DNA of 64,000 bases from contig CM041776.1 of the NCBI GenBank assembly GCA_023374045.1, positions 122,479,733 through 122,543,732 of the forward strand, in the 5' to 3' direction. Below are positions 1-64,000 of the stretch, in pieces (position 1 is the first letter of the stretch; each line of letters begins with the position of its first letter). Source of the DNA: Limonium bicolor (taxonomy: Eukaryota > Streptophyta > Magnoliopsida > Caryophyllales > Plumbaginaceae). Below the pieces are notes generated by a model that saw nothing but the letters and a program-made list of their open reading frames with translations, had not been told where the DNA came from and ran no database searches. The position numbers and the translations under genes were made by a program.

Positions 1-866
1 AGGTGAGTCACCACCTTCATGAGTCATTAAGCAAATAAGAAAGCAAATGGGAGTTATAAAGTAAAAGCACTATTCACCTTTTACATAAATATAACACTTT
101 ATTAGTTCTCTCTCCTCACTTCTTCATTCTCCTTTGTTTTCCCACTGTTTGAGCTGCTCCTCCTTCTTCCCATTCACGTAAAACTCAACCTCCATGAAAG
201 CTCCATCCTTCCTTGGTCACATCTTACTCATTTTAGCTCCAAATCCAAAACAAAATACATACTCTTCTTAGTTAGCTCAAGCTCCTTCTTTCTATCTTTT
301 CAAAACTTCAAGAGCTTCATTTTGGTGCCAAGTCAAACCACCATTAGAGGAGGAAATCCAAGTTTGGAGACTCCATTGGCATCTCCATTCTCTTAAGGTA
401 AAGAAAGTGTAAGAAAATCTAGGTTTCCACCATTTCTTCACATGTCCGAAAATTAGTGCTCATGACTCCATGTTTATGCCTGTCTATTGTTTCTACTCTT
501 CAAAGGAGAGAGGAGGTCCTTCTTGCTTCATATCCAAGTTTGTCTTGAGAAACCAAGTTAAACAATCACATTAATACCTTAAAGCTATATTTTAACCTAG
601 GTGTTGTTCCTAGGGTAAGTGTTACCTATACTCATTGGAGTCATTGGATATTGGTTAGAACATTGGCAAGGAGATACACATTGGTGACCGAGATGAACAA
701 AGAAAGACCTAAGGAAGAAAGCTTTTTAAGCTTGTAAAAGAACAAGGTAAATTACTTACCTCAAGATGTCTTGTTGTTTAAGGGAATGGGATTTAGGTAT
801 ATGATGAGTTTAGTGTAGAGTTTTAATATTGGGAAGGTGTTATAAAACCTAGAAAACAATGACTAT
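1..866 (+). repeat. X-family LTR fragment
   Basis: Non-coding. It aligns by eye with the inner part of the solo LTR at 29291-33963, from about 29830 to 30720: shared blocks include AGGTGAGTCAC, TTCTATCTTTTCAAA, CATTTTGGTGCCA and GTAAAGAAA-GTAAGAAAA. The left end runs off the window and the right end is cut by the AlkB chromovirus at 867. The plus orientation follows from the match. Its role here is only as the left flank of that element; the right flank at 12979 is a different repeat. Confidence 0.75.
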
Positions 867-2048
867 TGAAATACCCCAAACCTTAATAAGTGGTTTAAAT
901 ATTAAAAAAATAAATTAATAAGACTAAAAGAGTCGAGACTTATAAATTAAGTAAACCATTTAATAAATAGTAAATACAAATTAATTGCCAAAAAAAAAAT
1001 TGGAAAACTGACTTATAATGAGTTTTGAATGGCTAAATGTCCATCATTACTCTTTAATTAATATGTGTACTATTTAGTATCACATTCGGAAGTTTAAATT
1101 AATAAGGAATCAAGAATTTCGTTTCAAAGTGCCTTGTTATTATGAATAGTAACTAAAATAAGCTAGTTTGTAATATATGTTAACATATGTAATTTATTGA
1201 GCAATAAAGGCTAAATAACCCCTTTTATTAAATGTGGGTCGTTATGCATGCGGTGAGTCACACCCTTGCTAATTGATTGAGCAATAAGTGAGTATTCTAA
1301 AAAGCACTATTTGCTTACGTGAGAAATATCCTTAAAAGCAACTACCATCAATCATTCTCTTAATCCCTTCATTCTTCCTTATTATCTCACGTAGCCATCT
1401 CCTTCCTTTTCTCTCTTTCACGATCGAACAGCACCAGCACAAATGCAACTTCAGATCCTTGTAACTTCTGGCTCACTTGTCCAAATCTAAAACCGAGACC
1501 ACCGATCTCTTAGTTTCATCAAGCTCTTCGACTTAGTCCTTTCAAATCTTCAAGAGCTCTCCATTTTGTGCCAAGAGGAATCTCCATGGAAGGAGCTTGA
1601 GTTCATCTTCTTACGTATTATTCTTCTCCTTTGCTTCAAGGTATGGAAACCTCAAAGAAAAATGGTGTTTCCTCCACGTTTTATGTTAACCAAGAATAGC
1701 TTAAAATTCCTTTGAAAAATGAACGTACGATGTCTACTGAAACTACCTAAAGAGCCAATGGTAAATGACTTAGAAAAATGCTCTCAGAGAGGTTAGTAAA
1801 GACATACGTACTGCTGTTTGTATTTGCAGGTGAAAGGCAATATATTGTGGAAATTCAGTGTTTAAGATTATTGCATTTTAAGAGCCTAAGAGCTATGCAA
1901 ATTTAAATTGTGCACTATGTTGTTATGTGGTGTATATTTGGTGAAGTTTTGAGTATAAGAGTGTACTGGGAAGTTTATACAAGTGATGGGTGTAAATAAC
2001 TTACGCAGCAGGACATGATAAGTGCGAGTACGTCAAATTCTGCAGTTC

Positions 2049-2231
2049 GGTCCGGGACTTGGGGTGTGGATGACATCCCGGACCATATATCAAATTAAGG
2101 TCGTGAGCTTTACATAGAGATAGGTCCGGGACTTGGGTCTTGTACAAGGACCCGGACCAACTCCTTAAAATCAACCGAGAGTAGAGTTCGTGTATGGTCC
2201 GGGTCTTAAGTTGGGGACCAAGTCCCGGACC
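2049..2231 (+). repeat. Three-unit hairpin array in 5' LTR
   Basis: Three 36-bp units lie at 2049-2084, 2123-2158 and 2196-2231. Each begins GGTCCGGG and ends CCCGGACC, so each can fold into a stem of at least 8 bp; the middles differ. Start-to-start spacing is 73-74 bp, about seven helical turns. The array ends three bases before a TATAAAA box. This is read directly from the sequence; a role as promoter-proximal binding sites is inference. Confidence 0.85.
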
Positions 2232-2233
2232 GT

Positions 2234-2240
2234 TATAAAA
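2234..2240 (+). promoter_or_regulatory. TATA box of 5' LTR (putative)
   Basis: TATAAAA lies immediately downstream of the hairpin array, about 1.37 kb into the LTR. The same arrangement recurs in the 3' LTR at 11575-11581. It would place the U3/R border in the middle of the LTR. No transcript evidence is available here. Confidence 0.5.
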
Positions 2241-3645
2241 CATGGTTTTTAGGTGTTTAAATGGTGTCTAATGATAGGTATAAGTTGGTAATGATATTAT
2301 AAGATTATACAAGACATGTTAGGAGTGTTATAATGACATTTTAAAAGATGAGAAGTTAAAACAAAATGTGGAAATGAAATAACTAGAAATGTTAACAGTG
2401 GATTAGTGCGTTAATTGACCGACGTTACTAAATGTGTTTAGGATTCTCTCAAGGTGGAAACCAGTCGAGGCAGGGACCGAGGTATGGTTTTCTTGCAGTC
2501 TGTTGCCTACCGGTTTACACCGGCTTGTGTGTTGTTTGTTTTCTGTGTGTTTATGACTTTGTAAGACTTAAGTCATGTAATGAGTTTACAGTTGTTATAT
2601 TATTATGTTGTTGGGATACGACTAATTTCCCTTGTGTGTGTCTAACAAGACTTAAACACTTGATTGTGTTCTGTGTACTGTGTTGCATTGTTGTACTACT
2701 AACAAGTGCTAACGGGGAAGTGAGGAGTCCGGTAGTTCCGGCCACGCGTGTGAGTATGGGAGTCGATGTCATTCACCGGTTCGATTCTCTTTGTATGTTT
2801 AGGTTGTTTTCCAATTTGGTTTCAATCTTCCCTTTAGCTTATCCAAGGCTATTTTACTGACTCACGTCGGGCCACAGGGCATACTATGTTTATTCAGTGT
2901 GCTTGGGATCACTATATCCGACACGCCTGGTGTTTAAGTTGTCCGTTCAGTTCTAAATGACGGTGATGAGTTATGTAACGAGCTTAGTATGAGTATGGCA
3001 ACATCCTCTATGCTCTCAGTGTGATCTAACATTGTTGGTTCGTTTCCTAAAAGGATTCGTTCTTGTGTGTCATTTGTGAAGTTATTTGCTATGCGATATT
3101 CTTGCTATGCTATTGTATATAGGATGTTATTGTGTAAAATGAATGCCATGTCATCATGACAATTGGTTGCGCGTATCCCGGTAGCCGATGGGCTGCGCGT
3201 TAGCCATACCAGCCAAGAGTTGCTGACCCCCTCGGGGGATCCATATTTCTTTTACTGCAGGATGAGGATTGAAGAAGCAGAGTGGCTCTAGATCCCAGGA
3301 TGTAGTTTACTTTTGAGTACCTTTGGATGTTGGCCCGGGTTGCGCCTGTGCTCCCGTGGCAATATGTATTTCAGTTATCGACAGTGCACAATGGAAGGTT
3401 ACAGTGACAGTGTATAATTATGGGTTGTAAGCTAAATACTCGGTTATGTGTGCATGTACTTATGGTTTTAGTTCTATGCTCGGGAGTCTGATCATCAGAC
3501 CGGTACACTTGTATCTATTCAGCCTTGTTAACCACGTGGGTGGTTGACGGCGTTGTAGCACCCAATCGTTTAGTTACTGTTTAGTTGTTCATATTCCGCT
3601 GCGATTCCAATATTTATTAAGTACGTAGTGGGGGTGTTACAAAAG

Positions 3646-3671
3646 TGGTATCAGAGCGAAGTATCGCTCTG
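3646..3671 (+). other. Primer-binding site (tRNA-iMet) with overlapping hairpin
   Basis: TGGTATCAGAGC at 3646-3657 is the classic plant retrotransposon primer site complementary to the 3' end of initiator tRNA-Met, four bases after the LTR. CAGAGCGA (3652-3659) and TCGCTCTG (3664-3671) form a perfect 8-bp stem with a 4-base loop, so half of the primer site can be sequestered. In element C the corresponding stretch after TGGTA is deleted. Confidence 0.9.
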
Positions 3672-3856
3672 ATGACTAGAATACCGAGCTTAGGTAAATA
3701 CCGAGTTAGGAAATCTAGCAATAGTTACTAAAGTGAACAGTTATGGATAGGTTAAACACTAACTAAGTGTGGAAAATACCTTTTCGGGAAAGCGTTACAA
3801 CCGTTGGACCGATAAGTGTGTAAGCGTATTGCTAATAAATGTTCGTGTGAATTCAG

Positions 3857-4804
3857 ATGGCAGGTAGACCACGTGGTAGAGGCCGCGGGCGCGGTACTGA
3901 TGAAACTGGGGACCTGGGAGAAACCCTACGGCGCAAGTTATGGCCGATGCTGTTGCGGCCGCCGTAACCTAGATGGTTCCACAGTTAGTAGCTGTCGGTG
4001 CAGCAGGGGCAACAGCCCGGAGTTCAACCACCACCACCGCCACCGCCAAGAGAGACCAACTGGGTCAAGGCGTTGGCTGATTTGAGACCGCCGTCATTCG
4101 GAGGGGAGACCGACCCTAGTAAGCTGGAGGCATACATCTCTGAGTTGGAGACTGCCTACGAGACCTTGAATGTGCCTGAGGAGGTCAAGGTTCGTCTTGC
4201 CGCTTACTACCTGAAGGGTTCGGCACAGACCTGGTGGAAGCTAGTAAGGGAAGGCAGAGTTGCTGACCCGACCTTTCAGTGGAGGGAGTACACGGCTCTG
4301 CTGCGAGCGAAGTACTACCCGATACATGTGCAAGAGGCTAAACGCCTAGAGCTGGACAATCAGAGGCAAGGGGATAAGATGTCGGTAGATGAGTACTACT
4401 CAGCCTTCATCGGACTTATCCACCTGTTACCGGATCTGGGTTACTCAGACCGAATCCTAGTGAACCGTTTCTACAACGGGTTGAGCTACCGCCTACGCTA
4501 TGGCATGGGGCCAAGTGGATATACTACATTGCAGGAGTGCTATCATGCCGCTGCAATAGTTGAGATCACCGTCCGTCTTAGGGACGAGGAAAATGCGCTT
4601 AAGCGCAAGGCCACGAGCGAGGGTCAAAGCACGCAAGGGTTTGGGGGTGGAAAGAAGAAAAAGCCATACCCTCAACCCCAGAAAGGACAGCAACAGGGTG
4701 GCAAGGGCCAGGCCCAGACCACCACTACTGAGGAGCCATTGCAGCTCACCACTTATGCCTATGCGGCTAAGCCCCTGCGCTCTCAGCCATTCAAGGGTAA
4801 CTAG
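3857..4804 (+). pseudogene. Gag (capsid) with broken N terminus; exon to about 4796
   Basis: Structural protein that forms the retroelement particle. The likely start is ATG 3857, giving MAGRPRGRGRGRG, a basic leader typical of this lineage. That frame hits a stop at 3965; a second frame (about 3940) has a stop at 3970; the main frame resumes near 3998 and stays open to TAG at 4802. At least two indels and one stop therefore break the N terminus. The open part carries the Retrotrans_gag region, including GSAQTWWK and a conserved F-x-x-LPD-LGYSD stretch, then a lysine- and glutamine-rich tail. A consensus-like donor (AAGG followed by GTAACT) at 4796/4797, in phase with the zinc-knuckle exon, suggests the TAG at 4802 lies in an intron. 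Confidence 0.87.
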
Positions 4805-4879
4805 TTAAATCTGAACAATGAGTTTAAGTGTGTGATGTTATAATAAAAAGTGTGTACTGAATGTGTGATGTGTTAGCAG
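4797..4879 (+). other. Putative intron between Gag and zinc knuckles
   Basis: 83 bp starting GTAACT and ending TTAGCAG, richer in A+T than its neighbours and with several stops in all frames. The upstream exon ends one base into a codon, and the downstream exon supplies exactly the two bases needed to continue the CCHC frame, so removal joins Gag to the zinc knuckles in frame. The phase match is seen in the sequence; splicing itself is inferred. A programmed frameshift or a decayed linker is the alternative. Confidence 0.5.
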
Positions 4880-5232
4880 CTAGCACGGGCTCTGGACCGG
4901 AGCGCCACTATTACTGTAAGTGGTGCAACGGTGACCACCCCGGCAAGGACTGCAAGGGAAATGATGTGCAGTGCAGATTCTGCAAGAAGATGGGGCATCG
5001 TGACTACGAGTGCTTCCAGAACCCGAATGGTAGAAATTACAAGCCTAGGGGACAGTGGAAGGGTAAGGCTGTTGCGATTACCGAAGGCCCAAAGCCGGCT
5101 AATCAGCCACCTACCGACCAGAGGTATACTGATGCCCAGAAGGGGAAGGGATCGGGATCCAACAAGGCCGCCCTGAATGTGGTGGACCGGTCTGAGGCAG
5201 CAGAACCCTCTTCTAGACCAGGTACCGCCTAA
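4861..5232 (+). CDS. Nucleocapsid segment with two CCHC zinc knuckles
   Basis: Nucleic-acid-binding part of Gag. It has two knuckles: C-K-W-C-N-G-D-H-P-G-K-D-C (CX2CX3HX4C) and C-R-F-C-K-K-M-G-H-R-D-Y-E-C (CX2CX4HX4C), followed by a basic linker rich in K, G, P and N. The nominal ATG at 4861 is probably within an intron; the exon would be 4880-5221. The frame ends with stop TAA at 5230, just past a donor-like CAG/GTACCG at 5221/5222. Chromovirus Gag usually has one knuckle continuous with protease; here a separate exon follows instead. Confidence 0.87.
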   Translation: MCDVLAASTGSGPERHYYCKWCNGDHPGKDCKGNDVQCRFCKKMGHRDYECFQNPNGRNYKPRGQWKGKAVAITEGPKPANQPPTDQRYTDAQKGKGSGSNKAALNVVDRSEAAEPSSRPGTA

Positions 5233-5364
5233 ACCATTAAATGAAATGAGTGACTGTGTACCGCATTACATACATGCGTGTTAGTGAGTCTAAGTGTATT
5301 ACCATGTGAGTAAAAATTTAAAGTATGATGTGAAAGTCACCTAAACTAGGTAATTTAAATCTAG
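5222..5364 (+). other. Putative intron before the AlkB exon
   Basis: 143 bp from GTACCG to AATCTAG, A+T-rich and full of stops. The donor leaves one base of a codon and the acceptor at 5364 supplies two bases, so the zinc-knuckle frame runs in phase into the AlkB exon from 5365. The same donor is also in phase with a second acceptor at 6281 before the protease. Splicing is inferred from consensus and phase only. Confidence 0.5.
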
Positions 5365-6103
5365 GAACCTTCAATATTTGCTATCCAATCCCGCCCACAC
5401 CAAGCCCTGAAGAAACCGCCATCAACATCACCGACTTTCCAATGGAGCAATGTCAGGTCATCCAGCCAGGTATGATACTTTAAATGGATACCTGACACCG
5501 GAAGCACAAATCCACATCATCCGACGATGCGACGAACTGGGAACAGCACCAGGAGGTTTCTACACACCCGAATACCCGAGTGGGTCAAAAATGAAATTGA
5601 AGATGATGTGCATGGGTAAGGACTGGAATCCTTACACCAAGTCATATCAAAACAAGCGAGCTGAGGATGGAGCAACTGTACCAAGTATACCTGAGGAGTT
5701 CCTCGCGGTCGTTAACCACGCCGTGGGAATTGCTCAGCAAGTTGAATCTGATTCAATACCAAGTGTGAAAGCAGATTTATGTGTTGTGAACTTCTACCAA
5801 AAAGGAGGACGCTTAGGTTTACACCAAGATAAGGACGAGTCACCCGAGTCTCTACGTAAGGGAGTACCCGTGGTGTCTTGGTCCATTGGTGATACCGCAG
5901 TTTTTATGTACGGCGAGCAGAAGCGTGGTGACCTCGCAAAGAAGCTGATACTGAAATCAGGAGATGTGTTAATCATGGGTGGGCAGTCAAGGATGTTATA
6001 CCACGGTATCAAGAAGATCAAACTGAATACCGCACCTTCGACAGTGATCAATGCCACACACATGAAACCTGGACGTTTGAATTTGACCTTCAGACAGTTT
6101 TAG
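5365..6103 (+). CDS. AlkB-type 2-oxoglutarate/Fe(II) dioxygenase, ALKBH1-like, inside the retrotransposon
   Basis: AlkB enzymes remove methyl groups oxidatively from nucleic-acid bases using Fe(II) and 2-oxoglutarate. The open frame from ATG 5450 gives 217 residues. Visible motifs: GGFYTPEYPSGSKMKLKMM (residues 35-53), WNP (59-61), the NFY strand (114-116), iron ligands H125 and D127 in GLHQDKDE, distal H185 in LYHGIKK, and C-terminal R209-L-N-L-T-F-R215, the 2-oxoglutarate-binding signature. This pattern, with GDVLIMGG and SPESLRKG, fits plant ALKBH1-clade proteins. The C terminus ends naturally at RQF followed by TAG. Upstream, the exon from 5365 is open in another frame and includes VIQPGMIL, the usual start of the domain; a one-base loss in the T run at 5479-5481 breaks it from the main frame in this copy. 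It lies between zinc knuckles and protease, on the same strand. Substrate is unknown; RNA or tRNA is plausible for this clade. Confidence 0.93.
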
Positions 6104-6281
6104 CCCTGTGTAATATTGTAATGTGTTAAACCAGTGAATGTTGGGGATGTATTATGTGTTAATTGTGTCAGCAGTGTAAACCAACTTATGAAGTGAAGAG
6201 AATGTTAATAAATAAGTGGAGTTGTTTTGAAATATGTGAACCGTGCTGTTACTATATACTTATGAGTTTGCCAATAATCAG
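6104..6281 (+). other. Spacer between AlkB stop and protease, ending in an acceptor-like site
   Basis: 178 bp, A+T-rich, with multiple stops in every frame and no recognisable coding. It ends AATCAG at 6276-6281. The protease frame opens right after it and is in phase with the donor at 5221/5222. It could be the 3' part of an intron that skips AlkB altogether. Confidence 0.45.
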
Positions 6282-7216
6282 GCTGTGCACTCGGAACGGG
6301 AGGAGTACTGAGTGTCTGCAGTGAAGCAGAAGCCGGCAAAAGCGGCACAATCCTCACCGGTACCTTCCCAGTTAATGGCGTGGATGCATCGATCTTGTTC
6401 GACTCCGGAGCCTCACACACATTTATTTCGCTGTCTTTTGCGAAGAGGCTGGGGTTAGACGGTGAAGAGATGCCTGACTTTCTAGTCACTCTCCCGTCGA
6501 AAGAGCGGATCAGGTGTGCCCGCTACCACCGAGGTGTTGTTATACGAATCAGAGATGAGGAGTTTCCAATCGACTTGATAGAGTTCGATGGACTTGGTTT
6601 TGATGTGATTATCGGGATGAACTGGTTGGAGCGGTACAAGGGCAGAATCCTATGTGCCGAGCATCGACTGCTTCTTCGGAGTCCGTCTGGGGTTACTATA
6701 TCATACCGCCAGAGGCCCAGGGAGCCTTCGACTCAGATCATCACCGCCATGGCTATGTATCGTGAACTACGACGAGGGAATGATGTATACCTCTGCTATG
6801 TCCAGGACATAGAGAGAGACCCAGAGTTTAGCCCAGATGTGCCGGTAGTGTCGGAGTTTCCTGATGTATTTCCTAAGGAACTGCCGGGCATGCCGCCAGC
6901 ACGGGAAGTTGAGTTTGAGATTGATTTGGTTCCGGGCACCGGACCAATAGCGAAGGCGCCCTATCGTATGGCTCCAGCAGAGATGATTGAGCTCAAGGAG
7001 CAGCTAAGAGACCTACTTGACAAGGGATTTATTCGCCCTAGCGTTTCACCATGGGGAGCGCCGGTCCTCTTCGTGAAGAAGAAGGATGGTAGCCTCCGCC
7101 TTTGTATTGACTATCGAGAGCTGAATGCAGTTACGGTGAAGAACCGTTATCCTTTACCACGCATCGACGACTTATTTGATCAGTTGAGAGGAGCATCAGT
7201 GTTCTCCAAGATAGAT
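6282..7216 (+). pseudogene. Pol part 1: aspartic protease and RT N terminus
   Basis: The open frame begins after the stop at 6275 and has no good ATG at its start, so it needs splicing or another fusion mechanism. The protease active site is [10 protein letters not shown] near 6395-6425 (DSGA). RT follows: the linker [23 protein letters not shown], and the conserved block [25 protein letters not shown] near 7030-7100, then IDYRELN and [15 protein letters not shown]. At about 7215 one T is missing in the KID region, and the frame then runs on without homology to 7354. Confidence 0.9.
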
Positions 7217-7636
7217 TACGATCAGGTTATCATCAGATTGCAGTTAAGGACAGTGATATTGAGAAGACAGCGTTCAGAACCAGATATGGACATTATGAGT
7301 TTACGGTTATGCCGTTTGGTTTATCCAATGCACCAGCTAAGTTCATGGACCTAATGAACCGCTTGTTCCAAGATCAGTTGGACAAGTCAGTGGTAGTCTT
7401 CATCGATGACATACTTGTGTATTCGAAATCGAGAGGTGAGCATGAAACCCACCTGAGAAATGTGTTACAGATACTGAGGAAGAATCAGTTGTATGCAAAA
7501 TTTTCTAAGTGTGAATTTTGGTTGGACCAAGTTTCTTTTCTTGGCCATGTGATTTCTGAGGCCGGGATCGCTGTTGATCCGGCAAAGATAGATGCAGTAC
7601 GCACCTGGCCTAGGCCGAAGACAGTTACCGACATCG
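7217..7636 (+). pseudogene. Pol part 2: RT catalytic core
   Basis: A different frame from the preceding part because of the deletion near 7215. It shows [20 protein letters not shown] and the catalytic [11 protein letters not shown] near 7400-7430 (the YxDD position is FIDD, as in many Ty3/gypsy RTs). The connection [10 protein letters not shown]...FLGHVIS follows. A second one-base deletion near 7633-7636 throws the frame off just before the expected start of the RNase H connection. Confidence 0.9.
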
Positions 7637-7945
7637 GAGCTTCCTCGGTCTGGCAGGATATTATAGGAGATTTGTGAGAGACTTCTCCAGTGTCTCGAAG
7701 CCGATGACTTCCTTGATGAAGAAGGATGCTCCATTCGAGTGGACAGAAGACTGTGAGATTTCTTTTCAGAAGCTTAAGGATGCTCTGACATCTGCACCAG
7801 TCCTGACTATACCAGACGGTCCAGATGGTTTTGAGGTCTATTGCGACGCATCAGGTAAGGGTATGGGTTGTGTGTTGATGCAACACGGGAAGGTCGTAGC
7901 ATACGCCTCCCGACAGCTGAAGAAACACGAAGAGAACTACCCACG
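7637..7945 (+). pseudogene. Pol part 3: RT connection and RNase H N terminus
   Basis: A third frame, open 7674-8027. It reads [16 protein letters not shown] and [18 protein letters not shown], then the RNase H start [18 protein letters not shown] with its catalytic D, and [15 protein letters not shown]. At about 7938-7945 a small deletion (about 5 bp by comparison with the usual motif) moves the frame again; the next segment resumes within the same RNase H domain. Confidence 0.88.
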
Positions 7946-9654
7946 ATTTAGAATTGGGTGCCATTGTCTTCGCACTGAAGATATGGCGACATCATTTGTA
8001 TGGGGTAAGTGTAACGATCTATTCTGACCATAAGAGTTTAAAGTACTTGTTCACTCAGAAGGAGTTGAACATGAGACAAAGAAGGTGGGTTGAGTTCTTA
8101 AACGATTATGACATTAACTTGCAGTACAAAGAGGGGAAAGCAAATGTGGTAGCTGACGCACTGAGTCGCCGAGCACACTCTCTCCATTCGCTGGTCTCTC
8201 ATACTAGCTTGGTTGAAGAGGTGCGGAGTGCTCAGATGACGGATCAGTATATGTTGGAGATTAGACAGAAACTTATTGATGGGACATTCGAGGGCCAGAA
8301 GTACGACTTCAGACTCCATGACGATGAATTGATTAGGCTTAATGGCCGACTGTGTATTCCGAGGAGTAGCGCTGAGCTGAAGGAGCGCATACTAAGTGAA
8401 TCCCATTGTTCTACGACATCGATTCACCCCGGAGCTTCAAAGATGTATAAGGGTATGAAACGTTATTTTTGGTGGGCTGGCATGAAAAAGGATGTGAATG
8501 ATTATGTGTTGAGGTGTCTCACTTGTCAGAAAGTCAAGTTTGAGCACCGACGGCCTGGTGGTATGGTGCAGCCAATGCCAGTGCCTGAGTGGAAGTTCCA
8601 TGACATTTCTATGGACTTTGTAGTAGGGCTTCCGCCTACAAGGGGAGGTCTGAATATGATTTGGGTTGTTGTTGACCGACTGACCAAGGTGGCCCGATTC
8701 ATACCGATGAAGGACACCTGGAAAGTGGCAAGACTTGCAGAGCTCTTTGACAGAGAGATTGTTAGACATCATGGGGTACCGAAAACGATTGTATCTGACA
8801 GGGATACAAGATTCTTATCGAGGTATTGGAGATCCACAAGAGAAGCACTGGGTACTGAACTGAAATTGAGTACGGCGTTTCACCCACAGACAGATGGTCA
8901 GAGTGAGCGCACTATCCAGACACTTGAGGATATGTTACGTGCATGTGCACTTGACTTTCAGACCAGCTGGATTGATAAGTTACATCTGATCGAGTTTAGT
9001 TACAACAACAGTTACCATGCTTCGATCAAGATGTCTCCTTTCCAGGCTTTGTACGGTAGACCGTGCCGCACGCCATTATGCTGGGATGAGTCGAGTGAGA
9101 CGGTCATTATAGGACCAGAGTATCTGGAACAGGTGCAGGCAGAAGTTCGCCAGATCCGGGCTAACATGAAAGCAGCTCAGGATAGACAGAAGTCGTACGC
9201 TGATGTGCGCAGACGTGACCTGGAGTTCGCCGTGGGCGATCAGGTGTTCCTTAGAGTATCCCCCATGAAGGGAGTGTTTCGTTTTGGCCAGAAAGGCAAG
9301 TTGAGCCCAAAGTATGTGGGGCCTTATGTTGTGACGGAGCGGATAGGACCAGTAGCTTATAGACTTGATTTACCTGTTGAGCTGGGCAAGGTACATGATG
9401 TATTTCATGTGTCCCAGTTAAAGAAATATATGTCTCATCCGTCTCATGTACTTCAGCCTGAGAGGCTAACCTTAGAGCCGACCATGCGATCAGTGGAGAC
9501 TCCCGTACGGATTCTGGATACTAAGACTCGAGACACTCGCCATAAGTCTGTACGACTGGTGAAGGTCCTCTGGTCTAACCAGGACGTCGAGGAGGCCACT
9601 TGGGAGCTGGAAGATAAGATGAAGGCGAAGTACCCGTTGTTGTTTACTTCTTAG
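7946..9654 (+). pseudogene. Pol part 4: RNase H C terminus, integrase and chromodomain
   Basis: 566 open codons (nominal start 7954) to TAG before 9655. RNase H ends with [12 protein letters not shown] and [10 protein letters not shown]. The integrase HHCC zinc domain spans about 8400-8530, ending CLTCQK. The catalytic core has D in SMDFVVGLP (about 8613), D in VSDRDTRF (about 8797) and E in [11 protein letters not shown] (about 8900-8926). A GPY-like region ([19 protein letters not shown]) and then a chromodomain-like C terminus (about 9490-9640; [18 protein letters not shown]) follow. The chromodomain is known to direct chromovirus integration to heterochromatin. This segment is uninterrupted, unlike the upstream Pol. 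Confidence 0.92.
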
Positions 9655-9686
9655 TGTTTATATGTATAGGGTACGGGGCGTACCCC

Positions 9687-9705
9687 TTTTTAAGGGGGGT
9701 AGAGC
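9687..9705 (+). other. Second, internal polypurine tract
   Basis: TTTTTAAGGGGGGTAGAG lies about 35 bp after the pol stop and 270 bp before the real 3' tract, with which it shares AAGGGGGGTAGA. Equivalent internal copies are at 19507-19520 in element C and 43618-43633 (minus) in element F, each just beyond the pol-equivalent region. It could act as a second plus-strand primer; that is inference. Confidence 0.55.
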
Positions 9706-9956
9706 CGTTTCAGTTATGAGTGTACGGCATGTATTTGAATACATTGTCTATGTTGTTGTTTATGTCATGTTGTGATATTGTTATGTTACAGACCGTTGTG
9801 TCTGAGTGATGTATGTTATTGTTAGGACCTTGTGTCCGATATTATGGGTATGTTATTGATGTTGTTATGGAAGTATTGTGTCATAAGTGATTCTCATGTT
9901 TTAGAATTTAAGATATGTGGGAAGTGTGGGAAGTATGAACTTTGGGGACAAAGTTC

Positions 9957-9973
9957 TTTTAAGGGGGGTAGAT
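9957..9973 (+). other. 3' polypurine tract
   Basis: TTTTAAGGGGGGTAGAT abuts the TG of the 3' LTR at 9974. This is the expected plus-strand priming site for Ty3/gypsy elements. Confidence 0.85.
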
Positions 9974-12900
9974 TGAAATACCCCAAACCTTAATAAGTTG
10001 TTTAAATATTAAATAATAAATTATTAAGACTAAAAAGAGTCTCAGAAACATTAGTAAATAATTTAATAAATAGTAAATACAATTAATTGCCTAAAAGGGC
10101 AATATGGGCAAAAATATGCTCTAAGCTTGGGATAGTCTTGATTAAGACTTGATAAACTAACCAAGACCTTATATATATATTAATGAGCTTATTAAATCAA
10201 TTACCAAAGAAAACTGAGCTTGAAAACAAGTTAAAACACAAAATGTGCTTTAATGAGTCGTAAAGCACGTTTTCGGAAAATTGTCTTGTAAATGAGTTTT
10301 GAATGGCTAAATGACCATCAATACTCTTTAATTAATATGTGTACTATTTAGTATCACATTTGGAAGTTTAAATCAATGGGAAATCAAGAATTTCGCTTCA
10401 AAGTGCCTTGTTATTATGAATAGTAACTAAAATAAGCTAGTTTGTAACATATGTTAACATATGTAATTTAATTGGGCAATAAAGACTAATTAATCCCTTG
10501 TATTTAAATGGGGGTCGGTTCTGCATGGAGTGGGTCGACACCCTTGCTTGCTGAGCAAATAAGTGAGTAGTTTAAGAAAAAGCACTATTTGCTTTACGTA
10601 ATTAATATCTTAAAAGCAACTACAATCATTCATCCTTCATTCTTCATTTGCTCTTACTTCTCACGTAGCCATCTTCTTCCTTCTCTCTTTCACGATCGAA
10701 CAGCACACCACCAACATACAACTTCAAATCCTTGTAACTTCTTGCTCACTTGTCCAAATCAAAAACCGAGACCACCGATCTCTTAGTTTCATCAAGCTCT
10801 TCGACTTAGTCCTTTCAAATCTTCAAGAGCTCCATTTTGGTGCCAAGAGGAATCTCCATGGAAGGAGCTTGAGTTCATCTTTTACGTATTATTCTTCTCC
10901 TTTGCTTCAAGGTATGGAAACTCAAAGAAAAATGGTGTTTCCTCCACGTTTTATGTTAACCAAGAATAGCTTAAAATTCCTTTGAAAATGAACGTACGTT
11001 GTCTACTGAAACTACCTAAAGAGCCAATGGTAAATGACTTAGAAAAATGCTCTCAGAGAGGTTAGTAAAAGACATACGTACTGCTGTTTGTATTTGCAGG
11101 TGAAAGGCAAATATATTGTGGAAATTCAGTGTTTAAGATTATTGCATTTTAAGAGCCTAAGAGCTATGCAAATTTAAATTGTGCACTATGTTGTTATGTG
11201 GTGTATATTTGGTGAAGTTTTGAGTATAAGAGTGTACTGGGAAGTTTATACAAGTGATGGGTGTAAATAACTTACGCAGCAGGACATGATAAGTGCGAGT
11301 ACGTCAAATTCTGTAGTTCGGTCCGGGACTTGGGGTGTGGATGACATCCCGGACCATATATCAAATTAAGGCCGTGAGTTGTACATAGAGAGGTCCGGGA
11401 CTTGGGTCATGTACAAGGACCCGGACCAGCCCTTAAAATCAACCGAGAGAAATTGCATAGAATGGTCCGGGACTTAGGACCTGGGTGAAGTCCCGGACCA
11501 CCCCAATAAAAGAGACCGAGAGGTTTGCTAAGTATAGGTCCGGGACCTAAGTTAGGGAGCAAGTCCCGGACCACTATAAAACTTGGTTTCTAGGTTGATA
11601 AACGATGTCTAATGATGGGTATAAGTTAGTAATGATATTATAAGGTTGTTCAAGACATGTTAGGAGTGTTATAATGACATTTTAAAAGATGAAAAGTTGG
11701 AACAAAATGTGGAAATGAAATAACTAGAAATGTTAATATGGACTAGTACGTTAATTGACCGACGTTACTAAATGTGTTTAGGATTCTCTCAAGGTGGGAA
11801 CCAGTCGAGGCAGGGACCGAGGTATGGTTTTCTTGCAGTCTGTTGCCTACCGGTTTACACCGGCTTGTGTGTTGTTTGTTTTCTGTGTGTTTATGACTTT
11901 GTAAGACTTAAGTCATGTAATGAGTTTACAGTTGTTATATTATTATGTTGTTGGGATACGACTAATTTCCCTTGGTGTGTCTAACAAGACTTAAACACTT
12001 GATTGTGATCTGTGTATTGTGTTGCATGTTGTACTACTAACAAGTGCTAACGGGGAAGTGAGGAGTCCGGTAGTTCCGGCCACGCGTGTGAGTATGGGAG
12101 TCGATGTCATTCACCGGTTCGATTCTCTTTGTATGTTTAGGTTGTTTTCCAATTTGGTTTCAATCTTCCCTTTAGCTTATCCAAGGCTATTTTACTGACT
12201 CACGTCGGGCCACAGGGGCATACTATGTTTATTCGGTGTGCTTGGGATCACTATATCCGACACGCCTGGTGTTTAAGTTATCCGTTCAGTTCTAAATGAC
12301 GGTGATGAGTTATGTAACGAGCTTAGTATGAGTATGGCAACATCCTCTATGCTCTCAATGTGATCTAACATTGTTGGTTCGTTTCCTAAAAGGATTCGTT
12401 CTTGTGTGTATTTGTGAAGTTATTTGCTATGCGATATTCTTGCTATGCTATTGTATATATGATGTTATTGTGTAAAATGAATGCCATGTCATCATGACAA
12501 TTGGTTGCGCGTATCCCGGTAGCCGATGGGCTGCGCGTTAGCCATACCAGCCAAGGGTTGCTGACCCCCTCGGGGGATCCATATTTCTTTTACTGCAGGA
12601 TGAGGATCGAAGAAGCGGAGTGGCTCTAGATCCCAGGATGTAGTTTGCTTTTGAGTACCTTTGGATGTTGGCCCGGGATGCGCCTGTGCTCCCGTGGCAA
12701 TATGTATTTCAGTTATCGACAGTGCACAATGGAAGGTTACAGTGACAGTGTATAATTATGGGTTGTAAGCTAAATACTCGGTCATGTGTGTATGTACTTA
12801 TGGTTTTAGTTCTATGCTCGGGAGTCTGATCATCAGACCGGTACACTTGTATCTATTCAGCCTTGTTAACCACGTGGGTGGTTGACGGCGTTGTAGCACC

Positions 12901-12978
12901 AATCGTTTAGTTACTGTTTAGTTGTTCATATTCCGCTGCGATTCCAATATTTATTAAGTACGTAGTAGGGGTGTTACA
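9974..12978 (+). repeat. 3' LTR of the AlkB chromovirus
   Basis: 3005 bp, TGAAATACCCC to GGGGTGTTACA. It is 230 bp longer than the 5' LTR because it keeps a segment near 10100-10280 and a fourth hairpin unit. The first 400 bp resemble the X-family LTR at 29291, so the two families are related. It is directly followed by GTCTT and then an LTR of element C in which this chromovirus (or its recombination partner) inserted. The ORF at 11772-11984 is the counterpart of the spurious one in the 5' LTR. Confidence 0.92.
11320..11581 (+). repeat. Four-unit hairpin array and TATA box in 3' LTR
   Basis: Units of 36 bp at 11320-11355, 11392-11427, 11464-11499 and 11537-11572, each GGTCCGGG...CCCGGACC, spaced 72-73 bp. 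TATAAAA follows at 11575-11581. The third unit has no counterpart in the 5' LTR, so the copy number is unstable within the family. Confidence 0.85.
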
Positions 12979-15954
12979 GTCTTTTGAGGAGCTGGAAATC
13001 TACATGTTTGGTTGCCAAACTCTCCATTGGTATACTTGAAGGTAAACTCCAAACTAAGCCCTAAACTAGCTCTTGAAAAATTCTAGTTTAGTATGGGATC
13101 GGTGAATTAATTAGCTTGTTTGGTATGGAATGGAATGCGATTGTAGCTAGCAATCTAAACTCCACTGTTGGTGAGAAAACAAGAAGAGGAATAGAAAACA
13201 AGGAAACGAGGAAGAAGAGAAAAGAAAACAGAAAAACTAGCAAGGTAATGGTTTACCTTAACTTGGTTTTGTTCTCTGTAAAACACATTTTTGGACGTAA
13301 ATAATGATCTTGAGTTAGAGTAGTTATGATACTACAACATTTTTGTTGGATGAGGAATTTTTAATATTGTTGGGTGTGCAAAATAAACCTAGAAACTAAG
13401 TTAGTATGTGTGTGATAACAGTGGGTAATTTAGTGTGTAGTAGCAGTGATTTTGATGCTTGTATAAACAGGGATGTAAAGCTGGTTTTTGTGGGTTATTA
13501 AGTGTTGTGAGAGTGCTTAGGAAAGTAGGCAAGCTTTGTCAAAATTTTCTAGGAAACTAAGGGCTTGAGTGTGTCAAAGCGTGGAGTTAGAATGGTAAGG
13601 AAGAAAAGGATTGAAAACTGCAATAGAAGAAACTGGGAATCAGCAACATAAGGAGATTACAGTGAGTGAAAAAGGGTAGATTAACTGATGAGTATGGAGA
13701 ATGGTTTAGGTTAGCTTTGAGTGCCTAATCAAGGTCAAAACATGCTAGAATATATGTGGAATGATTAGGGGATGATTAGAGGAGGTTTAGGGGTTGAAAA
13801 CTGGTCAAAAACTGTAAATTTTGACAGTTCCAGGGTTGGTCCGGGTTTGCAAACTGGTACATAAACCCGGACCACCCCAAAAACATGCGTGTGAAAGTCA
13901 TTACATAGGCTGGTCCGGGTTTGTATCCTGGTACACAAACCCGGACCATAGCAAAATGTAGGCAGAAAACTGAAAATCGTGTCTGGTCCGGGTTTGTAAC
14001 CCCGGACACAAACCCCGACCAGTGTAAAAGTTGCCAGAATGTGTTTTTAAGAGTCCTAATGATGGGGAAGTGAATGGTAATGGTTTTTAGGATGTTTAGG
14101 ACTTGTTTGGTGACCTATAAAGGTCTTTGGAGGTGTAAACAAGTTTGAGAAGTGAATGAGAAAGTTGTGAGTTTATGAACACATGAACTAAACTAGGAAT
14201 AACGGGATAACGGGGTTAAGTACGGGAGTAGCATTTAATTATGTTCCTTATGAACTTAGTACTAATAATAATGTTTCATACATTATCAGAGGATCGTGTG
14301 TGACCCGAGCATGGTGAGATGACATGGTAAAAGTAAAAACCCCGGTGAAAGGTATGATTTTCTCATGCCCCGCATGCTAACCGAGTTACTCTGATTTGTG
14401 TGTTTGTGTGCCGGCTTAATCAAGACTAAAGCATGAAAATGAACCATTGCTTGTTTATGAATGTCTTGATGTATATTGTATGAGCTAACATGCTTGAATG
14501 CCGGTGAGGTCTAACCTAGTGCGTAGACAGACTCTTAGTTGAGTAACGAATGGCTATAGACTCGTAGAACGAGTCGTTTCACAAAATAACGGAAACATGC
14601 AAACACACAAGCTATCGATTAAAGTATAACGATAATGCAAAATATGAACTCCCTAGAATGTGAGGAGAAGTACGGGTTGAGTAAATACCCGATAACGGTT
14701 AAGAAACCATATTGAAATAATCCACGAAATAAATAAGAGTGTAGAGATAAATGAACCTCCATATAGAGGAATGTAGATAGTTCAAGATGTGAACTTGTAA
14801 GAAAGGTAAAAGAGACCTAAGGGATTATTTAACTCCATTGAGACATGGTCGACCTCCTATATGAGGATTTTACCCGGTGTGAGAAAATAACCGAATGTAT
14901 AAGTAAGTGAAGTGTAAGGGTGACCCATAAACTTAAGATTACCTGAACTTAGGTAATGTTCCAAAGTCATTAGAAACATCGAGAGAGATGCTTCTAGACT
15001 AATATACATAAGAATAGTACAACTCCGAGAAAGGAGTGCATGGGAAGGTGAGTAGTCCGAGAGTAGTCGGACCTATGTGAAAGTAGTAGGGACTAAGAGA
15101 GAGTTCCGTGAGTTAGTCAACTATGCCCGAGAGCCATGTGTTTTGGCTTAAGTATGTTTTATGAGAAACAAGCGAGAAGAGCGTAGGAGACCTGTAGTGT
15201 CTCGAGAACTACGTGAGCTTGAGTAATAACCCAAGAGAGTGGGTGTGTATAAGAATGAGTAACCCAAGAGAATGGGCGAGAATAAGAGTATGTAACCCGA
15301 GTGTATGGGTGAGTTATTGAACAAGTAACCAAGGCATGGTGAGGTATAACCCTCAAGGCCTAAAAGTAAATTTACACAACTAATAACGTTGTTGTGTTAG
15401 TTTAGGATTGAATTCCATGGTTGAATGTGAATCTTTGTGTAGTGTAGATATGTAATGTATTACCATGTTGCATGTTGATTGAATTAAAATGAATCTCATG
15501 CTCTCGACAAAAGTAGTCGGCGTACCACGGTTAGCACGCGGTATATGCGAATTTCATATGCAGCGAAAGCTGAGCCCCTTGGGGCCCCATTTTTACTTTT
15601 CAGGTACACCGAAGATGATACCGTTCGAGTGAAGGACGGGGATGGTGGTTGACATGGGTAGTTAGATTTTAATTACTTATGTACTAGAATGAGGTGCAAG
15701 ACCGAATATGTTATCGGCATCCGTATATTGTGAACTCGGTATAGTAAGAAGTGAATGGAGTTTTGTGTTTTTATTGTATACTCGGTTGTTCCATTCCATC
15801 AGATCGTTACTGTAATTGAGATAGGCCTGGTTAGCCATATGGGTGGCTAACGGCATTGTATCACCCTTCGTTGTAATAGAGTTCCGCTGCGTGAGTAAGG
15901 GTAATTTGTGAAAGTTTAAGAGGTAATGACGAGTTTAACGGTTGGGGTTTTACA
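12979..15954 (+). repeat. 5' LTR of element C, left end missing
   Basis: Matches the LTR copy beginning at 28676 and continuing at 33964-34096 and 35921-37933 in long near-identical blocks (for example 13116 onward against 28816 onward, 14030-15740 against 36220-37930). It ends GGGGTTTTACA at 15954. The first 1.05 kb of this LTR (equivalent to 27626-28675) is missing because the AlkB chromovirus occupies the left side. No genes; ORFs here are short and unconvincing. Confidence 0.85.
13838..14020 (+). repeat. Hairpin array in element C 5' LTR
   Basis: Three 36-bp units at 13838-13873, 13912-13947 and 13985-14020. Each starts GGTCCGGGTTTG and ends AAACCCGGACC or a close variant, giving stems of 11-13 bp. 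Spacing is 73-74 bp. Unit length and spacing equal those of the AlkB chromovirus LTR although most of the rest of the LTR differs. Confidence 0.85.
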
Positions 15955-16079
15955 AAAATGGTAGTATCGCTCTAATGAATGGAAATACCGAGCTTAGGAG
16001 ATACCGAGTTAGGAATTAGGGACTTAGGGCTAAGTGTTGAGTGGTAGCATGAGAGATGCGCTAGTTAGGAACCTCCAGT
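15955..16079 (+). other. Element C leader with defective primer site
   Basis: After TTTTACA the sequence AAAAATGGTA runs straight into GTATCGCTCT. By comparison with 3642-3671, the TCAGAGCGAA part of the primer site is deleted. The two tandem copies of ATACCGAG(C/T)TTAGG found after the primer site of the AlkB chromovirus are kept. Gag is absent: the leader passes directly to the AlkB-exon-like segment. Confidence 0.6.
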
Positions 16080-16466
16080 ATGAACTGGATACCAACAATA
16101 CCAAACCCGCCCTCCACAACCCCCGTATTGAAAGCTTGGGAAAGAACACTAGAGACGTGGAAACCCAATCTGGCAGTCGTTAAATATTTCTACATTAACC
16201 AGGACCTGTCATGCGGTAAATTCCGAGAACCAGAAATCCCAGAGACGGATCCCACTGGAATGACTATAACCGCACTTAATGGCGGGAGATCAAGAAATCC
16301 TAATCCAAGGAGACCAAAATCTGTGGCAGCATGGGGCGACATGCCTAGCAGTCGCGAGAACCTGGCTGGCCAAGCAGCAGCAAGAAGAAAAACATCAACC
16401 ATGCAACGAGGCGGAAATCATGAAGTAACGAAACCGGGACACGAGTCTACGGACCGCCACAGTTAA
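16080..16466 (+). pseudogene. AlkB-exon remnant in element C (probable)
   Basis: 128 open codons from ATG 16080. The DNA just upstream (CTAGTTAGGAACCTCCAGTAT) resembles the acceptor and start of the AlkB exon at 5361-5380, and both continue into CCCGCCC-CAC. In protein, KPNLAVVKYFYINQDL sits where the intact copy has QPGMIL and NGYLTPEAQ, and FREPEIP...RNPNP parallels FYTPEYP...WNPYT. No HxD or RxNxTxR motif is visible, so it is not catalytic. The resemblance is by eye and modest. A minus-strand counterpart, with a matching GGCAGCATGGG block, occurs near 47340-47425 in element F. Confidence 0.4.
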
Positions 16467-19400
16467 ATGATACCACCAACGGTATATTAACCGACTAAGA
16501 ATCTAGTCAAGAGTAGGTATACCCACCCTGCCACACCCGAAGAGGCCGCAATACCTAGCATACATAGCTTAGACAGCTACGAGCACATCTACGGGATATA
16601 CCCGAATAGGACTACTGAGGTAGTGCCTAAATAACTTAAACCTCGGTAACCACAGTAAAGACGTGGGAACGAGCAGCGAGGTATAACCCATAACTATGTA
16701 AATAAGGGTCCCTGAGAAGGGAGAAGCACCCAGATGGATAACAGTCATGTCAAGACAATTAAAAAGCAACTCTGAAGAGTAGTTAACTGACCAAAGGATT
16801 AAAGGAAGAGCCGACAAGGCTACCAAATACAATATGAACAATACCGAAATCGGTGCAAGTTATCCCAAAAACCTCCTGTACCGCGCACTTGCCACGACAA
16901 GTGCAGTAAAACGGGACTATTAAGAGGAGCTTTGACAAGTGACCAGTACTTTGCAAGTACCAAGACGGCGAGAGAAGCCAGTATGGCAAGACAACCCTAA
17001 GAATTTTGAAATGGAAATTCGGAAAGACCTAACGGCCTGACGATTGTATTAAGAGCATACCAGTCGGCGAGAAGCTAGACTTGGTAAGAAGCAACCGGCA
17101 TTGAAATGTCATGGAGATTTTATTTTCAACTCAAATTTTTCTTTCAAATATAGCATTTTCCAAAAACCCCCAAATTTTAAAACTAAACCAGAGAACCACG
17201 GTAAGTTATCATAGAATGATCCAAGAGGAGTTGACAACAGAATACTTCACCTAGGCGTGTGACCGACACTACAAGTGTACACAAAAAGACATGGAACGAC
17301 CGCACTCCGAAGGAGCATGTGGGCCTGACAGACCAGTCATGAGTTAGTCGGGTAAGTGGTAACGTATCAATAAGATGCTCCATGTAAGTATACAAGTAGA
17401 GTACGGAACACGGGAAGTAGTCGACTTCATACTACGGACCATAAGATAAGTTCAAACCACAACTGTTGGATACCATAAATGATCAAGGACAAGAACCCAG
17501 TAAGCTGACGGACCCAGGGATATAACATTAAGAAGTGTGAGAAGCGCACAATGTTACGTATAGACATTGAATATGTCACAGAAATCATGAAGGAAATAAA
17601 TGGTGACTGGAATGAATACCCAGCGCAAAACAATACAGCGAATGCCTAAAATGAACATATTAATGTTCGATAAACGGGATAGAATTCCCATAGTATACTC
17701 CACTGAAGAGATTGAAGACCTGACCAAGAAGGTAAAGGAGAAGTACCAAGGATCTACCCAATAACGGGAGACATTACAACCCTAAACGGGATAGTCAATG
17801 ATATAACTGCAAGGCGGAGTAAGGAACTGAATATACCCATGAATTCAGGCCAGATGTGATGGCATAATACAGTAACACCCAGGAGCAATCCATGAAGGGT
17901 ACCAAAGTCAACAGTAGTTAAGCGAGATATCATGTTGAGAACACAAGTGTTAAAGAGAACACTCGGGTAGAACCCGAAGGGATCACACCTAAACGGGATA
18001 CCCTAAATTGCCACAGGGCATGAATTAATGTCAAGATACTTAAAGGGCCTTCCAGGTACAAAAGCGTGATGAAACAACCATGTCAAAGAGCCCAGCAATA
18101 CCTCCAAACCATTTAATGGTGTACGGAGGAGCAGAAACTGTATAAACAGCCGCATAGAGCATGACTCGTGGCAATGAGGCGTGTAAGCCAGAAAATCAAC
18201 TACAATGCGTAGATCCAAACATTCCAAACCTATGCATAAAGGCATAAAAAGGAATCATGGTAATGAAACCACTACCTTACAATGGGGATACCCCTTGTTA
18301 TTGTGGGGCCTATGGAGCGGCAATTGCGTGAATCCTCCTGAGTAAGGCTACCACCTAAGTATGTAATGTGAAACCGCTAGAGCGGTGTAGTGATACTTGA
18401 GCATGTGTTTATTGCCAAGGAGTAATTCGAACAGAGATAGTATGTAGAAAGGCTTTGATAGCAGTAGAAGGAAACCGAGAGAGTAATCAATGCTCAAGAA
18501 GCGCAGAGAGAGTTAAAGGAGTAGTATATTCCATTGAGCCAAGTGAACGGCAAGCCATGGTATAAATGGCGGGAACACAAGAGCGGAAGCTAAAGTAGTA
18601 GCGGATGCTGTGAAAACGAGTGAGAACATGGTACGCAGCAAGCGACCATTATAAGAGTATATTCGGATAACGATAGGAAACAGATGAGAAAAGATGGAAA
18701 AGGAGACATGTTCATTCCTATCACAGTAGGGATTTACTACCAAGGGTTTACACCTCTGCACTCTGTAGGACTGAGTGTTTTGGTATTGCACTTGCGCAGT
18801 AATGATCTTGTGGGATAGCTAGGAATTGAGGAATGTCAACGAAGCCTGTTGAGCGAGGATCTAGAGAAGTAACCGGGCGGCTGTTGGCCAAAGATGCACG
18901 AAGAATGTGGGCCGTAACCCACAGGTCCCAAGACCGAGGAATGGTAAAGCCAGAGTAGTATGAATGAGGAATTCTTGTACAGAAACAAATAAACAAACAT
19001 GATTCAGAAGCCATTATTAAATGAGGAAGCACTACATACTGAGTAGTAGCTTGACCTCAACCGACAATAGGTCGGAAAAGTAATTGAATAAGCACGAAGG
19101 TATACAGTGCTATACGAAATAGATTTCCAGAGAAGTGGAGAGAAAAACTATAACTCATCGAATTCGCATACGGTAAGCGATACCAAGCGACGATTGAGAA
19201 ACCTTTATTCCTAAGACAAAAAGGGATATAAAAAAGTACTGAATAATATGTTGAGAATACCAAAAAGGGGCGAATCAAGCGCTGGATATCAGGCATGCAG
19301 CAGAAGCTAGTGGGCCATAATTTAAAGGATAAGTATACCTGGCAAATGTGAGTATTAATTAATCATCAACGCCTTGAAGCCTTAAAGGCTAGAACCGAAC

Positions 19401-20518
19401 CCGGTTATGAGTCAATTAACCGTATTAAACTTAAACACTTCATGATACCGAATTAGTGAACCAATGTTCACACGTAACATATGGTCGATTACGTGGGCGT
19501 AACCCCTTTTAAGGGGGATAGGGCGAGAAACCGCTTAGAGTATGTTTTACGTACAAGTGCGTAAACTACTATGTGCATAGCACAAAAGAAATTATTTTGA
19601 TGATTAGAACTCATGTTACATAAACATGTGTACCCATTCATTGTGTAATTCTAGTTATTTTGCAGGAGAGATGCAAGTAACGAGTATGTAATATTATGAA
19701 AAGAGGAGTAGAGAAACTCCTAGGGAATGAGAACCCCTATAGTATATGTCAATTGAGATTAGACATGAGATATTACGAGTGAGAATCGATATGAAACCAA
19801 TGTGTAACCTAGTGGGAAGTGAGTTTCCCTAGGTAATTTTACTTGAGAATGACTGATGGAGTGAGTTCCATCCTTTGGAGTTCTATGATGAATGTTTAAA
19901 TTGAGTGACAATTTGACTAATGAGGCCATAAGTATGAGTTGCTTAGGTAAAGTAAGCAAAGTAAATTGATAGTGACAAGATGACCTAAGTTCTAGGATTT
20001 AGAGATAAATTAAAATGAAATGTTTTATGAGTATGACTAGAAAGAGTAAAAGATAGAAAATGAAAATGTTTGACTATCTGATTGTTTGAAACTGACGTGG
20101 GAGATGGAACTTGATCTACTAGCGATCAAGGGAAACCGAACACAAATTTGGTGGAAGGATAGTTCAACACTGATGCTGATCACATCACGGTTGGATGATT
20201 TTTGAAGCTCCCTATATGTGGTCACAAGTAATCTCGCTAAGAAAAGATACAGCTACGATAAACCGGATTTGGAGTTATGTGATGTTTTAAAAAGAATTTT
20301 CAAACAGAATTTGAAAAGGATTTTCCTCAAGTATGAAGATGGAAATGAAAACCGGTTTTTTAAACCGCTATCAACCGCCGATGGCTACGGCCTTAAGTCT
20401 TAATGACCGGTAGAACAGTGGGCGTGTATTAGTTTTAAGACCATTGCATCGTACGTGCGGCGGTCCTAAGTGACCGGATGGGGTGGTGACAGTGTGTGAT
20501 TTTTCCAAAGGCACCGGA
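16467..20518 (+). mobile_element. Decayed pol-equivalent region of element C
   Basis: About 3 kb between the AlkB-like remnant and an internal polypurine tract at 19507-19520 (CTTTTAAGGGGGAT), the size and position of pol in the AlkB chromovirus. I could not recognise protease, RT or integrase motifs in any frame; ORFs of 60-94 codons on the minus strand look accidental. The region is homologous in reverse to 42460-47425. From 19521 to 20518 lies the non-coding 3' region, including a stretch at 20100-20230 closely matching 42957-43085 in reverse. Confidence 0.6.
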
Positions 20519-23500
20519 TGTAACACCCCTCATAACAGATACGTAATAGTCGCTCATGTGAACAGGAATAAAGGCGTCTCACGGCGGAAGGAATTACAGT
20601 AACAGAACACACATGGGTGTTACTTGCCACCACTCGCCCATACGAGTGATGTAGCAGTACAACATCTTAACAAAATTAAACATAAAAATTACAATCCGCG
20701 GTGACAACGAGATACCACCTACATGTCTGTCTAAGTATCAAAAGCACAACTACTGTGAGCATCTAAACATAATCCAAATCTTACAACCCATTTCCAGTGG
20801 AACCACTTAATCCATAACGAGGTATGAACGGTAAATCCAAAGTCAACAACGTCTAACTACCCAGTCCCGCACTTCGGCTTCAACGTGTTCAGCAACCTGC
20901 ACAATAAGTGTAGTCTCAGCGATAGACGCTGAGTATGCCGGATCTGGACCCTATTGGTCACTTGTCATTTTTAACCGTCTTGATATTAGATTGATTTCAT
21001 GCATTACCATTTTATAGATATACAGATACTGTAACAACATGCATGATTATATAATCATTCATCCAATCCAAACAGTCATATATGGATATACACATTACTG
21101 TCATACATCATACAATACAATGGCATTGAGAACTCATTCATCGTATGTTAACATCATCACATAGTACATCACTCGGCCCTCCGGGCCTTCACATATCGTT
21201 TGTTTAGGTTAGCACAGTCGGGCGTCAGTTAGGACAACCCGAAAAATACTCACTTGGATAGTAGTCCCACGTACACACAAAGGTGCTCACTGCCCTGATC
21301 ATCCGAAGACTCTGGGACTTATTCACTTTGCATTTGTAAAGGCGTCCATTTAGGTGGCCAAGGGCCTGGTGCCAACGGTAGCACACTCCGCCTGACGATC
21401 TATCTAGGCTCGATCAGGATTAACTAGGGAAAACCCGATACAGGATAACCCAAGAGATCTCTACGCGCGACCAGCAGCCAGTGACTGTCTGGATTAAGGT
21501 ACATCATCACATTCATTCACACTCCATTGTTAGCTTTGTTAGTTAGATAGTCAGTTACTGTTTTAGTTATGGAGTATATCACTTAATTTGTTGGCTGCCC
21601 TATGGGTCTTACGCATGCCTAGAATTATTCTAGGTAACATTCACGTTCGAGTCAAAGCTCTAGAGACTACAATATTGTGTCCGTTCCTAAGTAATTTACT
21701 TAGGTTATAATTACATACTTGTAATACTTAGCGTATTAGGTCAAGCATAGTGGTCACAATCACACATTTCGCATATGTAGTTTTATATAAGTCGATCTAT
21801 AGTCGACGTAGTATTAGTCCCGTAGGACGTTCGTGCATAAATAAATAATGCAGGGAACATAACTACACAACACACATAAATAACATACATACATTCACAC
21901 AAGTTATTTATCAAACAAATCCGAGCCCGAGGAATTCCTCAGGACAACCCGGATCAAATCCCTTTACATACGTACCGTGTCTAGGTTCGCGCAGTGCAGA
22001 CCACTTAAGCTTTGAGCACGTACGGGAAGGGCGATCTAGGAATACAAAGAACGCTAAGTGTCAATCCACATGACATCATGATTCGGTATTTCCGAATAAC
22101 ATCAGTAACCCCGGTAGTACAATGGCCATGAGTTCCGGTATCGTTATATTTAAGCTCCTTACTCGTAGTGTGAGTTAATCCTCGGTTTACAATGGAGTGT
22201 GAATCTTACATTATACACATGTTATTGTTCATTCGAGGTCTGTTAACATACTAAGATCGTATATTAACTATAGTACTTCTATGACATTATATACTATAGT
22301 TTATGCCCTTATTCTTGACATGTATCTATATATACTCATGTGCTCAGTATGACAGTTTTAATAACTATGGCTTGGACCACATAATATTGTTTAGTGTTAC
22401 ACTTACTTCATAATGTCCTATATTGCTATTTTATGTGTCATTTAACCGTATAACATATAGCTTTGGTGACTACATGTGTGTACCGAAAAGTAACGTACAC
22501 CTATGATACACTTGTATTCTTTATTTATGTCACTCTCATTGATCATAAAATAATCGCATACTTATACCATGTTGTAAATACTTGATTTTTTTATAACACC
22601 AAGACTTTGTAATAGAATATAATCTAAGGTTTTATAGCACTTGTTATGGTTACCGGAATGCATATATCTTGATCCCTTTTCTAATCAAATCCTATACTCT
22701 CAATATCCCAAGTTCACCACTTACCTTATATCATGCTGCCTTCTCCATGCCTTATATAATTTAAAACCATATCGGATCTTAATCCCCACTGTAACAGCCA
22801 CACAGAAGCAACCTGTAACAAAATCTGAAACAACCACCACACATCTCTCCTTGGTTCTTGTTCCTAGTTAGTTCAACTGAGGTTTATTTCTTTCCCATGG
22901 GGTTTACCCAACTAGCTATTGGTGTAGCCAATGTTTCAAACTCAAGATTAGTCCAACAAAGCACCCCTCCAACTTCTGTACTCACCCATACAGAGCACAA
23001 CTACTAAAAATTGAACCGAAAACTGTATCAACTCTTCCTCATTCTTTCCTTTTGTCAGCAATTAATTGATTCCTAGCTCCTCAAATGAATTCGCCAACTT
23101 AACTCCCCTCTCTAGTAATGTTTTGAATTCATACCTAAGCCACCATAACACTCCCAATGATTTTTGAAACCAGTTACACAGAGACAGTCTCTCTCTCGAA
23201 AAACTGAGGACAGAACTTGTGTTTTTCTCCTACAACTCATCAATTACATTATGAAACTGATCCCCCAGGTTCCTCTCTAAGTGGTTATAACTTAGCAATA
23301 TGGGTTCTAGAGGTTGTAGATTAATTAGCAACTCATTTAAACCCTTTCCAATACCTCAGTAATGTGTTATACAAAACTGATACAGCTGAACAGAAATCTG
23401 AGGCCAGGTTGACTTATCCTCCCAAAATTCTTTTCTGTCGTTCACTGCCTGACATCCTGTTTTCCCCAAGGTGTTTACACTAGCATTTATGTGAATTAAC

Positions 23501-26500
23501 AGATCTTAGGTTCATCCTCAACCTAATGCAACACTTATACAGCTTCTGTACATAGCAACTCAGAAACAACATTTTACAAAAGCTGAAGCAAAACTGAATC
23601 GATGTCTCTCCTTCAGTTTTTTTTCTCTTCTATATCAGTGGGTTATCCTGATTCTAACCTCCTCTAAGTACTTATGGTTTACCAAGGTATGTTAGAGTGT
23701 TTTAGATCCATTGGCAACCCACCACAGTTACTCCAAATCTTCCTGTATACAATTATACAGAACTGAAACAGAAATCAAGATCGATATTATGAAACTGAAG
23801 TATTTTTTTTGTCTTCCCTTATCTGTTTTATGATCTATTTTCTGTTTTGTTCATGAATTAACTTTTAACTTCCCTCATTGATCACTCACGTGGTTACATG
23901 TTTTATCCTGAGTGTACCCTCAAAACAGACCCAAGGCGACAAATCAATCAGGTAGAACTCTCAAACTGAAATAATGTACTACTGTAACCTCCTGTGTGTT
24001 ATCTTGTTTTCTGTCACTTTCCTTTCTGTGTAATACCTATGTCTCTTCTCTCCCATTGACAGCTCACACAACCTAGTGTCTTATTAACATTTCAAGATCC
24101 AACAACCTCACTGCTGTTATAGAATCATTCTCAGACAGGATCAAGAAGAATACCGAATCTTGAAAATCACAAAAGAAGAGTACCGAACCTGGTATGATTG
24201 ATTATCTCATTGTCTATCTGTTTCGTTACTAATCTATCTCCCATTATACCTCTTCAAGATTCCCTGTGCTAAGTTATACAGAGCAGAAAGGGATGGTACA
24301 ACAGAATTGACAACTTCTATTGTTTTCTTCCTGTTTTTCACGTATCTGTCCCTCACTTATTCCTAAAATATTTACTCACTTGATTCAGTGTTCCAGTTTT
24401 TGTTTAAACTCAAATTAACTTCAATCACTCTGTTACTCAACTACTCACAAATTGATAAGGTTGCAAAAACTTAGAATGTGATTGCTGCTTCTCTGATAAA
24501 ACAGAAGAAACAACACTTCTGCTGTTATAATTGACAGCAACAAAAAAAATCAGATTCTATTGCCATAATGTACAGCGAGAATTTTTGCTACACTTATATG
24601 CTAGTTGTGACAGAACTATGCCACTACTTATATGCTTATCGTTTGTTTGACAAGTGTGACAGAAGGGACACAACTCCTGTTGGTAAAATTACCAAAGGAG
24701 AGGAAACAAGGTTCAAGAATATTACCGGTTTCAGTATTCAATCTGGTGTGCAGATGCCTACCATCTACCGCTGCAGAATGAGCTGTTTTCAGCTTCATAT
24801 TAAATCTGGGGTGTGAGACGCAACAGTTTCAATGGTTTATATTCTAGAGGCACACAAACACAAGAAGGAAATGAAAACAGGCGCAGGTATGTATGTTCTG
24901 TCGACAGTTAAGGGTTACTAAATTACCGGTTCTGGAAGAATATTTTCACGTCTTCTCCAATCTGGTTGCAAGGTGAAGTAGTTCCAGTGACTTGTGGTGC
25001 GCCTTGACAAAAGAAAGTAATGGAGAGTAGTGTGTGAGTTCTTTGTTTACCAGTACACACTAGGATATAATGAAGAGTAGAGTTAAGAAAGAATAAGGAA
25101 GGTGCAGAGGATGTATTTCCCTCGTCTGTCGATAAGATAAGATGAGAATGAAGTTACAGTATGAAACATGGGTGTTTTTCTCTGTTTTGAACGTGCAGAA
25201 AACAAAAGGAGACTCAGTACCAGCTGGGGAAACTGCACATATAGTACCGGTAATAGAGGAGTGTAGGGGTAAGATTTTCCTTACCGATTTGGATGAGAGT
25301 TGAGCTCACTGCATGAGCGTTATTACTGCATGAAGTATGGCACCTCTCCTCTCTGCTTGTACTTGATGAAACAAAGAAAGAAGGCTCAGTACAAACATGC
25401 ATTCTACCGGTAAGACAAGGAAGGAGAGAGTGGATAGAGCTCACCAAAACATGGCCAAACAAGAGTGTTTGCTCGTGTTTTGCCTCTGCTTGAATCAAGG
25501 TGTTACTCCTCTGTGTTCATACGAGAAGAAGCCCAAAGATATGAGATGGGGTCATTACCAAAATAGTGTAGAACAGATGAGCATTCTCTTTTGAGTCAGG
25601 AATGCTTACCGATAGCAGGTAGCAGCAAGGGAAGATAGAACGGTGTTCACGGTTCTGGAGCAGCAAGCGGAGAAGAAAAACTGGGGAGGAGATCGGTAGT
25701 ACATAGTAGAAGTTTTTATACTAGTTTTGTGTTGGTTCTTACTCAAAAGTCATGAAGGCCAACGTTCTCTTTTTTTTTGTTCTCAGCCGGGTAACAGCAA
25801 GATGAATCTGAGAACCTCTCGGTTCTTTCTCGGAATAACACAATGAGCCTGGGAAATACTCTTGGTTCTGGAACCAACAGGAAGTTGAGTATACCGTCGA
25901 TCCCGGTGGAGCAGCAAGGAAGGAAACGGGATGTTTAAGTTTCTGGATCAACAAGAAGAGTACTGGAGCCACTGCTCCACAGTTTGTCTCTGTAGCTGGG
26001 TGTAGTGCTTGGTTCTGTGTTGGAGCAAAACCATCGAAACTGGAATATGCTCGATCCTAGAGCAGTATGGGATAGACTTGTATTACGTGGGAAGAGGGGA
26101 AGAAAAAGAGAAACCGACTATTATGTACTAGATGTTAGGAATGGTCAAAGGGGGAAACTTGATAGTTTTCCTCGTTTTCCAGGTGCTGTCGGACATCATG
26201 GCAAGAGTAGTAGAATAGAGAAAATTGAGTGATTGTGATTGTGTTGTAATGTGTATTTATATATGTATAGTGTTCGTCCCTGTTGCATTTTTGTTCGGTG
26301 GTCTGTAGGTCCCGCGAGTTACTGGGTGGCTACAGATATAAATTAGACAGAGACAATGATGTTTATTAAGTGGGTGAGTTAGGTAGCTTACATTGGCTAT
26401 TATATGATAAATATGTACATGTCATAAGCTATGTGTTTTTTTTATGACCCGTCGGTGGCCTTTTTGGTTGTTCAGAATTGGTAGTGGGTACCGATGACAT

Positions 26501-27182
26501 ACCAAGACAGGCGGAAATGTTATATCAAGGTGGGGTAGATGTAGGTAAGTAGCTTAGTTATATTATATGAAAAGGTAATGTACTTATATCACCTTAATGA
26601 AGCATAGGTGGTGCGACAGAAATAATTGCATATGGGGCGGTAACTAGCTAGGTTACATGTTTTAACTGGCGGAGTATATTAGCCAAGGTCAAGGGAACAC
26701 ATTGACCAAAGACATGATCAAGAGATGAAATGTTACTTTTGCACTATTTAGTTGTTCATAAAACAATGCACTTATTTTTTTTGATTGATTGAAAACTTTG
26801 GATTATACCTTTTAATGTGGCACTTTATGTCACATTAGGATTTTTTTAAGGGTAATGAAGACCCTAAAATTTAATAGAACTCATTTTTGGAGACAGTCTC
26901 ACAAGAATGTGCTTTAAGGAAGTTTGGTGTACATTTTGTGTTCCAATGCGTGTTTCCCTTGGAAACGGTTTTTAATGTGTTCATTTATGTGTTACAAAGC
27001 TCAGGTTAAAATTTTAGGTCAAACGGAAGTCGTTTGGATATTTATTCACCCTAAAAGGTCAAAGGGTGTAATTCTTGTTTTCTATTGAATATTGTTGTGT
27101 TTAATTTATTTTCAAGGCATGTTTAGGCCTCAATTAAATTGATTATATATTTAATCAACATTAATTAGGTAGGGGTATTTCA
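20519..27182 (-). repeat. 6.66-kb solo LTR, family G
   Basis: Begins TGTAACACCCC and ends GGGGTATTTCA on the plus strand, that is TGAAATACCCC...GGGGTGTTACA on the minus strand. It is flanked by a perfect 5-bp target duplication CCGGA (20514-20518 and 27183-27187), proving a single insertion into element C. No primer site, polypurine tract or pol motif was found inside, so a solo LTR is the simplest reading; it is unusually long. Short plus-strand ORFs (for example 24568-24816, 25397-25594, 26005-26232) have no recognisable domain. A GGCCC/GGGCC hairpin is near 21176-21187. Confidence 0.75.
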
Positions 27183-27625
27183 CCGGACGAGGAGAGTACC
27201 TTGAGACGATCTGTGTTGAGTGAGTCAACCAGAGTGCCTGAGGATATGTATATGTGTAACGTTTTGATCAGAACCGAAGGGACCGTGGGCCAGAGAGAGT
27301 AAGTGCCCATTTGTCATGAAACTGCCGTGGACCAGGGAGCGTAAGTGTCTAACGTGACCGGTACCTGAGGGATCGGCAGTGTATAACTCAATATGGATTC
27401 GAGGACTGTAGCGCCTTCTTGTCTCTGGACCGATTCCATGGAGAGAATATAAGAGTATTTTTGATTGCTATACATGTTGTATGTGTGTGGTGTTAGTGTG
27501 TACAGAGACAGACCTGTGAGTCTGTAAGGTCGTATAGGGATTACGACAGTGGCATAGAGTACTTATGCGAGTAACGATATTAGATTCACCAACTTTGAGG
27601 GCAAAGTTCCTTAAGAGGGGTAGAT
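27183..27625 (+). mobile_element. 3' end of element C internal region with polypurine tract
   Basis: Continues element C after the nested solo LTR. It is non-coding and ends CCTTAAGAGGGGTAGAT (27609-27625), a polypurine tract matching the one at 9957-9973 except for small changes. The LTR begins next. Confidence 0.65.
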
Positions 27626-30600
27626 TTTAATACGTCGGACCTTAAAGTGGTGATTAAATTATTCTAATACGATTATTAAAGGCCTAGTAATGCCTAGAGA
27701 GTATTGGTAAAGAGAATAAAACCAAAAGAATAGAGAAAATGCGTATAACGCGAAAAACGCTAAAACGCGCATTAAATGAATAAAGGAGAAATATGATCTC
27801 GTTAGAGTCCGACATGGATTACTAGGGCTTAATTATGCCTAATTAGTACGTGGGAATATTTCCCGAAGAAAACGGATCCAAATAATGGATTAAAACGGTA
27901 ACGGAGTTTTAAAGCACGTTTTTCGAGGAAACCCGAAAACGCGACTTTAAGTGGTCAAACGGACCCGTAGAAATTATAGTTGATTAAATAACTATAAATA
28001 GGCATTAATGGAAGCTTAATAACCATTAAAAATAAAGAAACGAGAAAAATCTGAAAAACGGGCCGGTGAGTGAATAGTGCCGAACCGGGTAAAATGACGA
28101 GTGTTTTCTATAAAAAAAACGAAAAATGCTCCAAGCTTGTATCTTGTATGGGGCCGGTTTTAATTAGTATACACACACATTTAATTAGCTTGTTAGCTTA
28201 TTAAGTCACAAGATGACAAATAAATAAAGTAAAGAAGGGAATAGTAAAAAGGGGAATAGTAAAAAGATTTAAATTACTCTCTCACCTCCTTTGCCTCTTC
28301 ACTTACGATTCCCAGCCCTCTCTGCATATCTTCTTCTTCCTCTGTAAGCTCATTTCCGATTTGAGAAAGTGCAAACAGCCACCACCTTCTTCCTCCATTT
28401 CTTGCTTGATTCTTCACCAAATCACACAAAATTAGTACCGTTAGATTCCTCTCGTTAAGGGCAACATTTTCCACCCTTCAAAAGTTTGAAACCCTCTCCT
28501 TCATTCCCATGGAAGTAGGCTCGTTTGTAGCTTGTAGGGGTGTTTTTGAGTCTCCTTCATCTTCTTAATACTCCAAGGTAAAAAGAAAACCAAAAGCTCC
28601 ATTTTTACTACCTTACTCTTGCAAAAACCAAATTCCCACGTGAGCTCTTTCTTCAATTTTTCAGCCGGTTTCATTGGTCTTTTGAGGAGCTGGAAATCTA
28701 GATGTTTGGTTACCAAATTATCCATTGGTATACTTGAAGGTAAACTCCAAACTAAGCCCTAAACTAGCTCTTGAAAAATTCTAGTTTAGTGTGGGATCGG
28801 TGAATTAATTAGCTAGTTTGGTATGGAATGGATTGTGATTGTAGCTAGCAATCTAAACTCCACTTTTGTGGAGAAAACAAGAAGAGGAAGAAAGAACAAG
28901 GAAAAGAGGAAGAAGAGAAAAGAAAACAAAAAAACTAGCAAGGTAATGGTTTACCTTAAGTTGGTTTTGTTCTCTGTAAAACACATTTTTGAACGTAAAT
29001 AATGATCTTGAGTTAGAGTAGTTATGATACTACAACATTTTTTGTTGGATGAGGAAGTTTTAATATTGTTGGGTATGCAAAATAAACCTAGAAACTAAGT
29101 TAGTATGTGTGTGATAACAGTGGGTAATTTAGTGTGTAGTAGAAGTGATTCTGATGCTTGTATAAACAGGGATGTAAAACTGGTTTTTGTGGGTTATTAA
29201 GTGTTGTGAGAGTGCTTAGGAAAGTAGGCAAGCTTTGTCAAAATTTATCTAGGAAACTAAGGGCTTGAGTGTGTCAAAGCATGGAGTTAGTGAAATACCC
29301 CAAACCTAAGTATGCTAAGTAAACATCAAATCATGATGTAGTAAGACTAAAATATGCCTTAGAAAGATTGGTAGACAATTTAAACCAAGGAAACACAAGA
29401 AAGTGCCTTAAGGGCAATCAGGCAAAAACGTGCTCTAAGCTTGGAGAGACTTGGGTGAGTACCCAAATATCATGGTAAGACCTTAGTAATATTCTAATGG
29501 TCATTTTAAATCAATTAGCAAAGAAAACCAAGCTTGAAAACAAGTTAAAACACAAAATGTGCTTTAAGAAGTCTTAAAGCACATTTTTGAGAAATTGTCT
29601 TAGAATTGAGTTTTGAGTGGCTAAATGTCCATCATTACTCTTTAATCAACATGTGTACTAATTAGTATCACATTAGGAGGTCTAAATCAATGGGAAATCA
29701 AAAATTTCCCGATTATGTGCCTTGTTTAGTGAATAGTAACTATTTAGTGACTAGTTTAAGTTTTAATCAACATAAGTCAATTAATTGGTCAACAAAGACC
29801 ATGTTAGCCTTATTTAAGAGGGTGGCCGGTTTTCTAAGAGAGGTGAGTCACTACATGAGTCATCAAATAAGAAAGGAAAAGAAGAGTAAGTAAGAAAGTT
29901 ACTATTTGCTTAATAAAGCAAATATCTTATATTAGCTCACTTCTCTCCTTTATTCTCCATTTCTCTCCTTCACCCACGGTTTCTTCTTCTTCTCTCTGTT
30001 CCAAAACCGAGAGTGTTGCTTCCCCATGGTTCTCCATCTTCAATCACTTACCAAATACACAATATTGCTCCAAATCAAAAACTAAACACATATTATTCTT
30101 AGTTAGGTCAAGACCTATCTTTCTATCTTTTCAAATCTTTCAAAGCTCCATTTTGGTGCCATGAGAAAACTCCATTGATGGAGGAAAATCAAGTTTGAAG
30201 AGCTCATTAGCTTCTCCATTCTCTTAAGGTAAAGAAAATGTAAGAAAAACCATGTTTCCATCATTTTTTATACATGGCCGAAAATTATTTCTCATGGGGC
30301 TATGTTTTTATGCCTTGTTCTAGCTTGATTTATTCACCAAGCACTAGTGGAGGTCCTATTTCATTCAATGCCAAAGTCTACCTTGAGACTTCAAAGGTAA
30401 TCATCCACTTTTATGCCTTAGAACACATTTCTAACCTAGGGTTTCATTCCTTGAGGTTAGTGCATTGTTTAGTGCTCATATGAGTTCTTAAATATTGATT
30501 AGAACATTGGCAAAAGGAATTTAAGTGGTGGCCGAGATCTATGCAAGAAGAAGGCCTAAGGAGGAAATTGAGATAGGCTTGAGAAAACAAGGTAAAATGC

Positions 30601-31863
30601 TTACCTAATGGTGGTTTAAGATTAAGGAATGAGTTTTAGATAAATACTAATGTGGCTTAGAGCTTACATTGTGTATTGGGTTATATAACCTAAGAAAAAG
30701 AACTTAAACAAGCTTATGAACTTGCGATTAAGGAGCTAATGAGAATGAGTTAGTAATATAAGGTTAAGGTGGATTTTAAGAGCATTATAACTACTATGAG
30801 ATTGATGAGTGTATTTGCAGGTTGAAAGCTTATATATGTGGGAAATTCAGTGTTTTTAAGTCATTTAAGGGCCTAAGAGCCATGTCATTTAAGAGCCTTA
30901 GTGCTATGCAATTTAAGATTGTTGCAATATATTGAGTTTGTTGTGAATGAGTTGGTTTGGGTGATGAGATATGATGAGAAAGAACTTGAGGTGTGTGAGA
31001 TGGTTAAATGAGGAAAAATAATGTGTTTGGGCATGCTATGATGCTAGAGGTGCTATGGCAAAATTTGAGTAGAAAGTAAGTGTTTAGGCGATGGTGGTGA
31101 ACTAATATGACCTAGGATTTACTAGGAATCATTATGAGGAATTTGAGTGGAGAATTAGTTAACTAAGGAGTTCTTGAGGTTTAGGATGACCTAGAGATGT
31201 CTAGGAGGAGTTAGAGGAATGGCGAGTGTTTTGAGCACACCAAAATCATGAGATGAGGAATATAAGAAGTGTGCATAAGTTTAAGGAGAAGGTGTAACGA
31301 TTAAGGTGATTTGAATGTGTTCTAAGGGGAAATAATGACTAAGGAAGTACTAGGAAGTTTTAGAGGTTGCCTTGATGAAAAAGGGGTGAGATAAAGTGTG
31401 GTAATGAGTTATAATGACTTAGGCATTACCTTTGAGGATTTAAGAATCAAGAGAATGTAATTGAGCATGTAGGACTTAGGCAAATGTTGGTAAACAACTA
31501 GGAAGGAAATAAGGTGTTGGTGGATGGAAGCTTAAGCTTAGGAAGGAACTTTAAGTAAGTGCATAAAAGGATTTTCGATGGTGAAAGATGCTTGTGAGAT
31601 GATGTTATAGTGGTGAAGAAAACATTTGGCATAGTGGTTACATTAGGTATGAACCACCACCTAGAACCTAGAGGAAAACGTTACAAGTGTTAGCATTATT
31701 ACAAGGAAAATGCATAATGACTAAGGTGGATCTTGGTGAATGATTTAAGGTATTTAAAGGAGGGCTTAAGGTGTATTTGAGGTGCCCAAATGGGGTTTAT
31801 AACATATTAGAATATATGAGGAGAAGTTTGGAGTTGAAAGAGAATTTAGAAACAAGTTTCTAG

Positions 31864-32120
31864 AGCCGACCGGCCTTAGGACCGGACTTGCAAGGTCGGT
31901 CGGGCTCTGTTACACTACCGGAAAATGTTTCTGGAATAGACCGGACATGGGACCGGACTTGTCAAGTCCGGTCGGGCATGAATTTTGTACGGTAATAAGT
32001 CTCTGGAATCGACCGGACATAGGACCGGACTTGTAAGTCCGGTCGGGGTAGAATTTTCAAACGGTAAAGGGTACTGGAACGGACCGGACTTGGCAAGTCC
32101 GGTCGGTAAGTCCGGTCGAG
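31864..32120 (+). repeat. Hairpin array in X-family LTR
   Basis: Four imperfect units of GACCGGAC...GTCCGGTC type, starting near 31867, 31939, 32010 and 32082, about 72 bp apart. Each has nested inverted repeats, GACCGGAC pairing with GTCCGGTC. An A-run and TTTATATTTATG follow. Same design and period as the arrays at 2049 and 13838, but with a different core sequence. Confidence 0.75.
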
Positions 32121-32994
32121 CCTAAAAAAAAAAAAAGAAATTTATATTTATGAGGGTGTTAATTGGTATTAGGGTATGCCATTAGTAGGGTAGTAATGAT
32201 TAGGACCCTAAGAACTTAAGGAATTAAGTTAAGCTTAAGTATAAGTTTTAATGTTTAAAGTTAAGTTTATAAGTTAAGTTGTAAGACTTAAGAGGTGTTA
32301 GGTGGGAATCATTAAGGAATTAAGTAAGTTAAACAAGTTAAGTAAGTCATATTAAGTTAAGTGATTAACAACCTAAAACTGAATGAATGTTTTAGGACGT
32401 GGGAGTTTGGACTCCGGAAGAGAGTAGAGAGTCGGCCGAACCGCCGACGGTGAACGGTACAGTTCTCTTGTGACCTGCTTGCTAACGAGGTGTCCCTCGG
32501 CTTGTGTGCTATTTGTTTTGTGTGCTCACTAAACAAGATAAAGCATGCAACCGGAACATATTATATATATTGTATTGTTGTGTGATGTTTGAAAACTAAC
32601 ACAACATACCGTGAGAACTTACTAACCAATGCTTAGTAAGGAATTGAGTGAGACTAAGGAACGCCCCCTAATGAGGGACGATATGAACCGAAAGAGGTTA
32701 ACCAACAAACAGGTCTTGAGATAACTACTAACTGGAACTTGAGTGAGGAAACCCGGGACCGATCTCCGGTCATGCATGCTAAGGAAAGGGGGTCGTTATC
32801 TATAGTAGATTCGACCTCCGATTAAGGACTTGTCTTCGGACTTGTAGCCTAGGGCCGGTTGCCGGCTCAGCTACGCTGGATTCCCGTCCAGGGTAGGTGG
32901 CATTAAGATGGTGCGGTGGGATCACCTAAATCCCAGGTTTGGACTTAGGCTACAACCATTCCCCTCCAGGAACGGTTTGTATTCTGAGAATAAG

Positions 32995-33365
32995 TTAAGA
33001 TTAAGTTAAGTTACAATCATTCCTTTTAAAGGATGATTTGTATTATTAAGATTAAGATTAAGGTGAGATTAAGTTAAGTTCAATCATTCGTTTTTAAAGG
33101 ATGATTTGTATTATTAAGATTAAGATTAAGTGAGATTAAGTTAAGTTACAATCATTCCTTTTTAAAGGATGATTTGTATTATTAAGATTAAGATTAAGGT
33201 GAGATTAAGTTAAGTTACAATCATTCCTTTTTAAAGGATGAATTGTATTATTAAGATTAAGATTAAGGTGAGGTTAAGATAAGTTGCACCATTCCTTTTT
33301 AAAGGATGGTTTGTAATATTTAGATTAAGATAAGCTACATCCACTCCTTATTAAAGGATGGTTGT
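32995..33365 (+). repeat. Tandem repeat of about 68 bp with hairpin cores
   Basis: Five or six units containing CAATCATTCCTTTT followed by TAAAGGATGATTTG, an inverted repeat of about 11 bp, then ATTATTAAGATTAAG-GTGAGATTAAG. The units diverge at the right end (33287 onward). A degenerate version is at about 38560-38650 in element F. No coding. Confidence 0.75.
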
Positions 33366-34344
33366 TTCTAAGATTAAGAAGAATCAGATTGAAGTAAGAT
33401 AAGGATGGACTAAGATTAAGAGGGAACATTACTTAAGGAGTTAAATAACTAACTCTCTAATTAAGGGAACACATTTAAGTCGTTCATTGTGTGTGAACTT
33501 GATTGTTCATATCTGAGTTGTTGTTTACTGCACTTTCTATTATGTGTGCATAATCAACCTCCATGCTATCGACAATTAGTCGTCGTAGCCACGTTAGCTT
33601 GGGGGCCATGAGGGGATCGTACCAGCATTCGTGCTGACCCCCTTTGGGGGCTGTTTTTACTACACAGGTACATCAGGAAGCGGTCGTCGCAAGAGTAAGA
33701 AGAGGACACAGCTGTTAAGGGTTTAGTGTGGCCTACGAGTTGTGCATGTACACTCGTATGGAAATCTGAGTTAGTAAGATGTATAGGATGTGAGGGGGTT
33801 GTAAGAAGGTTATGTAAATGGTTAAGGTTGTTAGACTAATGTTCGGTATATTCTGTAGTCAGACCGTGGCAAGGTCCTGGATTGTAAAGAATTCCGCTGT
33901 GACATGTTTATATATATACTGTTAAGTTGCGAGACCACATTTGGATTGAGTTGGGGTGTTACAGTTAGAATGGTAAGGAAGAAAAGGATTGAAAACTGCA
34001 ACAGAAGCAAGAAACTGGGAATCAGTAACATAAGGAGATTACAGTGAAAAAGGGTAGATTAATAGATGAGTATGGAGAATGGTTTAGGTTAGCTTTTGAT
34101 AAGTGTCCAAATGAGCATGTTTTATGGGTGTATTTCATATATTATATTAGCACTTTTCTTGCTCATTTCTCCACTTTGGTTAGTTTTCCTCTAGTTTATG
34201 TTTTATTGGTTATCTTTCAGATTTATTGGTTAAACATGATGAAAACAAAGCTAGGAGCAAAGTAGACGAAGAGACGAACGCATAGGCGCAAACGGATCTT
34301 AAATCGGAGCTGAAACGAATATTTTAGGAGCAAACTAATTTTCG

Positions 34345-34735
34345 TCCGAACCACTGTCCGAAACATTGACCTGTCCGAACCATCCGGACACGTCAAAATC
34401 TGCACCTGACCGTGGAAAAAAGGCAGGACTGCAACCAAGGACATGTTATGTCCGCCCAAAAAAGGCAGGACACACAAGGAAGGACATGTTATGTCCGTGT
34501 AAAATTGGCCGGACAAGAAAGAAATGTCCATGCCTGTCCGTGGATATTTGGCCGGACAGAAAACAGAGAATAAACTGTCTATGGCGTGTCTGTGGATTTA
34601 AGGCCGACAGAAGAAGAGAGACCATGCTGTCCGTGGAAATAAGGACGGACAAGAGATAAACATGTCCGATGAAAAAAGCACGGACAGAAAATAAAAGTCA
34701 TGCTGTCCGTGATTAAATGACCGGACAGACAGAAG
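34345..34735 (+). repeat. CTGTCCG/CGGACAG hairpin array
   Basis: Repeated pairs such as CTGTCCGTGG...GGCCGGACAG, CTGTCCGTGG...GGACGGACA and CTGTCCGTGA...ACCGGACAG, each 25-35 bp, at intervals of about 35-70 bp. The array ends about 180 bp upstream of TATAAAA at 34919. Core sequence differs from the GGTCCGGG arrays but the design is the same. Confidence 0.7.
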
Positions 34736-34918
34736 GACGCGTCTAAATGCAACCAGATCCAGAATAATTGACGTACCGACCGTCTTCCTCATTTTCCTGC
34801 AGCGCCTGCAAACATTTCTATCTACTCCATCAGCAATATCAGGCGCCGGCGCACTCTTTAAATTCCTCACGCGTGTTCCAGCCTGTCTTCAGCCTGTCTT
34901 CTTCCTCCTCCTTTCTTC

Positions 34919-34925
34919 TATAAAA
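34919..34925 (+). promoter_or_regulatory. TATA box of the 1.82-kb solo LTR
   Basis: TATAAAA in a C+T-rich setting, followed by CCCACGCTCC and a leader-like stretch. It is downstream of the hairpin array, matching the layout in the AlkB chromovirus LTRs. Confidence 0.5.
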
Positions 34926-36032
34926 CCCACGCTCCTTCTGCTCAATGAATCATCCCTTCCTAAATCCAAGTTCATCATACAGGGAGATTGAAGAAAATAG
35001 ACAATCAACCACAAACAAAACCACACCTACGATCCATTCCATCCTCTTATCCCCCACTTCTTCATTTATTTTTATTCTTCATTCCACCACTCAGCAGAAG
35101 CAGGATAAGAAGAAGAGAAGAGAAGCAGCTGGAGCAAGAGCGAGCCGCACTCCCGTCTCCTCCAGCAGTCTCCAAAATAATGGCTACTTCTATCTTTATT
35201 TTATTTTTGTTCGTGTTAATGTCTGAGTAATTTTATATTTGTGTTTAGGATGGGTGCTTAACCCCAAATAATTCAGACTTATTTATAATACCAAGTTTGC
35301 TTATAAATATTTGTTGTCTCTCTAAATTATTAAATGCTTAAGAACTGATCATTTTTACGCATTTACGGTTTCTCTTATTTAAATGATTTTGTAAATCTGA
35401 GAATAGACCACAAAGAGAGACAAATGTTAGATATTATCTCCTTGATTAGCAGATAAAATCCATCGCTGTTATTAAAAGAATTCTTGCTAAATGCTAATTA
35501 ATGATTTAGACTTTTTCTGATTGTAAAAAGTCTATTGAATTAATTAAGAGTTGTCCTTATCTATGATTTAAGAAGGCCACAAGATAAATTCTTAAACAGA
35601 CAAATAAGAGCAAATTAGGATTATAATTAATGTCTGAAATATACTGGGCGATTCCACCTTCCTTAGCACACTTTCCATCCATTCAATACACTACAATTTA
35701 TTTAAGCTTTTAATTATTTTTATTTTCCCAACACCAAGATTGCCACTGGCTAGACCCCCAATTTACATTTTATGCACTTTATTTATCTTCTTGTACATTT
35801 ACTAACTTAATAATTAATTAGATAGTTGCGAAGTCTCTGGGATACGACCTTGTTGTACTACAAAGATTGGGTTCACTGCTCATAAGTTGCAAGATAATTT
35901 AACTACCATTTTGCCCAACAGCTTTGAGTGCCTGATCAATGTCAAAACATGCTAGAATATATGTGGAACGATTAGAGAATGATTAGAGGAGGTTTGGGGT
36001 TGAAAGCTGTAAATTTTGACAGTTCCAGGGTT

Positions 36033-36210
36033 GCTCCGGGTTTGCAAACCGGTACACAAACCCGGACCACCCCAAAAACATGTCAGAAAGTCTAACAGAG
36101 CTGGTCCGGGTTTGTATCCCGGTACACAAACCCGGACCATAGCAAAATGTAGGCAGAAACTGAAAATCATGTCTGGTCCGGGTTTGTAACCCCGGACACA
36201 AACCTGGACC
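36033..36210 (+). repeat. Hairpin array in element C 3' LTR
   Basis: Units at 36033-36068, 36103-36138 and 36175-36210, 36 bp each, GGTCCGGGTTTG...AAACCCGGACC with a single G-to-C change in the first arm of unit 1. These are the partners of 13838-14020, with shorter spacers (70-72 bp). Confidence 0.83.
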
Positions 36211-37933
36211 AGTGTAAAGTTGCTAGAATGTGTTTTAAGAGTCCTAATGATGGGGAAGTGAATGGTAATGGTTTTAGAGGATATTTAGGACTTGTTTGGT
36301 GACCTATAAAGGTCCTTGAAGGTGTAAACAAGTTTGAGAAGTGAATGAGAAAGTGTGAGTTTATGAAACATGAACTAAACTAGGAATAACGGGATAACAG
36401 GGTTAAGTACGGGAGTAGCATTTAATTATGTTCCGTATGAACTTAGTACTAATAATAATGTTTCATACATTATAAGAGGATCGTGTGTGACCCGAGCATG
36501 GTGAGATGACACGGTAAAAGTAAAAACCCGGGTGAAAGGTATGATTTACTCAAGCCCCATAAGCTAACCGAGTTACTCTGATTTGTGTGTTTGTGTGCCG
36601 GCTTAATCAAGACTAAAGCATGAAAATGAGCCATTGTTTGTTTATGAATTTCTTGATGTATATTGTATGAGCTAACATGATTGAATGTCGGTGAGGTCTA
36701 ACCTAGTGCGTAGACCGACTCTTAGTTGAGTAATGAATGGCTAGAGACTCGTAGAACGAGTCGTTTCGTAAAATAACGGAAACGTGCAAACACACAAGCT
36801 ATCGATTAAAGTATAACGCTAACGCAAAATATGAACTCCCTAGAATGTGAGGAGATGTACGGGTTGAGTAAATACCTGATAACGGTTAAGAAACCATATT
36901 GAAATAATCAATGAAATAAATAAGAGTGGAGAGATAAATGAACCTCCATCTAGAGGACAGTAGATAGTTCAAGATGGGAACTTGTAATAAAGGTAAAAGA
37001 GACCGAAGGGATTATTTAACTCCTTTGAGACATGGTCGACCTCCTATATGAGGATTTTACCCGGTATAAGAAAATAACCAAAAGTATAAGTAAGTGAAGT
37101 GTAAGGGTAACCCATAAACCTAAGATTACCATAACTTAGGTTATGTTCCAAAGTCATTAGAAACATCGAGAGAGATGCTTCTAGACTAATATACATAAGA
37201 ATAGTATAACTCCGAGAGAGGAGTGCATGGGAACGTGAGTAGTCCGAGAGTAGTCGGACATATGTGAAAGTAGTAGGGACTAAGAGAGAGTTCCGTGAGT
37301 TAGTCAACTATGCTCGAGAGCCATGTATTTTGGCTTAAGTATGTATTATGATAAACAAGTGAGAAGAGCGTAGGAGACCTATAGTGTCTTGAGAACTACG
37401 TGAGCTTGAGTAATCACCCAAGAGTGTGGGTGTGTATAAGAATGAGTAACCCGAGAGAATGGGCGAGAATAAGAGTATGTAACCCGAGTGTATGGGTGAG
37501 TTATTGAACAAGTAACCAAGGCATGGTGAGGTATAACCCTCAAGGCCTAAGAGTAAATTTACACAACTAACAACCTTGTTATGTTAGTTTATGATTGAAT
37601 TCCGTGGTTGAATGTGAATCCTTGTAGTGTACATATGTAATGTATTACCATGTTGCATGTTGATTGAGTTAAAATGAATCTCATGCTCTCGACAAAAGTA
37701 GTCGGCGTACCGCGGTTAGCACGTGGTATATGCGAATTTAATATGCAGCGAAAATGAGCCCCTTGGGGCCCCATTTTTATTTTTCAGGTACACCGAAGAT
37801 GATACCGTTCGAGTGTAGGACGGGGACGGTGGTTAACAAGGGTAGTTAGATTTTAATTACTTATGTACTAGAATGAGGTGTAAGACCGAATATGTTATCG
37901 GCTTCCGTATATTGTGAACTCGGTATAGTAAGA

Positions 37934-40900
37934 TGTAACACCCCGTCTTGATCCAATTGTGGTTATCGCAAACTTATCACCTTAAATACAAACGTAGCAG
38001 CGGATTCAATTACATTCCAGGACCTTGCCACAGTCTAACAAACAGAATATACCGAACATTAGTACTTACAAGTCTTAACCAAATACATATCATTCAAACA
38101 ATCCCCTCACATCCTATACATCTTACTAACTCAAAATTCCATACGAGTGTACATGCACATCTCGTAGGCCACACTTAACCGTAACACGTCTACCCCATCT
38201 TACTCTCGTGGCGGCCGCCTTCTGACGTTCACCCGTGTAGCAAAAATAGCCCCCAAAGGGGTCAGCAAAAATGCTGGTACGATCCTCTCATGGCCCCCAA
38301 GCTAACGTGGCTACGACGACCAATTGTCGATAGCATGGAGGTTGATTAGATGCATAACATAATAGGAAATGCAGTAAACAACAAGCCAAATATGAACAAT
38401 CAAAGTTCGAATACAATGAACGACTTAAATGTGTTCCCTTAATTATTGAGTCGATTATTTAACTCCTTAAATTATGTTTCCTCTTATTCTCAATCCAACC
38501 TTATCTTACCTCAATCTTATTCCTTATCTTAGTCTTAGAAAACAAACCATTCTTCAAATAGAAATGGTTGCAACTTATCTCAAACCCTATCTTAATCATA
38601 GAATACAAACCACTCTTTAAATAGAAAAAAATGTATCTTACCTCAATGTTTATTTTTGTCGGGTCAAAAGCAACCCTAGCCAATGAGCTATTAACTCCAT
38701 TGATTGAATAAACAACTTATCTTATAATTTAGGATTTAGGTGATCCTACCGCACCATCTTAATGCCTCCTACCTTGGGCTGGATGTCCAATGTAGTTAAG
38801 CCGGCAATCGACCCTAGGCAACAAGTCCGAAGACAAGTCCTTAAGCGGAAGTCGGATCTGCTTTAGTTACCGACCCCCTTTTCCTTAGCATGCATGACCA
38901 GAGTCAGTCCTGGGTTCCTCACTACCCCCAAGTACCAGTTAGTAGAAGTCCCAAACAATGTTTGTTGGTTAAACCTCTTTCGGTTTTTAACAAACTAATA
39001 TTAGAGAGTGTTCCTTAGTCTCACTCGATTCCTTACTAAACGTTAGTTAGTAGGTTCTCACGGTAAGTTGTGTTAGTTTTCAAACATCACACAACAATAC
39101 AATAAACATAATGTTCCGGTTGCATGCTTTATCTTGTTTAGTGAGCACACAAAAACAAATAGCACACAAGCCGAGGGACACCTCGTTAGCAAGCAGGTCA
39201 CAAGAAGAGTGTACCGTTCACTGTTGGTCGTTCGGTTGTTTACTCACTTCTGGAGTCCAAATTCCCAAGTCCTAAAACATTTATTCAGTTTTAGGTTGTT
39301 AATCACTTAACTTAATTCAACTTAATTAACTTACTTAACCCATAATGATCCCCACCTAACACCTCTTAAGTTTTACAACTTAATCTTACAAACTTAACCT
39401 TAAACTTTTAAGTTCATTCTTAACTTAATCCATTAGGTCTTTATACCTCTAATCATCAATGCCCTCTTAATGGGGTACCATTAATACCACTAAACTCTCT
39501 TAGGGTTTCTTTCTCTTTTTTTTTAATCTTAAGGGTCGACCGACCCACCGACCGACCCAACCCCTGGGTCGGTCCATTCTAGTATTTTTTTCCGTTCTCT
39601 AAAACTTACCCAACCGACCCAAGGGCAGCCCAGCCAACCTAAAACCCTCTGGGTCGGTCCATTACCGAAACTTTTCGTTTGTTAAATTTTGCCCAACCGA
39701 CCCAAAGCTAGGCCGACCGACCCAAGGCCCTCTGGGTCAGTCCGTTCCAGAGACATTTCTGCTGGGTTAACAAGGTCCGACCGACCCAGGCAGGGTCGGT
39801 CACTGGGTCGGTCCAGTGCAGAAACTTCCCAAAAATTGTCTATTTGTTCCCAAACTTTTCCACAAGTTCCCCCATATGTCCTAATGCCATTTATGCACTT
39901 AAACTCACCTTAAAACATCCACCAAACTCATTAAAACAACCACCAAAGATCTTCTTAAACATTTACTAAACTCTTACAAAAACTCCTAACACTTATCATA
40001 TAATTCCTTACATTTCCAACTTGTAGCCTTACCAAAACTTCAACCAACCCAAGTGTTCCCTCCTTAACAGTTTTACCACTTCATAAACATCATTTTCCAT
40101 CTTCAGTACATTCACCAAAACTTCCTCAAGTCATCTTGCATATTCATGCACAAATTCCTCTCATTTCCATTTGTTACTCAACACCCTAAACTCATGAACT
40201 TACCTATACATTTCCTCCCATCTTCTTAGCACCTTAACATTGTTCTTCATTTACCTTGTCCATGCTACACCCTCCTTAGACATTTCCATCTCCTTTACCC
40301 AATTACTCACCATTCTCATAACCACGCGCTCTTTTACATTCCTAGTCATTTTCCTTGACAATTGACAACATTCTCCTTCAATTTTCACTTCCATCACCCA
40401 AGTCCACTCATTACCATCCAACTATGACCTTATTAATCCTACTAGCATCTTCACAACTTACACAAGATATCAAGACTTCTCATTGTTATATTCCCTAGTT
40501 CATACCTAAATCATCTTAAAGCATTATACACCTTCTCCTCCAAATTTGCACAAGTCTTACCATTCTCCATACCATGACTTTGGTGTGTTCAATACACCCA
40601 CCAATCCTCTAATTCCTCATAGAAATCTCTAGGACATATTAACTCACAACCACCACCTAAACACTTGTTTTCTACTCAAATTTCGACATAGCTCCTCTAG
40701 TATATTATCATGCCCATAAGCATTGTTTTTCTCATTCAATCATCTCACACACATCAAATCCTTTCTCGTCATACTTTCTCACCAAAATCCAACCATTCAT
40801 AACAAACTCAATATAGTGCGATAATTTTAAATTGCATAGCACTAAGGCTCTTAAATGACATGGCTCTTAGGCCCTTAAATGACTTAAACTTAAACACTGA

Positions 40901-42459
40901 ATCTCCCACATATAAAAGCTTTCGACCTGCAAATACACACAACAATGCTCCCATAGCAATATAAGTGTTCTCTTAATTCACCTTAAGCTTACTTACTAAC
41001 TCATTTCCATTGGCTTCTTGATCACAAGTTCATAAGCTTGTTTAAATTCTTTATCCTAGGTTATATTACCCATTACATAATGTAAGCTCTAAGCCACATT
41101 AGTACTCACCTAAACTCATCCCTTAAAACTTAAACCACCATTAGGTAAGCATTTTACCTTGTTTTCTCAAGCTTATCTTAACTTCCTCCTTAGACCTTCT
41201 TCTTGAATGAATCTCGGCCACCCATTTAATTTCCTTTGCCAATTTCTAATCAATACACAATGACTCTAATGAGTGCTAAACAATACACTAATCCTTAAGG
41301 AGTAAACCCTAGGTTAAAGATGTTTTTAAGGCATATAAGTGGATAATTAGCTTTGAAGTCTCAAAGTAGACTTGGGCAATGAATGAAAGAGGACCTCCAC
41401 TAGTCCTTGGTGATTAAAACAAGCTAGAACAAGGCATAAAAACAAGGCTCAATGAGTGGTAGTTTTTGGCCATGTAAGAAATGGTGGAAATATGATTTTT
41501 CTTACATTTTTCTTACCTTGAATGAATGGAGAACCAGATGGGCTCTTCAAACTTGATTTTCTTCCATCAATGGAGTTTTTTTCCATGGCTCCAAATTAAA
41601 GCTTTCAAGTATTTGAAAAGATAGAAAGGAGGGCCTTGACTTAACTAAGACAAATATGCAATTTGTTTTGGATTTGGAGGTTGGAGTTGAATATGGCAAG
41701 TGAATGAAGGTGAGGAGCCATGGATGGAGCTTCACGTTTTCCTTGGAAGATAAGAGGAAGAAGAAACAGGTGGGAAGAAGAGAAATGAAGAGAGAGAAGA
41801 AGAAAGGTAGCTTATAAGAAGATATTTTGTTTTAAAAAGTAAATAGTACTTTCTTTACTTTTCTTCACTTTCTTTTTTTATTTGATGAAGTCTATGATGA
41901 CTCATCCCTTAGAAAACCGGCCCCCTCCTTAGATAAGGCTATACATGGTCTTTGTAGACCAACTAATTAACTTATGTTGACTTAATGCTAAACTAGGTAC
42001 TATTTGGGCACTATTCATAAACTAGTGCACATATTTGTGAAATTTTTGGTTTCCCATTGATTTAGACTTCCTAATGTGATACTAATTAGCACACATGTTG
42101 ATTAAGGTGTAATCATAGGCATTTAGCCACTCAAAACCCATTTCTAAGACAATTTCTCAAAAAGGTGCTTTAAGGAGTCTTAAAGCACATTTTGTGTTTA
42201 AGCTTGTTTTTGAGCTTGGTTTTTCTTTGGTAATTGATTTAACATGTCCATTAGCATGTTAGTAAAGTCTTATAATGGTATTTGGGTGCTAATCAAAGTC
42301 ACTTCAAGCTTATAGCACATTTTTGCTTAAATTGCCCTTAAGGTGTTTTCTTGTGTTTTCCGTGGTTTAAACTGTCTACCAATCTTTCTAAGGCATATTT
42401 TAGCCTAACTACATCATAAATTGATGTTCACTTAGCATACTTAGGTTTGGGGTATTTCA
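37934..42459 (-). repeat. 3' LTR of element F (X family)
   Basis: On the minus strand it reads TGAAATACCCCAAACC...GGGGTGTTACA, 4526 bp, same family as 29291-33963 (shared start TGAAATACCCCAAACCTAAG and many inner blocks). A polypurine tract flanks it at 42460-42475. The left junction is with element C after TAAGA. It carries a hairpin array of GGGTCGGTC type (39533-39815). No genes. Confidence 0.85.
39533..39815 (-). repeat. GGGTCGGTC hairpin array in element F LTR
   Basis: Four clusters near 39533-39577, 39608-39661, 39690-39741 and 39775-39815, each pairing CGACCGACCCA with TGGGTCGGTC. The period is about 75-80 bp. The position within the LTR matches the GACCGGAC array of the other X-family LTR, but the core sequence has changed, so arms changed together. 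Confidence 0.72.
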
Positions 42460-45400
42460 ATCTACCCCCTTAAAAGAACATTGTCCCCAAAGTTCCCATG
42501 CATCTTATCTTATTAGAATACATGTCTTACATCATTCCATAGATCATATAGATCAAACCTGTACATTCGTAAACTTATTGACCCATTAGGTCTATCATAT
42601 TCTATACTCAAATATCACACAACATGCTTAAGCATGTGTAGCACTCAAAATTTCCTCTGATCCTTTTGATGATTAAAACAATCACATAATTTTCATCGTA
42701 TTCTCCCATGTCACCGGTCCATAGATAATGGCTCATTCATCCTCGTCACCATGGGCCAGAATACAAAACAACTCTATTCTCCCCATGTCACCGGTCCGAA
42801 GACAAAGGCTCATGCGTCCTCGACTTCATGGGCGAGACTCAGTAAAAAGGAAATCCTTTTTACGAGGTCAAGTGAGGGATAATTCCCTCTATTTGAAAAT
42901 ACAGTCAACTCCAATTTTGTTTTATCCTAAAGCCACTATCCATAGCGTGATTTAATTGTGACCACTGGTAGGGAGTTTCAGGAATCATCCAACCCTGATG
43001 TGATCAGCATCAGTGTTGAACTATCCCTCCACCCCAATTTGTGTTTGGTTTCCCTTGATCCCTAGAAAATCAAGTTCCACCTCCCACATCATTTTCAAAC
43101 ATCAAATAATTCACTCATGTCCAATTTTCCATCTTTTTAGTCTTTGTAGTCGGAATCATACATCTCCAAGGTGTGGACTCAGTCCATCAATCATTCCCAG
43201 TTCATCTCTTAATACTTGCCTCAGGACTTAAATTCCTACTAAGTTCTATATCACTCCCATATCAACTCTCACCATCTTATATCTCATAGCATTACTATCT
43301 TCTTCCTCATACTAATATCAAATAATATATCATAGTGTTATCTTATTCTTATCTCACATGTAGTTTCATACCGACCCATATCTCATACATTCCATATTCC
43401 TTAAGTCTCTTTAATCCTCTTCACCAGTTCTGTTAACTTGTACTCACACCGGAGTTAACAAGGTAGGTACTTAATATGTATGGTATTCACATCTTCTGTG
43501 TGCAATAACCATGATTTATCTCAAAATGTTTATGTAGAACAAATTCTCAAATTCTTTTGTGCTATGCACACGTAGTTTATGTACTTAGTACATAAACATA
43601 CGCTAAGCGGTTTTCGCTCTACCCCCCTTAAAATGGATTACACCCACGTAATCAACATTATCTCATCCTTGAACATAGGTTCAAGATGTCTAATTCTCAC
43701 CAAGCATTTTGGCTTCCATGTCATCTAACTCACTTATAATTCAATCAGAGGGTCATAACTATGTTAATGGTTTAGTCTCTTGTATCGAGGATTCTTAACG
43801 GTGCTTATACCATTTTCTTAACTTAGTTTGGTCTAACCTCAAAGGTACCAATCCACTAGCTTCCGCTGCGCGACTCTGATAATCTTAGGCTTAACTGCGT
43901 TTCTTATCCTTCATAGTATTGTATATCCTTGTGCCTCCTTACGGTTTAGAATTATTGGTCTCTCAATGGACACGTGTTGTTTTTAATTATACATGACCTT
44001 AATGAGTTGTAACTCATCTATCTATTCTCCCTGAAGATCTAATGTTCATACTCTTAGTGTTTTGTCAAGTGTCTAAATCGTTCTTTCCAACTGACCTTTG
44101 GTCTGAGGATGATTCTTAATCTGAAACAACTGTTTAGTGCTTATTGCGCTGTACGGTTTATCCTTAACTTCTTAAGACATGTCCAATGTCTGTACTTAAC
44201 AATCCGTGCTTCTCGCACTTCATAGTCCTTAATTATTTGTTCTCTGATTCCTTTGTGTTGTTGGTTCAATCTGAATTCTTCTCTTCCACCGTTTGTGGTA
44301 GTAGCTGCTCTTGTCTGATCTTGGGTCGTTGTCCGTGGTACGGAGTCGACTACTTCCCGTGTTCCTTACACCACTCATCCACATGCATGGGGTACCTTAT
44401 TGGTACATTACTACTTACCCGACTAACTCATAAATGAGCGTGCCAGGCCTGCAAGCCCCTGTGGGGTGCAGTCGTCCCACATCTCATTTTAGCAAACTCG
44501 TAGTGTCTGTCACACGTTTAGCTATTGCTAATCATGAAGTATTCTGTTGTCGATCTCCTCTTCATCGTTCCATAATAACACTTATTGTTCTTCTTTAATT
44601 TAATCAAGGGAAATGCATTTACTATGTTCTTAGGGTATTGTATGCTCTAGTTCTTTCTGTATCCCGTACTGATTCGGTCTCATAGTGACTGATGTCTCTT
44701 TCCATAGAGCCTCTTATCTTGTTTCTCATATTTGGTCTGCTAGGAATGCACTTCCAGTTCCTTAAGGAATGAGTAGTGTGCTTCCTGTGAAATCTTACCT
44801 AACCAGGTCCAGACTACTGGCATCAACGCGTAGTTCGTCTACCATCTTATTCCCTTACTTATATCAGTCTAAGTTCATAAATCTAATTGCCTCAGTGTCA
44901 ATATTTGACGGTTCATACATAATGGTTGCTTTACTGCGCACCATGACTTAATCCACTTATATAGGTATTATACTCACGACCACTACTACCGTGGTAGTTG
45001 GTCCTTACCATGTTGCTCATTGATGGTGCAACTACTTACTCACTTATTTTAACATTTTATTTCATGCTAATTCCCTTCATAGTGTAAACACACTAGGGTT
45101 CTCTCATTTCGGTGTATGGCGGTTGCCATACCGTGTTGTAAAATGGTCATCTCTTAATATGAAGGTGTTCTGCTTCAATCTCAGGTTTATAAGTAGTCTA
45201 ATTTCTCTCACATTCTTTCATCCTTTATGATGTTGTTTACCATGTAATTTAACCGGTTACTGAAGAAGTCATCCGTTTAATCACAAGCTCTTCTGAGCAT
45301 TGGTCACTTGACGTGCTATACCGTGCACTCACAGTGTTTATCTCTGTCGATTACTGATTCCTAAATCCTTGGTGCTGGATATGAGGTCTGTCTTGGCAGC

Positions 45401-47425
45401 CTTCCTTATTACTCAAGTGTATCTGGTATGTTCCAAGGTAATCTCAAGGTTTACAGTTTTCATTCTCTAACAAATGTATTATATCTCTAATAAGTGAAAA
45501 CCCTTTTTGAGGGGTTTATTCCCACTCTTGGCCTCACACCAAGGAGATGTATCCCCACCCTAAAGAGGAATGGTTCGTTCTCCGCCCCTGACAATATACC
45601 ATCTCATCATTCTTATGATGCCTATCCGGCAATATCCTCCACAATTAACTTACAGGTTTGGTAACGGTTCACATCTAAGAATTAGTAGTTCCTTTATGGC
45701 TTAAATAAGCTCTCTTATAACTTACTGCGCCTCGGGCTCTAATGTAGTTAACATCTATGACTCGTAGTTCTTAGTGTTTAATGTCTCAGTTCATTACTTG
45801 TACTCTTACTCATCTGTAGGTTATCCTCATAAGCTTCTGGTCCTTTGAACACTATCCACCGTTAGGTTACATACTAAATGTAGTATCGGGTTTCATGGTA
45901 AGTTGCTGCATCCTTCATCCTGCATCCTGCTATGGAAGCTTATTCAGGTGATCTGAGGTTATCCGTGTCTGTGACAATATTGTTGTTTTACTAGGCTTAT
46001 GTCTTTTAGCAATCAAGGTTAGGTTCGTATTAGGCGTCTGCCTTACGGTGTCTAAATCGGATATTTATCTAGGCCATCATGTGCTTCAATCTCAACGCTT
46101 CGTTCAACATTTGTTGACTACGCCACCATCAGTGACCAATCACACTTCGGTGTTAATGAGTTAGGCAAACAATACTAACTGTCATTCATCAGTTTGTTCG
46201 GCTCGACTATGCCCGCTCTGTGGGGGTAATTCTGTGAGCTTTCCTCTATCGGGATTGTATGTCTTTAACCCTTAGTAGGTTATAGCTTAAGTTCATTTCC
46301 TCTATCCCTGTTTCCGGGGTTTACCAACATCTCCCATGAAGAATGTTTATTACTCGTATCCTTAGTGGTCATTCTGGGAGTTTTACCCCGTTCCTGCTGG
46401 AAACAGTTCTGTTAACAGTCTCCATTGTAATTTATAATATATTCCTTGTATGTTATCACTTACGTAGTGTTTTGCTCAGATCACTGAGCGATCTCCTAGG
46501 TTTTCTCTCCCCGTGGGTTGTTATGGGTGTCCATACCCGTACTGTTCGTTGTTATTGTTGTAGTAGGTTGTACCATTGTGGATATTAATTTTATTGAGTA
46601 TTTCGTCCAAGTTCAGTTCCCGGCTGACTAGTGTGTCACCTCATCTCATCATGGTCAGGTCGTCGGGCCTTTCCAAGGTCTTATCTTCCCGTTCCAATGG
46701 ATTTACAATCCGGTATTGCTACAACTGTAGTGTTCCCCTATCTCGCCATGATGGCTTTCCGTGTAGCTTAACCGTGGTAGCACTTGCTATGGCAAGTGTG
46801 CCATGTAAGATGAGCTACCGGTACCGTGTGCGTCGGTAGTGGTACTTCCACCTAGTTTCCATATCTTTGGTAGTCCTCGGGACTCCTTCTATGTTCTCTC
46901 ATTTTGGATAACTAGCCATCCGGCAGTTTCCTGGTTGGTTTGACAGCACTGTCATTTGTCAGGGCGTTCCTCTTTCTGAGGGAATCCCCTTGTTATTTTC
47001 TTTTGTCTTAATCCTCGCTCCCGTTTCCACACATTATGTCGGGGTTTCTAAGTAATGATTCCCCTTTAGGCACTATATCGTAGTCCTATTCCGGTATACA
47101 GTTTGTACGTGTATTTATCGTCGTCTGCGCTATGTCAGGCAAGTTTTGTAATCTTTCTCATCGAATGGGGTTTGGAGTTCCCGTTTCTATCTGGACCTTC
47201 CGGTAGTCTTAATTCTCTTGCTTTGTATTATCCCACTGCTATGCTCATTCGGACCACTGTCTGGTACTCATGCCGCTTAACTTTTCTTATCCATTGCACT
47301 CGTAGTGCTTTTCTTATTATTGTATAGCGGGTTATCTCGACTGCGTAGCATGTCGACCCATGCTGCCGGTAATTTCCGTTCTCTTACTGGTAGAATTCCA
47401 TTGGTAGCGCCTACTTCACCGCTGC
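42460..47425 (-). mobile_element. Internal region of element F, decayed, 5' end missing
   Basis: Minus-strand internal region beginning (3' side) with a polypurine tract (42460-42475, read TTTTAAGGGGGTAGAT) and an internal second tract at 43618-43633 (read TTTTAAGGGGGGTAGA). Blocks at 42957-43085, 46650-46700 and 47335-47425 match element C (20100-20230, 17000-17045, 16320-16345) in reverse. Homology stops at about 47425, so the first few hundred internal bases and the 5' LTR are gone. No pol motif is readable. A short duplication CATGTCACCGGTCC lies at 42706 and 42784. Plus-strand ORFs here are antisense and unconvincing. Confidence 0.65.
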
Positions 47426-48704
47426 GCAAAAAAAATTATTTTTCAAGAAAAAGTCATGAAATAATTATTTTCTGACAACAGAATAGAACGACTTGTCTTT
47501 TGTTTCTAAAAAGGGTGAACATGTCCGTCCACACACCACAGTCTCTATCAAAACATCCAAAAAGCATTCTAAAAGCAACATCTGTTTAAGTGTTGTCATA
47601 AACCCCAAATCAATACTGGGGGCAATCTGAGCTCAGGATCATCGTCTTTAATCTTTCGTTTAAGCGTGTGAACTAGTCTCTGAGTAAAATTCACGAGAGT
47701 GTCTTAAGCGGAAAAACCATGAGTGAGCGAGCGCGTCATTCTTACACGACTCCGGTGAGACCACATACAAAGGAAAAGGTAAATGGCATAACTCCGACCG
47801 AAGGAGATAATTTGTAAATTTACTCTTAGACCTGCGAAAAGTAACAAAGAACGGATACACAACTATCAAGAATGACGAAGCACCTAGGTACAGCACCACA
47901 TAGCCAAAAGCTTGTAAACCCTGTCATTAAACCCTAGGCACCCCCGCTATCCCTTTTCAATATTATGAACTCTACAAAATCACCCAGCCAATGATTAATT
48001 ACCGACCCGGTGACCAAAGGAAGCCAGGAGCCCGACTCTCAGATAACAATCTAATCAGTCCAAAGAAGTGATGCCACTATCAGTATGACGAAGCGATCCG
48101 CAAATGGTCCCAAAGTGGCACAGGACCCAGAGAGCTCACATCAAAACAGCTCTCAAAACTCAAAACCGGGAAACACAAGAACCCCGAAGGCAAAGTCAAG
48201 AAAGGATAAAACAAAAAGGCAAACCCAAAGTGCCTCAAAGAAATCCAAATGACAAAAATAGAAATGGTGTAAAAGACAACTTCATAATTTTAGGTCCAGA
48301 AACTCAAAAACAACGTCAACATGAAGCAGCTAGACGACTTTAAGACAAGGAAGATGAATCTGAGAGAAGACACAAGTTGCAGCTTCGGTCACCCATTTAA
48401 ACTCCACAAACCTCAAATATCCCTCCATGATCCCGTCGTCTTTCATGACACCCTATGGCCACGTTATAAGCATTAAAGACTTCCGACTTGATAGTTGTGT
48501 ATCTAATCACGTGATAGTAATAGATCGAATGCGTAAATCCACCAAATGTCAAATTCAATGGTCTAGCAGTTGTGACCATGAGCAGGAAACAAGTACAAAC
48601 ATTAAACACGCTGAGTGTAGGTTAGGAAGCACCACATCTAAACATAAGCCTTGACCTTATGAGGATGAGACTCGTTCACACATTTAATCAAAGAAAATAC
48701 TAGG

Positions 48705-48798
48705 GGCAATCGATCGTCCCGATCGATTGCCATGAACTCTAGCTCAGATTGTCCTAAGGAAAAAATAATGGGGGCAATTGTTGGTTCCAACAATTGCC
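48705..48798 (+). other. Two perfect hairpins with covarying stems
   Basis: Hairpin 1 (48705-48731): GGCAATCGATCG and CGATCGATTGCC, 12-bp stem, loop TCC. Hairpin 2 (48773-48798): GGCAATTGTTGG and CCAACAATTGCC, 12-bp stem, loop TT. The outer six base pairs are identical and the inner six differ but stay fully paired. Both are preceded by extra G residues and followed by ATG. Confidence 0.8.
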
Positions 48799-49104
48799 AT
48801 GTCAACACCAATTGAAACCCAAAGCCTTTAGCACCACAACAAACACCACACACTTCCACCAGTGGCATGTTCATCATCTTAGAAACAGGTTGAAAATCTG
48901 TAATTCTTAGTCAGCAAATGATCATTTCACTTTCCTTTTTCAGTAGAGTTTTTCTCTGGCATTGTCATGTTTGACACCTTTTCCAACAGTTTCCTGTTTT
49001 GAACAAGTATCTTTCATATATTTTGATTGCATACATCTTATCATCATTGCCATGTTTGGCACTCCAGTAATCTGTTTTCATCATTTGCACGAGACCATTA
49101 TCTT

Positions 49105-49475
49105 CCTAACTCATTTTTAGTTCGAGACCCAAAATCAGTGCGAGACCCTGCATTTTTGTCATTTAGTACGAGACCTAGCATCTTCATTCAGTGCGATACC
49201 TAGAATTAGTGTGAGATCCAGCTTTTTCTTCATCCGTTTAGTACGAGACTTCAGTGCGAGACCCATCATTTTCTTCAGTGCGAGACCCATCATTTTCTTT
49301 CAGTGCGAGACCATGCATCTTCTTCAGTGTGAGACCCATCATCTTCATCAGTGCGAGACCCATCATTTTCTTCTGTGTGAGACCATGCATCTTCTTCAGT
49401 GTGAGCCTGTGCGTCATCATCCAGTGCGAGACCAGTTCGAGACCTAGTATCATCTTCAGTGCGAGACGGAGCGTG
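49105..49475 (+). repeat. GTGCGAGACC tandem array
   Basis: Irregular repeats of TCAGTGCGAGACCCATCATTTTCT and variants (TGTGAGACC, ATGCATCTTC), about 27-30 bp apart, more than ten units. Both strands have ORFs through it, as expected of a short repeat without stops; none is a convincing gene. Confidence 0.8.
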
Positions 49476-49660
49476 ATCTAAGTTGGCAGGGCAGAGGCAA
49501 TAAGTCCCCATCTTCATGTCAACTTTTTGGGAGAAAAAACTAGTGGGCAGTGGCAATAAGTCCCCTTAGAATATCATATCATCTTCTTCTGCATGACATC
49601 TACATTTGCATTACAGGTTCCCAACACCTTAGAATGTTCGGCAAACTTTATTTCACTTTA

Positions 49661-50010
49661 GGTAGTCAACGCCTTAGAATAACTTGACATCATTTCATTC
49701 ATTATAGGTAGTCAACGCCTTAAAATAGCTTGACATCATTTCATTCATTATAGGTAGTCAACGCCTTAGAATAGCTTGACATCATTTCATTCATTATAGG
49801 TAGTCAACACCTTAGAATAGCTTGACATCATTTCATTCATTATAGGTAGTCAACGCCTTAGAATAGCTTGACATTATTTCATTCATTATAGGTAGTCAGC
49901 GCCTTAGAATAGTCCGACATTACTTCATTTTTACCTTTAGGTGGTCGACGTCTTAGAATCACTTGACATCCTTCCACTTTACTCACAGGTAGTCAGCGTC
50001 TTAGAACAGC
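49661..50010 (+). repeat. 46-bp tandem array
   Basis: Eight units starting GGTAGTCAACGCCTTAGAAT at 49661, 49707, 49753, 49799, 49845, 49891, about 49940 and 49988. The first six are spaced exactly 46 bp and are nearly identical; the last two are diverged. Located just upstream of a Tat-type 3' LTR. Confidence 0.9.
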
Positions 50011-50135
50011 TCGAAACAATTTGTAAGATTTCAATTGCATGCTGGGTCTTTTAAGATCCAAAATTTTAGGGTGTCACTCAAGCATCAACTAGCCTTTTCA
50101 TTTCCATTTCAAAGTCTAGTTGACGGGGGGCAATC

Positions 50136-51746
50136 TGTTATACACAAGATTTTAACCCCCCGGAATAGAGTCTCTACTAATAGGCTAGTTTGGTCAAGTA
50201 GCGAGGGTTCCAAGTTCGATCGGCACATTTGAGAGTACTAGGGATAGCTTAGTCATCTTCAGGGGCATTTTCATAATTTTTCAAGGCTCCTAAGCCCCTA
50301 TGAGCTTTCTCTCTGCTCCAAATAAGGGACAAATCGATTCAAAATGCATTGAAATTTTAACCCATGATAGAGGACAACATTGTGAGCATAATGGCATTAG
50401 AATTTTGATTTTTTGAATTTCCAATAATTTTCTAGCAATTTCTGATTGAATCTGACGAGAAATTGAATTTAAAAATATTCCAATATCCAAAAATTTCGAT
50501 TCCACTTTAGAAAAATCAGAAATACCATCCTTTACCCATGTTTAAAATTTCATAGTCAAATTCCTTTTGGAAGCCCTTGAGCTAAAACGTCGGTAAATCT
50601 CAGTTTTTACCGGATTTTTCTATCTTTAAGGAGGCCTATATTAGGAACCTTATCCCTTGATCAAATCAGAACTTCAAGAACCCTAACCTTTCAAAAAACT
50701 CAGGCGTCACAACCTCCCCACGTTTTTACATATCTGAGCCCCAAAACTCCATCGAAATCTCACAAATCAACATCAAAACACTTTTTTCCGATTCCCACAA
50801 CATCATTCATCATCAAACCTTCACCAAAACAGCACCAAAATGTGAAGAACATCAAGAACGACCAGTGACCAGAAGCCCGGTTCGAAGTCCTTCCGAATCT
50901 GCCGTTAACGGGGCCTCCGAAGAATCCCGACGTGAAGAAACACCTAGAATCCGAAGGCGAAACAGGTTATAATTCAGGTTTTCTAACTCCCCTCGACTTC
51001 ATTAACTCTCTGTTAAAATTTGGAATCAAACTGAACCCTTTCGGCTCTTGGGTTAGCGTTTTTCTTTGCTTCTGCCCTTTAACTTGTTTGCTAAGTTTCA
51101 TGATTAATTCGACTTCAAATTGAAAACTTTTGATTACTAACATATTGTAAATCTTTCAGGCTACATGTACATAAATTTTGAGCGCCGAAAAAACTGTCGG
51201 GAACCACCAGAAAACCCCTGTCCGTGGGTGGTCTATGACCTCGGACCTATGGTCCGGGACCACGAATGGGTTGTCCGTGGCCACGAACACCCACGAACAG
51301 CGGCGGAATTTTAAATTTTCAAAACTTAGGTTTTTCTAAAAAATGTCCGGGCCCACGGACGTCCTGTCCGTGGCCCCGGGCTTTTTCAAATTTTCATTTT
51401 CTTTTAAATTCAACTTTCTTGTATAATTAGGTTAACCGGGGTCCGTGGGCTTGGACATTAGGACCTTGGCCACGGATGTCATCAAAATTTGACCAAATTC
51501 TGCCTCTAAAACCCTAGTTTAGGTAATTTTAATTTTCACTTTTACTTTCTGTCAAAATTGCTAAAAAACATAAAAAAACAGAAGCTTGCGCACTTAGGTT
51601 AAAACGACTTCGTAATAAGCCGTAAATAAACTAAGTAGACGAAAAACGACTTCTAGGGGTAATGAAAGTAATTTGAACCCTAATTAAGTTGAATATCAAG
51701 CCCCCGAACCCGAACTCTCCTTTCCTAATTTGATCTAGGTTAAAAT
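50136..51746 (+). repeat. Tat-type LTR D
   Basis: Starts TGTTATAC directly after a polypurine tract (ACGGGGGGCAATC) and runs to about 51746, just before a GGCGGCGACTC sequence that looks like the primer site of Tat-type elements. The right end is uncertain by some bases. It contains GC-rich inverted repeats around GTCCGTGG, GGTCCGGGACC and CCCACGGAC at 51215-51475. No genes; ORF 50932-51123 has no known domain. Confidence 0.62.
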
Positions 51747-52339
51747 TAGGCGGCGACTCATAATAGGTTCCAGTGAGCTAACTTAGGTTTTAATAATTAT
51801 GGTTATATGGCTTAGTTATTAAACTTAGGTTATAAGTGGACCTAAAACCCGACTAGATCCTGATCAACATAAATCAACATAGGATAGGGTTTAAAAATCG
51901 AGGCTCACAATGTGTTAGTTTGTTACCAAATGATTTATTTGTCCTAAACTGTGTTAATTTGTGTCTTGAGTGATTGGTATAATTTACTATTCATTGGGAC
52001 TAGTAAAAGTATATTCTTTGATTCACTCTTGATATCGGTGTTCTTTATTGATGTAATGATGTATTACATGTTATATTAACTTTTGGAGTTGATTTCTCCT
52101 TATTAATGTATCCTCTTTAGTCCATTATTTTATGTGAGACTTAGTGCTCATTTTTGGACTATACATTTTTGGGGTACAACTAACACCTTAGAATTTCCCA
52201 GCACAATCAAATCGATTGCAGTGGATGAGTTCAAGGTAGCAAGATCAAGATTTCAAGGCCCGATAAAATTTTGGATGTCACTCAATCTTCAACTTATCTT
52301 TTAATTTACATTACAAAGTCTAGTTAACGGGTGGCATTC
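51747..52339 (+). mobile_element. Deleted internal region between two Tat-type LTRs
   Basis: The left half (51747 to about 52150) starts with a primer-site-like GGCGGCGACTC and matches the leader at 58846-59000. The right half (about 52180-52339) matches the 3' internal end at 50000-50135, finishing in a degenerate polypurine tract AACGGGTGGCATTC. So only the two ends of an internal region remain, about 0.6 kb. Confidence 0.6.
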
Positions 52340-53464
52340 TGTTATACCCATAATTTTGACCCTTGGCTAAGGTCCTAAAGCACAATTACAAGTACAAGGG
52401 TAAAACATTCATAAGACTTAAGGTCAAGGATTTTCAAGGGTATTATTGGAACTTTCTATGTTTATATGGTGTTTTTTACACCTCCAAACGGTTTCAACAT
52501 CATATTTTTCATAAAGGGTACACTTCATAATTTTAGGATAGTTTTTGTTCTAGAAATACAGCTTTTCGTTCATATTATAAAATAACTTCCTTTATAAAAG
52601 CCCTAAAGTACAAAAATAGAAAGATAGAGTTCCATTTGCTAAAATTTGAATTTGCACTTGGCTAGCATGTCTAGTCATAGTCATAAACCAAAGCAAAATT
52701 TGTTTGAGCTAAAACCCAATTTTACGGAGATTCTTTGAAATTCTCTCTTATCCGAAAAATACCCATAACAATTCTAAATATTTTGAAAATTTGACATAGG
52801 ATAAAGGATCACATTTGGAATGATCTCGTTGGAATTTGTAATTTCCAATACTTATTTACAAATTATTGAAAGCGCCAGAGTGGAGGATTTTATTAATCAC
52901 TTGTTTATCCCGATGATATGATTCTAACTCTCAAAATCTGTAAAAAATAATCGTTTATCTACTATTCACAATTTCACAATCAGATTTAACCTATAGGTCT
53001 GCGAACCTGACATTTTAAACTTAGTTTGTTTAGCGAGAAATATTTTTATCAATTCGTTTAGGCCTTTTCCTATATAAACAGCCCTTTCCTTTGACTTAAA
53101 CACACATTTAAACACATTAGAAGTCAGAGAGAACTCTCTCAAAGCTGCCTGCCACGAATTTCCATACCTAAGTACAGAAAATCTACCAAAATCACGCAAA
53201 ATAAATTTTTTTCTCCATCAGACTTCCAAACACCAAAATCCCACAAAATCTATACCAAATCATGAAGAAAAACACCGAGGAGGCACCACCAAAAGTTAAA
53301 GGTCATCGCTCAACAAGAAGCTTATCAACAAACCAATCAAAGATTTCTGACATGCGTGGACAAACTCATGGAGTATTCAAACCAAGTTAGTAATTTGAAA
53401 ATTTTCAACCTACAACCTTCACACACTCCCCACTTCAATCTGCTATAAAAACTCGATCTTGAAG

Positions 53465-53628
53465 TAATGGTCCAGTATAGCTCTGGGCCCAACGATAGTA
53501 TTACAGCCCAACATATATTGTATCTGTCCCGATCCAATTGTACTCTATATATACTCTATGTTAACAAATATCTGCAATCGATTGAACATTAATACAACAG
53601 TACAAAATATCCCAACGTCTTTGCATTA
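53465..53628 (+). repeat. Copia 5' LTR
   Basis: 164 bp, TAATGGTCC...TTTGCATTA; contains TCTATATATACTC as a likely TATA region. One base is different at two positions relative to the 3' LTR (a C/T near 53528 and a C/T near 53571). Confidence 0.9.
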
Positions 53629-53640
53629 TGGTATCGGAGC
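53629..53640 (+). other. Copia primer-binding site
   Basis: TGGTATCGGAGC, one base different from the standard tRNA-iMet complement TGGTATCAGAGC, immediately after the LTR. Confidence 0.85.
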
Positions 53641-53744
53641 TACTTGCTCTCCAAGCTTCATTCGATCCAAATTTTTTCTCTCTAGCTCTCGCCTCCATGT
53701 ATCTACTATAATCAATCTGGACGTTAGTACTTTTGATCTTCACA

Positions 53745-54920
53745 ATGGCAGCTTCACAGGACTCCACAAGTGGATCTACAGCGGCGGCTGGGATTTCTTC
53801 TTCAACTCCCGTCACTTCTGCTGTAAATACAACACCACCACACAATATATTAGCAGCAGCAGCAAACTTAACAAAACTCACTATGGATAATTTCCGGATC
53901 TGGAAAGGTACTATTCTACCATTTCTTAAGGGGAATGATTTGTATAAGTTTGTAGATGGATCGTACACATGTCCAGCAAAATATGTCTCAGATCAGTTGA
54001 ATCCAGAATATACTAAGTGGATTTCTCAGGATCAACTTATAATTTCGGTGTTGCTTTCATCCCTTACCTCACCTATTTTATCTCAAGTTGTGGGATTAGA
54101 ACCTTCTGCTGCCGTATGGACATATATCCACAATACTTTCTCTGCTCAGACTATTGCTCATATGGGGCAACTTCATTTACAGTTGGCTGGTATTAGTAAG
54201 AAAGGCGACGAGTCTGTTATGAGCTACTATAATCGAGCTCAATCACTTGCTGATTCTCTGGCTATGACTGGGCACAATGTGTCTGATAGAGAATTTCTCA
54301 TCTATGTTCTTCGTGGTTTACCTCAGGAGTACGAGGCTCTAGTTACCAATATTATCACTCGATCTACTGCTTGTACTCCTAGTGAGCTTTTGAGTTTTCT
54401 GTTGGTTTATGAGGATCGTCTTACTGAGGTTAACAAACAGGCTCAAAACTTGGTATCTGTGAATACTACTGCTGTTTCATCATCTTCTAAATCTCGATCT
54501 GGCTCTAACTCTTCTCAACGAGGGGGTTATCAAGGGCGCAAGTCTAATAGTCACAGGGGGCGAGGCAGGCATAATTACTCTTATTCTTCCAATCAGGCTG
54601 GTTCTACTCCCAGCTACAGGCCCTCTACAAACTTCACAGGCCAGCCAGATCACAGGCCTCAGTGCCAGATTTGTTTCAAGCATGGACACACTGCTCTTCA
54701 ATGTTATCATCGGTTCAATTTCAGCTATCAGGCTCGGCCCCCAAGCACCATCTCTGCTAATGCAACAATGAACTTCTCCCCTTCTGAGTGGCTGCCAGAC
54801 ACAGCAGCCACACACCATTTCACTGGGGATCCCACTAAATTCACTGGCCAGGCCACAGAATATCAAGGAACAGAAGTAATACAGCTAGGGGATGGCAGTG
54901 CTTTACCTATCACTCAATAG
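53745..54920 (+). CDS. Copia Gag and protease start, ending at a stop mutation
   Basis: The best start is ATG 53745 (MAASQDSTSGS), 391 codons to TAG at 54918. Copia Gag domain spans roughly residues 40-230 (FRIWKGTILPFL, YEDRL at the end), then a serine- and glycine-rich basic linker and a CCHC knuckle C-Q-I-C-F-K-H-G-H-T-A-L-Q-C near residue 307. Protease begins with WLPDTAATHHFT near residue 350, where DTA is the active site. The TAG lies in frame with the continuing pol at 54921, so it is a point stop within protease, not the natural end. Confidence 0.9.
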   Translation: MAASQDSTSGSTAAAGISSSTPVTSAVNTTPPHNILAAAANLTKLTMDNFRIWKGTILPFLKGNDLYKFVDGSYTCPAKYVSDQLNPEYTKWISQDQLIISVLLSSLTSPILSQVVGLEPSAAVWTYIHNTFSAQTIAHMGQLHLQLAGISKKGDESVMSYYNRAQSLADSLAMTGHNVSDREFLIYVLRGLPQEYEALVTNIITRSTACTPSELLSFLLVYEDRLTEVNKQAQNLVSVNTTAVSSSSKSRSGSNSSQRGGYQGRKSNSHRGRGRHNYSYSSNQAGSTPSYRPSTNFTGQPDHRPQCQICFKHGHTALQCYHRFNFSYQARPPSTISANATMNFSPSEWLPDTAATHHFTGDPTKFTGQATEYQGTEVIQLGDGSALPITQ

Positions 54921-55852
54921 GGATCTGGTATTCTAACTACCCCTGCTGGTGTTTTTAATTTGGATAATATGCTTTATTCCCCTTCCTTGCATAAGAATCT
55001 GATTTCAGTTAATCGGTTCTGTGTTGATAATAAAGTATATTTTGAATTTCATCCCACATATTTTCTCTTGAAGGACATTTCTACACAGAAAATAATTCTA
55101 CAAGGGGGAGTTAAAGATGGCGTTTACGTTATGCCAGAGAAGTTTTTCAGACCTCAGATGAATTTTGGTGCACGGACATCTGGGGCTGTTTGGCATTGCA
55201 GGCTTGGTCATCCATCTGGTTCTATTACTAGTCAGATTATCAATAAATTTCAGCATCCTGTTGCAAACAATTTTAAACAGGAGTTTTGTAAGGCTTGTTG
55301 CCAGGGCAAGAGTCATGCTCTACCCCATTACCCCTTTGTTTCTTACACAGATTCCCCGTTTGCCTTACTGTTTTTAGATTTGTGGGGACCTGCTTATATG
55401 ACTTCAGTTGATGGGTTTCGTTATTACCTGATTATTGTGGATGATTATTCTAAATATATCTGGCTTTTTATATTGCACAAAAGTCTGATGTGGCTCGAAT
55501 TTTTCCTGTCTTCTATAAAATGGTGCAAGTTCAGTTTGGCACTAATGTTAAGTCTATACAGACTGATGGGGGAGGTGAATTTCAGGGACTGAAATTGTTT
55601 CTGCAACAACAGGGAATATCACACAGATTATCTTGCCCTTATTCCCATCAGCAGAATGGGACTGTTGAGGTGCGAAACAGAATAGTGGTTGAGAAGGGAT
55701 TGGCTCTTCTTGCTCAGAGTTCTATGCCTTTAACCTATTGGAGTTATGCTTTTAAAACCGCTGTCTATTTACTTAATCGAACTCCATCAAAAGTCATTGA
55801 ATTTCAGTCTCCTTTTCACAGGCTTTTTGGCAAAGATCCTGATTACCTCTAA
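54921..55852 (+). pseudogene. Copia protease end and integrase, broken
   Basis: Continues the protease (GVFNLDNMLYSP) into integrase: the zinc domain has H in GAVWHCRLGHP and C in FCKACCQGKSH, and the core has FLDLWGP (first D), QTDGGGEF (second D, about 55560) and NGTVEVRNRIVVEKG (E). One A is missing in the run at 55479-55482, so the frame changes there. TAA at 55850 is a further in-frame stop before VFGSACWPNL. Confidence 0.88.
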
Positions 55853-57991
55853 CTCAAAGTGTTTGGGTCCGCTTGCTGGCCCAATCTACGGTCTCATAAC
55901 ACCAACAAACTTTCTTTTCGCTCTAAGGAATGTATTTTTCTCGGATATTCTCCCACTCACACCGGCTATATTTGTCTTGACTACCTAGCCAATAACTCAT
56001 ACATTTCTCGGGATGTTCTTTTTAATGAGACTCATTTTCCTTTTGCCACTATCTCCTCCTCCCCACAGAATACAGATTCTGATATCAATCCCACTTCTAC
56101 CTTACTTCTTGTTCCCTCTGTATCCTCTCCTAACCCCACATCAAATACATCTCCTCTCCCACTTCCCCAAACACCATCGTCTACTAATCACCACTCTCCC
56201 ACTTCCTCCTCATCTCAGCCTATTCCCTCTTCTTTCTCACCCTTGCCTTTATCCTGTGACTCCCAGCCTCCAACAGACACACCTGATCCTTTACCAGCTC
56301 CTAATCTTCATCCTACGGTTACCAGGGGCAAGAACAACATCTTCAAACCTAATATCCGCACAGATGGCAAATATAATTGGATTCCTAACACTCAGCTCCA
56401 CTCTACTATCTCCACATCTACTCCTATCCCTGAAAACCCCACCTACACTCAAGCCAAAAAAATTCCTGAATGGCAAGCAGCTATGCAGCAAGAATTTGAT
56501 GCCTTGGTCAAAACTAATACATGGCAGTTGGTTCCTTTTAAGGAAGGCATGAACGTTTTGGGAGTCAAATGGGTTCTTAAGACCAAACGGAAATCAGATG
56601 GCTCTATTGAGCGACGGAAAGCCAGATTAGTTGCCCAAGGGTTTAATCAGTCCCATGGAATTGATTATACCGAGACCTACAGTCCTGTGGTCAAGGTTTC
56701 TACTGTTCGTTTGGTTCTCTCCATTGCTGTTTCTAGTGGTTGGCCCATTAATCAAATTGATGTGAGCAACGCCTTTTTACATGGTGAATTGGATGAAAAA
56801 GTTCTTGTTAAACAGCCCCCCGGGTTTATAGATCCACAACATCCTACACATGTGTGTCTGTTGCATAAGGCCTTATACGGCCTCAAGCAGTCCCCTAGGA
56901 TGTGGTATTCTAAACTCAGCAGTTTTCTTACTGAGATTGGGTTTACAATTTCTCAATCAGATAGTTCGTTATTTGTTTTCAGAAACAGAAAGGAGGTGGT
57001 CTATATTCTCGTATACGTTGATGACATAGTGATTACTGGATCTACCCCATTCCTAGTCAAACAAGTAATTAGCAGACTGTCTCAAACATTTCCTGTTCGA
57101 GACCTTGGGTCCTTAAAATTTTTTCTAGGGATTCAAGCCTTACGCACTACTTCTGGTCTGTTGCTGTGTCAAAGTCAGTATATCACCGACTTATTGAATA
57201 ACACTAATATGCAGCACAGCAAATCCACTCCAACTCCTATGAGTAATACAGTCAAGCCAGATTCCATGGAATCCCCCCCTTTTCATGACCCTACGTTATA
57301 CAGACAAGTGGTGGGAAGCTTGCAGTATTTGGCGTTTACACGCCCAGACATAGGATATGCTGTTAATAAAGTCAGTCAGTACATGCACTCACCTTTGGAG
57401 ATCCACTGGCAGTGTGTAAAACGCATCTTGCGCTACCTTGCTCACACGAGGAATTTGGGATTGTTCTTTCCTTCCTCCTCTGATGGCCAGCTCCGGGTGT
57501 ACAGCGATGCGGATTGGGCTGGTTCTTCCCTCGACCAAAGATCCACCACCGGTTTCTGCATATTTTTCGGGGACTGTTTAATTTCATGGAGCTCTAAGAA
57601 GCAGAAATCTGTTGCGAAATCATCAACGGAAGCTGAATTCAAAGCCTTAGCTACCGCCGCATCTGAGTGTATCTGGATTCAAAATTTATTGTCGGAATTA
57701 GGGTTTTACCTTCGGGCTGCTCCTCGGCTGTTTTGCGATAATCTCGCTGCCACTTTCCTAGCTAAGAACACAACTTCGAATAGCAGCGCAAAACATGTGG
57801 ACGTCGATTATTTCTTTGTTCAGGAAAGAGTTCAAAATCGGAGTCTTTCTGTTCTTCATATTCCATCGGAGGAGCAAATCGCGGATATCCTCACGAAGCC
57901 TGTCGGCACCTCTCGTTTCTCTGAGTTACGATCCAAACTGCCCCTGGCTCACTACAGTCTTGGATCGCGGGAGGGTAATGGTCCAGTATAG
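55853..57991 (+). CDS. Copia integrase C terminus, RT and RNase H
   Basis: An open stretch of more than 700 codons. After a proline- and serine-rich linker (about 56050-56330) comes RT: EWQAAMQQEFDAL, WVLKTKRKSDGS, ARLVAQGFNQ, the first metal-binding DVSNAFLHG and the catalytic YVDDIVITG near 57015. RNase H follows with YSDADWAGSSLDQRSTTG, SSTEAEFKAL and HVDVDYFF, ending LTKPV. The frame stops with TAG at 57989, inside the 3' LTR, so pol overlaps the LTR by 16 bases. Confidence 0.9.
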   Translation, partial: LKVFGSACWPNLRSHNTNKLSFRSKECIFLGYSPTHTGYICLDYLANNSYISRDVLFNETHFPFATISSSPQNTDSDINPTSTLLLVPSVSSPNPTSNTSPLPLPQTPSSTNHHSPTSSSSQPIPSSFSPLPLSCDSQPPTDTPDPLPAPNLHPTVTRGKNNIFKPNIRTDGKYNWIPNTQLHSTISTSTPIPENPTYTQAKKIPEWQAAMQQEFDALVKTNTWQLVPFKEGMNVLGVKWVLKTKRKSDGSIERRKARLVAQGFNQSHGIDYTETYSPVVKVSTVRLVLSIAVSSGWPINQIDVSNAFLHGELDEKVLVKQPPGFIDPQHPTHVCLLHKALYGLKQSPRMWYSKLSSFLTEIGFTISQSDSSLFVFRNRKEVVYILVYVDDIVITGSTPFLVKQVISRLSQTFPVRDLGSLKFFLGIQALRTTSGLLLCQSQYITDLLNNTNMQHSKSTPTPMSNTVKPDSMESPPFHDPTLYRQVVGSLQYLAFTRPDIGYAVNKVSQYMHSPLEIHWQCVKRILRYLAHTRNLGLFFPSSSDGQLRVYSDADWAGSSLDQRSTTGFCIFFGDCLISWSSKKQKSVAKSSTEAEFKALATAASECIWIQNLLSELGFYLRAAPRLFCDNLAATFLAKNTTSNSSAKHVDVDYFFVQERVQNRSLSVLHIPSEEQIADILTKPVGTSRFSELRSKLPLAHYSLGSREGNGPV

Positions 57992-58139
57992 CTCTGGGCC
58001 CAACGATAGTATTACAGCCCAACATATATTGTATCTGTCCTGATCCAATTGTACTCTATATATACTCTATGTTAATAAATATCTGCAATCGATTGAACAT
58101 TAATACAACAGTACAAAATATCCCAACGTCTTTGCATTA
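57976..58139 (+). repeat. Copia 3' LTR
   Basis: 164 bp, TAATGGTCC...TTTGCATTA, two base differences from the 5' copy, followed by target duplication TGAAG at 58140-58144. Preceded by a purine-rich GCGGGAGGG tract. Confidence 0.9.
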
Positions 58140-58845
58140 TGAAGTGTGATTTTCTCCGAGTCTTGTTACTTTTTGTCTAATAACTTGTTTGCTATGTTTT
58201 GCCATGAACTCAACATCAAACAGAAAACTTTTAACCACCAATTGACTTAGAATTATCTAAGGAACTCACTCTAAAAATTTGAGCCAAAAGTACAATTGGG
58301 ATTGTGTTAAAATCGTCGTCAGAGGGTTGTCCTCACCTACAGACACCGTGTCCAGGGTCTAGGACTCCACGTCTGAGGTACTAAACAAACCACGACAATT
58401 GCAGGAATTAATTTTGAATTTAATTTATGACTATTTACGGTTAGTTTGTGGTCACGGAATTAGGTTTATGGTCACAGACATTAGATATGTTTTATCATTT
58501 GATAATTTTATGTTTTCTGATTAATTTTTAGATTTAGGTTCATGGTCACGAACACTAGGTTTATAGTGAAGGACGGTGGAAATTTTTTATCTAATGTTAT
58601 TCCCGAAACCCTTGCTAATGTTAGTTTAATTTACTCCTTCAATTTTCATCAAAAAATGTTTAAAAACTCAAAAATACAGAAGGTGCCTCATATATTAAGT
58701 CAATTTAGGTTAAAGCGTAAAAATGACATAAGTAGATTGAAAATAGCATCAAATGGTGGTGAAAGTAATTGAACCTTGAAAAAGCTATATTACCAAGTCC
58801 TCGAACCCAAGACTCTACCTTTCCTAGTTCGATTAGGTTAAAACT

Positions 58846-59300
58846 TGGTGGTGACTCAATCATAGGTTACAGTGTGCTAACATTAAAAGTCATTGTTTTA
58901 TAACATAATTTTTAAGCTTAGGGTATAAGTGGACCTAGAACCTGAATTGATCCTAGCTTGCTAGACCATATAGGATATGGTTCGTAAACATGGGCTCACA
59001 AATCCACTAAAATCCTTTCTCTATTCTAAGAACATAATAAATCCTGGTATCGAAATGCTCTCACTCACTTACAAATATACCCTAACTTCCAATTAAACTC
59101 TCACAAGACTGATACAATTTCTCTGCTACTAAGCTTGCGTTTTCGCTCAGCTCATATCGTTAATCAATCGTCTTAGTGCTCTCAGTATATAAGGAAATTA
59201 ATCTATGTTTTATCTTCTAATTTTGATACTGGATAAAGTGCATAAATGAGTAACACAAAGATAATGAGATCTGTGAATTTCTATTTGGAAGAAACCGGTT
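58846..59300 (+). mobile_element. Leader of a Tat-type element after LTR E
   Basis: Begins TTGGTGGTGACTC, then matches 51760-51920 (GGGTATAAGTGGACCTAGAACC, GGGCTCACAA) for about 150 bp. Further right the match fades. No Gag or pol could be recognised. Confidence 0.45.
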
Positions 59301-60730
59301 GATTTTCTTTAATTGATTGAACCGCCATAAGTGTTATGAGCTTTTATCTTGTTCTTGCACTATAAGTTTAAGACTCTGTTTGCATATCAAACCTATGCAT
59401 TAACATAAGCATAATGGCATCTTCGTCTTCGAACCTAACAAAAACATTTGCACCCACCATTGTATTTTGAGAATAGCAAACATGTGCACCTTCCCCAAAG
59501 AGTAGAAACATTCGAGCCTCCCTTCATCGCCCTATAGGCCAAAACCCAAGCCTCATTGGATCCCAGGCAAGAGGCACAATCCCAACCCAACTACTAGTGA
59601 ACAAAAGTATCCAATGTTCTAGAGGCTGGTGCAAAGAAAAAGGATTTGAGCAACCCACCAACCAAACAGATGTGGTCATCAATAAAGAAACATCATAGAA
59701 GTCCAAATCAAACACAATTCACTTGCCCGAAGACTACAACTTAACACCCCAACCATAATTGTTGCCCAAAACATCCCCGAAAACCCTAGCATAGTAGTAA
59801 GCAAAATCCTAAACACATGAAAACTTTGTCCCAATCCAAAGCCTAGAACCAACTAACTGTATCCCAAATCTTTGCAATTAACAACATTATCCCTCATTTC
59901 TGTTGGCATATCCCGAGATATAAAACAAAAAATGATAACCTAATCATTAGAGAGGTTTAGCCCAAGAAAATTTGTAAATTATTTAAAAAAAAACGAAATG
60001 ATGTATACAAGAAAACCAATACTCTTCATCCTCATGCTTGATTTTGTATGCATTAGTCTATCTTTGTACATTTAGAAGATTTTTTTATGTTTGAAATATT
60101 TTTTTCATTTTAAGCTTTTTAGGGCCAAATCTTTTTTCTACTAGTTCATTGTATGTGTATTATATAGAAATTAAACAAAATTGAGCAATTTACTTGATAT
60201 TAAAACCACTAGCTCACATATATTTATTCATATTTGTTATTTAAATTACTATTTAATAACTTACAAATATTAAAATTACTTTATTGACCATTATTTATGC
60301 CTTTTCTGGAAAAGCATATTGTTCATCAATAGACAAAATTGTTTATAACTTTGACATATAAGAATAATAGATAATAAGTTCTTCAAAATAGTTTACTTTT
60401 ATGTAATTCACCTGGATTTTTAGTTCATGTGATAAATATGCATTTTATTTGCAGTCATAATTAATTTTAAAACAAATTATGAATAATAAATTAAATTTGA
60501 TTCAGCCTATTACAAAACTTTAATTAAAAACATACTTTATTTATTTAACTAAAATATTAAAAATGTCTATTTTTAAAATTTTAAAACTGGGTTGCTATTT
60601 GCATTACAAAATTACTAATCACCGCAGTACAAAATTTTTTTAAATCATATAAATGTTGTAAACATGTAATGATGTCGTGTTGTAACTTTTGTTTTTTTTA
60701 AATAATTTCCTTAGCGTAAACTGTAAAACC
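59301..60730. other. Unassigned A+T-rich sequence
   Basis: I see no gene, no LTR end and no repeat with known structure. ORFs are at most 63 codons (59524-59715 minus) with no domain. From about 60000 it is strongly A+T-rich with A and T runs. It probably separates the Tat-type element from the PMD-gene region. Confidence 0.4.
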
Positions 60731-61101
60731 GCTCTAATTGTAATAAAAGATTATAAACCCGTATTTATTGCATTTTTATGTTATAATTGTGACTCCACGT
60801 AATTTAAACGACATTTTACATTATGTTTGACTAAATTACAAACATTGGTACATATTCAGAATGTCGTATTGAATTCGTAGTTAAAAACGCCAATTTCGGG
60901 TGAAAAATGCTCTAATTGTAATAAAAGACGTTAAACCCTTTTTATTCGAGTTTAAACGTTATAATTGCGACTCCACGTAAGTTAAAGGCATTTTACGTTG
61001 TGTTTGACTAAATTACAAACATTGTTACACTTTCAGAACGTCGTACTGAAATCGCAGTTCAAAACGTCAATTTCGGGTAAAAAACGCTCTCACTATATAT
61101 A
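60731..61101 (+). promoter_or_regulatory. Duplicated 178-bp block ending at a TATA box
   Basis: Two tandem copies of about 178 bp (60731-60908 and 60909-61085) starting GCTCTAATTGTAATAAAAGA and ending CGGGT(G/A)AAAAA; a third copy starts at 61086 (GCTCT) and passes into ACTATATATAGCC. TATATATA is at 61094-61101 and is followed by a CT-rich leader (TCTCATCTCTCTCTCTTCC). This looks like a duplicated promoter; its gene is not clear, with the PMD gene 1 kb downstream. Confidence 0.6.
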
Positions 61102-61409
61102 GCCTAACCTTCCTTAGAATTTTCATTTTTCTCTTACTCACTCTTTCTCATCTCTCTCTCTTCCATCAGAAGCTCTCTTGTCCCTCCCAGAGCTGGCGCC
61201 GGAGCCGCCACCGAAGCCGTCACCCGCCGCCGCCAACCACCATGGGACCACCGCCGGAAAATTTTCCGATGAGTTTTTCGAAAAAAAAAGTTTCCAACAT
61301 ATAGATTTGGGTGTCCTGAGTATGAATTAGGTGTTACTTTTTTCAAATTCAACATCAATTGAGCTAGATCTAGCATGGAAAATTCGGGTCAAACATGAAA
61401 ATTTAGAAA

Positions 61410-61905
61410 GAAAAAAAAGGCACTAGAGCCCTGCCGTGGCTGGCATGGGGCTGAGGAGAGAGCTGCCGCGGCTCGACCTGGGGTAAGGAGAGCCCCGCTG
61501 CGGCTCGAAGTGGGTAAAGGAGAGCCCCGCCTGCGCTCGAAGATGATTCTGGTGGAGACCAACCCACGCGAGCCCCGCCTGGGCTCGAGCTGGAGAGTAC
61601 CACTGCGGCTCGCGGTGGGCAGAGAAGAGCCCCTCCTGGGCTCGATGAAGAATTTCGGTGCCTGAAGCAAACGCGAGCCCCGCCTGGGCTCGACTTGGGG
61701 TACGGAGAGGGCCGCTGCAGCTCGCGGTGGGCAGAGCAGAGCTCCACTTGGGCTCGACATAGTTATTTTTCCCTGAAGCATATGCGAACCCCGCCTGGGC
61801 TCGAGTTAGGATTGGGAGAGCCGCTGTTGGGCTCTAGTTGGAATAAGGAGAGCCTTTGTCAGGATCGAATTGGAATAAGGAGAGCCTTTGTTGGGCTCGA
61901 CTGAT
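61410..61905 (+). repeat. Palindromic tandem array of about 53 bp
   Basis: About ten units, each with a GAGCCC...GGGCTC-type palindrome; the best (61569-61587, 61674-61692) are CGAGCCC-CGCCT-GGGCTCG, a 7-bp stem and 5-base loop. Start spacing is near 53 bp. The units at the right (GAGCCTTTGTTGGGCTCG) are weaker. Two minus-strand ORFs (61389-61781 and 61403-61747) are repeat artefacts. Confidence 0.75.
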
Positions 61906-62146
61906 TTTTTTTTTGTGGTCTTAATGTTATTAAATAATCATATAAGACTAATGATAGATTGTTATAAGTGTTACATGGATTATTGTGGTATTAATGTTAT
62001 TAAAATTGAACTAGTATAAGTAAGAGTATTCACATGAATCACAAGTTGTTATGACATGAATATATAACTGTGTGACATTTGTTTGCCCATTTTATTTATG
62101 TTAAAGTTATTATGAATGAATTATAATTGTGTGATATTCATATGCA

Positions 62147-63810
62147 TTGATGGATAGACTGAAAAAAGTAGTGCAAAATGTACACACGAAGAAGAAGAAG
62201 AAAGACCGGGCTATGGAGCAGCCTATGACAGCCTCGTACCATCATGCACGTGCTCCTGGTGAAGTGCCGAGTAATCCTGCCCCCCTCATGGAAGCACCAC
62301 AGCACTCATTGTTCCATCCGGGTAAATCTTTCAACGACCCGGCGTTTCAGATACCTGCACTACCAAGGGAAACGGTGGATGACTCGGCGATGTACTATCA
62401 TATACCGAAGAGATGCATGCTAGTGTTGTCATCATCCAGTAGTGCTTGGTCTGAAGAACCACTGCACAGCGCTAGCTACAACATCTCGGGTGAAGGAAGC
62501 CACCAGATTTTTCCCTTTGAAGCTCAGACATCAGGCGGTGGTAGTTCATCACGTCTATCATGCCCATCACGTGCACGTGCTGATGAGGACCTTGTGATGA
62601 TCGAGTGTTCGCCACATGTTGAAGACGATGGTGGAGAAACTGATGATGATGATGACTCACCCGATGTGGATGAGGAAGATGGTGATGAAGATGATGATGT
62701 CATGGATCAGGAGGATGACACTGACAATGAAGCAGCGCTAGCGATGGTTCTAGTGATTCCTACCTCTTGGAAGTTGACAGAGGTACCAGTTCCTGGCGGT
62801 CCACTACTCACTAGTGTTATCACTAGCTTCGGGGGTCAGGTAGCGCTTGACTTATGGTCCTCGACTCAGGTATGTTCTCTATCTTCTCCTATATTTGATC
62901 ATGTAAATCACACTATATTTTGTAAGTGCTAAATATTGGTCATTATCTAGGATCGTGGGGTTTTGAGTTTCAAATCCCGTAAGTTGGTGCTTAATAGCTG
63001 GCCAAAAGATCAAGTCTCTTGCAAAAGAGCAAGGAACATGATTAAGTATTCTGGTATACAACACCTACAGGATATTACAATGCCATACAACAATATGTCT
63101 CTCATCAGTGCTTTTGTGGAGAGGTAGCAGCCTGATACGAACTAATTCCATATGCCATTCGGTGAGATGACGATTACCCTGCATGATGTGGATGATACTG
63201 TAAGTCCCCTTCGTTGGTTGTCCATTGCTAGGGCAGTCGTCCACCCCTGAGCTGAAGGAAGTATTGACTGAGTGTCTTGATTTTAGGGGAGATGCTGAAA
63301 CTATGACAGAGACTTTGTGGAAACCAGTGCTTTATCCATTGTGGGGTTGTTGCAGCACTGTAGGGATGGACATGAAGACCCAATGAAGCAAGCATGTGGT
63401 TGGTTGTATCATATGATCGGTACCACCATATTAGCTGGAAAATCATATGGTCGTCTGAGTCCACAACTGTTTTGGTTAGTAGCTCCCATGAAACGTGCTA
63501 AGAAGATTAATAAATATTCATGGGGAGCTATTATTCGTGCATGGTTATATTGCCAGCTCGGGATAGCCTCTCGTGCCGGCTCCAGTGGAATAGGTGGTTG
63601 TATGACATTACTTGAGGTATGAGTCCTAATGTGGATCTAGTATCTGATGACTTATTGAGTATTAATAATTGGTACTGCTTAATCATTTTATTGTTTTTTA
63701 TATGCACAGTGTCGGATTTATGCATACTTCCCAACTTTAAGACCAGCGATTAGCCAGGACTAGCGTGCTCATGATGACAGACCTTAGGCTCTAAGATGGG
63801 TGAGATCTAA
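62147..63810 (+). pseudogene. Plant mobile domain (PMD, MAIN-like) gene, decayed and cut off
   Basis: PMD proteins (MAIN/MAIL family and transposon-borne relatives) act in chromatin silencing in plants; many copies ride on transposons. Exon 1 62147-62869: basic start, serine-rich middle, acidic run of D and E (62640-62730), then TSFGGQVALDLWSSTQ. Donor at 62870, acceptor AG at 62949-62950, same phase. Exon 2 62951-63199: DRGVLSFKSRKL, SWPKDQ, MPYNNMSLISAFVER, MPFGEMTITLHDV, broken by TAG at 63125 and TAA at 63143. Exon 3 from about 63287 to 63616 has TLWKP, then after a frameshift KSYGRLSPQLFWLVAP and INKYSWGAIIRAWLY...RAGSSGIGGCMTLLE. Exon 4 63710-63810: IYAYFPTLRPAISQD with stops at 63758 and 63779. 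It ends where a minus-strand LTR begins at 63811. Confidence 0.8.
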
Positions 63811-64000
63811 TGTAACACCCCTATAATAATTAACAACAGCGGAAAATAAACTAAAGGTGCTACAGACCATCGGGCTCCAAACACCCGGTACCAACCTCAC
63901 CAATTACAACCATTACAATTAACTAAGTTACGGTCTGAACCTCGAGAAAACTTAACATAAATATAACAATAATAAAATACATTCACTCTCCATAAACCTA
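63811..64000 (-). repeat. End of a further minus-strand LTR (runs off the window)
   Basis: TGTAACACCCC at 63811 is the reverse of GGGGTGTTACA, the LTR end used by the AlkB chromovirus, X-family and G-family elements. About 25 bp in it has CAGCGG(A/T), the reverse of the CCGCTG motif found near that end in the other LTRs. The sequence beyond does not match the other LTRs here, so it is probably another family. Confidence 0.65.

What the first reader, a model, noticed from the sequence alone, without database searches (positions are those of the whole stretch)
5365..6103. An LTR retrotransposon encodes an ALKBH1-type AlkB dioxygenase between Gag and Pol
Seen: a 217-codon open frame with HxD (H125, D127), distal H185 and the RLNLTFR signature, on the same strand between zinc knuckles and protease of a chromovirus, within its LTRs. 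Known: AlkB enzymes demethylate nucleic-acid bases; some plant RNA viruses carry AlkB domains; I know of no standard chromovirus domain set that includes one. Inference: the element captured a host ALKBH1-clade gene and may use it to remove methyl marks from its RNA, cDNA or primer tRNA. Host m6A or m1A marks could otherwise restrict it.
Basis: partly seen in the sequence, partly recalled or inferred. Interest (0 to 1): 0.95.

Follow-up and report, generated by a model that had tools for sequence, protein, structure and literature searches.

The report
Chromovirus family carrying an AlkB demethylase
A large, recently active family of plant jumping genes carries a conserved AlkB-type demethylase gene as an exon that can be spliced onto its coat gene, which suggests it can erase methyl marks from its own nucleic acid.

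Summary
The window carries an LTR chromovirus (LTRs 867-3641, 9974-12978) with a complete ALKBH1-type AlkB domain between nucleocapsid knuckles and protease. It is not a one-copy accident: the 2.9-Gb host genome gave 150 scored matches at 86-100% identity, and 40 of 40 fetched copies have AlkB in the same place. Four show 5-bp target duplications with 0.4-1.5% LTR divergence. A second lineage, about 40% alike in Gag, has the same order. AlkB is under purifying selection (median dN/dS 0.134); the transposon AlkBs form one clade (100/100). New here: spacers around AlkB behave as phase-1 introns, and some genomic copies have lost them exactly at the predicted sites, as retro-copied spliced RNA would. 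AlkB is thus an exon that can be joined in frame to Gag-NC; skipping it would give Gag-Pol (not seen). Prior art: an ALKBH5-like m6A demethylase in Phalaenopsis Tat/Ogre elements (PMC9289625). AlkB type, element clade and position differ here, hence a new variant of a known kind. Substrate is inferred; the window's own copy has a 1-nt AlkB frameshift.

The parts
867..3641 (+). 5' LTR (TGAAATACCCC...GGGGTGTTACA)
   Evidence: direct repeat of 9974-12978, K2P 0.0555 over 2774 aligned sites
3646..3657 (+). primer binding site TGGTATCAGAGC (initiator-Met tRNA type; name recalled)
   Evidence: directly after the 5' LTR; same in L004-L007, L010, L011, L016
3998..4796 (+). Gag capsid exon (start codon not settled; the listed ORF begins with GTG 3998)
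   Evidence: PF03732 E 1.4e-16, PF19259 E 2.6e-11
4797..4879 (+). intron 1, phase 1, between Gag and nucleocapsid; tandem acceptor (exon start 4880 or 4877)
   Evidence: GT 39 of 41, AG 38 of 41 copies; exactly missing in L027 and L076, missing with acceptor 4877 in L077
4880..5221 (+). nucleocapsid exon with CCHC-type knuckles
   Evidence: zf-CCHC_3 E 0.0028, below cut-off; pN/pS 0.296
5222..5364 (+). intron 2, phase 1, removed when AlkB is included
   Evidence: GT 41 of 41, AG 40 of 41; lengths in all mod-3 classes and stops in every frame, 41 copies; exactly missing in L076, L077, L079
5365..6103 (+). AlkB exon (ALKBH1-type 2OG-Fe(II) dioxygenase), ends in its own stop codon
   Evidence: PF13532 E 3.7e-47; OsALKBH1 5xeg E 4.6e-66; model pLDDT 92.6, TM 0.91-0.93 to 5xeg/5xoi; pN/pS core 0.161, N-extension 0.205
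5450..6103 (+). AlkB open frame as found in this copy (217 codons; first ten residues out of the natural frame)
   Evidence: frame change near 5480
6104..6281 (+). spacer; 3' part of the alternative intron 5222-6281 that would skip AlkB (skipping inferred)
   Evidence: AG at 6280-6281 in 41 of 41; lengths in all mod-3 classes, stops in every frame; diversity drops at 6282
6282..9654 (+). Pol exon: protease, RT, RNase H, integrase, C-terminal chromodomain (decayed by small frame changes in this copy)
   Evidence: protease pN/pS 0.139; no Met before the DSGA active site in the window
9961..9973 (+). polypurine tract AAGGGGGGTAGAT
   Evidence: same before the 3' LTR in L004, L005, L007, L010, L011, L016
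9974..12978 (+). 3' LTR

Best explanation
This is one decayed member of a large, recently mobile chromovirus family that captured a plant ALKBH1-type AlkB gene, probably once and long ago, and has kept it under selection as an exon between nucleocapsid and protease. Shown by sequence: multi-copy, fixed position in two deep lineages, purifying selection, intact iron and 2-oxoglutarate ligands, exon edges at conserved GT/AG sites in one phase, and genomic copies from which intron 1, intron 2 or both are exactly gone, as expected of reverse-transcribed spliced RNA that joins Gag-NC to AlkB. Inferred: skipping the AlkB exon gives Gag-NC-Pol, and unspliced RNA is the genome. I think it most likely that AlkB, tethered to the RNA-binding nucleocapsid, removes methyl groups from the element's own RNA (m6A or m1A) and so escapes host methyl-mark control or blocked reverse transcription. 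My odds: conserved selected module about 0.95; AlkB spliced to Gag-NC about 0.93 (raised from 0.8); AlkB skipping to Pol about 0.8; an active demethylase about 0.85; own RNA as main substrate about 0.45 (cDNA about 0.2, primer tRNA about 0.1, host RNA or chromatin about 0.25).
For: 150 scored AlkB matches (the window's included) of 50,421 first-look candidates, 86-100% identity, 137 of 150 with no stop inside the match. 40 of 40 fetched copies have NC upstream and protease downstream of AlkB. Lineage B: Gag, NC, AlkB, PR, RT in the same order in 4 of 4 wide loci. AlkB dN/dS median 0.134 (41 copies, 727 pairs), NC 0.213, PR 0.105; N114, H125, D127, H185, R209, R215 in 41 of 41, Y116 in 40 of 41. 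Pooled pN/pS: AlkB core 0.161, N-extension 0.205, shifted frames 0.88-2.68, spacers 0.61-0.87; lineage B AlkB 0.205. Splice sites; lineage B donor 12 of 12, AlkB acceptor 12 of 12, PR acceptor 11 of 12, NC acceptor 11 of 12, AlkB open from its acceptor 12 of 12. Spliced retro-copies: L027 lacks intron 1 exactly while L025 and L026 have it; a search for the joined NC-AlkB edge gave 15 places, reversed control 0, and 3 of the 4 read (L076, L077, L079) lack intron 2 exactly; L076 also lacks intron 1 exactly, L077 lacks it by the tandem acceptor. Recent mobility: TSDs GATAA, GTCAT, TAAGT, CGTAA with LTR K2P 0.0102, 0.0092, 0.0037, 0.0146. One clade of transposon AlkBs, 100/100. Fold.
Against: No RNA or protein was seen. 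The AlkB-skipping junction was never found: its search did not complete. Of the 15 places one of four read (L078) keeps the intron, 11 were not read, and 3 of those look like the intron's own end. In lineage A 17 of 41 copies are open from the AlkB acceptor to the stop, 25 of 41 have NC open and in phase, 35 of 41 PR, 10 of 41 all tested exons. The window's sublineage (L004, L006, L007, duplicate L005) carries the frame change yet inserted recently, K2P 0.0017-0.0285, so a Gag-linked AlkB is not needed in cis by every mobile copy. Diversity shows no step at donor 5222 and only a modest one at 4880. In lineage B 8 of 12 copies have a stop-free frame in the AlkB-PR spacer. Copies were picked from best-scoring protein matches, which favours conserved ones, and pairs are not independent. 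No Gag-AlkB fusion among the 120 listed of 2135 proteins. AlkB-less relatives could not be sought.
Confidence: 0.83

Rival explanations
1. AlkB is expressed alone, from its own internal ATG (5442 in the intact frame, 5450 in shifted copies) by re-initiation or a separate transcript; splicing to Gag-NC occurs but is not the functional route.
For: The window's recently mobile sublineage keeps a complete AlkB core behind an ATG at 5450 although the Gag-linked frame is broken.
Against: Codons 5367-5471, most of them upstream of those ATGs, are under selection in the spliced frame (pN/pS 0.205, no stop in 41 copies); the diversity step is at 5365; lineage B is open from the acceptor in 12 of 12; retro-copies of NC-AlkB-joined RNA exist.
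Confidence: 0.12
2. Accidental passenger: a host ALKBH1 copy entered an ancestor once and hitch-hiked without function.
For: The window copy is decayed; many lineage A copies carry frame changes.
Against: dN/dS 0.134 and catalytic residues in 40-41 of 41, retention across lineages about 40% alike in Gag, selection in lineage B too.
Confidence: 0.03
3. The enzyme's main target is DNA: 6mA or alkylation damage in the element's single-stranded cDNA, or 6mA in host chromatin at its targets, as for rice ALKBH1.
For: Closest solved relative is OsALKBH1; [quoted passage not shown] passage of PMC12973404).
Against: No direct evidence; the one retrotransposon AlkB tested in a paper I read acts on RNA m6A (PMC9289625), though of the ALKBH5 type.
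Confidence: 0.25
4. AlkB acts on the initiator-Met tRNA primer (m1A), easing priming or plus-strand synthesis.
For: PBS of initiator-Met type (name recalled); human ALKBH1 acts on tRNA (title of a reference in PMC12973404).
Against: The model is nearer E. coli AlkB than human ALKBH1 in fold; other plant elements use the same primer without an AlkB (recalled).
Confidence: 0.1

Closest known systems
Phalaenopsis Gypsy_Pa_2799 elements with a 2-ODD/AlkB ORF (Alvarado-Marchena et al. 2022, PMC9289625; parts 1-5 of 7 read)
   Same: Plant Ty3/gypsy LTR retrotransposon, high copy number, complete AlkB domain; theirs demethylates m6A RNA in vitro.
   Different: Theirs: ALKBH5-like, a separate ORF2 in 25-kb Tat/Ogre-type elements with dual RNase H and a tRNA-Arg PBS. 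Here: ALKBH1-type, in a chromodomain element of about 12 kb, between NC and protease, as a spliceable exon. Their screen of 121 angiosperm genomes found the domain only in Phalaenopsis. Their protein was not compared here by sequence.
Ogre and Bianca elements with a non-coding region inside gag-pol (passage of PMC6317226)
   Same: Spacer in gag-pol; in Ogre it is an intron spliced from a subset of transcripts, a way to set product ratios.
   Different: Ogre's intron lies between GAG-PROT and RT; no captured gene in it is mentioned there. Here an AlkB exon sits between two spacers separating NC and protease, with a further intron between Gag and NC.
BARE and EVADE spliced subgenomic RNAs (abstract of PMC3735527; passage of PMC12786077)
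   Same: Splicing gives a Gag-type message (BARE) or subgenomic RNAs (EVADE) beside the full-length RNA.
   Different: Ty1/copia elements; no added enzyme is mentioned in the parts I saw.
Plant ALKBH1 (rice OsALKBH1, PDB 5xeg/5xoi)
   Same: Best sequence and fold match; same ligand residues.
   Different: Many host proteins carry longer N-terminal parts; the transposon clade sits on a long stem (0.7 changes per column).
AlkB domains of plant RNA viruses (Alpha-, Betaflexiviridae, Closteroviridae; as told in PMC9289625)
   Same: A mobile parasite with its own AlkB.
   Different: RNA viruses; not compared here by sequence.

Membership tests
Ty3/gypsy chromovirus | LTRs, PBS, PPT and order GAG-PROT-RT-RH-INT | tested here: met
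Ty3/gypsy chromovirus | C-terminal chromodomain on integrase | tested here: inconclusive
   Pfam Chromo E 5.1e-4, 20.3 bits, below cut-off 25.1; its C-terminal position fits
Chromovirus Tekay clade | RT/INT phylogenetic position | not tested
   no reference RT set at hand; long LTRs and Met-type PBS fit (recalled)
AlkB 2OG-Fe(II) dioxygenase | fold with HxD...H and R...R ligands | tested here: met
   PF13532 E 3.7e-47; fold search; these residues kept in 41 of 41 copies
AlkB 2OG-Fe(II) dioxygenase | demethylase activity | not testable with these tools
   needs biochemistry
Plant ALKBH1-type AlkB | closer to plant ALKBH1 than to other AlkB types | tested here: met
   many named hits are plant 6mA-demethylase/ALKBH1C/ALKBH1D records; best PDB hit OsALKBH1, no ALKBH5 chain at E 0.001. 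Caveat: the tree held ALKBH1-like rows only
Phalaenopsis AlkB (Tat/Ogre) elements | ALKBH5-like domain in a separate ORF of a non-chromovirus element | tested here: not met
   ALKBH1-type, between NC and PR
Ogre-type spliced gag-pol | untranslatable spacer with conserved splice sites in phase | tested here: met
   exact intron loss in retro-copies
Ogre-type spliced gag-pol | spliced RNA observed directly | not testable with these tools
   no RNA data

The most novel reading that the evidence does not exclude
An old chromovirus lineage uses a captured AlkB gene as an alternative exon: inclusion makes a Gag-NC-AlkB protein that is built into the particle and erases methyl marks from the packaged genome, while skipping makes Gag-Pol, so one splice choice sets both the Gag:Pol ratio and the dose of an on-board demethylase. 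With the orchid case it would be a second, independent capture of an epitranscriptomic eraser by plant retrotransposons.
Probability: 0.45. Interest if true: 0.88.

Novelty: new variant of a known kind. Interest (0 to 1): 0.76.

Why it matters
Two retrotransposon groups that differ in clade, AlkB type and gene position would have acquired the same kind of enzyme, which argues that base methylation of element RNA or cDNA is a real restriction that elements must overcome. The abundance and recent mobility of this family make that testable in one living plant. A captured enzyme spliced onto Gag would be an unusual way for an LTR element to arm its particle, and possibly to set its Gag:Pol ratio.

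Tried and rejected
Rejected: accidental insertion into one copy (40 of 40 fetched copies have AlkB in place). Rejected: read-through or frameshifting across the spacers in lineage A (spacers 2 and 3 hold stops in every frame in 41 of 41 and have lengths in all mod-3 classes; spacer 1 has a stop-free frame in 2 of 41). Rejected: MSGHPARYDT as a genuine AlkB N-terminus. Led nowhere: IMG/VR scans (0 relatives; 3 loci at 28-41% identity, not followed); a search reaching proteins up to about 1.75 times 377 residues for a Gag-AlkB fusion (none among the 120 listed). The splice matrix is recalled from memory and is weak alone, so comparative tests were made. In one search one query row (PR_RT) was cut out of frame and is ignored. 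One search, a query with an Arabidopsis AlkB protein meant to find the host gene, found lineage B; the host's own ALKBH1 gene was not located. Rows dropped:'s 150 matches (one is the window) 40 were fetched, picked by hand to span the list;'s 93 matches 12 were read (4 given by the tool, 8 chosen), so that all 93 belong to lineage B is not shown;'s 15 places 4 were read. In one search LTR stretches of 10 copies were asked for: 9 gave an alignable pair (L006 in part only; L017 and L038 cut at the fetched edge), L014 gave none, and L005 repeats L004 with the same flanks.

Full report
What is there. The window holds an LTR retrotransposon on the + strand: LTRs 867-3641 and 9974-12978, PBS at 3646, PPT at 9961. 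Coding order by Pfam is Gag, zinc knuckle (below cut-off), AlkB, protease, RT, RNase H, integrase with an SH3-like part and a weak C-terminal chromodomain (below cut-off). LTR divergence is K2P 0.0555 over 2774 sites; no target duplication is seen (GACTAT/GTCTTT). Pol changes frame at about 7216-7237, 7635 and 7943. AlkB carries one base fewer near 5480 than in-frame relatives: a database relative (P0002) aligns in frame 3 at 5340-5480 and in frame 2 at 5480-6100.

What the AlkB is. PF13532 E 3.7e-47. Best solved relative is rice ALKBH1 (5xeg, E 4.6e-66), then E. coli AlkB, then ALKBH1 of mammals; no ALKBH5 chain came within E 0.001. A model from a 32-row alignment has mean pLDDT 92.6 and matches OsALKBH1 at TM 0.91-0.93. 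In a search of 5.8 billion proteins the best four hits (P0001-P0004, 62-71% identity) come from unnamed contigs; the other 116 listed of 2385 are at 46-54%, the named ones being plant proteins and one from Volvox.

It is a family. The window's genome (2.92 Gb, 2686 contigs) gave 150 scored AlkB matches, the window's among them, of 50,421 first-look candidates, 86-100% identity, 13 of 150 with a stop inside (best matches only, a lower bound). I fetched 40 of the others. 40 of 40 have NC sequence upstream and protease sequence downstream in the same order; Gag was found in 39 of 40 (in part in L021, L023), leader in 37 of 40, RT in 39 of 40. LTR pairs: L004 K2P 0.0102 with TSD GATAA, L010 0.0092 with GTCAT, L011 0.0037 with TAAGT, L016 0.0146 with CGTAA, read by eye from the printed flanks; L007 0.0017 and L006 0.0285 (part only) without a clear TSD; L005 has L004's flanks, so it is a duplicated region. 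At a recalled plant rate of 1.3e-8 per site per year the four with TSDs are roughly 0.1-0.6 million years old.

A second lineage. A search with an Arabidopsis protein named putative DNA oxidative demethylase (P0273) gave 93 scored matches of 46,968 candidates, 56-62% identical, 75 of 93 without a stop, open frames 215-313 residues. The 4 loci supplied all show Gag (38-48% identity to the window's), NC (47-70%), AlkB (62-64%), PR (59-63%) and RT in the same order; 8 more, shorter, were read. So the arrangement predates the split of two lineages far apart in Gag. In a tree of 87 rows the 25 transposon AlkBs and P0001-P0004 form one clade (100/100) on a stem of 0.7; lineage A (100/99) and B (98/97) are each single groups and P0001-P0004 fall between, nearer A. 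One capture is the simplest reading; that P0001-P0004 lie in transposons is inferred. The place among hosts is weak (74/90). An earlier tree of 121 rows also grouped the window with P0001-P0004 (98).

Selection. Across 41 copies AlkB median dN/dS is 0.134 (727 pairs with dS above 0.08), NC 0.213 (36 copies), PR 0.105 (39 copies); N114, H125, D127, H185, R209 and R215 are kept in 41 of 41, Y116 in 40 of 41. Pooled pN/pS: AlkB core 0.161, N-extension 0.205, NC 0.296, PR 0.139, against 0.88-2.68 in shifted frames of these stretches and 0.61-0.87 in spacers. Lineage B AlkB: 0.205 against 1.47 and 1.28 in shifted frames, 12 copies, no stop. Copies were chosen by protein similarity and pairs are not independent, so values lean low; the contrast with shifted frames of the same stretches is within the same copies.

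The intron layout. Three spacers (4797-4879, 5222-5364, 6104-6281) are C-poor and T-rich (C 6-15%, T 30-35%) beside flanking exons (C 23-26%, T 17-25%). In 41 copies GT 4797 is kept in 39, AG 4878 in 38, GT 5222 in 41, AG 5363 in 40, AG 6280 in 41; many other GT and AG pairs in the spacers are kept as well, so this alone is weak. Stronger: spacer 2 and 3 lengths fall in all mod-3 classes (15/13/13 and 13/16/12) and every copy has stops in every frame. Diversity drops at 5365 and 6282 and rises after 4797; it shows no step at 5222, where about 16 bases are nearly invariant, and a modest one at 4880. Every junction is phase 1. Lineage B has homologous sites: donor GGTAAGC 12 of 12, AlkB acceptor 12 of 12, PR acceptor 11 of 12, NC acceptor 11 of 12, AlkB open from its acceptor 12 of 12; its spacer 2 has stops in all frames in 12 of 12, its AlkB-PR spacer in only 4 of 12. 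In the window's Pol frame the first Met lies after the protease active site.

Spliced retro-copies. While checking the counts I found that L027 lacks intron 1 exactly (AAAGG joined to CTAGC) while the similar copies L025 and L026 keep it. A whole-genome search for the joined NC-AlkB edge, up to 2 mismatches, gave 15 places and 0 for the reversed control. Four were supplied and read: L076 lacks introns 1 and 2 exactly and keeps the AlkB-PR spacer; L077 lacks intron 2 exactly and intron 1 through the neighbouring AG of a tandem acceptor (exon start 4877); L079 lacks intron 2 exactly but keeps intron 1; L078 keeps intron 2 and matches only because of how its intron end reads. Of the 11 not read, 7 have AGACCAG joined to GAACC letter for letter, 3 look like the intron's own end and 1 differs at the edge. 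Exact losses at predicted edges are what reverse transcription of spliced RNA leaves, so Gag-NC joined in frame to AlkB is an RNA that has existed (L076 and L077 carry other damage near the junction). None of the 40 lineage A copies showed the joined NC-AlkB edge. The AlkB-skipping edge could not be searched, and copies fetched by AlkB cannot show it.

Against this reading. In lineage A 17 of 41 copies are open from the AlkB acceptor to the stop, partly because I fetched many matches in the window's shifted frame. The window's sublineage inserted recently with the shifted frame, so either these copies are helped by others, or the core is made from the ATG at 5450. No fusion protein was among the 120 listed.

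How it may work. Arabidopsis ALKBH9B releases ONSEN RNA from stress granules by removing m6A (passage of PMC12786077), and m6A on retrotransposon RNA is tied to heterochromatin in Arabidopsis (passage of the review PMC12973404; the original was not held). [quoted passage not shown] A Gag-NC-linked AlkB would sit on the packaged RNA. Which base it acts on cannot be told from sequence.

Prior art and novelty. PMC9289625 (parts 1-5 of 7 read) reports an ALKBH5-like domain in Phalaenopsis Tat/Ogre elements with m6A demethylase activity, and found it in no other of 121 angiosperm genomes screened. The library holds open-licence papers only, so absence from print is not shown.

Noticed in passing
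window 29291-33963 (+) and 42459-37934 (-): Two further long LTR-like sequences, about 82% alike and partly similar (70-84%) to the AlkB element's LTRs; the + one looks like a solo LTR.
   Followed up: no
window 12979-15752 versus 28677-29290, 33963-34096, 35920-37936: Local duplication at 91-96% identity, its second copy interrupted by the solo-LTR-like insertion and another stretch; one edge coincides with the AlkB element's 3' LTR end.
   Followed up: no
window 44147-43962 (-): Integrase remnant about 47% identical to the AlkB element's; no second AlkB, Gag or NC match elsewhere in the window.
   Followed up: no
L004/L005 (G000 C5 and C6): Two copies on different chromosomes with the same flanks and LTR counts: a duplicated region or an assembly duplicate.
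   Followed up: partly
L004-L007 and window: A recently mobile sublineage shares the 1-nt AlkB frame change, so it spread with AlkB uncoupled from Gag; other copies have different changes near the same T-run.
   Followed up: partly
window 4875-4879 and L077: Tandem AG acceptor (TAGCAG) of intron 1: L077 kept three bases more than L027 and L076, as if both AGs are used.
   Followed up: partly
P0241: A Smallanthus protein record with an RNA-recognition motif beside the AlkB domain (PF00076, PF13532).
   Followed up: no
window 53464-53630 and 57975-58141: 167-bp direct repeat pair at 98.8% identity, unidentified.
   Followed up: no
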